From Theocolax elegans (Eukaryota > Arthropoda > Insecta > Hymenoptera > Cerocephalidae), in the NCBI GenBank assembly GCA_026168455.1, contig CM047426.1:2907501-2971500 (forward strand): a DNA stretch of 64,000 bases, given 5' to 3'. The notes beneath the pieces are model-generated. The model was not told where the DNA came from. It saw nothing but the letters and a program-made list of their open reading frames with translations, and ran no database searches. Below, one piece after another: positions 1 through 64,000 of this stretch (the first letter of the stretch is position 1; every line of letters starts with the position of its first letter). A program made the translations under genes and the position numbers.

Positions 1-63
1 TTTTTGTCAATTTTTTGATATACGAAAGTTTATATGTTTAATCTTTAGGTTATGTATCTGCGA

Positions 64-98
<35 letters not shown>

Positions 99-109
99 AA
101 TATATATAG
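64..109. repeat. (TG)n-(TA)n microsatellite
   Basis: A run of TG dinucleotides passes directly into a run of TA dinucleotides. It is a simple-sequence repeat with no coding content. Confidence 0.9.
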
Positions 110-1199
110 TTGTAACGAAACTAGTTTTAAACTGATAAAATGTCAGGACAGCACGTGCCGTCACTGTCCTAATTTTGTTTGTCGGACGATGTATATAATC
201 CTTTACCGCAGATGACGCACATTAACCTAAATTTATGCACACCTTCTGTGATCGTAGTTCGAGATATATATGAAACAGCAACGTTCGCCCTTTACAACCT
301 TTTCATAAGATTAATAAGAATTGATTTAACAGTTCATTTATTTATTTTTTCTTTACTTTTAACTCTATACAATTTTCTTCTTTTTTTTCGTGAAATACAG
401 GAATTACCATAACATTGCAGTTATCTACCTTTTTTTCAGAAATTTTTTAGCCGAGTGTTGACGGAAGAGTGGTCAGCTGAAAAGATTTAGAAAGTTTAAA
501 AATTTTCAGAATAAAATTTATAAGTGCAATGGCAGTAAGTGAAGTTAGGTAAGTAGGAATTTACCATTTCAAAGTTTACGGACCAAATTTGGCAATGAGT
601 AACTTAATAGTTGATAGTAAATACTTACTTGAAATTGATTAAAATTAATAAAATTGAGTAACACTGTCGGTAAAGGCAATTGTAAACGGGCGCTGTCAGC
701 TTTTAACCTAAAATTTTTCAATTTCTTATTTTCTTCATAACTTTGCTTCAAATTAAGTAATTTAAGCTTCTTTTTTTTTCAAATTATATCTACGTGAACT
801 CAATTTTCTTCTGGTTTTTGGTTTGACTATCTATCTTCATTTGTATCCGGGTTATAAGCGATTCAATTGGAAGTAATTTTTATTGAAATTATTATAAGAT
901 GTCGAATAACTTTTGTCAAAGTGGCCATTGGCAAGTAATAACTTGGCTTTCTTCATATTTCTACATTACAAAAGACATACCAAAGTAGGATAAAATCCGT
1001 TTCCCGGAGGTCAAGAACTCCCCTCGTCAGTCAATTTTTTACCGATTTAGCTGAGATTTACAGGGTAACTTCGTCATAACGTAATTAGATAACGGTCCTA
1101 TTTTCAGATATGTAGCAAAGAAACAGTTTAAGTTATGGCATTATTTTTAATTGCTTAAATGGTTATGTAGCATTATCTTGAAATGTATTAATCCTACAT

Positions 1200-1640
1200 A
1201 AAAACTTTATACGGACGAAATGTTCCTCTCAAAATAAATAGAGATAAACGGTCAAAATAATGAAAAAAGTACAAAAAACATGTTTTTTCGCAATAAAACT
1301 AGATGTATCGTTTTTACAGGAAAATTTTTAATGAACAATATGTTTCTTTTAAAATAAACCTTTTTCTATTATACACTTAACGCTCAAAGCTATAGTTTTG
1401 GAGGTAAACATCGGAAAACGGTTAAAACTATAAAAAAAATCACTAAAATTCACGTTTTTTCGTAATAAATCAAAATGTATTATTCGTACACAAAAACTTT
1501 AAATAAATGAAATGTTCGTCTCACTTTACGCCTAGAACAATATTTTCAACGAAAAAAAAGAAAAACGGTCAAAATAACGAAAAAAGTACAAAAAACCACG
1601 TTTTTTCATAATAAAATTAAATACTTATATCGCAATGCGT
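1200..1640. repeat. degenerate tandem repeat, about 150-170 bp period
   Basis: Three diverged copies follow each other. Each carries an AAACGGT(C/T)AAAA block, a GAAAAAAGTAC-like block, an ACGTTTTTTCG-like block and an AATAAA-rich tail. Anchors lie near 1248, 1417 and 1563, and a GAAATGTTC(C/G)TCTC segment recurs between them near 1218 and 1519. Divergence between copies is high, so this is an old local duplication rather than a live satellite. Confidence 0.6.
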
Positions 1641-2139
1641 AGAATTGTGACATGATCTGAAGGCGAAAATGATAAGCACATAATCTGAATTCATGTTTTT
1701 ATTATCTCCTATGCTGTATATTATATTTTGTAGAATTAGGCCAAAAATCCCGAGCTTTGAGAAAATGTGCGAGTGCGAGCTTTACACGGTCGTGCCTTAT
1801 ATGCAAAAAGCTTCGGTTTTTGCAGGCCATATTTTAAATCATCCCATAAACCGTAAATGATATTTTCAACAAATGTCCTTCCGATTCCATCGACAAGAGT
1901 TTTTAAAACACTTTATTTCAAGTCGATAACTGCAAATCCCTGCAATCACAAAAATTACGATATTAAAAAAAAAATATTGTGCTTGGGAAAACTGGACTTA
2001 TATAGGGCAAAACAGTTGCAAAAAAAATCCATTGAATTTAGTTTATACAATTTGTTGCCGACATACTCTAAATCAATATTGTGAATTCTTCGCGTGTAAC
2101 GTATATAATGTATATACATACGAATGGTAACGTTCACTC

Positions 2140-2345
2140 CTTTCGGGCGAACGAGCAGACTTGCTGGGTAAACGGCAAGTATAACGCGATCACAATCTAT
2201 TTGACCGCGCGAATTCGAGAGAGAACGTTTCGTACCTTTATGTGGTACATATAGAGTCGGACTTGATCTTGCACAAAATTCAATTGTGTTCGTCAGTGCA
2301 TCGACCTCGTGTGGTTTTATGAAATACCGTCTGTTAGAAGAATTT
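2140..2345. promoter_or_regulatory. GC-richer patch, possible promoter or 5' exon of an unseen gene
   Basis: This stretch is clearly less AT-rich than its surroundings and has several CpGs. It includes a TATA-like ACATATAGAG (about 2248) and a TCAGT initiator-like element about 45 bases downstream, which could be a plus-strand start site. No coding exon could be linked to it. It may equally be an old transposon remnant. Confidence 0.2.
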
Positions 2346-3956
2346 TAATGTATATATGTATATAGTTCGTCCTTTAGTCTTAGGTTGTCTTTTTTCAAAG
2401 GTCTGTTTTTAATAATGTCATGAATAGGTTTTATATTTAGAAATGTTACAATAATTTAGATAAGATTCTTGAAGTTTTTAGTAGTATAATGACATTTTTA
2501 TTTCAGAATTTTAAATTACTAATTTGGATAAATTTTTAAATAACAGTTAATTTTCCGATAATATTTTTTTTTTATTTTTTGTATAATAAAAAAGTTTTTT
2601 TAAAATCCTTTACCTCATGTTTTTGTACTTTTTGAATGTAGTATTTATATTTAATTTTTTTAGCTTCTTGAATCTACATGTGTTTGAGTTTTGGATTTAT
2701 ATTTTTTTAAAATATAAAAATGGTCTACAAGTACGGCGAAAATCGTATCGAGACAGTTGAACAAAGGAAAATTTAAAACGTGTTATGAATGATGTTGAAA
2801 AGACAAAATTAAAACAACTCAATAATTTATTCATGTTTTTGTTATTTTGTGTTTATAATTATAATAAAAGTGTCTTTATTTACTGATTTGCAATAAATAT
2901 ATATAGTTTTTTTTGTTATTTCGTTGATTTTTTTTTATTTTTCCAGACTGTGCTGATACTTTTATTTTTCTGACTGTTGCCCCGATCTTCCTTATTACGT
3001 TTGATACGTATGAACTGTCGTTTAATACCTACTCGGCTTAAGATTGAATTTTTTGTAAATGAAAATTTTAAAAATTTTGTAGCAAAGTTATATGATTCTA
3101 CGTAATTATTTAACTGACGTATCAATACATAATGTTTTACTAAAAATTTTTTAATAATTGAAAATAAAAAAATTTTTAAACATTTCTGTACGTTAGGGTC
3201 TTGTACTTATTTAAACTAATACAAGGTGTTATTTTTTCAGCTTTTAAATTTAATATTTTTATTACAATTTTGAATTCATTTCATTTTTCAAATAAAGAAG
3301 ATTATTAAAATCCTGTGCGTCATGCTCTTTTACTTTGTGAAAGCAATCTATGTCATTTTCTTTAGATTTTTTCAAACTACAGCAATTATGTAATTTTTGG
3401 ACTAATGTTTATTACCCTGCTCTTGACTAAAAATTACCTACAAGCTGAATTATGGTTTATTTAAAATTATATAATTTTGTTTTTTTTTATTTGAACTTAT
3501 CAAATATAATTTTCAAATCGATAAATATACGAATTCCTGTAATTAGCGTACAACATATACCCTTTAATTAAAGAAAAATTATAAATTTTTTTTTTGTAAT
3601 TGCAACTAAATAAAATGTATTCTTTATAAATTAATGCCCAGCGTTCGCAAATCTATTTTACGTAATAGACCACCTTCTGACAATACCTTATAATTAATGG
3701 TGTACAACATTAGAATAGTACAATCAGATGGAATTCTGATATACGAGGGCGTGCGGTGTCAGGTCGTTATTAAGAGAGATAACTCTTAAAAAAAATTTAT
3801 CCACAATATATGGTATATGTAAATTTATATTTTTAACTATATTTATATTTATATACACGTGCATAATTTGAGGTTAGTAAAATTGTGGGTGAACAGTGTT
3901 GGATCTGTTGGATCGTCCACTTGATGTTGAGTTAGAAGATGATGAATTGATGTTGT

Positions 3957-5549
3957 TTAACCGTGGTGGGGTCCCAAGTGACCGAATCCACCGTGGGGTC
4001 CACTGTGGGGAGGTCCACCATGGGGTCCACCATGGGGTCCACTGTGGGGGGGTCCACCGTGTCCACCGTGTCCACCGAATCCACCGTGTCCACCGTGTCC
4101 ACCGTGTCCACCGTGTCCACCGTGTCCACCGTGTGGGCGACCGTGTTGGGCCATTGCTACAGCGACGAAGGCTGCGAAGAGGAGGAATACCTAAAAATTC
4201 AAAAAGAAATTGTTTGAAAGAGTGATATTGAAAAATCTTTCGGTTCCGTACTAATTTTATTTAAGAAAAAAAAAACGCGACACCTAGTGATAGTTTTTTG
4301 AACTAAATATTACGTGGATTGTTGGTGCGAATAGTCATGACGAATAAAAGTTTGAAACATATTCATGAAGATATAATTTAATTATTTTATCAAATGTTTT
4401 CAGGTTAGAAACTGGTAATTTGACCCTAAATGATCTCTAAGTCCTAGAATTTGTGCCATTACAATGCTCAAATACTAAAAAACGTACATTTTTGGAATAT
4501 GATAATTATTTGTGCAGATAAATGATATATTCTAGAATACAAAATAATATTTTTAACTAAGTAATGGTCAATAAATCGGTGGTTTATGCTCAAAAAATCG
4601 TTACAAACTACCTTTACAGTATTAAATTTTTAATCAGAATATTTATATAAATTTAGAAAAAAAGAATGCAAATGAAAACAAACATATTATTGACTATTTT
4701 GACAAGAATTATTTTTGTCAAAAACTGACCATTATTTGCTTATATTTATCCCAATTTTAATATCAATTTTAATTGTCGTAACTATATATCAATTTCAACA
4801 AAAAGCAGCTTCCCAATAAAATCAAGTATTTAAAAATTTTTTCGTCAGAAACTGACCATGGATTGACCATAATTCATCCCCAATAATTAATGGCTTTATC
4901 TAATTTCACAAAGTCTATTTTTCAACAATTAATAATAGTAATAAAAATAAATAAATAATAATAAAATATTTTAGTGTAAAATGGCTGCATTGTTCTCACA
5001 TACTTTGTGGCTAGTTAGTACCAACAATTACTCTCATTTATCCGCAAAAATGCTTAATTATATCAGTTTTAAAGACAAATAATTTTCTAATGGAAATCAA
5101 AGGTTTTATGAAACGATTCTTTTAGCCAGAAAATAAATAACATATATTTATAGTTTATGTCAAGTAAATGGTTGCACCTAATAAATCTAATAATACCTTA
5201 TAATATGTTATAATTGCAAGTTATAATAGTAGTGTTATTTTTTTATATAAATATTTTATATAAATAATAAAAAAAACGAACAATTATATTCTATACTAAA
5301 AGAATCATTTTATATGAGATAATTGTTTCTCTAACAAGTGTCTTCACTTCATTATCCAAAAATCTGTACACCTAACCTCAAAATTTACAATTTTAAAAAA
5401 TAAAATATTTTCTCCACTATTAAATATAAACAATCAAACCTCCCTTTAAAAAAAACCGAGCCTCACAATTACGCGCCAAACAAAAAAAAATTTGTTTTTT
5501 AAAAACCATCCACAATAATTAATAAACAACTCACCAATTTGCTGAACAT
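3957..5549 (-). CDS. secreted Gly/His-rich small protein, two exons
   Basis: I join exon 1 (5549-5535, five codons from ATG) to exon 2 (4190-3957, ending in TAA). The donor reads GTGAGT and the acceptor TTTTTAG, and the phase is kept. The product is 82 residues. Residues 1-18 form a classic signal peptide: a short basic N-terminus, then a Val/Leu/Phe/Ala core, with cleavage probably just before the Gln of AQHG. The mature part is almost wholly Gly, His and Pro, built of repeated GGH triplets followed by PHGGP-type motifs; it has no cysteine. A TATA box stands about 55 bases before the ATG. Such proteins in insects include cuticle, silk-like and glycine-rich antimicrobial proteins, and I cannot choose among these. 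His runs suggest metal binding, as inference only. Exon 1 ends before the signal core, so the ATG in exon 2 (4154) is not the likely start. Confidence 0.75.
4052..4132 (-). repeat. 9-bp coding minisatellite (GGH triplets)
   Basis: About nine tandem copies of a 9-base unit (CCACCGTGT on the plus strand) encode the Gly-Gly-His repeats of the secreted protein. One interrupted unit reads CCACCGAAT and changes one His to Phe. Repeat number here is likely polymorphic. Confidence 0.85.
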
Positions 5550-5603
5550 GTTGCTTGTTGCGAATCTAAGAATCGTCTGTACAAAATCATCAAAAATCCT
5601 CAT

Positions 5604-5612
5604 CTTTTTATA
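5604..5612 (-). promoter_or_regulatory. TATA box of the Gly/His-rich gene
   Basis: TATAAAAAG on the minus strand lies 55 bases upstream of the ATG at 5549. This would put transcription start near 5580 and leave a 5' leader of about 30 bases. Confidence 0.5.
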
Positions 5613-7659
5613 CGATCGAATAATAGATTTTATCGCGATCACCTGTGTTTACATTGATTGATATATATATAACATACGAAAAAAATCACGTCCACGCATA
5701 CATTAAGTACGAGCCAAGGTGCGTGTATTATTTTTTTCGTGAATATGCATGTATGTAGAAGGAAAAAAACTTCCTCGGTTCTACTTTTTTTTCTTTGTCA
5801 AAAAGATGCGTCGAATTTTCCTGATACACATCTGTGTCATGTATATAGGTGATAACTGATAAAGTACCATTTGTATAATTTATTCCGAAATTCAATGTTT
5901 TTTCCCATCGCGGGTATATACAATACTTTCCGCATTTTTTTTCACGATATTGTTAGCACAAATGATTATTTTTTTTTTCAATGACATTGGCATGTATATA
6001 TAGATATTTTTGGGATTGTATTAATAGAAAAATGGTTAAATGATATCTATAAGGAAAATAATTTATGTTTATTAACGGATTGTTTGTATAATTGTCGGTG
6101 AATAAGAAAATTGGACTTTTATACAATATTTCGATTTATTATATCATATTAACAAAAATTTTTTTTAATGTGAAAAAACGGAATAATTATATTATTAGGA
6201 AAAGTTTAAGAAAATATTCCATAAAAAAAAATAAGTTTTTGAGTTGTTTATGTACAATTGCATACCTAATTATTTTAATTTTTCTAACATATTTAGAATA
6301 CATTTTTTTCTTATAAATGTACTTTATTTTGATCTATTAATTTTCTTTGGATCTATGGACGATCTATGGAAATTTACGATGACAGACGTGTTAAAGCTAT
6401 CAGATCAGATAATTTATTAAAATTTTATTTTTTAATAATTATTAGGAAGCGAATTCCTTGTGAAACTATAAAATAGCTCTATTCCCAACCTCAAAACATT
6501 ATCAAATGGTTAAATCTATTGTTAGGTTTTTCCTATCGTAAATCAAATCAATAATGAAATTTTTTTTAATCAAGAATTAACCATTTATCCGAAAATGGTC
6601 TTAACTAAAACTTCTTAACTAACCTCTTTATGATCGATTTCTAAGACGTAATAAATATTTTTTTAAACCGATATAACGCAAATTTATTTATTTTTTAAAC
6701 GTTTAAGATACATAATTGATATTTGTTTCGATTTTTATCTATATGTATTTCATAAATAACAGTTTTCAGTAAAAAAATTACTATAATATATTAAAAAATG
6801 TTTTGTTCCGAAAATTTTTTTTGGTATACGAAAAATACGTGCGCTTTTACAGATCATCTATAGGAACTTTTGTTTTTTATTTAGAAAAATATACATGCAA
6901 TAGCTTATAGTAGTTCAAATACGATGATATCTGACATTTTAAAAATTTTTTGAAAGGCATTTACAAACAAATTTTCGAAAAAGTGTCTCTAATATTTGGT
7001 TATCCATCCTACGGTATTCTGCATCTCGAAATGTAATGAAACGACATACAGGAAAGAACGTTCATGTAAAAAAAAACAAACCTTCAAAAATAAAAAAAAT
7101 TTTTCAATCTGTTATTTATTTATTGTATTTCCAATTTGTACATAACAAAATTGTGGATAAACACCGAAAGGTTGCAGAATATAATTTATGGGAAAAAATA
7201 AATCCTAGAAAAAAAATCAAACAAAATAAAAAAAAATAAAAAAAATTTAGTTCAATCTTCAATTATCTTTATTACGATTTCTCATCTCGATATACAACGA
7301 AAGCACATAAAAAATAAATTCAGTCACGAAATACGGAAGAAATGCTAAATTATTTGCAAAATTAGATTTTTATTTAACCTTGAAATTTTTAATTACTATA
7401 GGGTACAACTGTCTCACATTAAAACATTCCATACCTAAACACAAAGATTTTTTTTTAATTTCTAACTACTTTTTTATCATTCCTCCTACAATAATTCCTC
7501 ATCTCCTAACACTCACCCACAAAGAAAACCTAACCTAACCTAAAAAAAAATTTCTTTTCCAAACTCCAATCATTATTTAATCCTCACTCCTGTCTCAAAA
7601 TGCGATTAAACGGCAGAAAGAAAAACTAAAAATAAAAAAAAACACCTATACAACAATAC

Positions 7660-7970
7660 GGAACAAATCTCGATGGCCGATGGTTTCCAATCAACCGATT
7701 TGATCGGACAGTTAAAGACGTATGTCACATCCCGTTAGAAATCCTTTTCGAGCAATTAGAATTGGTATCCCAAAACTGCATTCCGTTGGTATCGATTTTC
7801 CCGGTTGGATGTACACGCACACATCCAAACACCACGTCGTAACAACGAGAAGTTCGACGAGGACGACGACGACGGGAAATCTCGGACTTCGGACTCGAGC
7901 GAGTAATCCGATGTGTTTTGACCCTTTTCGAATTAAATTGATACCGATGCCAAATCCGTTTGATTTATTT
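7660..7970. other. GC-richer, CpG-rich patch, unassigned
   Basis: About 300 bases stand out from the AT-rich surroundings, with many CpGs and a GACGACGACGACG run near 7860. A 91-codon plus-strand frame (7722-7997) without homology I recognise spans it. This could be a non-coding exon, a promoter or an old transposon piece; I see no evidence that decides. Confidence 0.3.
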
Positions 7971-10953
7971 ATCTCTATATATATGTATTATACGTAGACA
8001 CGAAATGTTTCGACGTTTAATACTAACCGAGACTTGTATATACTTTTTTTTTAATGATTTATTATGATGCCGTAATTATGTCGTATATTATATGTAATAG
8101 AAAAATATTAGATGTTGACAAATTTTTAAGAAAATGCAAATTTTTGTTGAAATAAACGAAAAGTAATAAAGGAAGTCAAAGAAGATATACAAAAAATTAA
8201 AAAAATGAAGATATAATTAACTGTTACAAAACAAATTAATAATTTATTCTTATGCCGACTGTACAATAATAAAATAAATTAAAAATTACTATTTTTCGGC
8301 GTTACAGACAATCAGCTATAAAAAGTATAAAATATTAATAAAAAGAAAGTAAAAATAATAAAACAGTTTAAATTTTATTTATTTTATTTTTTTAGTTCAT
8401 TTTATTTTTATAATTTTTTTTTTTATTCAAATGCACAACGTTTTGTCTACCAGGTTTGCAAACCTCTGCAGATGCCGAATTTACTTATTATTCACCCTGA
8501 AGTATCAACTATTTACTAATTCAATAATGGAGGCTGAAAATTACAAATTTTATATATTTTTTATTTTAATTCTTTTTATTATTATTATTTTTTTTTTAAT
8601 TATTATTTTAACAACCCTTTTTATTCTCTCAACTTGATGCTAATAGGCCGGGAGGCAGAATACAATGCCTGTGTTAAAAAAGTACTAGTTGAATAATTAT
8701 TTTAAAAAAATAAAAAGATGGAATTCAGTAGTTTCATAAAAATTAGAATTTTAATAAAAAATTAATTTATGTTAAAATAAAATAATAAACAGGGAAATCA
8801 AAAATTTCAATAAAAAATAGATTTACTTTTTTAACAATGAATGGAAAAGTTGTGGAAATGAAAAATTGGAGTAATAAAGTAGTGTTTGTAAATACAAGCA
8901 ATGAAAAATTTAACAAAATTAAAAAATTTTATTTAAATAAAAAGATAATGTAAATAGTTTAAATAAAAATAATTGTAATAAATTTAACAAAGCAAAAGTA
9001 AATAAAAAGTTTTTTAAACATAAAATGATTAAAAAAATATAAGAAAATATTAAATAAACAATATAATTTTGTTACAATCAAACCAAGAAAAAAGTTATTT
9101 CCTATAAAAATTTTTCTATAAAAAAATTGTGTGTAAGTTCGGAAAAAATTAAATACTTAAAAACAATTTATTAAAATATAAAACAAAAAATGTTGAAGTT
9201 TTATTAAAAAAAACTTTTTATAAAAAAAAAAGAAACATGAAAAATTTATTATAATAGCACCAAAAATATTAATGAAAAACATTTCGGACATCTTATCTGT
9301 CCCTCAACTATATTTTTGTCACACGAAATATTGATGTAATTTAAAAATAGATAAGAAAAAATCGTAGATGTTACATAACGCAGCGAGAAAATTCTATAAA
9401 ATTCTATTGATATAAATACCAATAAACCAGGAATAAAAATGATTATACCGATAAGGTAAATATTTACATTTTTACTCACTTACAGAGCGGCTAATCCAGA
9501 AATTTAATGAATTAATCATGATTAAAAATTAGGCATATAATCAATGTTTTTATAATGTGTTATATTTGAGACATGTTTGCATAAACTCGATCGAGGTCGC
9601 ATTTTCTCCTCTTCTTTTTTTGGGTTTAGAGTAATAGGATTTTTAGATCAGTTTTCTTGTTTAATGCAAAAACGCACATATTCATAGAAGTGTATTTTTA
9701 ATGAACAATATGATTTTTTAAGATTAAACGTAAACTTTAGATACTCTGATTTTAAAAACATATCAGATTCAGAAAAAGGAAATGTTTTTTATATTTTTTA
9801 TAAACAAAAAAATTAATTTTTAAAAATATCTTGGACATCATTTAGGCATATGTTAAACAATATGATCAATTTTTTTCAGTTTTTCATATCCATCATTTAA
9901 TTAGAATATTTATGTTGAAAGTTAAGTCTTTTTTTATTAATAATTACCGATGCAATATTATTTATTCAATTATTATGACAAAAACTGTTTTCTCTTTAAA
10001 AACCAAAACGTCAGTTCGATCCTTATGTCTCAAGATTTATTCAAAAAATAGTATTTCTAAATTGTACAATTTCCCATGATTTTTCAGTACAGAAATTATT
10101 TAGGATGTCCTTGTTGTATCGATATGGAACTTTGTAGACTGACATATTATTGAATAATATTTATTAATTAATACATTTATTAACACGCAATAATAAATTA
10201 AATGTAATAATTATTTTTTTTATTACCAACATTACAATTTTTCGTATTATTCAATAAATACGTGACATTTCCAAATTTGGCCAACGTACCAACAATCTAT
10301 GTATTTCATAGAATATGGGTACGTACGTATACCAATTAGGATTAAACAAAAGTTAAGTGCATAAAACGAATAATCAATAATGTCGGTATATGTGTATGAG
10401 GTATAGGACTAGGGTTTATCTTTAAGGGTAAAATTAATAGATATTAGTTACTGAAATCTTCAGTAATTGTTAACCAAGTTTTGAATTATTGATTATCAAG
10501 TTATTGATCTTAAAATTTTTGGTTACATTTTTATTCTTGAGTCATTAATTATTGAATTATTGGTCATAATTCTGATTCATTGGTTATTAAGATTTCAAAT
10601 TACTAGTTTTCCATATATTGATTTTGAATTTTGGTTTATTGAGTTCATACTTGACTCAATGCAAATGGATCTTTCATTTAATAAATTATTAATTATGAAG
10701 TTATTTGTTATAAATTATTAAATTATTATTTTTTGATTTTTTAAGTTATCGATTATTAAGTTGTTAATTATTACGTTTTTTATTATTAAATTATTGTGTT
10801 ATGGGTTATTAACTTAAGATTTTGGATTATTAGGTATTCAGTTTTCGGTGGCAGCCTTAAAGATTCATTAGTTGGTTATTAAGATATTGGTTATTCATTT
10901 TTAAGTTATTAATTATTAATTTTATGGTTATGAGTTTTATAAGTTGATTAATC

Positions 10954-11249
10954 AATTTAATGGTTAATCATCAATAACATAATATACAATAGATCAATAG
11001 TCAATAATCCAATAACAATAAATTGAGAGATTAAAAACTTAATAATCAATAATCAGTAAATCAATAGTTCATACTTTAATAATAGATATTTAATAATTAA
11101 CCAAAAACTCAAAAACCATATAATCATAGTATGAACTATTGATTTATTGGTTATTGATTATTAAGTTTTTAATCTCTCAATTTATTGTTATTGGATTATT
11201 GACTATTGATCTATTGTATATTAAGTTATTGATGATTAACCATTAAATT
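10954..11249. repeat. large palindrome, 122-bp arms
   Basis: The arms at 10954-11075 and 11128-11249 are near-perfect inverted copies separated by 52 bases. A transcript would fold into a long hairpin. The arms are AT-rich, made of TAATCAATAAC-like words, and lie inside a wider zone of similar low complexity (10440-11340), so it probably arose by local inverted duplication. Confidence 0.85.
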
Positions 11250-12563
11250 AATTTCTACAAATTTATTTTTGATTATTTGCTTATTAAATTAATGACGTAC
11301 TTATTGTTTATGATACTTTTTTTTATTGAGTTATTACTCATCGGGAAAACGATAACTGAGTTATTGACCATCGGATATTTGAAAATTTGAAATTCAAAAA
11401 ATATATAATACAATTAGCATTAAAACAAAGAAATTTTCGGTAAAAATAAAACTAACCGTCACTTCTGCATCAATTAATCATCGAATTACGATTCGGTAAT
11501 GAGGAAATTTACTTTTTACATAATTGTATACACAGAATAATTAAACGTTTCGCTCAAATCAACCGTGTCAAACATCATCTGTAAAAAGAATAATAAATTC
11601 TTGTCTGTCGTTCAAAATTGCTGTACAAACATTTCCATATCGCACCTAATCTGCATATCGATCAAATAGTGGAAACTTAAGGATTTCCGAAATATCTTTT
11701 TTTTCAATTACTTCTCCAAAAAATAGCAAGCCCAAACGAGTGACCACCATTAAAATACTTCCACTTAACCTAAAAAATTTCTCCTAAAATAACTTTTCGA
11801 CAAAAACTTCGTGAGAATACCTACTCTTTTTTGAAGAAAGAAATTTCGCTATACGAAACTTTTTCTGAACACATACACGGCTCGAATGGAACATATAAAA
11901 ATTTGAAATTCACTTTCTCGCAATATACATTTCATATACGGAGACAGCATTGAAAATTCACGAAAGTCGTATCGATAAGAATGTAAAGGAGGAAAAAAAA
12001 AGAATGATAGGAATAAAAGTGTGGTGTGTTCGATTCGGTATAACTGCTATCATTCAATTAGAAACCGCAGTAAAAACCCTTCGAAGGATATTGCATTTCC
12101 AGATTCCACTTCTGGACCGTTAGACGGCCGTTCAAGTTTGCCATTGTAGCGACACGTGCATTGAATAGTATACCAAGAGAGAAAAGCTAACCTCCAAAAA
12201 AAAAGGAATTTCGTCCATTACTTCAGTCGATGGATTTTGTTCAATTTTTACGTTTCGATATATTGTGAGATCATGTAATGATCTTTTTTTTCTTTAACAC
12301 GTTAATAAGAAAGGTTGAGGTTAATTGCGATTTTTGGAAAATGAAATGGTACTTTTAAGAAAAATATTATAGTAGGAAAATGGAGGTGTGTTGATAAATG
12401 TTTCTGTATATTGTTAAAAACGTATACGAAATCAGCAGTTAGGTGAATAATGTTTTAGGTTAGGAATGAAAGCAGATGATTGGTTTTTTTCATAATTTTA
12501 TTGTCATTATCTGCTGGAAATGTGAAGCTAAAAACTAGAAATTAAAAGTAGTCAGTTAATAGG

Positions 12564-12966
12564 TTAAATGAAACGCTTTTTCCCACTGCGTTCGTCCATT
12601 TAATAGATTGCCGTAACCTCCAAATATTTTCACTTCACCTTCTGGCCATACATGTACTTAAAACTCCAAATTTTTAATCAAATTGGATCGTTTACTCGAA
12701 TACTAATACTAATTTACTCTTAATTCTGCATTTAAACCAGTCATTTTAAAGTATTCTTCAGATTTACAATATTTCCAATTCATTTTCCAAATCTATTTAA
12801 AGTGTAATTTAGATATCTAGGAAATAGGTATAGTTTCGGTGTCCATTTTATCAAATAATCCGAACTTTTATGGGTTGAAACAAGGACTTAAATGAACATA
12901 TCGTAATCATTAGCTGTTTTCAATCTAAGAAATGGGCGAATTAAAGAGGAAAAAGCGTTTCATTTA
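12564..12966. mobile_element. non-autonomous TTAA-flanked element (piggyBac-like MITE candidate)
   Basis: A 403-bp segment begins TTAA-ATGAAACGCTTTTTCC and ends with the exact reverse complement followed by TTAA. That gives 16-bp terminal inverted repeats with a TTAA target duplication, the hallmark of piggyBac-type insertion. The inside has no reading frame for a transposase. The termini do not begin with the CCC usual for piggyBac, so the family is a guess; the structure itself is directly visible. Confidence 0.7.
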
Positions 12967-14235
12967 ACAGTGGTAACAACCTAGCAGAAATAGTTATAAA
13001 ATACGTTAATTTAGTTAATAACCTATTATTTGTCGATTTTTAATTTTCTGATTTCTAGCAGGGATTGGAATTTGTTAATATTACTGATTAAATGTTGTGA
13101 TTAACGCGTTTGATCAATTTTGTAATAAAAATAAAAAATAATAGGTGGATTTTATTAAAACACTATATAGTATTTCCTTTTTATCAAAAAATTAGTTTTT
13201 TATTTTTATTTAAAATTTAATAGGTAATTTTTATTAAAAAAACTAGTGATTAAATTTTATAACAAAATATAGTAGCTCATATAAAAAAATATTATACTTA
13301 ATTTTACAAAAAGAGGTAATTCAAACGTCGTTTACAAAAACAGAATATTTTGGAAATTTGCATCATCTTTCCTACCGTTGGACTTCTTCAGATCGATATA
13401 GAAGTTTAAAATCAAGAAGTATCTCAATTTAAAAAAAATGTATTTGACTTTACAAAAAACTAGTTTATATTATAAAATTTGTAACTTAATTTTATAAAGA
13501 AATAGTAGTTGAATTTTATCAAGAAATATTACTTAATTTTAGAGAAAGTACAAGCACAATTTAATGATAAAAATATTAGCTCAACCTTATAAAAAGTTTT
13601 AGCTTCATTTTCATACAAAAATTCACTGCGTAATTATTTAAATAATATAATTGAATTGCTCAATATTATAAAAAAATGTTACTTAAAATTATAAAAATAT
13701 ATTTACCTAATTATAAGAAAATATTGGCTCCATTATCAAATAAGTATTAGCTCAATTTCATAAAAAAAAAATATTAGCTCAACAAAAAAATAAAAAAAGA
13801 TATTAACTCAATATCGTAAAAAATTATTGAATTAATTTACTACTTATCTAAATCTATCTTATCACTTAGTTCTCAAAATAGAATTTCTAATTCATCCACT
13901 CTATCTCATCACCTAGATTTTCCATTTTTTAAATTAAAAAAAAACGTGAATTCTCTTAATTCCTCACAAAACTAAGTACAATCATACTTGGTGCCAAAAC
14001 TAAACCAGGATATTTCCATACCGCTCAATATATCGCGATCCTATAAATTTCACTAAGGTTAATGAAATACGTATCACTGGAGCTACAAATCATTAACAAT
14101 TCCCAATACACACCGATCCTAGAATTTGAACAAGCGTAAAAGGCATCGGATATTAGGAAACAACATTACCATACTCATTGAAACGTAAACTACGTTATCG
14201 ACGTATAATACCTACTAAAATAGTCTTCCACTGAT
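12967..14235. other. AT-rich intergenic spacer
   Basis: Low-complexity DNA with recurring TTAGCTCAATTTTATAAAAA-like words (about 13240-13830), which suggests a degenerate short tandem repeat. I see no gene. It lies downstream of the 3' end of the minus-strand secreted-protein gene and may include its 3' untranslated region. Confidence 0.5.
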
Positions 14236-17200
14236 TTATCCATTTGTAAATGCGTTGTAATTCATTTCCTCTCGGCGTCTTGATTTTCTCTTTAATCTAC
14301 GTCGACGTTTTTTACGACGTACCGATGATCTATCACCGTTGACGCTTACTACCTCTAATTTTTTCCTTTTCTCCTGCAGAGATATTGGTTTTTCTAAGTA
14401 ACCTTCAACCGTCTCGTCGTCGTCGTCGTATTCTTTACGTTTTTTTAACGATTCGTTGAGAGTTTTCTGGTTTTCCCGATTGTTCGTAGGATCGATATCG
14501 TGTGATGTGTCTTTCTTGTTCTTGTCCGATTTTAAAAATATTTTTTCGAGCCTTATGACGATGCTGCCGTTTCCGTTACTGATGCGGTAAGGTTCCTTGT
14601 CGTTGGACATTAATTTTTCTAATTTTTTTATGAAATCGAGGATGTCCAACATGTCTTTCGTTTTTTGGGAGTTATTGTCTGTGATGAGAAAGGAATATGT
14701 AAATATTTATGATTAAAATATTTTTTGTTTCATGATAAGGGATTGTTATAATTATAGACCGAAAATTTGGTATAAGTTGATAACCTATTCTTTAAATATC
14801 TCTTGAGCAAACTTGAATAATTCTTGTTATAATAATAATTCAAAAATTTTAAGAAATGTCAGATTATGAGCTTTAATTTGAATTTTGATTTGTTTAAATT
14901 GCTCAAACAGTTCAAAAGTTACGTTTGATTAAAAAATATAATTACAAAATAGCATATAATTAATAGTGATTTTTTAACCTATCTTTACGAATTTTTTTAA
15001 AATTTTAATATCTGAAGCTGAAAAATATGATTTTATTTACCCGAAAGTATTGATCATAGTCTCGATATTTCGTTCAGTAACATTTTAATGAGGAAACGAT
15101 CTTTTTTTTAGTCTAGAAAAAAAAGATCTTTACTCCAATTTAAATAAATTTATTTGTAATAGACTTCTAATCACTATTCACAGAAATAGAGCAATACTGT
15201 TTAAGGGCTTTAATTTGAACTTAAGTTTGTTTAAATCTCTTAAGCCGTTTAAAAGTTACACTTCGTTGAAAATTAGTTACAAAATATGTATTTTTTCTGG
15301 TGATTTTTTAACCTATTTTTACAATTTTTTAAAAAATGGAATATTTATAATTGAAGAATGACTCGATATTTCGCCCAATAGTTCTTTGAAGCACAAACAA
15401 ATAAAAATTGATTTGGAAAGTCTAGGGAAAAAAGTATTTTTCGCAAATTGAAATAACTCCAGTTATAATAAACTGACATAATGATTAATCAATAATTTAA
15501 GAAAGGTATTAGTTTGAATTTACTTTTTTTCATTAGCTCTAACGGTTCATAATTTGGAATCAATTAAAAATCAACATTATTTTTTAACCTTTTATATTTT
15601 TAGTAATTTTTTAACTTATTTATAGGAACTTTAAAAATATAACATTCAGAACTAAAATATTTGATTTTTTTACCAGAAAGTATATATTGATCAGTGTATT
15701 GATATTTCATTCAATAACTTTTATGAAGAAAGTCGAGTTTTTTTGTAAGACTTAGGAAAAAGGGTCTTTACGCAAATTAAAAAAATTAGGTTCTAATACA
15801 TTTCTGATGACTATTCTGAAATTTAGGAAAGCTTAATGTAAAAGCTTTTTAATTTGTTTAAGTCGCTAAAACAGATCAAAAGTTATGTTTGAATCAAGAA
15901 TAGTAACAAATAAGCGTATTATTTCTAGTAATGTTTTAACCTATTTTTTATAGGAATTTTTAGAATCGAATGTAACTTTTGAACCGTTAAAGATTTTTTG
16001 AACAAACTAATTTTCTAATTAAAGATCTATTAGAAGAAGAAATAAAATTTCACATTCGTTACCAAAATTTATCACTTTTCGAAGACAAAATTTAACATTC
16101 ATAAATTTATCTAAGTTCATACCTGACTGTCCATGATTATCCATCGGAATGGTCGTTCGATTACCAATCGTGGTAGTTTCAGTCCGTGTTTCTGGAATTT
16201 GGTGGGTCGTAGTAATTACAGTTTCGTCACAACGACACCTCGTAGTCAAGGTAACCTCACTCGTTGTACGAATCATTTCTGTGGTAGGCTCGAAAGTATC
16301 AATAGCTATCGACGTAAATTTACTATCCCTTTCGGTAGGTCCATTTTTACAATTACAACTTGAATTTGATGTGGTCATCGTTGTCTTCATCGTTGTGGTT
16401 ACCGGTTGCTGATTTTTGTTCCCGTTTATCCTTACGAGTTTGACGGTGGCGTGGAATTTGTTCTCATCGGATTTCTTGCCAAACTTCTTCTTGAAGAAAT
16501 CTTTGATCTTTTGGAGTGGATTTTTCGAAGTATTGTTGTTGTTTCTTCGGTCATGTCGTTTCTTGCATCCTGAATGTTTTGAGCAACGTTTCTTCTTTTT
16601 GAGCGATTCTTGATTTCTTCTCCTGGGCGTCATGGGTTCGTAACCAATAAGATCACCAGCAATGTAAAAATGATGAATATTATCTTCATCTTTTGATGAT
16701 ATTCTATTCAACTTTGATCCTCGCTCGTTGTAAATGTCATCATCATTACTAAAGGATAATAATCTTCTTCTAGGAATGTTGTTGATGATACTGTCTACCC
16801 TCAAATAGTCGTAAAAGTGATCAGTATTATCCTTCAGTTTTGTTTCTCGATCATTACAGATGGTGTCATCATTGCCGAAGGATAATAATTTCCTTTCTCT
16901 AGGATTATTGGTGATGAATATATCCACATTCAAATCATCAAAAGAATAATGAATATTATCTTTATCTTCTAACGATACTTTTAATTTAGTTACTCGATCA
17001 TCATAGATAATATTATGATCATCATGGTTGAAAGATAATAATTTCCTTTTTCTAAATTTATTGTTGATGAAACTATCTACATCTAAATTATCATAATTAT
17101 TTTCATTGTATTCTCTATTGATAATTTCCAAATCAGTATCTTCAACATCATGATGATTTATGATATTCATCTCATTCAAATTTTCATTCAGTGCTTTTTT

Positions 17201-19766
17201 TTCGTTGTATCCTCTGCTCATCACGTCATTACGATGATCAACAATTATCTCGTTTGAATTTTCATTTGGTAACGATGACATTGATTTTCTTTTGTAACGT
17301 TTGTGGGACACTGAATTTTCTCGTTGTTGCTTCTTTCCTAAGAATAATTTATCGTTATCAAAAAATTTTTTTGGATTTTGTAAAATGATTTGTATTGAAT
17401 CGACCAGTGCAGACGTATCATTACCATTATCTTTTTCTTTATTCTTTACATCGGTAGATCGTCTAATAAATTGTAAATAATTGTACTTGTCACTTTTGGC
17501 AATATTACTTTTATATTCTTCAAAATTTATGTGCTCAGCGTTGTCGTCCGATTGACTTTTCAATTCCTTCAATTCTTCTTCAAGATCGCTTGTTTTCAAC
17601 TTTTCAGTACCACGATCCAATCTAAAAATTTTAACTTCGCTGAAGTAATCATTCTTCGATGAATCATTGATCATTGGTGACAATACCAATGTCAAAGGAT
17701 ATTCTCGTCCATTTATAGAATTCGAAATTATGAGAGCTTCAGCGAGGAGTTGTTCCGAATTCTCATCCTTCTTTTTTCTTTTTACTTCTTCGTGATTTTC
17801 AACACTGACCGATTGACTGTAGTTATTCCCACCACTCGATTCTATTTTGAGGGCATGTTTTATCTTACCAAAATTTTCTTCGATTCGTCGATCAATGTCC
17901 GGGATGGAATATCTTTTCGTATTTGGGATTCCGAATTTTTCCCTTAACGAGAGTAGTGATCGCTTGTTGTAACTTTTGAAATGCTTAATGATACTTTGAT
18001 TTTCATTAAAAAAATTGTCTCCAAGGTATTCGGGAATTTGAAGAATATCGACGTCGCTGATCGTCAGTTCGAAAGTTGTTTCGGTTTTTTCGTCCCACGT
18101 CGACTCGTTAGGAAGGAAAAAAAAGTTACGACTTGACCTATGGATCGAACCTCGCTTATCGTTTCTCTCTCGGCCGGGTGACGAGATTGCGATCTTTTTT
18201 GTTCCTCGTCGCAATTTACCTTGGCTCTGATCGATGCTTTCCCACAAAGGTTCAACTTTTTCATCCACGGCTATAATCCGCTTATTCCGACCTATCCCAC
18301 ATTTTTCAACATTTGTATCAACTTCCTGACGTACGCGGAAACTTTCGTTCCAGATATTTATGGAATTGTTGATCATCGTTCGTACTTTGAAATTTATTGA
18401 TCTACTTTGGTCGATCGTCAATCCGTCGGTGATATTCTGGAATGATGGATAAGTGAAATTTAGATTTTGGGATAGTTTTTGGATCGCGGAAAGAGTATTT
18501 GTCGTGGAGAAATTTGGATATCAGCTGATCGGTTTTGATAAATATACAAATTCACAATTTTGAGGTTATGAAATTAAAATTATTTTGGAAATGCAATAAT
18601 ACTAGCAAGTCAAACAATTTATAAAGTTTTTTGGAATAAAATCGAGATATTTGACTAAAAATTGGGTTATCAGTCTGCAATTAATTGTAAAAATTATGGA
18701 TTTAACTAGTATGATGATTATCATCTGTTTGAAGAAAATTATCTTAAAAATTTAAAAATTAACCTAAATATTCATAATATTTATGTTACACGAAGAAAAT
18801 TATTTTGGAAATGATTGTATCGACAAGAGAGATTTGATGATAATATTTGGATCATCTGTTCAAAAACATTGCTTTAGAAATTTTTGTACAGTAGAAAGAA
18901 TTTTTATAATAGTTTAACCTAGAAATTCATAGTTATTAGAAAACAAAGAAATTTTTTTTTAAAATGTTAGTTTTATAGTGAAGAATTTGTCGTGACAAGA
19001 TTTGGATCATCTTCATACTAAAATTTAAATCCGCTGATCAAATGAAAGCAAATCTAAAAATTAAAAAGTTAACCTTTTAATTAATAATTGAGTATGGAAC
19101 CTAATTTTTACATTACAAAATAAAATTTTTTTTGATAATGCTTCTTCACGAAGAGAATCTTCCTAATCTAAATATTAATAATAATATTAATATTAATGTT
19201 AATCTAAAAATTTCATTTATTTATAAATAAATAAGTAATTACAAACAAATAAATAAATAATATAACATTGATTATATATATATGAAAATTGTTTCTTTTA
19301 ACGTTCGTATAACGAACAAAATCTTCCTAATAAAATTTGAATCAGCTGATCAATCAAATTCAATCAGAAAATTTGTAATTCTTAGTTAAAAAAAATTCTC
19401 TCCCTGACAGTATAATAACAAAACATTACGATTTCAACACCTACTTTCCACCGACGATCACGATTCTCCGATCCAAAAATCAATATTTTCCTAAAAAAAT
19501 AAAAAAATACAATGAGACACGAAATAATTGTCACACAACTCCAAAAAAAATTTCAATACTTACGACTCAGTAACAAAATCAACATCAGTTCCGTTGATTA
19601 AAGGTTTCCGTCTTGCCATTCTAAACGTACGATAATCGGAATTACATTCCTCACCGACAATTCGAGAAAATTGACATTCCGGATTTCCGAGCAACTCGAA
19701 TTTTGTGGACTCGTTGTTGCGCGTCGCAAACGTAAACAAAATCAGCTGAGATAATAAAATAAACAT
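14236..19766 (-). CDS. predicted secreted protein of unknown family, four exons, 1001 aa
   Basis: Model: exon 1 19766-19564, exon 2 19490-19445 (46 bases), exon 3 18436-16123, exon 4 14678-14236. Each intron has GT..AG ends (donors GTAAGT, GTAGGT, GTATGA) and all three joins keep phase, giving 1002 codons including the stop. The ATG at 19766 opens a signal peptide (FILLSQLILFTF core). The body is hydrophilic, rich in Asn, Asp, Lys and Arg. Near residues 530-670 three imperfect repeats occur, each with an Asp/Asn-rich stretch followed by a basic cluster and LLSF. A Lys/Arg-rich stretch with CSKHSGC, then a Thr-rich stretch with C-x-C pairs, follows. The C-terminus is strongly basic. I recognise no domain. 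The paired basic sites recall proprotein-convertase processing, but this is inference. The exon 1 and exon 2 assignments rest on phase and site quality only. Confidence 0.6.
14740..16010. repeat. intronic degenerate tandem repeat, about 310-330 bp period
   Basis: The third intron of the secreted-protein gene is filled by four diverged copies of one unit. Anchors of the form GTGATTTTTTAACCTAT lie near 14966, 15300, 15604 and 15928. Other shared blocks are GCTTTAATTTGAA, TTTGTTTAAAT(T/C)GCT, CAAAAGTTA and CGATATTTCGTTCA. It may be an expanded intron repeat or an old element array. Confidence 0.7.
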
Positions 19767-20529
19767 GTTTTTTTTATCTTTAATTTTTATCACAAAAACA
19801 CGAAAAAAAAACTAACCTGCATCGACATCCAAGTGTAAAATCTGCAGGAGAAACTTGCAGGCATGTTAAGTTGACAAATAAAATTTCGACTACACTTTTC
19901 CAGGGCATTTTAAAAAATTAAGTTCAATCTTTAAATCTTCATTTAACTTCGGTTCTTATTTTTAGGTTAATTTTTCATATACGCTGTACATAATTTTCAA
20001 TCTATACAAATCTTCTTTTAATTTTCGTTTTTTTAGGTTAATCTCGATTTTTTTCATATACAAACGCTGTACGTAATTTTCGTTGATAAAAAAAATATCG
20101 ATATTCACGTGTTTTCCATATCGAAACTTTATAAGTACTGATTAAAACACTGTAACGTTTTTTTTTTATTGGTTCTATATATTTTTTGCGAAAACTGACG
20201 ATTCAATTCAAAGAACTGGCGCTAAAAAAACATTTCCCTTGACCGCCACGAGGTAGCGCAATCAACGCAACAGAGCTACATATTTCTCTTTCTTCTGTTC
20301 TGTCCTTCCTCTTTCTTTTTCTCTGCGAACACTGTACATTTTTTTAGGTTATGTTTAAAAAAATATATATATCGTGCTTATATATTTAACAATGTAAATG
20401 TATATACACGTACATAAATGTTAGTTAATTTAATAATCGAATATTTTTAACGACAACAATAACAACAAAATCCAGTGAGACTTTTAGATTTAAAAAGTTG
20501 GTGCGAAGAAGCGAAGAGAAGAAGAGAAT
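19767..20529. promoter_or_regulatory. divergent promoter region between the secreted-protein gene and RRP1
   Basis: The two start codons are 763 bases apart on opposite strands. Toward RRP1 there is a long pyrimidine tract (about 20283-20325) before the ATG at 20530; such tracts are typical around start sites of ribosome-related genes, so RRP1 transcription may start there. Toward the other gene a GCAG-GTTAGT donor-like site (minus strand, 19819-19812) could end a non-coding first exon. No TATA box is obvious for either gene. Confidence 0.4.
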
Positions 20530-23033
20530 ATGCAACCGAAGAAGAAAAACGCAAAAATGACGGTGAAGAAGGGTAAGAAGCTTGCACGTGCGACAGCGAA
20601 GAAAAAAGTTTCTCCAAAGAAAAAAATCGAGAAGAAAACGGAAAGCGACAAGAAACCAAAGTCGGGGAAAACGTTGCTGATTGCTCAAGAAATTAAATTT
20701 GCTAGGTTATTGGCACACAATGATAAGAGAGTTAGGGACAATGTATTGAAGCGATTGAAAAAATGGCTTACAGTAAGGTCACAAAGTTCATTCGGTAAGT
20801 CATTTTTCTTTTTGGTTTTAATATCATTCACTGTACTTGACATTTCCGTATAATGGTGTTTACTTTTTCCAGCGTTCACGGAGTCAGATTTTATGAGATT
20901 GTGGAAAGGTCTATTTTATTGCATGTGGATGTCTGACAAACCTCTGGTTCAAGAAGAACTTGCGGAGTCGCTTAGTAACATAGTGCACTGTTACAATTCC
21001 CTAAATACTGCGCTACTTTACACAAAATGTACCTTGAAGAGTCTTGCTGCTGAATGGTTTGGTATAGATCGTTATAGATTAGATAAATTTGAGATGGTTA
21101 GTTTATAATTAAATTTCTTTATTGATTGTCATTTAATATTTTTTGTTTCTTTATAATAAATACATGTTCTTTTAGCTTCTGAGGAAAATTATAAGACAAA
21201 CGTTTTTAATGTGCAAGAAACAATCTTGGAATGAACAGTCCGTCGTAGGTGTTGCTAAAGTATTTGAAGAGATACTGCTAGATTCAAAAATTTGTTTAGG
21301 TTTTAATTTTCACATAACTGATGTCTATATGGAAGAATTGGCGAAAGTATGAATTTTATATTTTAATTAATTATTGTTTATCGTAAATATTTATGCCTGT
21401 ATATTTTTAAATAAGTAAATATAATAATTATTGTGTGTCTGTATGCAGGTAAGCGATGGAAAATTACCAAAAAAAATGGTTACAGAATTCGTCAGACCTT
21501 ATATTATTCATTTAGTTAGTACAAGCGATATGAGGCAAATTAAACACATTGTTAAGAATATCTTTAGGTATCTAATTTACCAATCGGATGTTGGTATGGA
21601 TTATGCAGAAAAGTTCCAGGCTTGGAGAGATGTAAGAATTTTATAGTTGTATTTTATAAATGTATTTTAAATATAATTTAATACTTTTTTTATGGATATA
21701 GGCTGGATTTCCTTGTCAAAGTATTGACGAGATGCAGAAAGTAGAAATTTCCGATGATGAAGATGGAGAAATTGAGGAGGATGAAGATGAGGAAATCGAG
21801 GAGGAAGAAGATACTACAGATAAATCAAAATCAAAACCATTAGATCCCAGAGCTGGACGAGTTGATGTGGAAATACCGCAAATACCTTTCGATCCAGTTG
21901 AAATAGCGCAAGTACTGAAAGAAAACAAATTTCACAAATTATCCACAACAAATACGCGCAAGCATATTACTCGGCTGATTGAAGAGTAAATATAAATTGT
22001 AACCATTCAAACGTCATGTATGACAACATTCTTATAATAAATAATTAATTTTTCATTACAGTTTCTCAAAACTTTCTGAGGGTAATATGCCAATTGGAAT
22101 AAAGAAAATTTTAATGCCCGATCAGACTAGAATAAATCCGTATGATGCTGCTGAAGAATTGTTAACTTTTGACTCAGAGTTATATTCAGATTCAAACAGA
22201 AATACCCGTAAGAGGAAAAGAAATGATAGTTTATTAGAATTAGAAGAAGTCAGCGAAGATAATAATAAAAATATTAAAAAACAAAAAAATGTTGAATGTG
22301 ATAGTGAACAAGTAGAAAATGATACAAAAGGCGTTAAACAGACTAAAGTGAAGTTAATGGTTAAAAAGAAATCTAAGAAGTTAAATGTAGTAGACCCAGT
22401 ACTAAACAAAAAATTGAAAAAGTCTTCCAAAAAAGTTAAAGACAATACATTTACAGAATGTATTGATAGCTCAAACATTAGCATTAGCAATGAGAGTATT
22501 AGCAAAGGTAGTACTAGTTCTAACTGGAATATTGATGAGACAGTCTTACCAAGCACTAATTCCGTTACTCCATTAGTATTAGGAAATAAAAAATCTGCTA
22601 AAAAAGCTAAGAAAGCTAAGAAAACTAAAGTATCTTTAGAAAAAAAAGCAGATTCAAATCCAGTAACTAATGTATCTTGGTTAACACCGGTACTGACTAG
22701 GCTAGAAGAAGAAAAGAAAGTAAGTAAAAATGAACAAATATTTAATATTTTACAAATTGTCATACAATAACAAAAAAAAAATAAATATTTTTGCAGACAC
22801 CGACAAATAAAAATTCAGCGATCAAGTTGTCACCGAAAACATCATCATCAAAGAAAAAGGTGAAAATTATGTTGCAGCGAAACACAGCACAAAACACGTC
22901 GGAGTATATTAGACAAATCCTACAGAGTCCTGCGATTCCGTTTGATGCCAACAGAAAACCGAAAGCAGGTGTACTTAAATCGAGTCCTCTTCCAAGCCCC
23001 GTCAATCCATTTTACAGAAGGAAAATACTTTGA
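20530..23033 (+). CDS. RRP1: ribosomal RNA processing protein 1 homologue (Nop52 family), seven exons, 673 aa
   Basis: Exons: 20530-20794, 20873-21096, 21176-21346, 21449-21631, 21702-21985, 22062-22719 and 22797-23033; all donors and acceptors are GT..AG and all phases agree. RRP1/Nop52 is a nucleolar protein needed for pre-rRNA cleavage toward the large ribosomal subunit. Residues 1-50 are Lys-rich. The Nop52 domain spans roughly residues 53-275: a HEAT-like helical start (FARLLAHNDKRVRD), then LWKGLFYCMWMSDKP, AAEWFGIDRYRLDKF and the YIIHLVSTSD and DYAEKFQAW helices. An acidic run (Asp/Glu) follows near residues 285-305. A long Lys/Ser-rich nucleolar tail ends in a PFDANRKP and PVNPFYRRK segment like that of family members. 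Drosophila calls its orthologue Nnp-1. The length fits metazoan members. Confidence 0.92.
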
Positions 23034-23045
23034 AAGGAAGGATAA

Positions 23046-23055
23046 AATAAATAAA
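23046..23055 (+). terminator. poly(A) signal of RRP1
   Basis: Two overlapping AATAAA hexamers start 13 and 17 bases after the RRP1 stop codon. This implies a very short 3' untranslated region unless later signals are used. Confidence 0.55.
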
Positions 23056-24359
23056 ACATACTTTCAATTCAATTATTTGTATATTATAATTTTCTATCTA
23101 CAAATAGTTGATTTGTTGACTGTGAATCTTGACATTATACACAGTATCTAAGAACACCGACACTTGTAACACATCTTTAAAATTGTATATTCCAGATTTT
23201 TATTCTTCCCAATTGTTAGAGTTTGTTCACATGATAAACAATGGCGCTGCAGTCAATGACTAGAATCCTATATAGATCTGGTGTGTAAAGTACAATTTAC
23301 AAATATAAGTACAATAGAGATCGCAAAATATAAATCTTGATACACCATTTTAAATCAATTTACGTATACACAATTATTAATAATAAATTAGTTCTCTGTT
23401 AAATTGAAATTAATCAATTAATAATCCACTCCTACATGTGTGTATATATATAAATAATGGTGCAGACTATTTTTTCTTTACACAATCGAACAATTCAGTC
23501 CGTTAAATTACAGTCACTGTTTACATTGGTTCATTAGTCATTTAATTTATAAAATATTCACATCAAAAATTAAAAGCTTATTGCTTTTTACTTTTTCGTG
23601 AAAACGTAATGTGGTTTTATTTTATTTTACATACAATAACATTAAATTGACTAGACATTACACATAAGTATAAACGAAAAATCATTCGAATAAAATTTTA
23701 ACATCAAGATACTTCTTTTTTTTATTCTCTAAATTAACAAAACAACAATTTTTTTTTTCCATTCTATACATATTACTTTCCTTATCATTTTTCTACAATG
23801 TATATATACAAAATCAATTGTACATTGGATCGCTCGAGGATCTGGTATTATTATTAAGCTAAGGTCATTTAATTGGCACATGAATTCACCTTTCTCTTGC
23901 AGAACAAGATTCTCCTTCTTTCTTTTTTTATTCTTCTACCTAAGACTAATGACAAAAAAATAGAGTTTTTTTTATCTTCATCTCTTTTCAATATACACTA
24001 TCGTATAATTCGTCCATATATATATTTATTACACATTGCCATATACATATATATATTTGTTATTATTTCCTTAAAGAATTATATATAACTATAAGTTTTC
24101 TGGTAGAACAGAAATAAACATTTTTCCATCCATATAATTACATATAATTATTTTAGGAACCTAGCTGCATTACTTAATTGCTTAATTCCATATACAGTTT
24201 CTTTTTTATTCATTAATGGACCAAAGCGAATAGAAGAATTTGTACTCAATTTTGGTTACATTCGTATAGCAGGTTTGTTATTTTAAAAATTAATTTTTAT
24301 TTTTTAAATGTCATCCATACTGGAAATCGTAAGGCTATAAGATAGAAAATATTTATTTG

Positions 24360-24620
24360 GCAAAAACTGGACAAAAAATGTTTAATAAATTATTTGATTT
24401 TCACTAGGGTATTATATAGAAACTGATATAACATAATAAAAATCAAACGTTGAAACCATTATTTATTGGTATTAACTGGCCAAAAAATGTTACTTAATTA
24501 TAGGGATTTTGAAATTGACATAATTATACTAAATAAAAAAAAAAGAAGAACGTTAGGTTAGATGGAAACATATATTGGGCATTAACTGGCTATTAAATTT
24601 TTTATAAATTCTGATTTTCA
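24360..24620. repeat. degenerate tandem repeat with ACTGGCCAAAAAATG words
   Basis: Copies near 24365, 24476 and 24583 share a TTAACTGGCCAAAAAATGTT core (G-ACAA or T-ATTA variants) about 110 bases apart, followed by AGGG and ATATAACATAATAAA-like blocks. The same core also occurs singly near 26127 and 29353, so it may be a dispersed family. Confidence 0.5.
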
Positions 24621-25080
24621 TTAAATTGATGTGTAATTTATATAAATGTATATAACATTCAAAACGAAAAAAATCATTTGTTCATCAAAATCATAAATTA
24701 GCCAGTTTCAAGTCATAAATATTTGTTCAATTCTCTTATTAAATTATAATTTTAAGGTTACACGGGTTAAACTTATAACCTTACTTACTGGCAATAAACT
24801 ACCGACAATTATTGGCCAATTCCTATAGTAAAAAAAAAAGATTCAACTTCCAATAAGGATTTTTTTTAGATTAAGCTAAAATCATTATAGCAACCATTAC
24901 ATTACCGCACATTAGCAAAAAATACATGTGGTAATAGCTGATAATGATTTAATTCCATTAAAAATCTGTAAGATAAAAAAATTTTTACTTTCTATTACAA
25001 ATGTAAGCATACTTTTTTCAAAAAATAACGCACGTTGACACATATTTATATTTTTTTTAACACTCAGGTTGTCAAACTGA

Positions 25081-25222
25081 GTAAAATCGCTTTTTTTCTC
25101 TCTATAGGGGGTAAAATTGTACTTTTTCTCCCTAGGGGGTAAAATCACGCTTCTTTTTCTCCCTAAGGGGTAAAATTACTCTTTATCTCCCTATACAAGG
25201 TAAAATCACGATTTTTTTTCCA
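25081..25222. repeat. minisatellite, about 30-bp unit, five copies
   Basis: GGGGTAAAAT(C/T) followed by a pyrimidine-rich CTTTTTCTCCCTA segment repeats with starts at 25081, 25111, 25139, 25170 and 25200. Strand asymmetry is strong: purines sit in the first third and pyrimidines in the rest. Confidence 0.8.
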
Positions 25223-26705
25223 AGAGAATAATAAAGTTATTTTACTGGCTTGTCGCATACTGTCTTATTTCAAGTCAAAGTACATATTTACCAATTATGG
25301 TTTTGTTTCTTCTCTTCTCATTCGCTATACCTATATAATTTTAGAAGTTTCGTCGTACACGTATACCTATATATTTGTTGTATTTTTATCTTCGGAAAAT
25401 ATTTAAAGGGCGTTTTTGTGAAAACAGTTTGTTTGTTTTTTTATTTACCCTGTATAGAAAAGTATATATATTAATTTTTTTTCTCAATCTTTTCTTCAAA
25501 ATAAATAATTTCTCTTATGTATTGTACACTTTTTTTTGTTAAAAAAATACTCATGCGAACCCAGTTGAAAATTTTTTTGCAAACAATTGCGTTTTGCTTT
25601 ATTGCGTTTACATAAAAAATGTATCGAACTGCTTGATCTTTTTTCGGAAAAAATGACTATTGTTTGATTAAAAAATTTTTATGTCTTTTTCTTTTAAATC
25701 TTCGATTTTTTCGAAGATAATATAGTTTCAGTAACATCCGTCGGTTGAAGTGTCGAATTTTTAGAAAATTCTTTTTTTTTAATTTACACCAAGATGGTAT
25801 TGTATAGAAAAATACACGTGGAATTAGTAAAGTTACCATGATTTTTTTTCTTTATATAAATATAAATATTCTTGATTGTTCAATAATATTAAGAAAAATT
25901 ACCTGGTTGAAATTGAGTATTTTGAGGTTAGTTTGGCCATTAACTACGAATTTCCAGGGTGAATTTGATCATTAACTTGTTGGATTAATATAAAGTTAAA
26001 TAAAAATAGTTAATTACCAATGCCTTATATCAGATTTACAATATAACATAAATTGATTTTGAGTATAAGTAAAACCACTATTTAGCCATTATAAATATCA
26101 CACCCCTACTAGTCAATTTATGGCCAAAAAATGCTTTGATCCCCACCAGGGTTATTACTTACAAATTTTATCATCAAAGTTACTCTATAACAAAGATTGT
26201 CAAATGTTTTTATAATCCACGTTTAAAAAAGAAAATAAAAAAATTCTTAGCTTCTACAGAGTAATTTTGACATTTATTAATACGCTAAAACGAGCAAAAA
26301 AATATCATGATGACTTTAATAAATAAATTACGAAACATTTCATGTTTCTCGAGTTCGCGCACATTTACATATTATATATATATAACATTTATTTTGTAAC
26401 TAATAATATACGTTCAAGTTTTTTCTTTTCTTTTCTTTTTTTTGTTAGGTCATAAAATAAAAAAACTAACCTAGTGGAAAAATTGCACACTGTTTGAGGT
26501 TAGGTTGGAATATATATTATTTTAACGTTCCACTAGGATTCATATATATATTTATAACCTCTGTTTGCTGAAACTTGCTTTAGATAAATTTTTCGCGAAT
26601 TTTCGAGTGTGTGTATACATATAAAATAATAATAATAATTATCACAGAGACAGACATTTTGCCTATGTACAATTTTCTTTTCTTCATTTTTTTGCATACA
26701 CACTC

Positions 26706-26757
26706 ATACATATACATATATATTTATATATATATGTATGTATGTATATGTATGTAT
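26706..26757. repeat. TA/TATG microsatellite
   Basis: Runs of TATA, TATG and TATATG; simple-sequence DNA just downstream of the acyltransferase stop codon, probably within its 3' untranslated region. Confidence 0.85.
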
Positions 26758-26829
26758 TGGAGGATAATCGTTGTACTCGTGGTGTGTTTATATACCTATA
26801 TAAATTAATCGCAAAAAATTTTCTTTTTC

Positions 26830-29800
26830 TTAACCAAGTTTGTCTTTGTAAACGAGGGATCGCCATTTCCAATACCAACCCATTTCCAATTGATTGAAAC
26901 CGGTGCTGAAGATCGACATCCCAATGAAAAATATCGCGTGACAGAGGGTCCACAGTTGAAACATCGGTGATATCAGGAGCATGATCACCATTGTACCTGA
27001 AAAATGATTATTATTGGTATTAACGAACATAACTTCGACAAATATTAAAAGTATCTTCCCAGTATTCGAAGAATTGGTTTTTATCATACTTGCAGTATTT
27101 AGAGGTTAAGGGGAAACCCTAGAATATAGCTTTACTACCCCAAAATTTGCGAGCAGAATTGGCGCTGCCGTCAGGTTAGCTAAGTTCATATTCGACAAGA
27201 ATTATGGACAATTATAATTATTAAAGAAAATAGAACACAAATACTTACTTTTATATCAACTAAGTAATATGTAATTAATCATTACATTAATAGCTATGGT
27301 GCACAACTTTGATTTTGGGTGGTAAAAACTCTATTTTCTTTAATTGCCCATAATTATTGTCGAATACGAACTCAGCCTATCTGACGGCAGCGCCACTTTT
27401 CCCCTTAAGGGGAGGCTAAAACCACAGGCCCCTTTTTGTTATGCGACCGTCTTCGTATTTCAAAGTTTTTATAAAAACGGCGAAACCAATTGATATCTGC
27501 TTCGGATAGATCAATAAATAAATTGACATCTAGAGCACACAGCTATTTATTTAAATAATAATTATAATAATATAAAGTAATTTAATAATTTCTATAAGCA
27601 AGAGTCATTTTGTGGTTAGATTTGAGCGCATAAACAATCCTTCGTATTTCCTCAATTTCCAGTCTAAAAGTTGTTACAAAGATTTTTTCTACTTATAATT
27701 CACTTTTATAATAAGAATAAAAATTAGAATTGCATATAGACAATTTGTTATTGTTTTAAGTAAGAAATAACTATTTTATAGGTCGTAGTTAACCATTTTC
27801 TATCCGTTTTTCAAAACTGGCTATTTACTACCTTAAAAATCGTTTACATTTCTGACAGAGTATTAGAAAAAAAAATTACCAGATAGCAGGGTCCAAAAGA
27901 CAAAAGCAATTTGAAGAGGCAATCGACTAGATTTGGGCCAAGCTTCGCTTGGAAATTTTTTTTGATTGTAGAATTGTTCCAGCGTCTGTTCCTTTTGCCT
28001 CCATCTTTCTTCTAACCAAATTCTAAGAGCCGCTTCCTCCTTTGGTATCTCGGTATGCGGTATCCTTTTCACGTGGAAATGAACTTCGTCTGGTATTTTA
28101 CCGGTCAACAGGTCAATCTCCGACTGCGTTGAGTAATTAAAAGTCAAGTAATTAATTCAATTATTTTAAACAATTATAAAATTTTAAAAAACACGATATT
28201 TACATTCTATGTAATAATTTGAATCAATACAATTATTAAATTTATTTTAATTACATGAAATCAAATCAATTATTTGAATTATTTAAATTATATATAAAAC
28301 AATTCGATTTTTTAATCAGTTCAATTCTTTCAAATTAAATACGCTTTTTGAACAAATTTAACAAAATTAGTTGTTTCAATTATTTAAATAAATTTAATAA
28401 CTCAAAACGTTTTGTTTAATTAAATTAGTTAAGTACATTGAATCGTTTTAACCATTTACATCAACTTATATATTAAAGAGGTGGCATACCCGGTAGGTTA
28501 CCGACTTAGCAAAAAAGATAGTAATTCTATTTATTTAAAAAAATACGCACTTTTATGCAAAACCCGAATACAGAAGCACTGGAGAATTAAATAATAAGTA
28601 ATTCTACAAAGTTCCAGGTTAATATAAAAAAGACACTCTAAAAAATTTCTGTACCGAAAATGTCCTTAAAGTCAATTCCGATATTTGAAAAGAGTCAGCG
28701 AGATTTAAATTGTTTGAATTATATATTTCAATTTAATTACTTACATAGTTTAAGTTACTTAATCAATTCAATTAATAAAAATGTTAAAATTATTTGAATC
28801 GATTCAATCACTTTAATACCTAGTTACCATTATTTAAATTGATTGCTGAATTAAATCAATAAAACCACATTCATCATGCATAAAACACAACGGCGATTTG
28901 AATTATAGTAATTATTTAAATTAATTCAATTATTTACATTGTTTAATTTCCTTAAATCATTTCAATCGCTAAGATATTTTGAATCATTTAAATCGTTGTT
29001 TAATACATTGTATCCGTTTTATTTAAAACAAATTTAGTAGATAGAAAAAAATTCTAAAATCCAAATCATTTCGATTACAGGATTTAATTCAATTACTTAC
29101 ATCATTTCGATTATGTAGATTAATTCAATTCATGTAAATCGTTGCAATTACTTAAATCAATTTAATTCATTCAAATCATCACAATTTTTTAAATCAATTC
29201 CATTATTCAAATAATTATTATAACTCAAATCATTATATCATAAATCAATTCTATTGTTTAAGTCGTATATCTTTCTATAATTTAATTTTACTAGCAAGCT
29301 AAAAACAATTAAAAAAAAAAGTGTAAAAATTAAAGCAATTAAAAATGTTTTTTTTTACTTAAAACTGGCCAAAAAATTCGTAAGTAATAGACAAAAAATA
29401 TTTTATTTATCCTAATCACAAAATGGTCAATTTTTACCAAATACAAGTTGATTGGACATAATGGTCTAATCAAATCTTACTACTCTAACTTCATTACGAC
29501 GATACCAACATCGAAAATTGAGCAATTTCACGGTTGAATAGGTTAATTCGATTCGATATTACTTGAGGTAGAAAATCTTATTATCTTCTTTTTCGATATA
29601 CCCAATATAGATCATGTAAGATATTTACGTAACGTTTAAATATAATCTAATGAAATTTTTGTTTATATTGATTGCGTATAATTGACAAAAAAATATTTAA
29701 ATAAATTAACCGTATTATGTATGTTTGAAAAAATATTTATTTAATTTGAATTAACCTTATGGAATTATATAATATTTGTTATTATTTATTACTTGTTTGA

Positions 29801-32800
29801 AATCAAAATTAAATAATAATAATACATGTGAATCAATTCACTATTGTGTCTTAAAAAATACTATTTGTTAATTTAATGAATTTTTCTTTGTAAAGTGTTA
29901 TAATTAACATTAGGTCATTAGTTTTATTTGAAATAAATATTTCATCGATTCAATTAATTATTATTTCCCCAAGAAAAAAAATAATAATTGTTTATCTACA
30001 ATTAATACATTATTGTTAAGTAACCCAATTCAATTCGATATACATATTTGATTAAATTCAATATAATTAGTTTAAAAACATTCAATAAATCTTTCTCGTA
30101 CATCAGTAATACACTATTGAGAATAAAGAATGGAGGCAATTATTTTCAATACAGCAACTTGATTTAGTTCAATATATAAATAATTGATTTAATTCACTAC
30201 TATTACTTCTTAAAAAAAGTTAAAAAAATCTCTTAACATTCTAACCCATCATCAGGAACAAATATAATCTTGACTAATCTTAAACTAATTTAATCACATA
30301 TAAACCAATTCAATTCAATATCATTATTCTACAATTCAGTCACATTCAAACCAATTCAATTCAATATCATTATCCTACAATTGAATCACATATAAACCAA
30401 TTCAATTCAATATCATTATCATACAATTCCTTCCTCTTCTGCCGCACAACACTAACAAAAAAAAATTCTTTGTTAAATTTACCTGAGGCACGTAATCGGG
30501 GTAACCAATGGTCAAATCGTAAACGGCATCGAGATAATCAGCTTGTTGAAGATGCCTAACCAAATAAGTAAACCCAGTAGTTTTCGGATGCAATGTGTAG
30601 ACATATTCTGGTAATTTATTCGTCTTTGCGTATTTGTCCGAACGCTGTTTGCTACTCGGTGTCAAATCCGTACCCTCCGGGAATATCAGCAATTGACTAC
30701 GTCTTTTTAACGATACGAGGTAATCGAGCGATCTCGATAATCGTCCCTGATCTTCCTCCCAACGTCGCGTTATGTACAGAAATCCATTCATCTGCATTAT
30801 CCAACCTGAGTATAAATTATTGATTAGTTGATCGAACGTAAATTATATTAGGAAGTAATATATTTTATGCAGAAATTAATTGTTTTTTTTTTAATTTTTG
30901 GAATTTCAGTAATATTAGTTAATTAATTAATAGTTATTTCATGGATAAATATATTTTAAAGAGATTATGAGATTTTTCTTTCTTAATGAAAAATAGAAAA
31001 AGTAAATTAAAAATTAATTATTAAATAATTAAAAAAATAAATGATTAACTAAAAAATGTATTGATTAATTAAATAAAAATGTTATTAAAGAAGTAGTTAG
31101 TTAACTAAATAATTAACAATTTAAGGGATTTCATAATCTACATTTAGATTTACATAAAAAGTTAGGAAATTTTATATTGTTTTTGATGGTTTTCATTAAT
31201 TCGTGATTTTCCGCATCATTATTTTTCTTTAGAAAATCGTGCTGTTGGCACCTGAATTTAACGAAACCATGTAATAGTATTTTCAATTTTTTGCAAAATT
31301 GCCATTGTTGCATATGACAGTGTTATAAAAGAATTTATAGACTTTTTTCTTTAAAAGGATTAGTTTCGAGACAATTTTTTATTTTTTTAAAATGTGCCCA
31401 TTTCTTGAAAAATTCTGAATGTCGAGAAAAAGTGTAATCAAATTCAAATAGATTTTTGGGTTAATTTTAAGGATTTTTTGTTTTACAAATAAAGTAATTA
31501 ATTGACAATTAAAATAATTAATTTTTGTTAATTAATTAAGAAAGTATAACATCACTTAAAATTACAATTATATTGTATTATTAATTACAATTTTTGGCAA
31601 AGTCGTTTTATTCTTCAGAATTTTTTATTTAGTATTATTTTTATAGTACCGACTCACATTTACTCGTTTCAATTAATTACATAATAATATATTTTAATTT
31701 AAAAATTCAATATAATTATCTCTAAAAATTTTAATTACATTATATCACATTTCTTGGAAATTAAAATATGTACGTGCATTTAATTAATGTAAATAATAGA
31801 TATAAGAAGTAAAAAACTGAAAAATGTTGGAAAAAAATATAAAATACCCAATTATCGATTGTTCTGTTAACATAAATATTAACACTAAAGAATTATGAAT
31901 ATAGAATCATTTCAAAGTGAAATAGTGGAAAAGAAATTCATTATACATTTATGAAAATATTGTAAATTTATTACACTTTTTTATTAGAAATTGGATACGA
32001 TACCGCGCACGTAAAGAATTTCTATTACATTACGAAATTTCGAAACACACCTTACAACAATTTATTTATAATTTTTCTACGCTTATGGACCACTTGATAC
32101 TTTTCTCCATATATATTGTTATTATTAATTATTAATTAATAATTAATAATTATTGTCATTAATAATATTTTGTTATTGATAATTGGTTCACTCACCTGGT
32201 CCAGGAATATGTCTGATTGGATCTTTCAATATAAATTTAAGCTTATGAGCGGCGATACTCGGCATGCACGACTGATACATCGCACCCCATAAAAAATTCC
32301 AATCGACTCTCGTTCGATGATTCATAACCAAAATCGCAGAATCGTTCGGCAATATGTGATCTCCCGACACGATGATTTTCACCCTGAATATCTCCATGAG
32401 TACCTGAATCGAACCAAATTTTACAACTCTTGATGTAAACATATATGATTCAATTTAATATTATTACTAAAAAAATTCAATAAATCTTTTTTATAGAACA
32501 GTATTATACACAATTAATAATAAATAAGTTATTATCAGTATAGTAACCATATTCGATTCAATGCGTAAATAATTGATTCAATTAAATATGTAATGAGTTT
32601 AGTTCATTATTATTACTCAAAAAAATTCAATAAATCTTTTTTATAGAATACACTATTGAAAATAGAGAATTATTTTTTAATATGTAACAACCTAATTCAA
32701 TTGAATATATAAATAATTAATTCAATTCGATATTTAGTTGACTTAATGTAATATTATTACTTTAAAAAAAAGTTCAAAAGTTCTTTTGTATAAAGAAATA

Positions 32801-33570
32801 TTACACACTATTGACGATAAAGATTTGATTTTCACTATATAACAACCTATAATTCAATTCAATATTTAATTTCTAATGAATATTATTTGATTCAATACAA
32901 TTACAATTGTCATTCAATAATTACTCCAAAAGATTTGATAAATCTTTTTTATGAAACAGTGTTATACATAAATAAAATTAAAAAAAGTTATTACCATTAT
33001 AGCAACCTATTTCAATTCAATATAAATAATTGATTCAAATCAATATTTACTTAATTTAATTCAACTAAAACTTTCATTGATTAATTACTTTCAAATCGAA
33101 ATAAATCTTTCTGGTACAACAATATTATGTACTACTAAAAATAAAGAATTGAATCAATTTAATATTCAATTAATTTAATTCAATTACAATTTTCGGTCAA
33201 TTATTACTCGAAAAAATTCAATAATTCTTTGCCCTACAGCAATATCATACACTGTTAAAAATAAAGAATTTATTATGATTATATAGCAACCAATATATAA
33301 CAAATTGATTCAATTCAATATTCACTTGATTCGATTCAAAATTAGACACGTATACATGTATCATTAAAAAAAATGGACCAACCCAAAACTAAAAAAACTC
33401 ACCGTCGGATACATTTCCCAGCAAGAAAATAGGAGTTCCCCGCATTTCCGAAAAATCGGTGGGCAGATCAGGAGCAACGGCAGCATCGGACACGCGATGA
33501 ATAGGAATCCTGACATGATGCTGCCGTACCACATGAGGCAGTAGAGTACACCTCGTAATTTCCTATCCAT
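26830..33570 (-). CDS. LCLAT1: lysocardiolipin acyltransferase-like protein (AGPAT family), five exons, 369 aa
   Basis: Exons: 33570-33403, 32403-32196, 30805-30483, 28123-27880 and 26996-26830; all junctions are GT..AG and in phase, ending with TAA. The family transfers acyl chains to lysophospholipids (lysocardiolipin, lysophosphatidylinositol, lysophosphatidylglycerol) in ER and ER-mitochondria membranes. Block I is NHRTRVD at residues 84-90 (catalytic His85 and Asp90) followed by WNFLW, the pattern of the LCLAT1 branch rather than plain AGPATs. FPEGTD at 167-172 is block III, which binds the acceptor phosphate. A membrane segment lies near residues 10-45, and two more lie at the C-terminus (exons 4 and 5). 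An ATG 39 bases further upstream (33609) is in frame, but a good acceptor (AATACAAG) just before the 33570 ATG suggests an intron ends there. Length fits insect members. The introns hold repeats and a MITE. Confidence 0.9.
27106..27408. mobile_element. TTAA-flanked foldback MITE in the last LCLAT1 intron
   Basis: A 303-bp segment starts TTAAGGGGAAA and ends TTTCCCCTTAA. Inside, the first and last roughly 110 bases are further inverted copies with mismatches (GGCGCTGCCGTCAG matching CTGACGGCAGCGCC, and ATTCGACAA matching TTGTCGAAT). There is no coding frame. TTAA target duplication is compatible with a piggyBac-like transposase acting in trans. It is not related by eye to the element at 12564-12966. 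Confidence 0.75.
28140..30300. other. AT-rich LCLAT1 intron with AATTCAATT low complexity
   Basis: Intron 3 of LCLAT1 is made largely of TTCAATT, AATTATTTAAATT and similar words on both strands. I see no exon or RNA gene. One ACTGGCCAAAAAATTCG word (29353) belongs to a motif also found downstream of RRP1. Confidence 0.5.
30302..30430. repeat. 46-bp tandem repeat, 2.8 copies
   Basis: AAACCAATTCAATTCAATAT begins copies at 30302, 30348 and 30394, each followed by CATTAT(C/T)(C/A)TACAATT. The last copy ends 50 bases before exon 3 of LCLAT1. Confidence 0.85.
32440..33350. repeat. intronic degenerate tandem repeat, about 150-180 bp period
   Basis: Between LCLAT1 exons 1 and 2 roughly six diverged copies share AAAAAATTCAATAAATCTTT, TATAGAACAGTATTATACAC, AATAAAGAATT and ATAGTAACC-like blocks (starts near 32468, 32620, 32765, 32925, 33090 and 33210). 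A further copy lies in the next intron near 30065-30190, so the family spread across one gene. Confidence 0.65.
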
Positions 33571-33900
33571 TCTTGTATTAAAATTAAAAAAAAGTCCGTA
33601 AATTATCATACGCCTTTCTAAATTGAACTAAAAAATATATATATATTATATACCTTGGGGGGTGAAAAGGTAAAAAAAAAGGGGAACAAATTATATGTAT
33701 ATATCGAGTGGTCAGTGGATCAACATCGCCGGCGCCCCGTCCGTGAACTGGGTTCTAAAACGCGCGGTGGCTTCCCTCTGACATTACGCGAAGGGGCTTC
33801 TTCACCCCACTTCTCTTCTGGATGCTGGACCATTATTGATCCGCGCGGGAACCGCCTCTCACGCCGTTTTATCAACCCTCTGTACGAGGAAATTATACTT
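33571..33900 (-). promoter_or_regulatory. probable promoter and 5' untranslated exon of LCLAT1
   Basis: About 33720-33880 is a sharp GC- and CpG-rich island in AT-rich DNA, just upstream of the first coding exon on the minus strand. It probably holds the start region and a non-coding first exon, spliced to the acceptor immediately before the ATG at 33570. The 105-codon plus-strand frame across it has no recognisable homology. Confidence 0.5.
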
Positions 33901-35162
33901 TTCTTTTTTTCTTTTTCACACCCGATAATAAACTATTGTATACCTGTTTTTCCTTTTTCCGGTTTTGTTTAGAAATTTTTTTTATTTTATTTTTATTATT
34001 ATCAGGAGTGTTACACATAATTATGAAAATTTTTATCTTTGTTTTGAAAATATTTTTAATATTCTTATATTTATTGCTGAGGCATCAGTGTCAAGTTAAG
34101 TGTGTAGCGATGTACTTTGTTTTGTTTGAAAGGTTATTTATATTTTTCTTTATCACACTAATGTTACGTCATTCTTATATATTATTATTATTATTTATTA
34201 TTGACAGCATTACAATTTTTGGTTACTTATTATTTTTACTTCCATATCTTAAAATCTTTATAAAAGTTTTCTTTATGTCGATTTAAAAGTATATTTTTTC
34301 ATCGCAAGTGTTACGTCATATAAAAATTTTTTTATTTATTATTTACATTATTCTTATTATTTATTATTTTTACATCATGCTAACATTTCTTTATATATTA
34401 CTGATACCAAAATTGTTTATTATTAATATTTATTATTTACTATTTATTTATTATCATAAATTACTGTAAAATATTTTGTTTATTTATTTATAATTAAATT
34501 ATTATTATTGTTTGTTTTTTATTTTTTATTTTATTGTGTAGCTATAATATACATATTACACCCACTTACTTATTATATTAAATAATTATTCGTATAATAA
34601 ATATTTTTATAAATATAAATATAATTATGAAAATTCATTTATATTTTTCATTGATTTCCTTATACATTTAGAAAAAAGAGTGTTAAATTAGACAAAAAAA
34701 GGGAAAATTACATGATATTTACATAATGTGCTTTCAATGTCAATACGAATTAAATCAATAGACTCGAATAGTTTACCTTCGATTTACTTGAAGGGAATAC
34801 GTAACGACGTTTATAGATATCGATAAATCAATAATTATACGTTATATGCATTTATATATTTTGTTTAAAATTTCTCGTAATCTCTTAATAATTTAATCAC
34901 ATAAATTTAATTATGAATCAGATGTTGTATATTTTAGCTTTTTAGCTTACTTATTTTAGTTTACTTACTCTTTCTCAACTAAATTATGTAATTAAGAATT
35001 ATTTATTTATTTTTTTATTTATTTATTTATTTTATTTTATTTATTTATTAAGCCAACAGTATTTACAAAACAATATTTACAAAATTTTATTTATGTATTT
35101 ATTACTTTACTTTTTTATTTATCTTTTTTAATTTTGCATTTATGTATCAATTGATGACACAC
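33901..35162. other. AT-rich intergenic spacer
   Basis: Mostly TTATTTATTATT-type sequence between the 5' end of LCLAT1 and the LINE fragment. The 116-codon plus-strand frame (33936-34286) is almost only Phe, Leu, Ile and Tyr and reflects T-richness, not a gene. Confidence 0.6.
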
Positions 35163-35330
35163 TCAAGTGGTACACCCTTTCCCTGCCTTTTTGAAAATCA
35201 TAACTTTTGTCTTTTTAGTATTTACATTCATCTCGTTTGTTTTACAATACATTTCTAGGTCTTTCAACATACTTTGTAATCCCTCCTTTGAATCTGCCAA
35301 TGCCACTATTATCATCCACGAATTTGAGAC
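35163..35330 (-). pseudogene. fragment of a LINE-type reverse transcriptase
   Basis: Read on the minus strand, about 55 codons encode the end of a reverse-transcriptase catalytic domain: a decayed DD-containing segment followed by ALADSKEGLQ, then a CKTNEMNVNTKKTKVMIFKK stretch. This is the typical palm-to-thumb block of non-LTR retrotransposons. The stop at 35163 is in frame and nothing else of the element is seen. It is a short dead remnant 196 bases downstream of the Nuf2-like stop codon. Confidence 0.75.
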
Positions 35331-35525
35331 TAAATAAAAAAAGTCTAAATATTTATTAATATTGAATATTCATATTATAATATTAACCCCTTAACAATAG
35401 AGAAAAGAATAAAAAAATAAATACTTATACATAAAATCATTAACATTTTTAATAATAACATCAGTATACAATATGATAAGGTACGAAAATAAATCATAAT
35501 ATTTAACAATTTCTATTACGAAAAT

Positions 35526-38363
35526 TTAACGTTGTAACATTTGTAAACGAAGATAATTCTCCAGCTCTGTTACCTAAAGAAAAATGTAATTGTAGGAATT
35601 ATAAAATTGTTAAACAAACTGCGCAGAATAAAAAATTTATTCAATTAAAATATATAACATTTAACTTGATTAAATAAATGTTTAATTAAATAAACTTTAA
35701 TTTCAGATACAGAAAAATTTTATTGAAATACGTGGAAAAAATAATATTTAAATCAAACTGATAAGTATCAAATGAAATAAAATTAATTTTATTTACAATA
35801 AACAATATTCACTTACACTTAACAAATATTATATAATTCATATTTAAAAAAGTATTTTAGTACAAATCACAGTCAGAAACTAAAATAATCACCAAACTAA
35901 ACAAAAATCTTACTTAATAAATTTAACCGAATCGACTAATAAATATTTAAGTTAAAGTTTTAATTAACAAAATCAATAAAATACATTTATATACACGAAA
36001 ATATTATATTGATAATCAATAAATTTAATTAGCCTACGCAAATACAATTTTAATTTATGTAAATAATTTTTACCTCAGTTATCTCCCTTCCACAATAATC
36101 TTTGCAAGCGTTTGTCAAATCAGCTAAATCTTTATCCAACGCCACAATTTCATCCAATTCTTTTCGTATTTTAATTTTCGCGTCATCCCTGTCGATTTTC
36201 AATTCTTTCAATTTTTCACTAAGCTCATGGATACCCCTGTAATTAAATTATATTAATTTTTAATATTAATAACATTGTATTTTTTCATATAAATATTAAT
36301 TAATTTTTAGTAAATTACGTAGAAAAAAATTATAAAAATTTTGCACAAAGTAGATAAATATTTTTTTAAATTTAATATCGTATTAAAAATTTTTAATCTG
36401 CTCAATTTTTTTATTGATTGATATATGTACCTCTTTTTCTCTTCATACATATTATCGAGTTCTGATAAAAGTCTTTGGCTGTCTTCAGAATTATCATTTT
36501 TCTTTTTCTTCGCATTAATTTTCACGCCTTCTGAATTTTCTTCGATCATTTTTATTTCCTTCTTCAATTCCATAAGCTGTTTGTTGCGGTCCTTGATTTG
36601 CAAATCGAATTCCCTAAAATTTTTTGTATTGATAACATATTTTATTTTTTGATTGTGCCTATTTTATTAATTTTCGATTCATTATATTTACATAGAAAAC
36701 ATATAATAAATTGTTTCTATATCCAATCATTTGATATCAATTTTATTATTTTATTTATTTTTTATTTGTGTATAATTTAATAATTTGAAAAGATAATATA
36801 TTACTTATATACTCAATTATTGGATTTATAAATTTTTTTATTATTTATTTATTTTTTATTTGTGACCAATTTGTTGATTTTCATTACATATTTATATTAA
36901 AACCTATATATAAATTTTCATAAAATTGTATAAATAATTTCAATACTTAATTATTTGATTTCAAATATTTTTCTTATTTTGTTTGCTATACTTTACTGTA
37001 TTTTCTAATCTTTCAATTATTTTGCACGTAATTATATTATTTATAAAAAAAAATTATAATAAATTATTCATTTACTTGATTTTTTGGACGCAATCTTCCA
37101 AATGTTTAATTTTCCCTTGATAATCCTCCTGTACGTTTTTCAAGCCAACCTCATAATTTTGTATTTGACTTTTTTTCATATTGATGCTCTCCTGCAATTC
37201 TTGACGTTCGATCTTCAGTCCGTCCAATTTTAATTTTAATTCGTTGGAACGTGCCGTCAATTCTTCCGGCGATTTTATCACTTTACTTTGTAGTTCGATA
37301 TTCGATTTGTGTATCTGCGTAGTGTAAATGGTACATAATTAATTCTAAAATTTATTTTGTAAATATTTATAGATATCTAAGTTAATGGTAAAAACTTAAA
37401 TGTAATATAAAAAGATAAAATAAAAAAATTTATGAATTTTAAAACAAGAAATAATTTGTTAAAAAATTTTTTATGTAAAAAATCGAAAATTATTACATAA
37501 AAACATAATCTTTTTTCACTAAATACGATATTTACTTAATTAAATAAATAAAAAGTTAAAAGGAAACATATACGTATCTACCAAATTCATAATTTATTGT
37601 TAGTTTTTATTATAACTTTTTTAAATAACTTATGAATTTAACTAAAAACAGTATATAATTAAATAAAATTGTTTTTTTATGTAATAAAATACATTTATAA
37701 AAAAGTTAAACCCAAATATACGAATCTAAGAACAATACATAAATGTAAAACAACGAATTTTTTTTTAAACTTATACTTGAGCACGACTTAAAAACAATTT
37801 TTTATTTATTAACATATTTAAAAATCGTAGATATTTTTCAAAAAATTGTTATAAACACGTAATTAAAAAAATATATTATTTTCTATATACCTTATGCACT
37901 TTGCTTTTCAACACTTCGTGATTTTGTGATTTCGAGTGCAATTTCTCTTTCATCTCCTTCCCTATTTTATGTAATTTTTTATTTTCTTCTTCATCCTTCA
38001 TCATTTTCTTTCGCAACGTCTCGATCTCCGCACTCAACTGTACATAGTTCAATAAACATATTTTTTTGTAAATAAATATTATACATATCAAATTTTTTCT
38101 TTTTAATATATGTATATATCGTGCATTAAAAAAAATTTTTAAACACAAGCACACCTTATCCTTTAACGCTAATTTTTCATTTCGCTCTTGTATTACTGCT
38201 TCGGTTTTAACAATGAAATCGTCTCGACTTTTTTCCAAATCGAGTATCTCCTCGTGTCGTAGATTGAGCTCTTCGAAAACAGATTCCTTTTCCACCCATT
38301 TGCTTCGAGCGTACGCGACAAAATTGAATAACACTTTGATCCTCTTACATGCCCTTTTAGAGC
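35526..38363 (-). CDS. Nuf2: Nuf2-like kinetochore protein, last six exons (N-terminus outside view)
   Basis: Exons: 38363-38155, 38037-37891, 37314-37076, 36613-36431, 36236-36074 and 35573-35526; all GT..AG and in phase, 328 visible codons ending in TAA. Nuf2 pairs with Ndc80 in the outer-kinetochore complex that holds microtubules. The visible part starts with a LFNFVAYARSKW segment, like the end of the Nuf2 calponin-homology region (NF.RF motif), then runs as heptad coiled coil to the C-terminus. The SPEEL segment in exon 3 sits where the family has its conserved SPEKL block. The family is about 450 residues long, so some 120-130 N-terminal residues are missing. The first visible exon has a proper acceptor (TTTTTTTAAG), and 50 bases upstream the repeat array begins. 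Either the array lies in a very long intron (at least 25.6 kb) or the gene has been cut. Other coiled-coil proteins are possible. Confidence 0.7.
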
Positions 38364-38402
38364 CTTAAAAAAACGATTTTAGAAATTTCTTTTTTTTGGA
38401 AC

Positions 38403-38415
38403 ATAAAGTAAGTAT
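38403..38415. repeat. left 13-bp direct repeat flanking the inverted array
   Basis: ATAAAGTAAGTAT directly abuts the left end of the 510-bp repeat array and recurs exactly at 44061-44073, abutting the right end. It may be a target-site duplication or a breakpoint microhomology. Confidence 0.65.
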
Positions 38416-41400
38416 TTAAATTAATATAGAATTTTGTCGGTCTTGCTAAGCTAACGTCTAACGACTCTAAGAACTCCAAGTTGCTCGCTCGAAAAGGCAC
38501 GACAATTCGCCGCGTATCAATCCCGAGGACAACATTATGAAGGCCACAAGCCGCCAGACATAAATTTAAAAGAAGAAGCAAATAAATACTAAGTTATAAA
38601 ATTCAAAATATTTTAATAAGAAAGAAAGAAATTTTAAGTCTATGTGTTTCGTCTTGGGACCGTCTGCCAGAACTCATCAGTGGGGCGCAGACGGTCCCTG
38701 CCCCAGACACACAAGACAATATTATTGAATCAAAATAATGATAAACTTAAAATTTTGGTATCGTAAGAACGAATGAACGGAGCCTATATAAGTACACATA
38801 AGGTGGAAAATCTGATTGTGGATGGAAAAGTGCCCCTAACATCAGAGTATGTACTATGGACATAATTTTAAACCAAAGTCCTGTTATTATTAAAAATGTG
38901 ATTTTTTTCGCCCAGGCAAAGTTTTTAAATTAATATAGAATTTTGTCGGTCTTGCTGAGCTAACGTCTAACGACTCTAAGAACTCCAAGTTGCTCGCTCG
39001 AAAAGGCACGACAATTCGCCGCGTATCAATCCCGAGGACAACATTATGAAGGCCACAAGCCGCCAGACATAAATTTAAAAGAAGAAGCAAATAAAATACT
39101 AAGTTATAAAATTGAAAATATTTTAATAAGAAAGAAAGAAATTTTAAGTCTATGTGTTTCGTCTTGGGACCGTCTGCCAGAACTCATCAGTGGGGCGCAG
39201 ACGGTCCCTGCCCCAGACACACAAGACAATATTATTGAATCAAAATAATGATAAACTTAAAATTTTGGTATCGTAAGAACGAATGAACGGAGCCTATATA
39301 AGTACACATAAGGTGGAAAATCTGATTGTGGATGGAAAAGTGCCCCCTAACATCAGAGTATGTACTATGGACATAATTTTAAACCAAAGTCCTGTTATTA
39401 TTAAAAATGTGATTTTTTTCGCCCAGGCAAAAGTTTTTAAATTAATATAGAATTTTGTCGGTCTTGCTGAGCTAACGTCTAACGACTCTAAGAACTCCAA
39501 GTTGCTCGCTCGAAAAGGCACGACAATTCGCCGCGTATCAATCCCGAGGACAACATTATAAAGGCCACAAGCCGCCAGACATAAATTTAAAAGAAGAAGC
39601 AAATAAAATACTAAGTTATAAAATTGAAAATATTTTAATAAGAAAGAAAGAAATTTTAAGTCTATGTGTTTCGTCTTGGGACCGTCTGCCAGAACTCATC
39701 AGTGGGGCGCAGACGGTCCCTGCCCCAGACACACAAGACAATATTATTGAATCAAAATAATGATAAACTTAAAATTTTGGTATCGTAAGAACGAATGAAC
39801 GGAGCCTATATAAGTACACATAAGGTGGAAAATCTGATTGTGGATGGAAAAGTGCCCCCTAACATCAGAGTATGTACTATGGACATAATTTTAAACCAAA
39901 GTCTATTTATTAAAAATGTGATTTTTTTCGCCCAGGCAAAAGTTTTTAAATTAATATAGAATTTTGTCGGTCTTGCTGAGCTAACGTAACGACTCTAAGA
40001 ACCAAGTGCTCAGCTCGAAAAGGCACGACAATTCGCGCGTATCAATCCCGAGGACAACATTATGAAGGCCACAAGCCGCCAGACATAAATTTAAAAGAAG
40101 AAGCAAATAAAATACTAAGTTATAAAATTGAAAATATTTTAATAAGAAAGAAAGAAATTTTAAGTCTATGTGTTTCGTCTTGGGACCGTCTGCCAGAACT
40201 CATCAGTGGGGCGCAGACGGTCCCTGCCCCAGACACACAAGACAATATTATTGAATCAAAATAATGATAAACTTAAAATTTTGGTATCGTAAGAACGAAT
40301 GAACGGAGCCTATATAAGTACACATAAGGTGGAAAATCTGATTGTGGATGGAAAGTGCCCCCTAACATCAGAGTATGTACTATGGACATAATTTTAAACC
40401 AAAGTCCTGTTATTATTAAAAATGTGATTTTTTTCGCCCAGGCAAAAGTTTTTAAATTAATATAGAATTTTGTCGGTCTTGCTGAGCTAACGTCTAACGA
40501 CTCTAAGACTCCAAGTTGCTCGCTCGAAAAGGCACGACAATTCGCCGCGTATCAATCCCAGGACAACATTATAAGGCCACAAGCCGCCAGACATAAATTT
40601 AAAAGAAGAAGCAAATAAAATACTAAGTTATAAAATTGAAAATATTTTAATAAGAAAGAAAGAAATTTTAAGTCTATGTGTTTCGTCTTGGGACCGTCTG
40701 CCAGAACTCATCAGTGGGGCGCAGACGGTCCCTGCCCCAGACACACAAGACAATATTATTGAATCAAAATAATGATAAACTTAAAATTTTGGTATCGTAA
40801 GAACGAATGAACGGAGCCTATATAAGTAACATAAGGTGGAAAATCTGATTGTGGATGGAAAGTGCCCCCTAACATCAGAGTATGTACTATGGACATAATT
40901 TTAAACCAAAGTCCTGTTATTTAAAAATGTGATTTTTTTCGCCCAGGCAAAAGTTTTTAAATTAATATAGAATTTTGTCGGTCTTGCTGAGCTAACGTCT
41001 AACGACTCTAAGAACTCCAAGTTGCTCGCTCGAAAAGGCACGACAATTCGCCGCGTATCAATCCCGAGGACAACATTATGAAGGCCACAAGCCGCCAGAC
41101 ATAAATTTAAAAGAAGAAGCAAATAAAATACTAAGTTATAAAATTGAAAATATTTTAATAAGAAAGAAAGAAATTTTAAGTCTATGTGTTTCGTCTTGGG
41201 ACCGTCTGCCAGAACTCATCAGTGGGGCGCAGACGGTCCCTGCCCCAGACACACGACAATATTATTGAATCAAAATAATGATAAACTTAAAATTTTGGTA
41301 TCGTAAGAACGAATGAACGGAGCCTATATAAGTACACATAAGGTGGAAAATCTGATTGTGGATGGAAAGTGCCCCCTAACATCAGAGTATGTACTATGGA

Positions 41401-41765
41401 CATAATTTTAAACCAAAGTCCTGTTATTATTAAAAATGTGATTTTTTTCGCCCAGGCAAAAGTTTTTAAATTAATATAGAATTTTGTCGGTCTTGCTGAG
41501 CTAACGTCTAACGACTCTAAGAACTCCAAGTTGCTCGCTCGAAAAGGCACGACAATTCGCCGCGTATCAATCCCGAGGACAACATTATAAAGGCCACAAG
41601 CCGCCAGACATAAATTTAAAAGAAGAAGCAAATAAATACTAAGTTATAAAATTGAAAATATTTTAATAAGAAAGAAAGAAATTTTAAGTCTATGTGTTTC
41701 GTCTTGGGACCGTCTGCCAGAACTCATCAGTGGGGCGCAGACGGTCCTTGTCCCAGACACACAAG
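38416..41765 (-). repeat. left arm of inverted satellite array, seven copies of about 510 bp
   Basis: Copies follow with steps of 509-512 bases; their equivalent points lie near 38581, 39090, 39602, 40114, 40613, 41122 and 41631. They are nearly identical apart from small indels, the most damaged copy being at 39905-40115. Each unit has a perfect 12-bp-stem hairpin (GGGACCGTCTGC/GCAGACGGTCCC), a TATATAAG box about 130 bases later and a 66-102 codon frame on the other strand. That frame opens with TTG rather than ATG, so I do not call it a gene. The first unit is cut at its left end. Confidence 0.9.
38656..38698. repeat. hairpin in each 510-bp satellite unit (first instance)
   Basis: A 12-bp perfect GC-rich stem (38656-38667 with 38687-38698) encloses a 19-base loop. 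It recurs in every unit with an intact segment. In the right arm two of the units (near 42748 and 43768) carry a changed base pair in the stem. Confidence 0.85.
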
Positions 41766-44060
41766 TGTTCTTCTTATTAAAATATTTTCAATTTTATAAC
41801 TTAGTATTTTATTGCTTCTTCTTTTAAATTTATGTCTGGCGGCTTGTGGCCTTCATAATGTTGTCCTCGGGATTGATACGCGGCGAATTGTCGTGCCTTT
41901 TCGAGCGAGCAACTTGGAGTTCTTAGAGTCGTTAGACGTTAGCTCAGCAAGACCGACAAAATTCTATATTAATTTAAAAACTTTTGCCTGGGCGAAAAAA
42001 ATCACATTTTTAATAATAACAGGACTTTGGTTTAAAATTATGTCCATAGTACATACTCTGATGTTAGGGGGCACTTTTCCATCCACAATCAGATTTTCCA
42101 CCTTATGTGTACTTATATAGGCTCCGTTCATTCGTTCTTACGATACCAAAATTTTAAGTTTATCATTATTTTGATTCAATAATATTGTCTTGTGTGTCTG
42201 GGGCAGGGACCGTCTGCGCCCCACTGATGAGTTCTGGCAGACGGTCCCAAGACGAAACACATAGACTTAAAATTTCTTTCTTTCTTATTAAAATATTTTC
42301 AATTTTATAACTTAGTATTTTATTTGCTTCTTCTTTTAAATTTATGTCTGGCGGCTTGTGGCCTTCATAATGTTGTCCTCGGGATTGATACGCGGCGAAT
42401 TGTCGTGCCTTTTCGAGCGAGCAACTTGGAGTTCTTAGAGTCGTTAGACGTTAGCACAGCAAGACCGACAAAATTCTATATTAATTTAAAAACTTTTGCC
42501 TGGGCGAAAAAAATCACATTTTTAATAATAACAGGACTTTGGTTTAAAATTATGTCCATAGTACATACTCTGATGTTAGGGGGCACTTTTCCATCCACAA
42601 TCAGATTTTCCACCTTATGTGTACTTATATAGGCTCCGTTCATTCGTTCTTACGATACCAAAATTTTAAGTTTATCATTATTTTGATTCAATAATATTGT
42701 CTTGTGTGTCTGGGGCAGGGACCGTCTGCGCCCCACTGATGAGTTCTGCTAGACGGTCCCAAGACGAAACACATAGACTTAAAATTTCTTTCTTTCTTAT
42801 TAAAATATTTTCAATTTTATAACTTAGTATTTTATTGCTTCTTCTTTTAAATTTATGTCTGGCGGCTTGTGGCCTTCATAATGTTGTCCTCGGGATTGAT
42901 ACGCGGCGAATTGTCGTGCCTTTTCGAGCGAGCAACTTGGAGTTCTTAGAGTCGTTAGACGTTAGCTCAGCAAGACCGACAAAATTCTATATTAATTTAA
43001 AAACTTTTGCCTGGGCGAAAAAAATTACATTTTAATAATAACAGGACTTTGGTTTAAAATTATGTCCATAGTACATACTCTGATGTTAGGGGGCACTTTT
43101 CCATCCACAATCAGATTTTCCACCTTATGTGTACTTATATAGGCTCCGTTCATTCGTTCTTACGATACCAAAATTTTAAGTTTATCATTATTTTGATTCA
43201 ATAATATTGTCTTGTGTGTCTGGGGCAGGGACCGTCTGCGCCCCACTGATGAGTTCTGGCAGACGGTCCCAAGACGAAACACATAGACTTAAAATTTCTT
43301 TCTTTCTTATTAAAATATTTTCAATTTATAACTTAGTATTTTATTTGCTTCTTCTTTAAATTTATGTCTGGCGGCTTGTGGCCTTCATAATGTTGTCCTC
43401 GGGATTGATACGCGGCGAATTGTCGTGCCTTTTCGAGCGAGCAACTTGGAGTTCTTAGAGTCGTTAGACGTTAGCACAGCAAGACCGACAAAATTCTATA
43501 TTAATTTAAAAACTTTTGCCTGGGCGAAAAAAATCACATTTTTAATAATAACATGACTTTGGTTTAAAATTATGTCCATAGTACATACTCTGATGTTAGG
43601 GGGGCACTTTTCCATCCACAATCAGATTTTCCACCTTATGTGTACTTATATAGGCTCCGTTCATTCGTTCTTACGATACCAAAATTTTAAGTTTATCATT
43701 ATTTTGATTCAATAATATTGTCTTGTGTGTCTGGGGCAGGGACCGTCTGCGCCCCACTGATGAGTTCTGCTAGACGGTCCCAAGACGAAACACATAGACT
43801 TAAAATTTCTTTCTTTCTTATTAAAATATTTTCAATTTTATAACTTAGTATTTTATTTGCTTCTTCTTTTAAATTTATGTCTGGCGGCTCGTGGCCTTCA
43901 TAATGTTGTCCTCGGGATTGATACGCGGCGAATTGTCGTGCCTTTTCGAGCGAGCAACTTGGAGTTATTAGAGTCGTTAGACGTTAGCTCAGCAAGACCG
44001 ACAAAATTCTATATTAATTTAAAAACTTTTGCCTGGGCGAAAAAAATTACATTTTTAATA
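41766..44060 (+). repeat. right arm of inverted satellite array, five copies of about 511 bp
   Basis: The same unit runs in the opposite orientation, with equivalent points near 41812, 42324, 42835, 43347 and 43857. The switch is at about 41766 and is not a perfect hairpin tip: the left arm stops just after the GC hairpin, while the right arm starts at TTCTTATTAAAATATT, so roughly 150 bases of spacer differ. Copies 2 and 4 share GCACAGC and CTGCTAGACGG variants, while copies 1, 3 and mostly 5 share GCTCAGC, which indicates dimeric amplification. Confidence 0.9.
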
Positions 44061-44073
44061 ATAAAGTAAGTAT
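44061..44073. repeat. right 13-bp direct repeat flanking the inverted array
   Basis: Exact match in the same orientation to 38403-38415, directly after the last partial satellite unit. Confidence 0.65.
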
Positions 44074-44427
44074 ATTCTTAAAATTGAAAAAACTACTCAA
44101 TATTAACAAATTTTGTATTTGCATTTTTTGAATATTAAATATTTACTTACTTATGAGCGTACTTATTAACAAAAATATTTAATTAATATATATTTTTTAT
44201 TTATCTACAAATTTTTTTTCTTGAATTTTTTGTAATGAAATACTGTTACGTGTGGATACACGTCACGGATGTATTAAAATAAGTAAATTGTTGTTCGTCG
44301 AAAATGCTGACCATTCAGGTCATTAAACGGTGCCACGCGACTTCGCAACTTGAGCATCGGTGCAACCTGAAGCGCAAGGATCAGCTAAGCGCCCCTCCGA
44401 TTACACTTGTATATAGGTCACTAAACT

Positions 44428-44437
44428 TATATAAAAG
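44428..44437 (+). promoter_or_regulatory. LTR core promoter TATA box
   Basis: TATATAAAAG on the plus strand would direct transcription to the right, through the antisense L segment and then Env. It recurs at the same offset (184 bases) in each complete LTR: 48830, 53232 and 57634. Confidence 0.6.
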
Positions 44438-44445
44438 AAGACGGT

Positions 44446-44451
44446 AATAAA
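44446..44451 (+). terminator. LTR poly(A) signal
   Basis: AATAAA lies 9 bases after the TATA box. It is close to the expected start site, so in the downstream LTR it could end transcripts that began in the upstream LTR, which would set a short R region. Confidence 0.45.
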
Positions 44452-44714
44452 CAAACGGGAGCGAAAAAGTGAAAAGGAAAGAGAGAAGACAGAAGTGACA
44501 TTTTACGAGTGGATTCAACGCGAAGACACGGAGACACGATATCGCCAGGATCGTTCTCCCTACAGCCTTAACGACAAAACGCAAGCCAACCAAAGCACTA
44601 AAACCTGGAGAACAACAGAACAACAGAACAACAACTCATCCACCTCTTTACACTTGTACTCGCTGAGTTTTAGATTCAACGAGCAGCGGTAACCACGAAA
44701 AAACGATACAGACG

Positions 44715-47333
44715 TTACCGTTCAAACGTAACATTTTTGGTGCTAGGTGTGGGGTGTTCGATTTCGGAGAGGAATAGGTAAAAACCAATCCAGTAGACTA
44801 ATTTGTCATCATATCCTCTAACGGTATGTGACAAATAAGTCGATAGTGGAATTCCTCCTACTTCAGCTGGATAACATAGTATGGTCAATAAATTGTCTTC
44901 AGATGATATATTTCTCAAATAATCTTTTCTAATTATAAAATTTGCATGACTAAACTGATTGATTATAAATCCAATATTAGGTGTAAAATCCCCTTTTGCT
45001 ATAGCCTCAGATATAGTATTTATAGTGATATGGCTGGAAGCAATAGTTGATAGGCCATCATTTATATCAGGGATCATACGGTAGGATTTCTTTAATACTG
45101 TCCTTATAGCCTCACCCTCAAAGTAGCGTACTTTTCCGTATTCGAAAAGTCTACTTGAGTACCAGGTTTCTTCTTTCTTTAGTACCAAACCTACGCTATC
45201 AAAATTATCAGTTAGTGTGTGAAGAAAACCTGTTCTTATTTCTTGAGATAATAATTGTTGTTCTTCATTCAGATGCATTACAATCACTTGATTATCTCCC
45301 TGACATATTAGGTCTATTTTTATATTATGCATTTCAGCTGTTAACTTTATAACTGTGATCGTTATCCACGTCCAGAGTTTCTGTCTCATCCCTTCCATTC
45401 CTCCAGCATGATTTCTAATCAAATATTCTCCCTCAATGGGTTCATTATTAATGGACTCAGGGGGGTGGAGTCGGCTGTTCGTGAATATATACGCCATGTG
45501 AAACCATAAGTGGTTATCACGATATAGACTTCTTAGGCCGAATAGCTGGTCTAAGATCTCTCCGAAAGGAGCAACTAGAGCATGGCGAAACATGATATTC
45601 CAGCTGGATAAGTCTAAATTCAGGATATTTTGAGTTTTTGGTGAGTTTTTTGTAGTTTCACACACTCTTGTCAGTAATGCTAACTCACCATCCGTCATGG
45701 TCTGTTCTGGCACATATTTGAAAATCTTATCGGCTATATTCTTTTCCATGGAAACTTGAATTAAACGTTGGTTAAAAGTTTGCTTGACAAAACCACGCCC
45801 TTCTAATTTTATCTCCTGTTCTTTACGACATATTGAGCAGCATAAGTCCTCCCTTTCGAATTCACCTAGATCCCTAGCTTCTACTAATTTCCGAACAATA
45901 TCCCTCTCAGACTTTAAATACTGGCTAATTATTCTACGCTCGATTGGTTTATTCGAGTTGGGATGCCTAGGTTTTCTTGTACCATACAGATAATGAAATG
46001 CACATGTATCATACTCTCTGCTCCATTCGTTAAGGGGAACTGCGGAAGCTGAATCTTTGAGTAACTCAGCAACGTTTGGGGAATAGTCATAATCAAGTGT
46101 CTTGTCAAAAATTATCGAATTCCAAAGATCATAATTTGAATAAATACTTTCAGGTATAGATTTGTTAGATTTAAGTAAGTCAAATAAAATATCTGGGCAG
46201 TATTTAAACTTAGGAAGTGTGTTTTCCTTCTTTTTATAATTAATTATTATATCCCTTTTAGCTATCCCTAAGCAATTCTTTACAGTCGTCTCATTAATAT
46301 TTATTAGTATTTTTCCTTTTTCTCTGATCTTGTTAAAACTACCATCTATAGGAAGAACCGGATGTCCCATTGTTTTAGTAAGACCGGTCAATTCTAATGA
46401 AATTTTTATCTCATCGCGACTAGTGTTCGAGGGCAGTAAAAAATCTAAGCAATCCTCAGTCATATTATAGGGTTGTAGTACTAGCTTGATCTCATTTAGA
46501 GTAGAATTATACAGATCAGAAAAGCCTAAATCTTCTTCTTCATCTTTGATAATATAACCTATTACATAGGGTTCCCATAAACTCATTAATTTATAAATAT
46601 TGTTATGTAATATTGACCTCAATTCTTCCCATTTGTCTAACGTATTTACAATTCTATTTAGGAAAGAATCTCGGTAAACCTCGAAGAAATCTGTTAAAAG
46701 TCCTACTAACAATACAGTTGTCCGAGCTTGAATGTTGTCTAACTGACAGATTAATAAAGAGGTAGGTCCTATTGATCCACCATGTTCTATACAACTAAAA
46801 AAACATAAATCAGGATCGAGTAAAATATCTTCAAACGGTTTTAAGTCTCCATAAGGGACTCTGTCTTTACATATTATATCTTTTATCTTTTCGACAGTCT
46901 GTCCTCTTCTAAAGTGATAGTGTAATACATGGGAATGTTCGCTCAAGTAAGTAAATAATTCTGCTGCTTTATCATCAATTTCGTCCTTTAGGTTTCTTTG
47001 TTCAGTACAAATATTGCTTGTGTAATATACCTGTTGTAACGCCCAAGAGCGAACAGATGTCTTTATTATGTACATAAGATCCTTATGGCTTTTCTCCTTT
47101 CTAATCTTAAGTTTATCAGAAACTCTATCTACCCATTTGTTTAAGCATTTGTAGGGATCTGGACATTGTTTATATACATGACTATCAATTTTGTGTTCTT
47201 TTACCAATTCGACTAAATGTTTATGCCTTTTACATAGTGGTTTAAAACCAGAGTCCAATAACATTTCAGCCTCATCATTTACTATAGGAGAGGATCTAGT
47301 AGATTTCACTCGATTCGACCTCATTAGAGCCAT
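44715..47333 (-). CDS. endogenous viral L polymerase fragment, copy 1 (unbroken 872 codons)
   Basis: Part of the large protein of a negative-strand RNA virus (Mononegavirales/Jingchuvirales type), the enzyme that copies and transcribes the viral genome. Full L proteins are about 2000 residues; this keeps the N-terminal region and the RNA-dependent RNA polymerase domain, and lacks capping, methyltransferase and C-terminal domains. Motif A has Asp574 (DLSSWN), motif B GGMEGMRQK at 644-652 and catalytic motif C QGDNQ at 678-682, all intact. A GRGFVKQTF block precedes motif A. The frame begins with an ATG and ends in LTR-derived codons: the last dozen or so residues come from the primer-site and LTR sequence, not the virus. 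Its strand is opposite to the LTR promoter, so LTR transcripts are antisense to it. One private substitution (Asp to His in a LDYHF segment) separates it from the other copies. Virus family not resolved. Confidence 0.88.
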   Translation of the reverse strand: MALMRSNRVKSTRSSPIVNDEAEMLLDSGFKPLCKRHKHLVELVKEHKIDSHVYKQCPDPYKCLNKWVDRVSDKLKIRKEKSHKDLMYIIKTSVRSWALQQVYYTSNICTEQRNLKDEIDDKAAELFTYLSEHSHVLHYHFRRGQTVEKIKDIICKDRVPYGDLKPFEDILLDPDLCFFSCIEHGGSIGPTSLLICQLDNIQARTTVLLVGLLTDFFEVYRDSFLNRIVNTLDKWEELRSILHNNIYKLMSLWEPYVIGYIIKDEEEDLGFSDLYNSTLNEIKLVLQPYNMTEDCLDFLLPSNTSRDEIKISLELTGLTKTMGHPVLPIDGSFNKIREKGKILININETTVKNCLGIAKRDIIINYKKKENTLPKFKYCPDILFDLLKSNKSIPESIYSNYDLWNSIIFDKTLDYDYSPNVAELLKDSASAVPLNEWSREYDTCAFHYLYGTRKPRHPNSNKPIERRIISQYLKSERDIVRKLVEARDLGEFEREDLCCSICRKEQEIKLEGRGFVKQTFNQRLIQVSMEKNIADKIFKYVPEQTMTDGELALLTRVCETTKNSPKTQNILNLDLSSWNIMFRHALVAPFGEILDQLFGLRSLYRDNHLWFHMAYIFTNSRLHPPESINNEPIEGEYLIRNHAGGMEGMRQKLWTWITITVIKLTAEMHNIKIDLICQGDNQVIVMHLNEEQQLLSQEIRTGFLHTLTDNFDSVGLVLKKEETWYSSRLFEYGKVRYFEGEAIRTVLKKSYRMIPDINDGLSTIASSHITINTISEAIAKGDFTPNIGFIINQFSHANFIIRKDYLRNISSEDNLLTILCYPAEVGGIPLSTYLSHTVRGYDDKLVYWIGFYLFLSEIEHPTPSTKNVTFER
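44738..44755 (+). other. candidate tRNA primer-binding site
   Basis: TGGTGCTAGGTGTGGGGT begins 4 bases after the LTR end, at the standard place and with the TGG that pairs with the CCA tail of a tRNA. I could not match it to a particular tRNA. The antisense L frame runs through it. Confidence 0.45.
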
Positions 47334-48284
47334 ACCACTACCTATAGTTCAAAATTCATTAAACATTTCTGATACTTTTGCATATATATGGCCAAATTAT
47401 AAATATTTTGCCTTAAATAATCTACTAAACACATATATTCCTATAGACATTGAAAATATAGAAAAATGTAAAAAACTACATGAGTTATACATTTGTAAAA
47501 ACATGGAACCACCAATGAGTATAAATACATATAGCCCTTGTGAAATAAAATTAAGCAATAATACTATAACTCACGATTTATCAGATTGTAATATAAAATT
47601 AATTAAATTTCAAAACACACATTGGACACGAACAAATACTCCAAACGTATGGATATATTCAACAAATAAAACGAAGAAATAATAGGGAAATGTAAACGAT
47701 CAGCGGATCGTAAATTAACATTAAACGGAATAGGATTATTAAGATTACCAAAAAATTGTATTATCGAAACGCCCACCACAAAATTAATAGCGAATCGTGA
47801 AGTTACAACTAATTTTACTAGTTACTTATTTAACGATAATATGTTGAATATTACAAATATATTAAATAGTACCAAACTAAATATTTCGAAGGTAATAGAA
47901 ACTCAGAATTATAACCTAAAAGAACATTCGACTATATCATTATCCACTGGAAAGGATTTACACGAAATAATTGAAAAAGCAAAAAATATAGCAAATTACC
48001 ATAAAATTACTAATCAGGTGTCTCAATTACAAGATACGTTTATATACTCGGGTTCAAGCATAATATTAATATTAATAATTATAATTATAATATGGAGGAT
48101 TCTCGTGAGACGGGGGGCCCCTTTTACTAATCAAAATAGACTGATTTTAGGTCCAATAGCATCATCATCACCAACAACCAGCCAGCCTTTCAATTCTGAA
48201 GAATTATTACAAGTAATCAAATTCTACAATTCTGATTATCGTCGAAAACTAGAGGAAAATCGAACAAAAGAAACCGGATTATAA
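47334..48284 (+). pseudogene. Env (F-like) C-terminal fragment, copy 1, frameshifted
   Basis: Same Env fragment as in copy 2, broken by a one-base deletion in an A-run near 47670, after which the frame resumes at 47841 (147 codons to the stop at 48284). One private change (Ile to Asn near 47556) is seen. As in the other copies there is no Env signal peptide or fusion peptide, and no ATG of its own at the 5' junction. Confidence 0.8.
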
Positions 48285-48645
48285 CCTTTAGCTATATCAC
48301 CACATTCAACATATATATTGTTAAAATTATTACTGCTTTTATGAATCAAAACGAAACTGTCATTATTTTACTACTAATTATATTGCGATTGTATTTTAGA
48401 ATTATTTAATTACCGTTTACATTGTAAAAAAAAAAACAAAATTATAATATTGCTACGAAACCATTTATTGTAAAAAAAAATTACTACTCAAAATGTATGA
48501 AAATATGTATGTAATTATAAGAAAAATATTGTATATGCGCAAAAATGTATGAAAATATGTATGTAATCGTAAGAAAAATATTGTATATGCGCAAAAATGT
48601 ATTAAAATATACGTCGAGGGCGACGTTTTGCAAAAACCCCGGACG
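48285..48645 (+). repeat. 3' segment of the chimeric unit with a 52-bp tandem repeat
   Basis: AT-rich sequence between Env and the next LTR. From 48489 to 48612 a 52-base unit (ATGTATGAAAATATGTATGT and onward, ending GTATATGCGC) occurs 2.3 times. The bases just before the LTR (AAAAACCCCGGACG) do not form a clear polypurine tract. Equivalent segments follow Env in units 2 to 4 (52686-53047, 57089-57449 and 61489-61849). Confidence 0.75.
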
Positions 48646-49135
48646 TGTTACGTGTGGATACACGTCACGGATGTATTAAAATAAGTAAATTGTTGTTCGT
48701 CGAAAATGCTGACCATTCAGGTCATTAAACGGTGCCACGCGACTTCGCAACTTGAGCATCGGTGCAACCTGAAGCGCAAGGATCAGCTAAGCGCCCCTCC
48801 GATTACACTTGTATATAGGTCACTAAACTTATATAAAAGAAGACGGTAATAAACAAACGGGAGCGAAAAAGTGAAAAGGAAAGAGAGAAGACAGAAGTGA
48901 CATTTTACGAGTGGATTCAACGCGAAGACACGGAGACACGATATCGCCAGGATCGTTCTCCCTACAGCCTTAACGACAAAACGCAAGCCAACCAAAGCAC
49001 TAAAACCTGGAGAACAACAGAACAACAGAACAACAACTCATCCACCTCTTTACACTTGTACTCGCTGAGTTTTAGATTCAACGAGCAGCGGTAACCACGA
49101 AAAAACGATACAGACGTTACCGTTCAAACGTAACA
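48646..49135 (+). repeat. LTR 2 (complete)
   Basis: Same as LTR 1 by eye along its whole length, with TG..CA ends. Shared between unit 1 and unit 2. Confidence 0.88.
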
Positions 49136-51733
49136 TTTTTGGTGCTAGGTGTGGGGTGTTCGATTTCGGAGAGGAATAGGTAAAAACCAATCCAGTAGAC
49201 TAATTTGTCATCATATCCTCTAACGGTATGTGACAAATAAGTCGATAGTGGAATTCCTCCTACTTCAGCTGGATAACATAGTATGGTCAATAAATTGTCT
49301 TCAGATGATATATTTCTCAAATAATCTTTTCTAATTATAAAATTTGCATGACTAAACTGATTGATTATAAATCCAATATTAGGTGTAAATCCCCTTTTGC
49401 TATAGCCTCAGATATAGTATTTATAGTGATATGGCAGGAAGCAATAGTTGATAGGCCATCATTTATATCAGGGATCATACGGTAGGATTTCTTTAATACT
49501 GTCCTTATAGCCTCACCCTCAAAGTAGCGTACTTTTCCGTATTCGAAAAGTCTACTTGAGTACCAGGTTTCTTCTTTCTTTAGTACCAAACCTACGCTAT
49601 CAAAATTATCAGTTAGTGTGTGAAGAAAACCTGTTCTTATTTCTTGAGATAATAATTGTTGTTCTTCATTCAGATGCATTACAATCACTTGATTATCTCC
49701 CTGACATATTAGGTCTATTTTTATATTATGCATTTCAGCTGTTAACTTTATAACTGTGATCGTTATCCACGTCCAGAGTTTCTGTCTCATCCCTTCCATT
49801 CCTCCAGCATGATTTCTAATCAAATATTCTCCCTCAATGGGTTCATTATTAATGGACTCAGGGGGGTGGAGTCGGCTGTTCGTGAATATATACGCCATGT
49901 GAAACCATAAGTGGTTATCACGATATAGACTTCTTAGGCCGAATAGCTGGTCTAAGATCTCTCCGAAAGGAGCAACTAGAGCATGGCGAAACATGATATT
50001 CCAGCTGGATAAGTCTAAATTCAGGATATTTGAGTTTTTGGTGAGTTTTTTGTAGTTTCACACACTCTTGTCAGTAATGCTAACTCACCATCCGTCATGG
50101 TCTGTTCTGGCACATATTTGAAAATCTTATCGGCTATATTCTTTTCCATGGAAACTTGAATTAAACGTTGGTTAAAAGTTTGCTTGACAAAACCACGCCC
50201 TTCTAATTTTATCTCCTGTTCTTTACGACATATTGAGCAGCATAAGTCCTCCCTTTCGAATTCACCTAGATCCCTAGCTTCTACTAATTTCCGAACAATA
50301 TCCCTCTCAGACTTTAAATACTGGCTAATTATTCTACGCTCGATTGGTTTATTCGAGTTGGGATGCCTAGGTTTTCTTGTACCATACAGATAATGAAATG
50401 CACATGTATCATACTCTCTGCTCCATTCGTTAAGGGGAACTGCGGAAGCTGAATCTTTGAGTAACTCAGCAACGTTTGGGGAATAGTCATAATCAAGTGT
50501 CTTGTCAAAAATTATCGAATTCCAAAGATCATAATTTGAATAAATACTTTCAGGTATAGATTTGTTAGATTTAAGTAAGTCAAATAAAATATCTGGGCAG
50601 TATTTAAACTTAGGAAGTGTGTTTTCCTTCTTTTTATAATTAATTATTATATCCCTTTTAGCTATCCCTAAGCAATTCTTTACAGTCGTCTCATTAATAT
50701 TTATTAGTATTTTTTCCTTTTTCTCTGATCTTGTTAAAACTACCATCTATAGGAAGAACCGGATGTCCCATTGTTTTAGTAAGACCGGTCAATTCTAATG
50801 AAATTTTTATCTCATCGCGACTAGTGTTCGAGGGCAGTAAAAAATCTAAGCAATCCTCAGTCATATTATAGGGTTGTAGTACTAGCTTGATCTCATTTAG
50901 AGTAGAATTATACAGATCAGAAAAGCCTAAATCTTCTTCTTCATCTTTGATAATATAACCTATTACATAGGGTTCCCATAAACTCATTAATTTATAAATA
51001 TTGTATGTAATATTGACCTCAATTCTTCCCATTTGTCTAACGTATTTACAATTCTATTTAGGAAAGAATCTCGGTAAACCTCGAAGAAATCTGTTAAAAG
51101 TCCTACTAACAATACAGTTGTCCGAGCTTGAATGTTGTCTAACTGACAGATTAATAAAGAGGTAGGTCCTATTGATCCACCATGTTCTATACAACTAAAA
51201 AAACATAAATCAGGATCGAGTAAAATATCTTCAAACGGTTTTAAGTCTCCATAAGGGACTCTGTCTTTACATATTATATCTTTTATCTTTTCGACAGTCT
51301 GTCCTCTTCTAAAGTGATAGTCTAATACATGGGAATGTTCGCTCAAGTAAGTAAATAATTCTGCTGCTTTATCATCAATTTCGTCCTTTAGGTTTCTTTG
51401 TTCAGTACAAATATTGCTTGTGTAATATACCTGTTGTAACGCCCAAGAGCGAACAGATGTCTTTATTATGTACATAAGATCCTTATGGCTTTTCTCCTTT
51501 CTAATCTTAAGTTTATCAGAAACTCTATCTACCCATTTGTTTAAGCATTTGTAGGGATCTGGACATTGTTTATATACATGACTATCAATTTTGTGTTCTT
51601 TTACCAATTCGACTAAATGTTTATGCCTTTTACATAGTGGTTTAAAACCAGAGTCCAATAACATTTCAGCCTCATCATTTACTATAGGAGAGGATCTAGT
51701 AGATTTCACTCGATTCGACCTCATTAGAGCCAT
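49117..51733 (-). pseudogene. endogenous viral L polymerase fragment, copy 2, frameshifted
   Basis: Same content as copy 1 but split into several frames by four single-base changes, mostly in homopolymers: near 49387, 50030, 50711 and 51004. Motif C (GDNQ) is intact in the piece 49365-49994. One private substitution (Ser to Cys in the SSHITI segment). The single-base homopolymer nature of the breaks makes assembly error as likely as true decay. Confidence 0.88.
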
Positions 51734-52685
51734 ACCACTACCTATAGTTCAAAATTCATTAAACATTTCTGATACTTTTGCATATATATGGCCAAATTAT
51801 AAATATTTTGCCTTAAATAATCTACTAAACACATATATTCCTATAGACATTGAAAATATAGAAAAATGTAAAAAACTACATGAGTTATACATTTGTAAAA
51901 ACATGGAACCACCAATGAGTATAAATACATATAGCCCTTGTGAAATAAAATTAAGCATTAATACTATAACTCACGATTTATCAGATTGTAATATAAAATT
52001 AATTAAATTTCAAAACACACATTGGACACGAACAAATACTCCAAACGTATGGATATATTCAACAAATAAAAACGAAGAAATAATAGGGAAATGTAAACGA
52101 TCAGCGGATCGTAAATTAACATTAAACGGAATAGGATTATTAAGATTACCAAAAAATTGTATTATCGAAACGCCCACCACAAAATTAATAGCGAATCGTG
52201 AAGTTACAACTAATTTTACTAGTTACTTATTTAACGATAATATGTTGAATATTACAAATATATTAAATAGTACCAAACTAAATATTTCGAAGGTAATAGA
52301 AACTCAGAATTATAACCTAAAAGAACATTCGACTATATCATTATCCACTGGAAAGGATTTACACGAAATAATTGAAAAAGCAAAAAATATAGCAAATTAC
52401 CATAAAATTACTAATCAGGTGTCTCAATTACAAGATACGTTTATATACTCGGGTTCAAGCATAATATTAATATTAATAATTATAATTATAATATGGAGGA
52501 TTCTCGTGAGACGGGGGGCCCCTTTTACTAATCAAAATAGACTGATTTTAGGTCCAATAGCATCATCATCACCAACAACCAGCCAGCCTTTCAATTCTGA
52601 AGAATTATTACAAGTAATCAAATTCTACAATTCTGATTATCGTCGAAAACTAGAGGAAAATCGAACAAAAGAAACCGGATTATAA
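51734..52685 (+). CDS. Env (F-like) C-terminal fragment, copy 2, frame open
   Basis: Sense-strand fragment of a baculovirus-F/errantivirus-type envelope glycoprotein. It shows the Cys pattern of the family (YICKN..., SPCEI, SDCNI, GKCKR, KNCII) with the W..T.TPN.W block, several N-glycosylation sequons, a G.G.L.LP.NC segment, a heptad-like stretch, a transmembrane segment (about residues 290-306 of the 364-codon open frame, a poly-Ile/Leu run) and a cytoplasmic tail starting RRG. The open frame reads upstream into antisense L sequence (from 51591), but that part is not Env. There is no ATG before about residue 109 of the frame, so translation start is unclear. Env N-terminal half and fusion peptide are missing. 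In errantiviruses Env sits after gag-pol; here the L segment takes that place. Confidence 0.8.
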
Positions 52686-53047
52686 CCTTTAGCTATATCA
52701 CCACATTCAACATATATATTGTTAAAATTATTACTGCTTTTATGAATCAAAACGAAACTGTCATTATTTTACTACTAATTATATTGCGATTGTATTTTAG
52801 AATTATTTAATTACCGTTTACATTGTAAAAAAAAAAAACAAAATTATAATATTGCTACGAAACCATTTATTGTAAAAAAAAATTACTACTCAAAATGTAT
52901 GAAAATATGTATGTAATTATAAGAAAAATATTGTATATGCGCAAAAATGTATGAAAATATGTATGTAATCGTAAGAAAAATATTGTATATGCGCAAAAAT
53001 GTATTAAAATATACGTCGAGGGCGACGTTTTGCAAAAACCCCGGACG

Positions 53048-53537
53048 TGTTACGTGTGGATACACGTCACGGATGTATTAAAATAAGTAAATTGTTGTTC
53101 GTCGAAAATGCTGACCATTCAGGTCATTAAACGGTGCCACGCGACTTCGCAACTTGAGCATCGGTGCAACCTGAAGCGCAAGGATCAGCTAAGCGCCCCT
53201 CCGATTACACTTGTATATAGGTCACTAAACTTATATAAAAGAAGACGGTAATAAACAAACGGGAGCGAAAAAGTGAAAAGGAAAGAGAGAAGACAGAAGT
53301 GACATTTTACGAGTGGATTCAACGCGAAGACACGGAGACACGATATCGCCAGGATCGTTCTCCCTACAGCCTTAACGACAAAACGCAAGCCAACCAAAGC
53401 ACTAAAACCTGGAGAACAACAGAACAACAGAACAACAACTCATCCACCTCTTTACACTTGTACTCGCTGAGTTTTAGATTCAACGAGCAGCGGTAACCAC
53501 GAAAAAACGATACAGACGTTACCGTTCAAACGTAACA
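53048..53537 (+). repeat. LTR 3 (complete)
   Basis: Same as LTR 1 by eye, with TG..CA ends; between units 2 and 3. Confidence 0.88.
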
Positions 53538-56136
53538 TTTTTGGTGCTAGGTGTGGGGTGTTCGATTTCGGAGAGGAATAGGTAAAAACCAATCCAGTAG
53601 ACTAATTTGTCATCATATCCTCTAACGGTATGTGACAAATAAGTCGATAGTGGAATTCCTCCTACTTCAGCTGGATAACATAGTATGGTCAATAAATTGT
53701 CTTCAGATGATATATTTCTCAAATAATCTTTTCTAATTATAAAATTTGCATGACTAAACTGATTGATTATAAATCCAATATTAGGTGTAAAATCCCCTTT
53801 TGCTATAGCCTCAGATATAGTATTTATAGTGCTATGGCTGGAAGCAATAGTTGATAGGCCATCATTTATATCAGGGATCATACGGTAGGATTTCTTTAAT
53901 ACTGTCCTTATAGCCTCACCCTCAAAGTAGCGTACTTTTCCGTATTCGAAAAGTCTACTTGAGTACCAGGTTTCTTCTTTCTTTAGTACCAAACCTACGC
54001 TATCAAAATTATCAGTTAGTGTGTGAAGAAAACCTGTTCTTATTTCTTGAGATAATAATTGTTGTTCTTCATTCAGATGCATTACAATCACTTGATTATC
54101 TCCCTGACATATTAGGTCTATTTTTATATTATGCATTTCAGCTGTTAACTTTATAACTGTGATCGTTATCCACGTCCAGAGTTTCTGTCTCATCCCTTCC
54201 ATTCCTCCAGCATGATTTCTAATCAAATATTCTCCCTCAATGGGTTCATTATTAATGGACTCAGGGGGGTGGAGTCGGCTGTTCGTGAATATATACGCCA
54301 TGTGAAACCATAAGTGGTTATCACGATATAGACTTCTTAGGCCGAATAGCTGGTCTAAGATCTCTCCGAAAGGAGCAACTAGAGCATGGCGAAACATGAT
54401 ATTCCAGCTGGATAAGTCTAAATTCAGGATATTTGAGTTTTTGGTGAGTTTTTTGTAGTTTCACACACTCTTGTCAGTAATGCTAACTCACCATCCGTCA
54501 TGGTCTGTTCTGGCACATATTTGAAAATCTTATCGGCTATATTCTTTTCCATGGAAACTTGAATTAAACGTTGGTTAAAAGTTTGCTTGACAAAACCACG
54601 CCCTTCTAATTTTATCTCCTGTTCTTTACGACATATTGAGCAGCATAAGTCCTCCCTTTCGAATTCACCTAGATCCCTAGCTTCTACTAATTTCCGAACA
54701 ATATCCCTCTCAGACTTTAAATACTGGCTAATTATTCTACGCTCGATTGGTTTATTCGAGTTGGGATGCCTAGGTTTTCTTGTACCATACAGATAATGAA
54801 ATGCACATGTATCATACTCTCTGCTCCATTCGTTAAGGGGAACTGCGGAAGCTGAATCTTTGAGTAACTCAGCAACGTTTGGGGAATAGTCATAATCAAG
54901 TGTCTTGTCAAAAATTATCGAATTCCAAAGATCATAATTTGAATAAATACTTTCAGGTATAGATTTGTTAGATTTAAATAAGTCAAATAAAATATCTGGG
55001 CAGTATTTAAACTTAGGAAGTGTGTTTTCCTTCTTTTTATAATTAATTATTATATCCCTTTTAGCTATCCCTAAGCAATTCTTTACAGTCGTCTCATTAA
55101 TATTTATTAGTATTTTTCCTTTTTCTCTGATCTTGTTAAAACTACCATCTATAGGAAGAACCGGATGTCCCATTGTTTTAGTAAGACCGGTCAATTCTAA
55201 TGAAATTTTTATCTCATCGCGACTAGTGTTCGAGGGCAGTAAAAAATCTAAGCAATCCTCAGTCATATTATAGGGTTGTAGTACTAGCTTGATCTCATTT
55301 AGAGTAGAATTATACAGATCAGAAAAGCCTAAATCTTCTTCTTCATCTTTGATAATATAACCTATTACATAGGGTTCCCATAAACTCATTAATTTATAAA
55401 TATTGTTATGTAATATTGACCTCAATTCTTCCCATTTGTCTAACGTATTTACAATTCTATTTAGGAAAGAATCTCGGTAAACCTCGAAGAAATCTGTTAA
55501 AAGTCCTACTAACAATACAGTTGTCCGAGCTTGAATGTTGTCTAACTGACAGATTAATAAAGAGGTAGGTCCTATTGATCCACCATGTTCTATACAACTA
55601 AAAAAACATAAATCAGGATCGAGTAAAATATCTTCAAACGGTTTTAAGTCTCCATAAGGGACTCTGTCTTTACATATTATATCTTTTATCTTTTCGACAG
55701 TCTGTCCTCTTCTAAAGTGATAGTCTAATACATGGGAATGTTCGCTCAAGTAAGTAAATAATTCTGCTGCTTTATCATCAATTTCGTCCTTTAGGTTTCT
55801 TTGTTCAGTACAAATATTGCTTGTGTAATATACCTGTTGTAACGCCCAAGAGCGAACAGATGTCTTTATTATGTACATAAGATCCTTATGGCTTTTCTCC
55901 TTTCTAATCTTAAGTTTATCAGAAACTCTATCTACCCATTTGTTTAAGCATTTGTAGGGATCTGGACATTGTTTATATACATGACTATCAATTTTGTGTT
56001 CTTTTACCAATTCGACTAAATGTTTATGCCTTTTACATAGTGGTTTAAAACCAGAGTCCAATAACATTTCAGCCTCATCATTTACTATAGGAGAGGATCT
56101 AGTAGATTTCACTCGATTCGACCTCATTAGAGCCAT
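53519..56136 (-). pseudogene. endogenous viral L polymerase fragment, copy 3, one frameshift
   Basis: Two long frames, 54424-56136 (570 codons, N-terminal part) and 53519-54397 (292 codons, with motifs B and C), separated by a single missing T in a short run near 54430, the same place where copy 2 is broken. Private substitutions: Leu to Phe in the DLLKSNK segment and Ile to Ser in SSHITI. Otherwise as copy 1. Confidence 0.88.
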
Positions 56137-57088
56137 ACCACTACCTATAGTTCAAAATTCATTAAACATTTCTGATACTTTTGCATATATATGGCCAAAT
56201 TATAAATATTTTGCCTTAAATAATCTACTAAACACATATATTCCTATAGACATTGAAAATATAGAAAAATGTAAAAAACTACATGAGTTATACATTTGTA
56301 AAAACATGGAACCACCAATGAGTATAAATACATATAGCCCTTGTGAAATAAAATTAAGCATTAATACTATAACTCACGATTTATCAGATTGTAATATAAA
56401 ATTAATTAAATTTCAAAACACACATTGGACACGAACAAATACTCCAAACGTATGGATATATTCAACAAATAAAAACGAAGAAATAATAGGGAAATGTAAA
56501 CGATCAGCGGATCGTAAATTAACATTAAACGGAATAGGATTATTAAGATTACCAAAAAATTGTATTATCGAAACGCCCACCACAAAATTAATAGCGAATC
56601 GTGAAGTTACAACTAATTTTACTAGTTACTTATTTAACGATAATATGTTGAATATTACAAATATATTAAATAGTACCAAACTAAATATTTCGAAGGTAAT
56701 AGAAACTCAGAATTATAACCTAAAAGAACATTCGACTATATCATTATCCACTGGAAAGGATTTACACGAAATAATTGAAAAAGCAAAAAATATAGCAAAT
56801 TACCATAAAATTACTAATCAGGTGTCTCAATTACAAGATACGTTTATATACTCGGGTTCAAGCATAATATTAATATTAATAATTATAATTATAATATGGA
56901 GGATTCTCGTGAGACGGGGGGCCCCTTTTACTAATCAAAATAGACTGATTTTAGGTCCAATAGCATCATCATCACCAACAACCAGCCAGCCTTTCAATTC
57001 TGAAGAATTATTACAAGTAATCAAATTCTACAATTCTGATTATCGTCGAAAACTAGAGGAAAATCGAACAAAAGAAACCGGATTATAA
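56137..57088 (+). CDS. Env (F-like) C-terminal fragment, copy 3, frame open
   Basis: Identical in translation to copy 2 as far as I can see, with the same transmembrane run and tail. The open frame extends upstream into antisense L sequence (from 55994) and lacks an early ATG. Confidence 0.8.
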
Positions 57089-57449
57089 CCTTTAGCTATA
57101 TCACCACATTCAACATATATATTGTTAAAATTATTACTGCTTTTATGAATCAAAACGAAACTGTCATTATTTTACTACTAATTATATTGCGATTGTATTT
57201 TAGAATTATTTAATTACCGTTACATTGTAAAAAAAAAAAACAAAATTATAATATTGCTACGAAACCATTTATTGTAAAAAAAAATTACTACTCAAAATGT
57301 ATGAAAATATGTATGTAATTATAAGAAAAATATTGTATATGCGCAAAAATGTATGAAAATATGTATGTAATCGTAAGAAAAATATTGTATATGCGCAAAA
57401 ATGTATTAAAATATACGTCGAGGGCGACGTTTTGCAAAAACCCCGGACG

Positions 57450-57939
57450 TGTTACGTGTGGATACACGTCACGGATGTATTAAAATAAGTAAATTGTTGT
57501 TCGTCGAAAATGCTGACCATTCAGGTCATTAAACGGTGCCACGCGACTTCGCAACTTGAGCATCGGTGCAACCTGAAGCGCAAGGATCAGCTAAGCGCCC
57601 CTCCGATTACACTTGTATATAGGTCACTAAACTTATATAAAAGAAGACGGTAATAAACAAACGGGAGCGAAAAAGTGAAAAGGAAAGAGAGAAGACAGAA
57701 GTGACATTTTACGAGTGGATTCAACGCGAAGACACGGAGACACGATATCGCCAGGATCGTTCTCCCTACAGCCTTAACGACAAAACGCAAGCCAACCAAA
57801 GCACTAAAACCTGGAGAACAACAGAACAACAGAACAACAACTCATCCACCTCTTTACACTTGTACTCGCTGAGTTTTAGATTCAACGAGCAGCGGTAACC
57901 ACGAAAAAACGATACAGACGTTACCGTTCAAACGTAACA
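57450..57939 (+). repeat. LTR 4 (complete)
   Basis: Same as LTR 1 by eye, with TG..CA ends; between units 3 and 4. Confidence 0.88.
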
Positions 57940-60539
57940 TTTTTGGTGCTAGGTGTGGGGTGTTCGATTTCGGAGAGGAATAGGTAAAAACCAATCCAGT
58001 AGACTAATTTGTCATCATATCCTCTAACGGTATGTGACAAATAAGTCGATAGTGGAATTCCTCCTACTTCAGCTGGATAACATAGTATGGTCAATAAATT
58101 GTCTTCAGATGATATATTTCTCAAATAATCTTTTCTAATTATAAAATTTGCATGACTAAACTGATTGATTATAAATCCAATATTAGGTGTAAAATCCCCT
58201 TTTGCTATAGCCTCAGATATAGTATTTATAGTGATATGGCTGGAAGCAATAGTTGATAGGCCATCATTTATATCAGGGATCATACGGTAGGATTTCTTTA
58301 ATACTGTCCTTATAGCCTCACCCTCAAAGTAGCGTACTTTTCCGTATTTGAAAAGTCTACTTGAGTACCAGGTTTCTTCTTTCTTTAGTACCAAACCTAC
58401 GCTATCAAAATTATCAGTTAGTGTGTGAAGAAAACCTGTTCTTATTTCTTGAGATAATAATTGTTGTTCTTTATTCAGATGCATTACAATCACTTGATTA
58501 TCTCCCTGACATATTAGGTCTATTTTTATATTATGCATTTCAGCTGTTAACTTTATAACTGTGATCGTTATCCACGTCCAGAGTTTCTGTCTCATCCCTT
58601 CCATTCCTCCAGCATGATTTCTAATCAAATATTCTCCCTCAATGGGTTCATTATTAATGGACTCAGGGGGTGGAGTCGGCTGTTCGTGAATATATACGCC
58701 ATGTGAAACCATAAGTGGTTATCACGATATAGACTTCCTAGGCCGAATAGCTGGTCTAAGATCTCTCCGAAAGGAGCAACTAGAGCATGGCGAAACATGA
58801 TATTCCAGCTGGATAAGTCTAAATTCAGGATAATTTGAGTTTTTGGTGAGTTTTTTGTAGTTTCACACACTCTTGTCAGTAATGCTAACTCACCATCCGT
58901 CATGGTCTGTTCTGGCACATATTTGAAAATCTTATCGGCTATATTCTTTTCCATGGAAACTTGAATTAAACGTTGGTTAAAAGTTTGCTTGACAAAACCA
59001 CGCCCTTCTAATTTTATCTCCTGTTCTTTACGACATATTGAGCAGCATAAGTCCTCCCTTTCGAATTCACCTAGATCCCTAGCTTCTACTAATTTCCGAA
59101 CAATATCCCTCTCAGACTTTAAATACTGGCTAATTATTCTACGCTCGATTGGTTTATTCGAGTTGGGATGCCTAGGTTTTCTTGTACCATACAGATAATG
59201 AAATGCACATGTATCATACTCTCTGCTCCATTCGTTAAGGGGAACTGCGGAAGCTGAATCTTTGAGTAACTCAGCAACGTTTGGGGAATAGTCATAATCA
59301 AGTGACTTGTCAAAAATTATCGAATTCCAAAGATCATAATTTGAATAAATACTTTCAGGTATAGATTTGTTAGATTTAAGTAAGTCAAATAAAATATCTG
59401 GGCAGTATTTAAACCTAGGAAGTGTGTTTTTCTTCTTTTTATAATTAATTATTATATCCCTTTTAGCTATCCCTAAGCAATTCTTTACAGTCGTCTCATT
59501 AATATTTATTAGTATTTTTCCTTTTTCTCTGATCTTGTTAAAACTACCATCTATAGGAAGAACCGGATGTCCCATTGTTTTAGTAAGACCGGTCAATTCT
59601 AATGAAATTTTTATCTCATCGCGACTAGTGTTCGAGGGCAGTAAAAAATCTAAGCAACCCTCAGTCATATTATAGGGTTGTAGTACTAGCTTGATCTCAT
59701 TTAGAGTAGAATTATACAGATCAGAAAAGCCTAAATCTTCTTCTTCATCTTTGATAATATAACCTATTACATAGGGTTCCCATAAACTCATTAATTTATA
59801 AATATTGTTATGTAATATTGACCTCAATTCTTCCCATTTGTCTAACGTATTTACAATTCTATTTAGGAAAGAATCTCGGTAAACCTCGAAGAAATCTGTT
59901 AAAAGTCCTACTAACAATACAGTTGTCCGAGCTTGAATGTTGTCTAACTGACAGATTAATAAAGAGGTAGGTCCTATTGATCCACCATGTTCTATACAAC
60001 TAAAAAAAACATAAATCAGGATCGAGTAAAATATCTTCAAACGGTTTTAAGTCTCCATAAGGGACTCTGTCTTTACATATTATATCTTTTATCTTTTCGA
60101 CAGTCTGTCCTCTTCTAAAGTGATAGTCTAATACATGGGAATGTTCGCTCAAGTAAGTAAATAATTCTGCTGCTTTATCATCAATTTCGTCCTTTAGGTT
60201 TCTTTGTTCAGTACAAATATTGCTTGTGTAATATACCTGTTGTAACGCCCAAGAGCGAACAGATGTCTTTATTATGTACATAAGATCCTTATGGCTTTTC
60301 TCCTTTCTAATCTTAAGTTTATCAGAAACTCTATCTACCCATTTGTTTAAGCATTTGTAGGGATCTGGACATTGTTTATATACATGACTATCAATTTTGT
60401 GTTCTTTTACCAATTCGACTAAATGTTTATGCCTTTTACATAGTGGTTTAAAACCAGAGTCCAATAACATTTCAGCCTCATCATTTACTATAGGAGAGGA
60501 TCTAGTAGATTTCACTCGATTCGACCTCATTAGAGCCAT
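57921..60539 (-). pseudogene. endogenous viral L polymerase fragment, copy 4, frameshifted and most diverged
   Basis: Breaks: a missing G in a G-run near 58669 and an added A in an A-run near 60003. At least seven private amino-acid changes (for example Glu to Lys three times, Arg to Gly near motif A, Asp to Gly), more than any other copy. Motifs A, B and C remain. It is the copy next to the truncated LTR at the array edge. Confidence 0.88.
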
Positions 60540-61488
60540 ACCACTACCTATAGTTCAAAATTCATTAAACATTTCTGATACTTTTGCATATATATGGCCA
60601 AATTATAAATATTTTGCCTTAAATAATCTACTAAACACATATATTCCTATAGACATTGAAAATATAGAAAAATGTAAAAAACTACATGAGTTATACATTT
60701 GTAAAAACATGGAACCACCAATGAGTATAAATACATATAGCCCTTGTGAAATAAATTAAGCATTAATACTATAACTCACGATTTATCAGATTGTAATATA
60801 AAATTAATTAAATTTCAAAACACACATTGGACACGAACAAATACTCCAAACGTATGGATATATTCAACAAATAAAAACGAAGAAATAATAGGGAAATGTA
60901 AACGATCAGCGGATCGTAAATTAACATTAAACGGAATAGGATTATTAAGATTACCAAAAAATTGTATTATCGAAACGCCCACCACAAAATTAATAGCGAA
61001 TCGTGAAGTTACAACTAATTTTACTAGTTACTTATTTAACGATAATATGTTGAATATTACAAATATATTAAATAGTACCAAACTAAATATTTCGAAGGTA
61101 ATAGAAACTCAGAATTATAACCTAAAAGAACATTCGACTATCATTATCCACTGGAAAGGATTTACACGAAATAATTGAAAAAGCAAAAAATATAGCAAAT
61201 TACCATAAAATTACTAATCAGGTGTCTCAATTACAAGATACGTTTATATACTCGGGTTCAAGCATAATATTAATATTAATAATTATAATTATAATATGGA
61301 GGATTCTCGTGAGACGGGGGGCCCCTTTTACTAATCAAAATAGACTGATTTTAGGTCCAATAGCATCATCATCACCAACAACCAGCCAGCCTTTCAATTC
61401 TGAAGAATTATTACAAGTAATCAAATTCTACAATTCTGATTATCGTCGAAAACTAGAGGAAAATCGAACAAAAGAAACCGGATTATAA
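60540..61488 (+). pseudogene. Env (F-like) C-terminal fragment, copy 4, broken
   Basis: A one-base deletion in an A-run near 60752 ends the first frame at 60759, and a two-base deletion near 61140 (TATATC to TATC) breaks it again. The last 88 codons with the transmembrane run and tail are open to 61488. Confidence 0.8.
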
Positions 61489-61849
61489 CCTTTAGCTATA
61501 TCACCACATTCAACATATATATTGTTAAAATTATTACTGCTTTTATGAATCAAAACGAAACTGTCATTATTTTACTACTAATTATATTGCGATTGTATTT
61601 TAGAATTATTTAATTACCGTTTACATTGTAAAAAAAAAAACAAAATTATAATATTGCTACGAAACCATTTATTGTAAAAAAAAATTACTACTCAAAATGT
61701 ATGAAAATATGTATGTAATTATAAGAAAAATATTGTATATGCGCAAAAATGTATGAAAATATGTATGTAATCGTAAGAAAAATATTGTATATGCGCAAAA
61801 ATGTATTAAAATATACGTCGAGGGCGACGTTTTGCAAAAACCCCGGACG

Positions 61850-61966
61850 TGTTACGTGTGGATACACGTCACGGATGTATTAAAATAAGTAAATTGTTGT
61901 TCGTCGAAAATGCTGACCATTCAGGTCATTAAACGGTGCCACGCGACTTCGCAACTTGAGCATCGT
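61850..61966 (+). repeat. LTR 5 (truncated, first 117 bp)
   Basis: Matches LTR positions 1-117, then sequence changes abruptly after GAGCATCG. The TATA box and everything 3' are missing. This marks the right breakpoint of the array. Confidence 0.85.
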
Positions 61967-64000
61967 AGTCCAGTGAAAATAGGTCTGAAATCGACTTGTC
62001 ACAGAAATGGCTGAATTTTTGATATTTGGTAAATCGAGGTCGGAGAAAACGATTCTGAAATTTGCAGCTTCCTAGGTCCAGGGATTCTATGCGAAATAAG
62101 CGTTTAAAAGTTATTTTAAATTATATCTCAATAACCGTTTGGTCTACAGCAAAACGACTAGTGCCAAATGAAAGAACGTAAAATTTAGCATCGGAAACGA
62201 TTTTTTATTCGATTTTTGTAAGTGTAAAATTTTGAGATAATAAAAGAAAAAGGCATAAATTCATCCGAATAAGGAGTAGAGGGGTAGCGCAGACGACATG
62301 GCCGCCGCTCCCCCCACCCGTGGCTCTAAGCGCAATAAGAGCGAGGCAACTTTGATTGTTTCGTGTTACCTCACGGCAACGTCGAGAATTTTTTTGGGCG
62401 CTTTAAATACTGCAAGTGTAAACATAGCGGCAGGATTTGGATAAATGGGCATTTTTATATTTTATGCAGTGTCAACTTATTAGAAAGATGTTTTCCTCTA
62501 TACAAAATCAATTATTTTTTCTTATATGTTTCTCGATTATAGTGTATTACTATAGTGTGGAAAAATTTGAATAATTTCTAATATTTAATTATTTAAAACA
62601 AATTTTTAATAACACCCATTACTAATCCCAATTATTAATATTGTTGCCTGTTAAAGGTATGTGATACCCAAATTTTAGAGATCTATATAACTTAGAAAAT
62701 CCCAAAAATTTTAAAACCTAATTTATATAAGAATAAGTCTGAAAAAAATCACAGATACTGCACAAAACAAATAGAATAGCGTGATAGAGAGATTTTTGAG
62801 AAATAATTAATTATCAATTAATTATACGTAGATAACCATTTTTGGTCGGTAATATATAGCTTATTCACGGCTGCCTAAAAATCTCGCTGGTTTATCAATA
62901 AAAAAATTTGAAAAAATTCACAGAATATCTTCAAAGGAAACACAACATTGTTACAGAAATTTTTTTTCGATAAATTGAAGTCAATCGAATCTTCTTAAAG
63001 AAAAATAAATCATTTTTCTGTTTGTATTGAGTTCACAACCCCTTAATGTGCAATGCAAAGTTTTTATTTATTGAAATAATTTTGCAGTGGTTTCGGTCTC
63101 TAAAATAACCATTTTCTTCATTTTTTAAGGTAATGGGAATCAATTTTTAAAAAACGGTTTACACAAAATGTATATACTTTTTAATATATGACTATTTCTA
63201 TCGAAATTATTCCCTGGAAAGAAAATGTAAAAACCAACAATAAAATTGTTTTACATACTAATAACATTGTGTACATTTCCCAAAAAACCTTAACTGAATA
63301 ATTGATGGAACCCCCCTTTACGATAATAGATGTCGTATTTATACAGGTTTTAATCGCGTCATATATGGGTTTTATAACTAATTAATTAGTTTTTCAAAAT
63401 ATTAGAATATCGTTTACCGAATAATATTCAGTATTTGTGTATATAAAGAAAAACGTATGTAACATAATATTTTATTTTAGTAATATTTCAAAATGCGTAC
63501 ATAAGTCGTTCACCTCCGTCGCTGATTAGCCCTGGCAGCATAAATAGAGCGACGTTAAATATTAAAAAAAAAAAAAATATGATAAAAGCAAGTATAAGTG
63601 ACCGATTTTATTAAGGATCACTTTGCACTAACATTTACTCTATACAGAAAATGTATTGAATAAATAATTAGGAATAGTATAAATATATATTAAAAGTGCA
63701 GAGTAGAAAGATTTAGTATGAGAGACAAAGATTTGTAATAGGCAGAGGATGGAGAAAAATAAGTTGTAAATAATAATGTACAGCAGTAAAATTTATAAAA
63801 AGCCAGAATTTAAATCATATAATGTTAAATATTGTCGGTATAATGAGTGTATATTGGCAAAGTTACACTTTAGATGAAATAAGGCATAAAATTACATTTT
63901 TGAAAAGCTTAAATATCTGTAATTATACTTTTAAATGAAAAATTATACTTCTTAAAGTGTAAAATAAATTATGATGCTTTTGAAAGACTTAATATGTAAT
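61967..64000. other. unassigned sequence right of the viral array
   Basis: No frame of useful length or recognisable domain on either strand, and no Nuf2 N-terminal exon that I can identify. The first 490 bases are less AT-rich than the rest and include a GC-rich patch (about 62282-62400, with GACATGGCCGCCGCTCCCCC). That block may belong to another repeat family that replaced the end of LTR 5. From 62450 on it is plain AT-rich DNA with one A-run near 63567. Confidence 0.5.

Follow-up and report, generated by a model that had tools for sequence, protein, structure and literature searches.

A tandem LTR-element array in Theocolax elegans with an antisense fragment of a viral L polymerase in place of gag-pol, probably acquired during reverse transcription

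In the 64,000-nucleotide stretch of the Theocolax elegans genome that we analysed (hereafter the window), positions 44244-61965 hold four 4.4-kb units arranged head-to-tail, neighbours having one LTR in common, in which a fragment of a viral L polymerase lies antisense to the LTRs where an LTR element would carry gag-pol (Table 1). We consider it likely, from the joints of the array and from related sequences in the same genome, that reverse transcriptase switched to negative-sense viral RNA, and that this was followed by an aberrant second strand transfer, by integration and by exchange between LTRs. Each unit runs from the LTR through a spacer, an 18-nt primer site, the antisense L fragment, the 3' half of Env and a tail to the next LTR. 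The units are 4402, 4402, 4402 and 4400 bp long, units 2-4 being 99.6-99.8% identical to unit 1, and an inspection of unit 1 for gag-pol found no frame of at least 100 aa besides L and Env. The predicted tandem structure of LTR units with antisense L and sense Env was confirmed by unit alignment, by matches to PF00946 and PF12259, and by 40-mers across the LTR/L and L/Env junctions, each of which occurs four times in the window. An assembly artefact in the joints or in copy number is scarcely credible: 9 of the 12 indel columns between units do fall within runs of at least three equal bases, like uncorrected long-read errors, but both joints are present in 4/4 units, individual units have private substitutions, and a matching 4-bp repeat, ATAC, stands on both sides of the whole array (its right copy outside the window, after LTR 5). 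The fifth LTR, which had been thought truncated, is complete but split by a 5.5-kb inverted-repeat transposon, its remainder lying outside the window at C2:2974951-2975328.

Table 1. Features of the array and its flanks (positions in the window).
Feature	Position	Strand	Remark
Target-site duplication ATAC, left copy	44240..44243	.	family uses 4-bp duplications
LTR 1, 490 bp, TGTTACG...CGTAACA, TATAAA at 44430, AATAAA at 44446	44244..44733	+	limit confirmed by genome copies
Primer binding site, 18 nt, unit 1	44738..44755	+	15 encoded bases of host tRNA-Leu(TAA) + CCA
Viral L polymerase fragment, unit 1	44756..47295	-	PF00946 1.6e-92 for frame; joints from relatives
Env 3' half (Baculo_F type), unit 1	47296..48284	+	PF12259 on unit 3 copy; C3 copy comparison
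AT-rich tail, 2.3 copies of 52-bp repeat, CGGACG end before LTR, unit 1	48285..48645	+	
LTR 2, common to units 1 and 2	48646..49135	+	
Primer binding sites, units 2-4	49140-49157, 53542-53559, 57944-57961	+	
Viral L fragment, unit 2	49158..51695	-	
Env 3' half, unit 2	51696..52685	+	
LTR 3	53048..53537	+	
Viral L fragment, unit 3	53560..56098	-	
Env 3' half, unit 3	56099..57088	+	
LTR 4	57450..57939	+	
Viral L fragment, unit 4	57962..60501	-	
Env 3' half, unit 4	60502..61488	+	
LTR 5, first 116 bp	61850..61965	+	LTR positions 113-490 resume 5.5 kb on, outside window
Inverted-repeat transposon (5485 bp), left part, not part of chimera	61966..64000	.	inside LTR 5, 4-bp duplication ATCG

The LTR is 490 bp long, with TG...CA ends and an 8-bp terminal inverted repeat. 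A genome search gave 167 candidate matches, 40 of which were scored; four of these were the array's own LTRs, and among the 36 others 20 span exactly positions 1-490 and six extend to 511-513. Target duplications of 4 bp were counted at 14 of the 36 full-length LTR rows, in 12 distinct places (two pairs have common flanks), most of the remaining rows being 5' or 3' LTRs for which the count took no second flank; ATAC is also the duplication at the solo LTRs L035 and L045. A look for a relative with the same LTR plus gag-pol had been suggested, and the one relative that was read, the C3 copy, has the same LTR with RNase H, integrase and then a Baculo_F-type env, which by its RNase H and integrase supplies the pol part of that expectation. 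This copy and the 40 scored matches together establish that the terminal repeats derive from a retroelement. The array element has the traits of an Env-bearing element of Ty3/gypsy type, namely TG...CA LTRs, a tRNA primer site, a 4-bp duplication and, in its family, the order pol then env, and its lack of autonomy is no bar, as non-autonomous copies may still be family members. The predicted polypurine tract before the LTR was not recognisable, no purine run of at least 6 being present within 67 nt 5' of it. The CGGACG that precedes the LTR in the array lies directly 5' of nine other distinct 3' LTRs as well, which argues that the plus-strand primer of the whole family goes unrecognised, rather than having been lost from the array only. 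A second chimeric array was considered at C5, where six LTRs cluster, and dropped, these LTRs sitting inside a short-period satellite.

The 877-aa frame on the minus strand (44715-47348) matched PF00946 (Mononeg_RNA_pol) with an E-value of 1.6e-92 over profile positions 100-915 of 1068, and with L thus antisense to the LTR the element RNA has the polarity of the viral genome, as first proposed. L makes up only the central part of the frame, however: the opening 54 nt (47348-47295) come from Env in reverse, and the closing 41 nt (44755-44715) belong to the primer site, spacer and LTR. The idea that L begins at its own start codon beside Env was dropped, as relatives show the frame's first 18 codons to be reversed Env. 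L is not full-length, being cut at the primer site, and the open frames of related copies continue beyond that point. In a structure-database comparison the best solved chains for L were L proteins of 1711-1756 aa, a length we take to be bornavirus-sized; the N part of the frame alone had no solved relative below E 0.24, and Env none below E 0.04. A protein search with L (877 aa) returned no relative at E 0.001 among the 7996 best candidates scored, which were limited to 0.55-1.75 times the query length so that full-length L proteins could not appear, and one with Env (367 aa) returned none at E 0.001 among 2941 candidates in the same range of relative length.

Separate searches with L and Env had been suggested as a check. 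The search with L identified L-like copies in the host genome, among others on C1023, C857, C513, C1, C2 and C4, DNA matches having 68-74% identity to the array L, but no exogenous virus was found: scans of viral contigs with L, with Env and with a degenerate polymerase-motif pattern gave no match. The array L was found at 100% identity only within the array (genome search, 26/26 candidates scored), no L was present in 54 other LTR loci (L005-L058), and neither the L-query matches nor these loci revealed a further insertion of the chimera in the genome. These L-like copies raise an alternative in which the template came not from an infecting virus but from an endogenous L copy, as a transcript such as a small-RNA precursor. 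The copies are many, and 12 of the 44 L-like rows outside the array lack stops; yet the closest scored sequence there reaches only 74% identity in DNA and 86% in protein, and the other 32 rows contain stops, unlike the open frame of unit 1, making an endogenous template improbable in our view.

The sense frame of Env in unit 3 matched PF12259 (Baculo_F) with an E-value of 1.4e-24 over profile positions 310-579 of 609; this upholds the call of an Env fragment, while the errantivirus type first assigned to it is not told apart from other Baculo_F members. Env and tail are 99.26% identical to the C3 copy (4 mismatches and 6 gap columns over an alignment of 1352 columns). The L/Env joint, at 47295|47296, was fixed from relatives in the same genome, env copies elsewhere being assessed at the LTR loci and through the env end of the L query. 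In 4/4 loci whose env reaches that point the break falls at unit position 3053, and at 12 other places the match to the L query begins only at base 2537, 4/4 of those read being env.

At the other end of L, the 18-nt primer site, at first only a candidate, could be matched to a host tRNA-Leu(TAA) gene over 15 encoded bases, with CCA making up the rest; other copies have a variant site, which a second host tRNA-Leu(TAA) gene fits, a tRNA pattern search of the genome having given two matches. LTR-family relatives have the same site and the host tRNA fits it, and a chance match within L was accordingly dropped. The LTR/L joint coincides exactly with the 3' end of this site: in relative L026 identity with the array stops at the last primer-site base, and six relatives have a common, different leader after it. 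The primer-site bases at the joint encode His-Pro, as do 5/5 scored L relatives, which makes a short microhomology at this joint likely. These relatives represent three different sequences, only one of which has the identical GGGGTG, the other two lacking GGGGT; as the virus was not found, we read the microhomology, like the polarity of the template, from relatives and orientation. In L028, another copy, the break comes 17 nt into the primer site; this is weak evidence either way because the LTR pair of L028 shows no duplication.

Both joints bear on whether the chimera could have arisen at the level of finished DNA, with an L copy of separate origin entering a resident LTR element, or recombining with it, and so replacing gag-pol. 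Nested insertions do occur at the array, as the split LTR 5 shows, but we saw no duplication or poly(A) by eye at the edges of L, the left joint lies exactly at the primer-site end with its His-Pro overlap, and L occupies the position where relatives have a different leader and the remainder of env; we regard this origin as very improbable.

The orientation of L and both joints instead support the original prediction of a template switch onto viral genomic RNA during reverse transcription, and the joint at the exact end of the tRNA primer site makes the reading more specific: a single RNA template switch, followed by an aberrant second strand transfer. The capture would have begun with an Env-bearing LTR retroelement undergoing reverse transcription in a mononegavirus-infected cell, where synthesis, primed normally by tRNA-Leu, would have proceeded through the LTR and tail into env, copying its 3' half. 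Reverse transcriptase would then have abandoned the element RNA inside env, where 47296 now lies, for negative-sense viral genomic RNA, entering L ~32 codons after its start and copying 2.5 kb. Plus-strand strong-stop DNA would have comprised the LTR and a copy of exactly 18 nt of primer site and, having no normal partner on this cDNA, may have annealed by its 3' end (GGGGT) to a similar stretch of L cDNA and been extended. Linear DNA complete with both LTRs and a good primer site, though lacking gag-pol, would have resulted; the element's integrase could have inserted it with the duplication ATAC, and unequal exchange between LTRs may then have generated four units with single LTRs between them; the duplication flanking the array fits both amplification after insertion and insertion of a multimer.

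Two RNA template switches, with reverse transcriptase returning from viral RNA to element RNA at the primer site, would yield an identical product, and the short common GGGGT could serve either route. The break, however, coincides with the last base of the 18-nt primer site, where plus-strand strong-stop DNA naturally ends, and not with a point in the leader; we regard a second switch as rather unlikely and lean toward the strand transfer. An LTR transcript antisense to the viral L mRNA could feed antiviral small RNAs. A fuller version of the strand-transfer reading would have the array record a single cycle in which strong-stop DNA stopped at a modified base of the tRNA and joined viral cDNA by ~5 nt of microhomology, giving a non-autonomous element with a promoter transcript antisense to L, in an array favoured as a source of antiviral small RNAs; that all of this holds together seems doubtful.

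In the LCMV-IAP recombinant ascribed to Geuking in 2009, RNA virus sequence is said to have recombined with an LTR element in an experimental mouse system, and CFAV, the source of one of the genomic cases below, is a positive-strand flavivirus. The initial view that L in place of gag-pol is an unrecognised structure was too strong, as a nodavirus polymerase is described in a Bel/Pao element (PMC5177903) and a flavivirus fragment with a Ty3/gypsy LTR and gag (PMC6797480). The former, eBxnv-1, is an already published LTR capture of a viral polymerase: a nodavirus-like RdRp in a degenerate Bel/Pao element of Bursaphelenchus xylophilus, present in four strains and absent in two, for which its authors proposed copy-choice during reverse transcription (PMC5177903). 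The array is of the same kind, a single element whose two LTRs enclose non-retroviral sequence and which has a target duplication, and both have an RNA-virus polymerase between two LTRs and a primer site; in contrast, eBxnv-1 as described comes from a positive-strand virus, is a single copy and keeps part of pol, with no gag, and the main text of that report does not use the words antisense, tandem or template switch, while the passages describing the element map no joint to the primer-site end (PMC5177903). In Aedes aegypti Aag2 cells a CFAV NS2A fragment is flanked by a Ty3/gypsy LTR and gag, again viral RNA sequence joined to an LTR element in a genome, with hybrid reads of virus and LTR element from the circular DNA of infected cells and with antisense piRNAs; unlike the array L this fragment is short, gag is kept, and piRNA output was demonstrated in Aag2 (PMC6797480). 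AeBunya1 of Ae. aegypti, bunyavirus-like by name, is likewise viral sequence in an LTR element, being embedded in a full-length Pao-Bel element, and the passage describing it gives no detail of joint or strand transfer (PMC5497376). Anakin comprises BEL-Pao elements in many copies with a gene from a non-retroviral RNA virus, a chuvirus glycoprotein, which was added to the retroelement genes, whereas the array has a polymerase fragment instead of gag-pol (PMC7642597). The tandem arrangement with single LTRs between units has its counterpart in the LTR-internal-LTR-internal arrays of the plant element Cassandra, for which unequal exchange was proposed to explain changes in number, although Cassandra is described as a small element without gag, pol or env, and the passages describing it mention no viral cargo (PMC7215508).

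The entry of non-retroviral virus fossils into genomes is often argued from neighbouring transposons (e.g., PMC5497376). For this array a single genome shows both joints together with the primer match, the relatives and the duplication, so that the steps of capture are testable base by base, and its joints suggest how RNA-virus fossils arise. That the joint falls precisely where the primer site ends suggests second strand transfer as a route and yields a prediction for the position of joints in other elements of this kind, and antisense L under an LTR promoter would make it possible to test directly whether antiviral memory is written by retroelements.

The array at 44244–61965 comprises four head-to-tail units of 4402, 4402, 4402 and 4400 bp (99.6–99.8% identity to unit 1), followed by 116 bp of a fifth LTR. 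As in the original prediction, each unit of about 4.4 kb has LTR ends and a candidate primer site, with a viral L polymerase fragment in antisense and an Env fragment in sense between the LTRs. The best solved relatives of L were four L chains (3e-46 to 5e-46; the next one scored 7e-36) of 1711–1756 residues, which we take to be the size of a bornavirus L. No frames of at least 100 residues besides L and Env were found in unit 1.

Parts of the unit (positions in unit 1)
Feature	Position	Strand	Details
LTR	44244–44733 (490 bp)		TGTTACG...CGTAACA; 8-bp perfect inverted repeat at ends
LTR signals	44430; 44446		TATAAA; AATAAA
Spacer and primer site	after LTR		TTTT, then 18-nt primer site
L frame	44715–47348	(-), antisense to LTR	PF00946, 1.6e-92, profile 100–915 of 1068
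Env 3' half	after L	sense	PF12259 Baculo_F, 1.4e-24, profile 310–579 of 609
Tail	between Env and next LTR		0.36 kb; contains 52-bp repeat

The four units differ in 24 alignment columns (12 substitutions and 12 indel columns), none at LTR positions, and nine of the 12 indel columns fall in runs of at least three equal bases. The L frame is open in unit 1 and broken in units 2–4 by single-letter length differences. As all 11 scored between-unit substitutions in this 877-residue frame are nonsynonymous, nothing suggests that L was maintained as a protein after the unit was duplicated; residual sequencing error could contribute to these substitutions. The fifth LTR is interrupted by an insert with a 4-bp duplication, ATCG, picks up again at position 5552 of L009, the place read there, has a normal end and is followed by ATAC, which is also the end of the array's left flank. 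This duplication, bracketing the whole array, shows that the array was founded by one integration, or else that a multimer integrated.

The insert itself (L009 67–5551, from window 61966; 5485 bp) has 30-nt inverted repeats, perfect as far as printed, that begin TAGTCCAGTG, and the L009 region containing it has no complete frames of at least 100 residues. On its left the array adjoins a satellite (~39300–44150; unit ~511 bp) in two opposed blocks, the inverted arms being separated by 98 nt near 41700; it has repeated open frames of 101–133 residues, and the one scanned (42231–42632) gave no Pfam match at E 1. Elsewhere in the window, an 833-residue open frame at 16019–18520 (-) had no Pfam match above cut-off.

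An LTR query of the genome (658 Mb, 1277 contigs), where the window occupies C2:2907501-2971500, gave 40 scored matches from 167 first-look candidates; four were the array's LTRs and one the displaced remainder of the fifth. Among the 36 matches beyond those four, the limits were exactly 1–490 in 20 and extended to 511–513 in six. Flanks were compared in 36 rows of full-length LTRs (partial LTRs and satellite copies on contig C5 excluded; some places read twice). A 4-bp duplication, as in solo LTRs, was seen in 14 rows (from 12 distinct places; two pairs have common flanks), the spacer and primer site directly after the LTR, as in 5' LTRs, in nine (six distinct), and CGGACG directly before it, as in 3' LTRs, in 11 (nine distinct); CGGACG is also the end that precedes the array's LTR, upstream of which no purine tract was recognised. 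Two rows fitted no class, one cut at the locus edge and one without duplication.

A relative on contig C3 (the C3 copy, read in L011) encodes RNase H, integrase and the N part of an Env of Baculo_F type, then continues into env and tail, and its LTR differs from the array's by 5 mismatches and 20 gap columns. Over 1352 alignment columns its env and tail are 99.26% identical to the unit, with 4 mismatches and 6 gap columns, so that the chimera is close to the C3 copy, and the array's LTR, env and tail belong to a family with at least one read member carrying pol and env. The terminal repeats are thus of the retroelement kind. The full-length relative with the same LTR plus gag-pol that was to be looked for was found in part: the C3 copy has RNase H, integrase and Env, but no 5' LTR of it was found in 8.2 kb of upstream sequence.

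A frame of >700 residues (L011 1856–4000) lies between RNase H and integrase in the C3 copy; it looks by eye like a cysteine protease of the OTU type and has no Pfam match at E 0.1. Six family LTRs in L016–L022 (C5:32744500-32776000), ~93% identical to the array's, are spread through a short-period satellite, as self-matches show, and were apparently multiplied along with it. LTR pairs in L023 and L024, spaced 0.8 and 2.1 kb, were probably duplicated along with their flanks, since both members have the same target duplication.

Identity of the array to the C3 copy starts at window 47296. When the entire unit is the query, matching begins at unit position 3053 in all four loci whose env extends there (L007, L046, L048 and L051, the last at 85.6%); six other loci have later env only and do not reach that position. 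The final 35 bases of the L query (47296–47330) matched 12 places at 97–100%, all four of those read being env, and no L-like place outside the array extends beyond query base 2535. In a related L copy on C1023, the frame begins ~32 codons (counted by hand) ahead of the array L's first point.

At the other joint, there were eight primer-site matches in the LTR-match loci. Six (L005, L006, L013, L025, L026 and L027) have the LTR end, spacer, primer site and a near-identical leader in common; L028, which breaks off, and L031, without an array-type LTR end, differ. The unit equals L026 through 44755, the last base of the 18-nt site, and is L thereafter; L006 shares one further base by chance. The ends of two host tRNA-Leu(TAA) genes plus CCA are exactly the family's two primer-site variants, one of which is the array's (reversed control, 0 matches), bearing out the candidate as a tRNA primer site. 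The L frame extends into this site, encoding His-Pro, and His-Pro stands at the same position in all five scored related L flanks (L061–L065) of six examined; the sixth, L060, had no match to the search string and was hence unscored. As L061, L064 and L065 are the same over this stretch, the five copies amount to three different sequences, with GGGGTG in L062, as in the array, and TGGATG in the other two. Given the His-Pro in these flanks, the viral sequence is likely to have shared bases with the primer site's end, perhaps the 5 nt GGGGT.

The two-LTR place formed by L028 (C1:21586500-21589700) with L052 breaks after base 17 of the primer site and there joins sequence found ~1.8 kb downstream in relatives. 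It may be another instance of joining at the primer-site end, a weak one because no target duplication was seen for its LTR pair.

Searching L separately gave 13 scored DNA matches outside the array at 68–74% identity (contigs C1023, C857, C513, C1, C2 and C4). At the protein level 44 of 54 rows lay outside the array, at ≤86% identity, with stops in 32 and none in 12, many being short pieces; rows on C3 and C5 at 24–28% stand for other L lineages. This genome holds many L-like copies, and none of those outside the array is a close match to the array's L. Several of the nearer copies are clustered on the small contigs C857 and C513. Neither blastn nor tblastn found L in the 54 loci L005–L058, a set that takes in every one of the 36 further LTR matches, mostly with up to 3 kb each side.

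Because L is antisense to the LTR, first-strand cDNA would have L in sense and its template would be a negative strand, either viral genomic RNA or RNA transcribed antisense from an endogenous L copy. We think it probable that reverse transcription switched to viral RNA, with strand transfer at the primer site, integration and LTR–LTR exchange following; the predicted switch onto viral genomic RNA fits the orientation of L and both joints. Minus-strand synthesis would have copied LTR, tail and Env 3' half first, then jumped to negative-strand L RNA at 47296|47295. Plus-strand strong-stop DNA stops at the tRNA's modified base, i.e., after 18 nt of primer site, and what precedes L in the unit is just what such DNA would contain. 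Annealed to L cDNA, it would have allowed the molecule to be completed and then integrated with the family's typical 4-bp duplication. We prefer this transfer to a return to the element RNA mainly because identity ends at base 18, not earlier and not in the leader. Unequal LTR–LTR exchange would then yield units with single LTRs between them, an arrangement that fits it. For plant single-LTR arrays, one study proposes that unequal crossing-over alters unit number in an existing array, accounting for only a part according to its authors (PMC7215508).

That the structure was not a recognised one is too strong a claim. Earlier reports describe comparable systems: an RNA-virus polymerase captured by an LTR element (PMC5177903), a flavivirus piece adjoining LTR and, there, gag (PMC6797480) and a viral piece embedded in an element that is there of Pao-Bel type (PMC5497376). 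Neither an antisense mononegavirus L replacing gag-pol nor a chimera joined at the end of its primer site is named in open-access titles and abstract openings among the matches listed.

A bolder reading, that beyond recording a capture the array was amplified because it was favoured as an antiviral small-RNA source, seems to us unlikely; its weight, like that of the template-switch reading, is reduced by the five His-Pro copies being three different sequences. As regards possible function, piRNAs from viral integrations in Aedes are mainly antisense to viral frames (PMC5497376, PMC6797480), and a transcript from the array's LTR would be antisense relative to the viral L mRNA.
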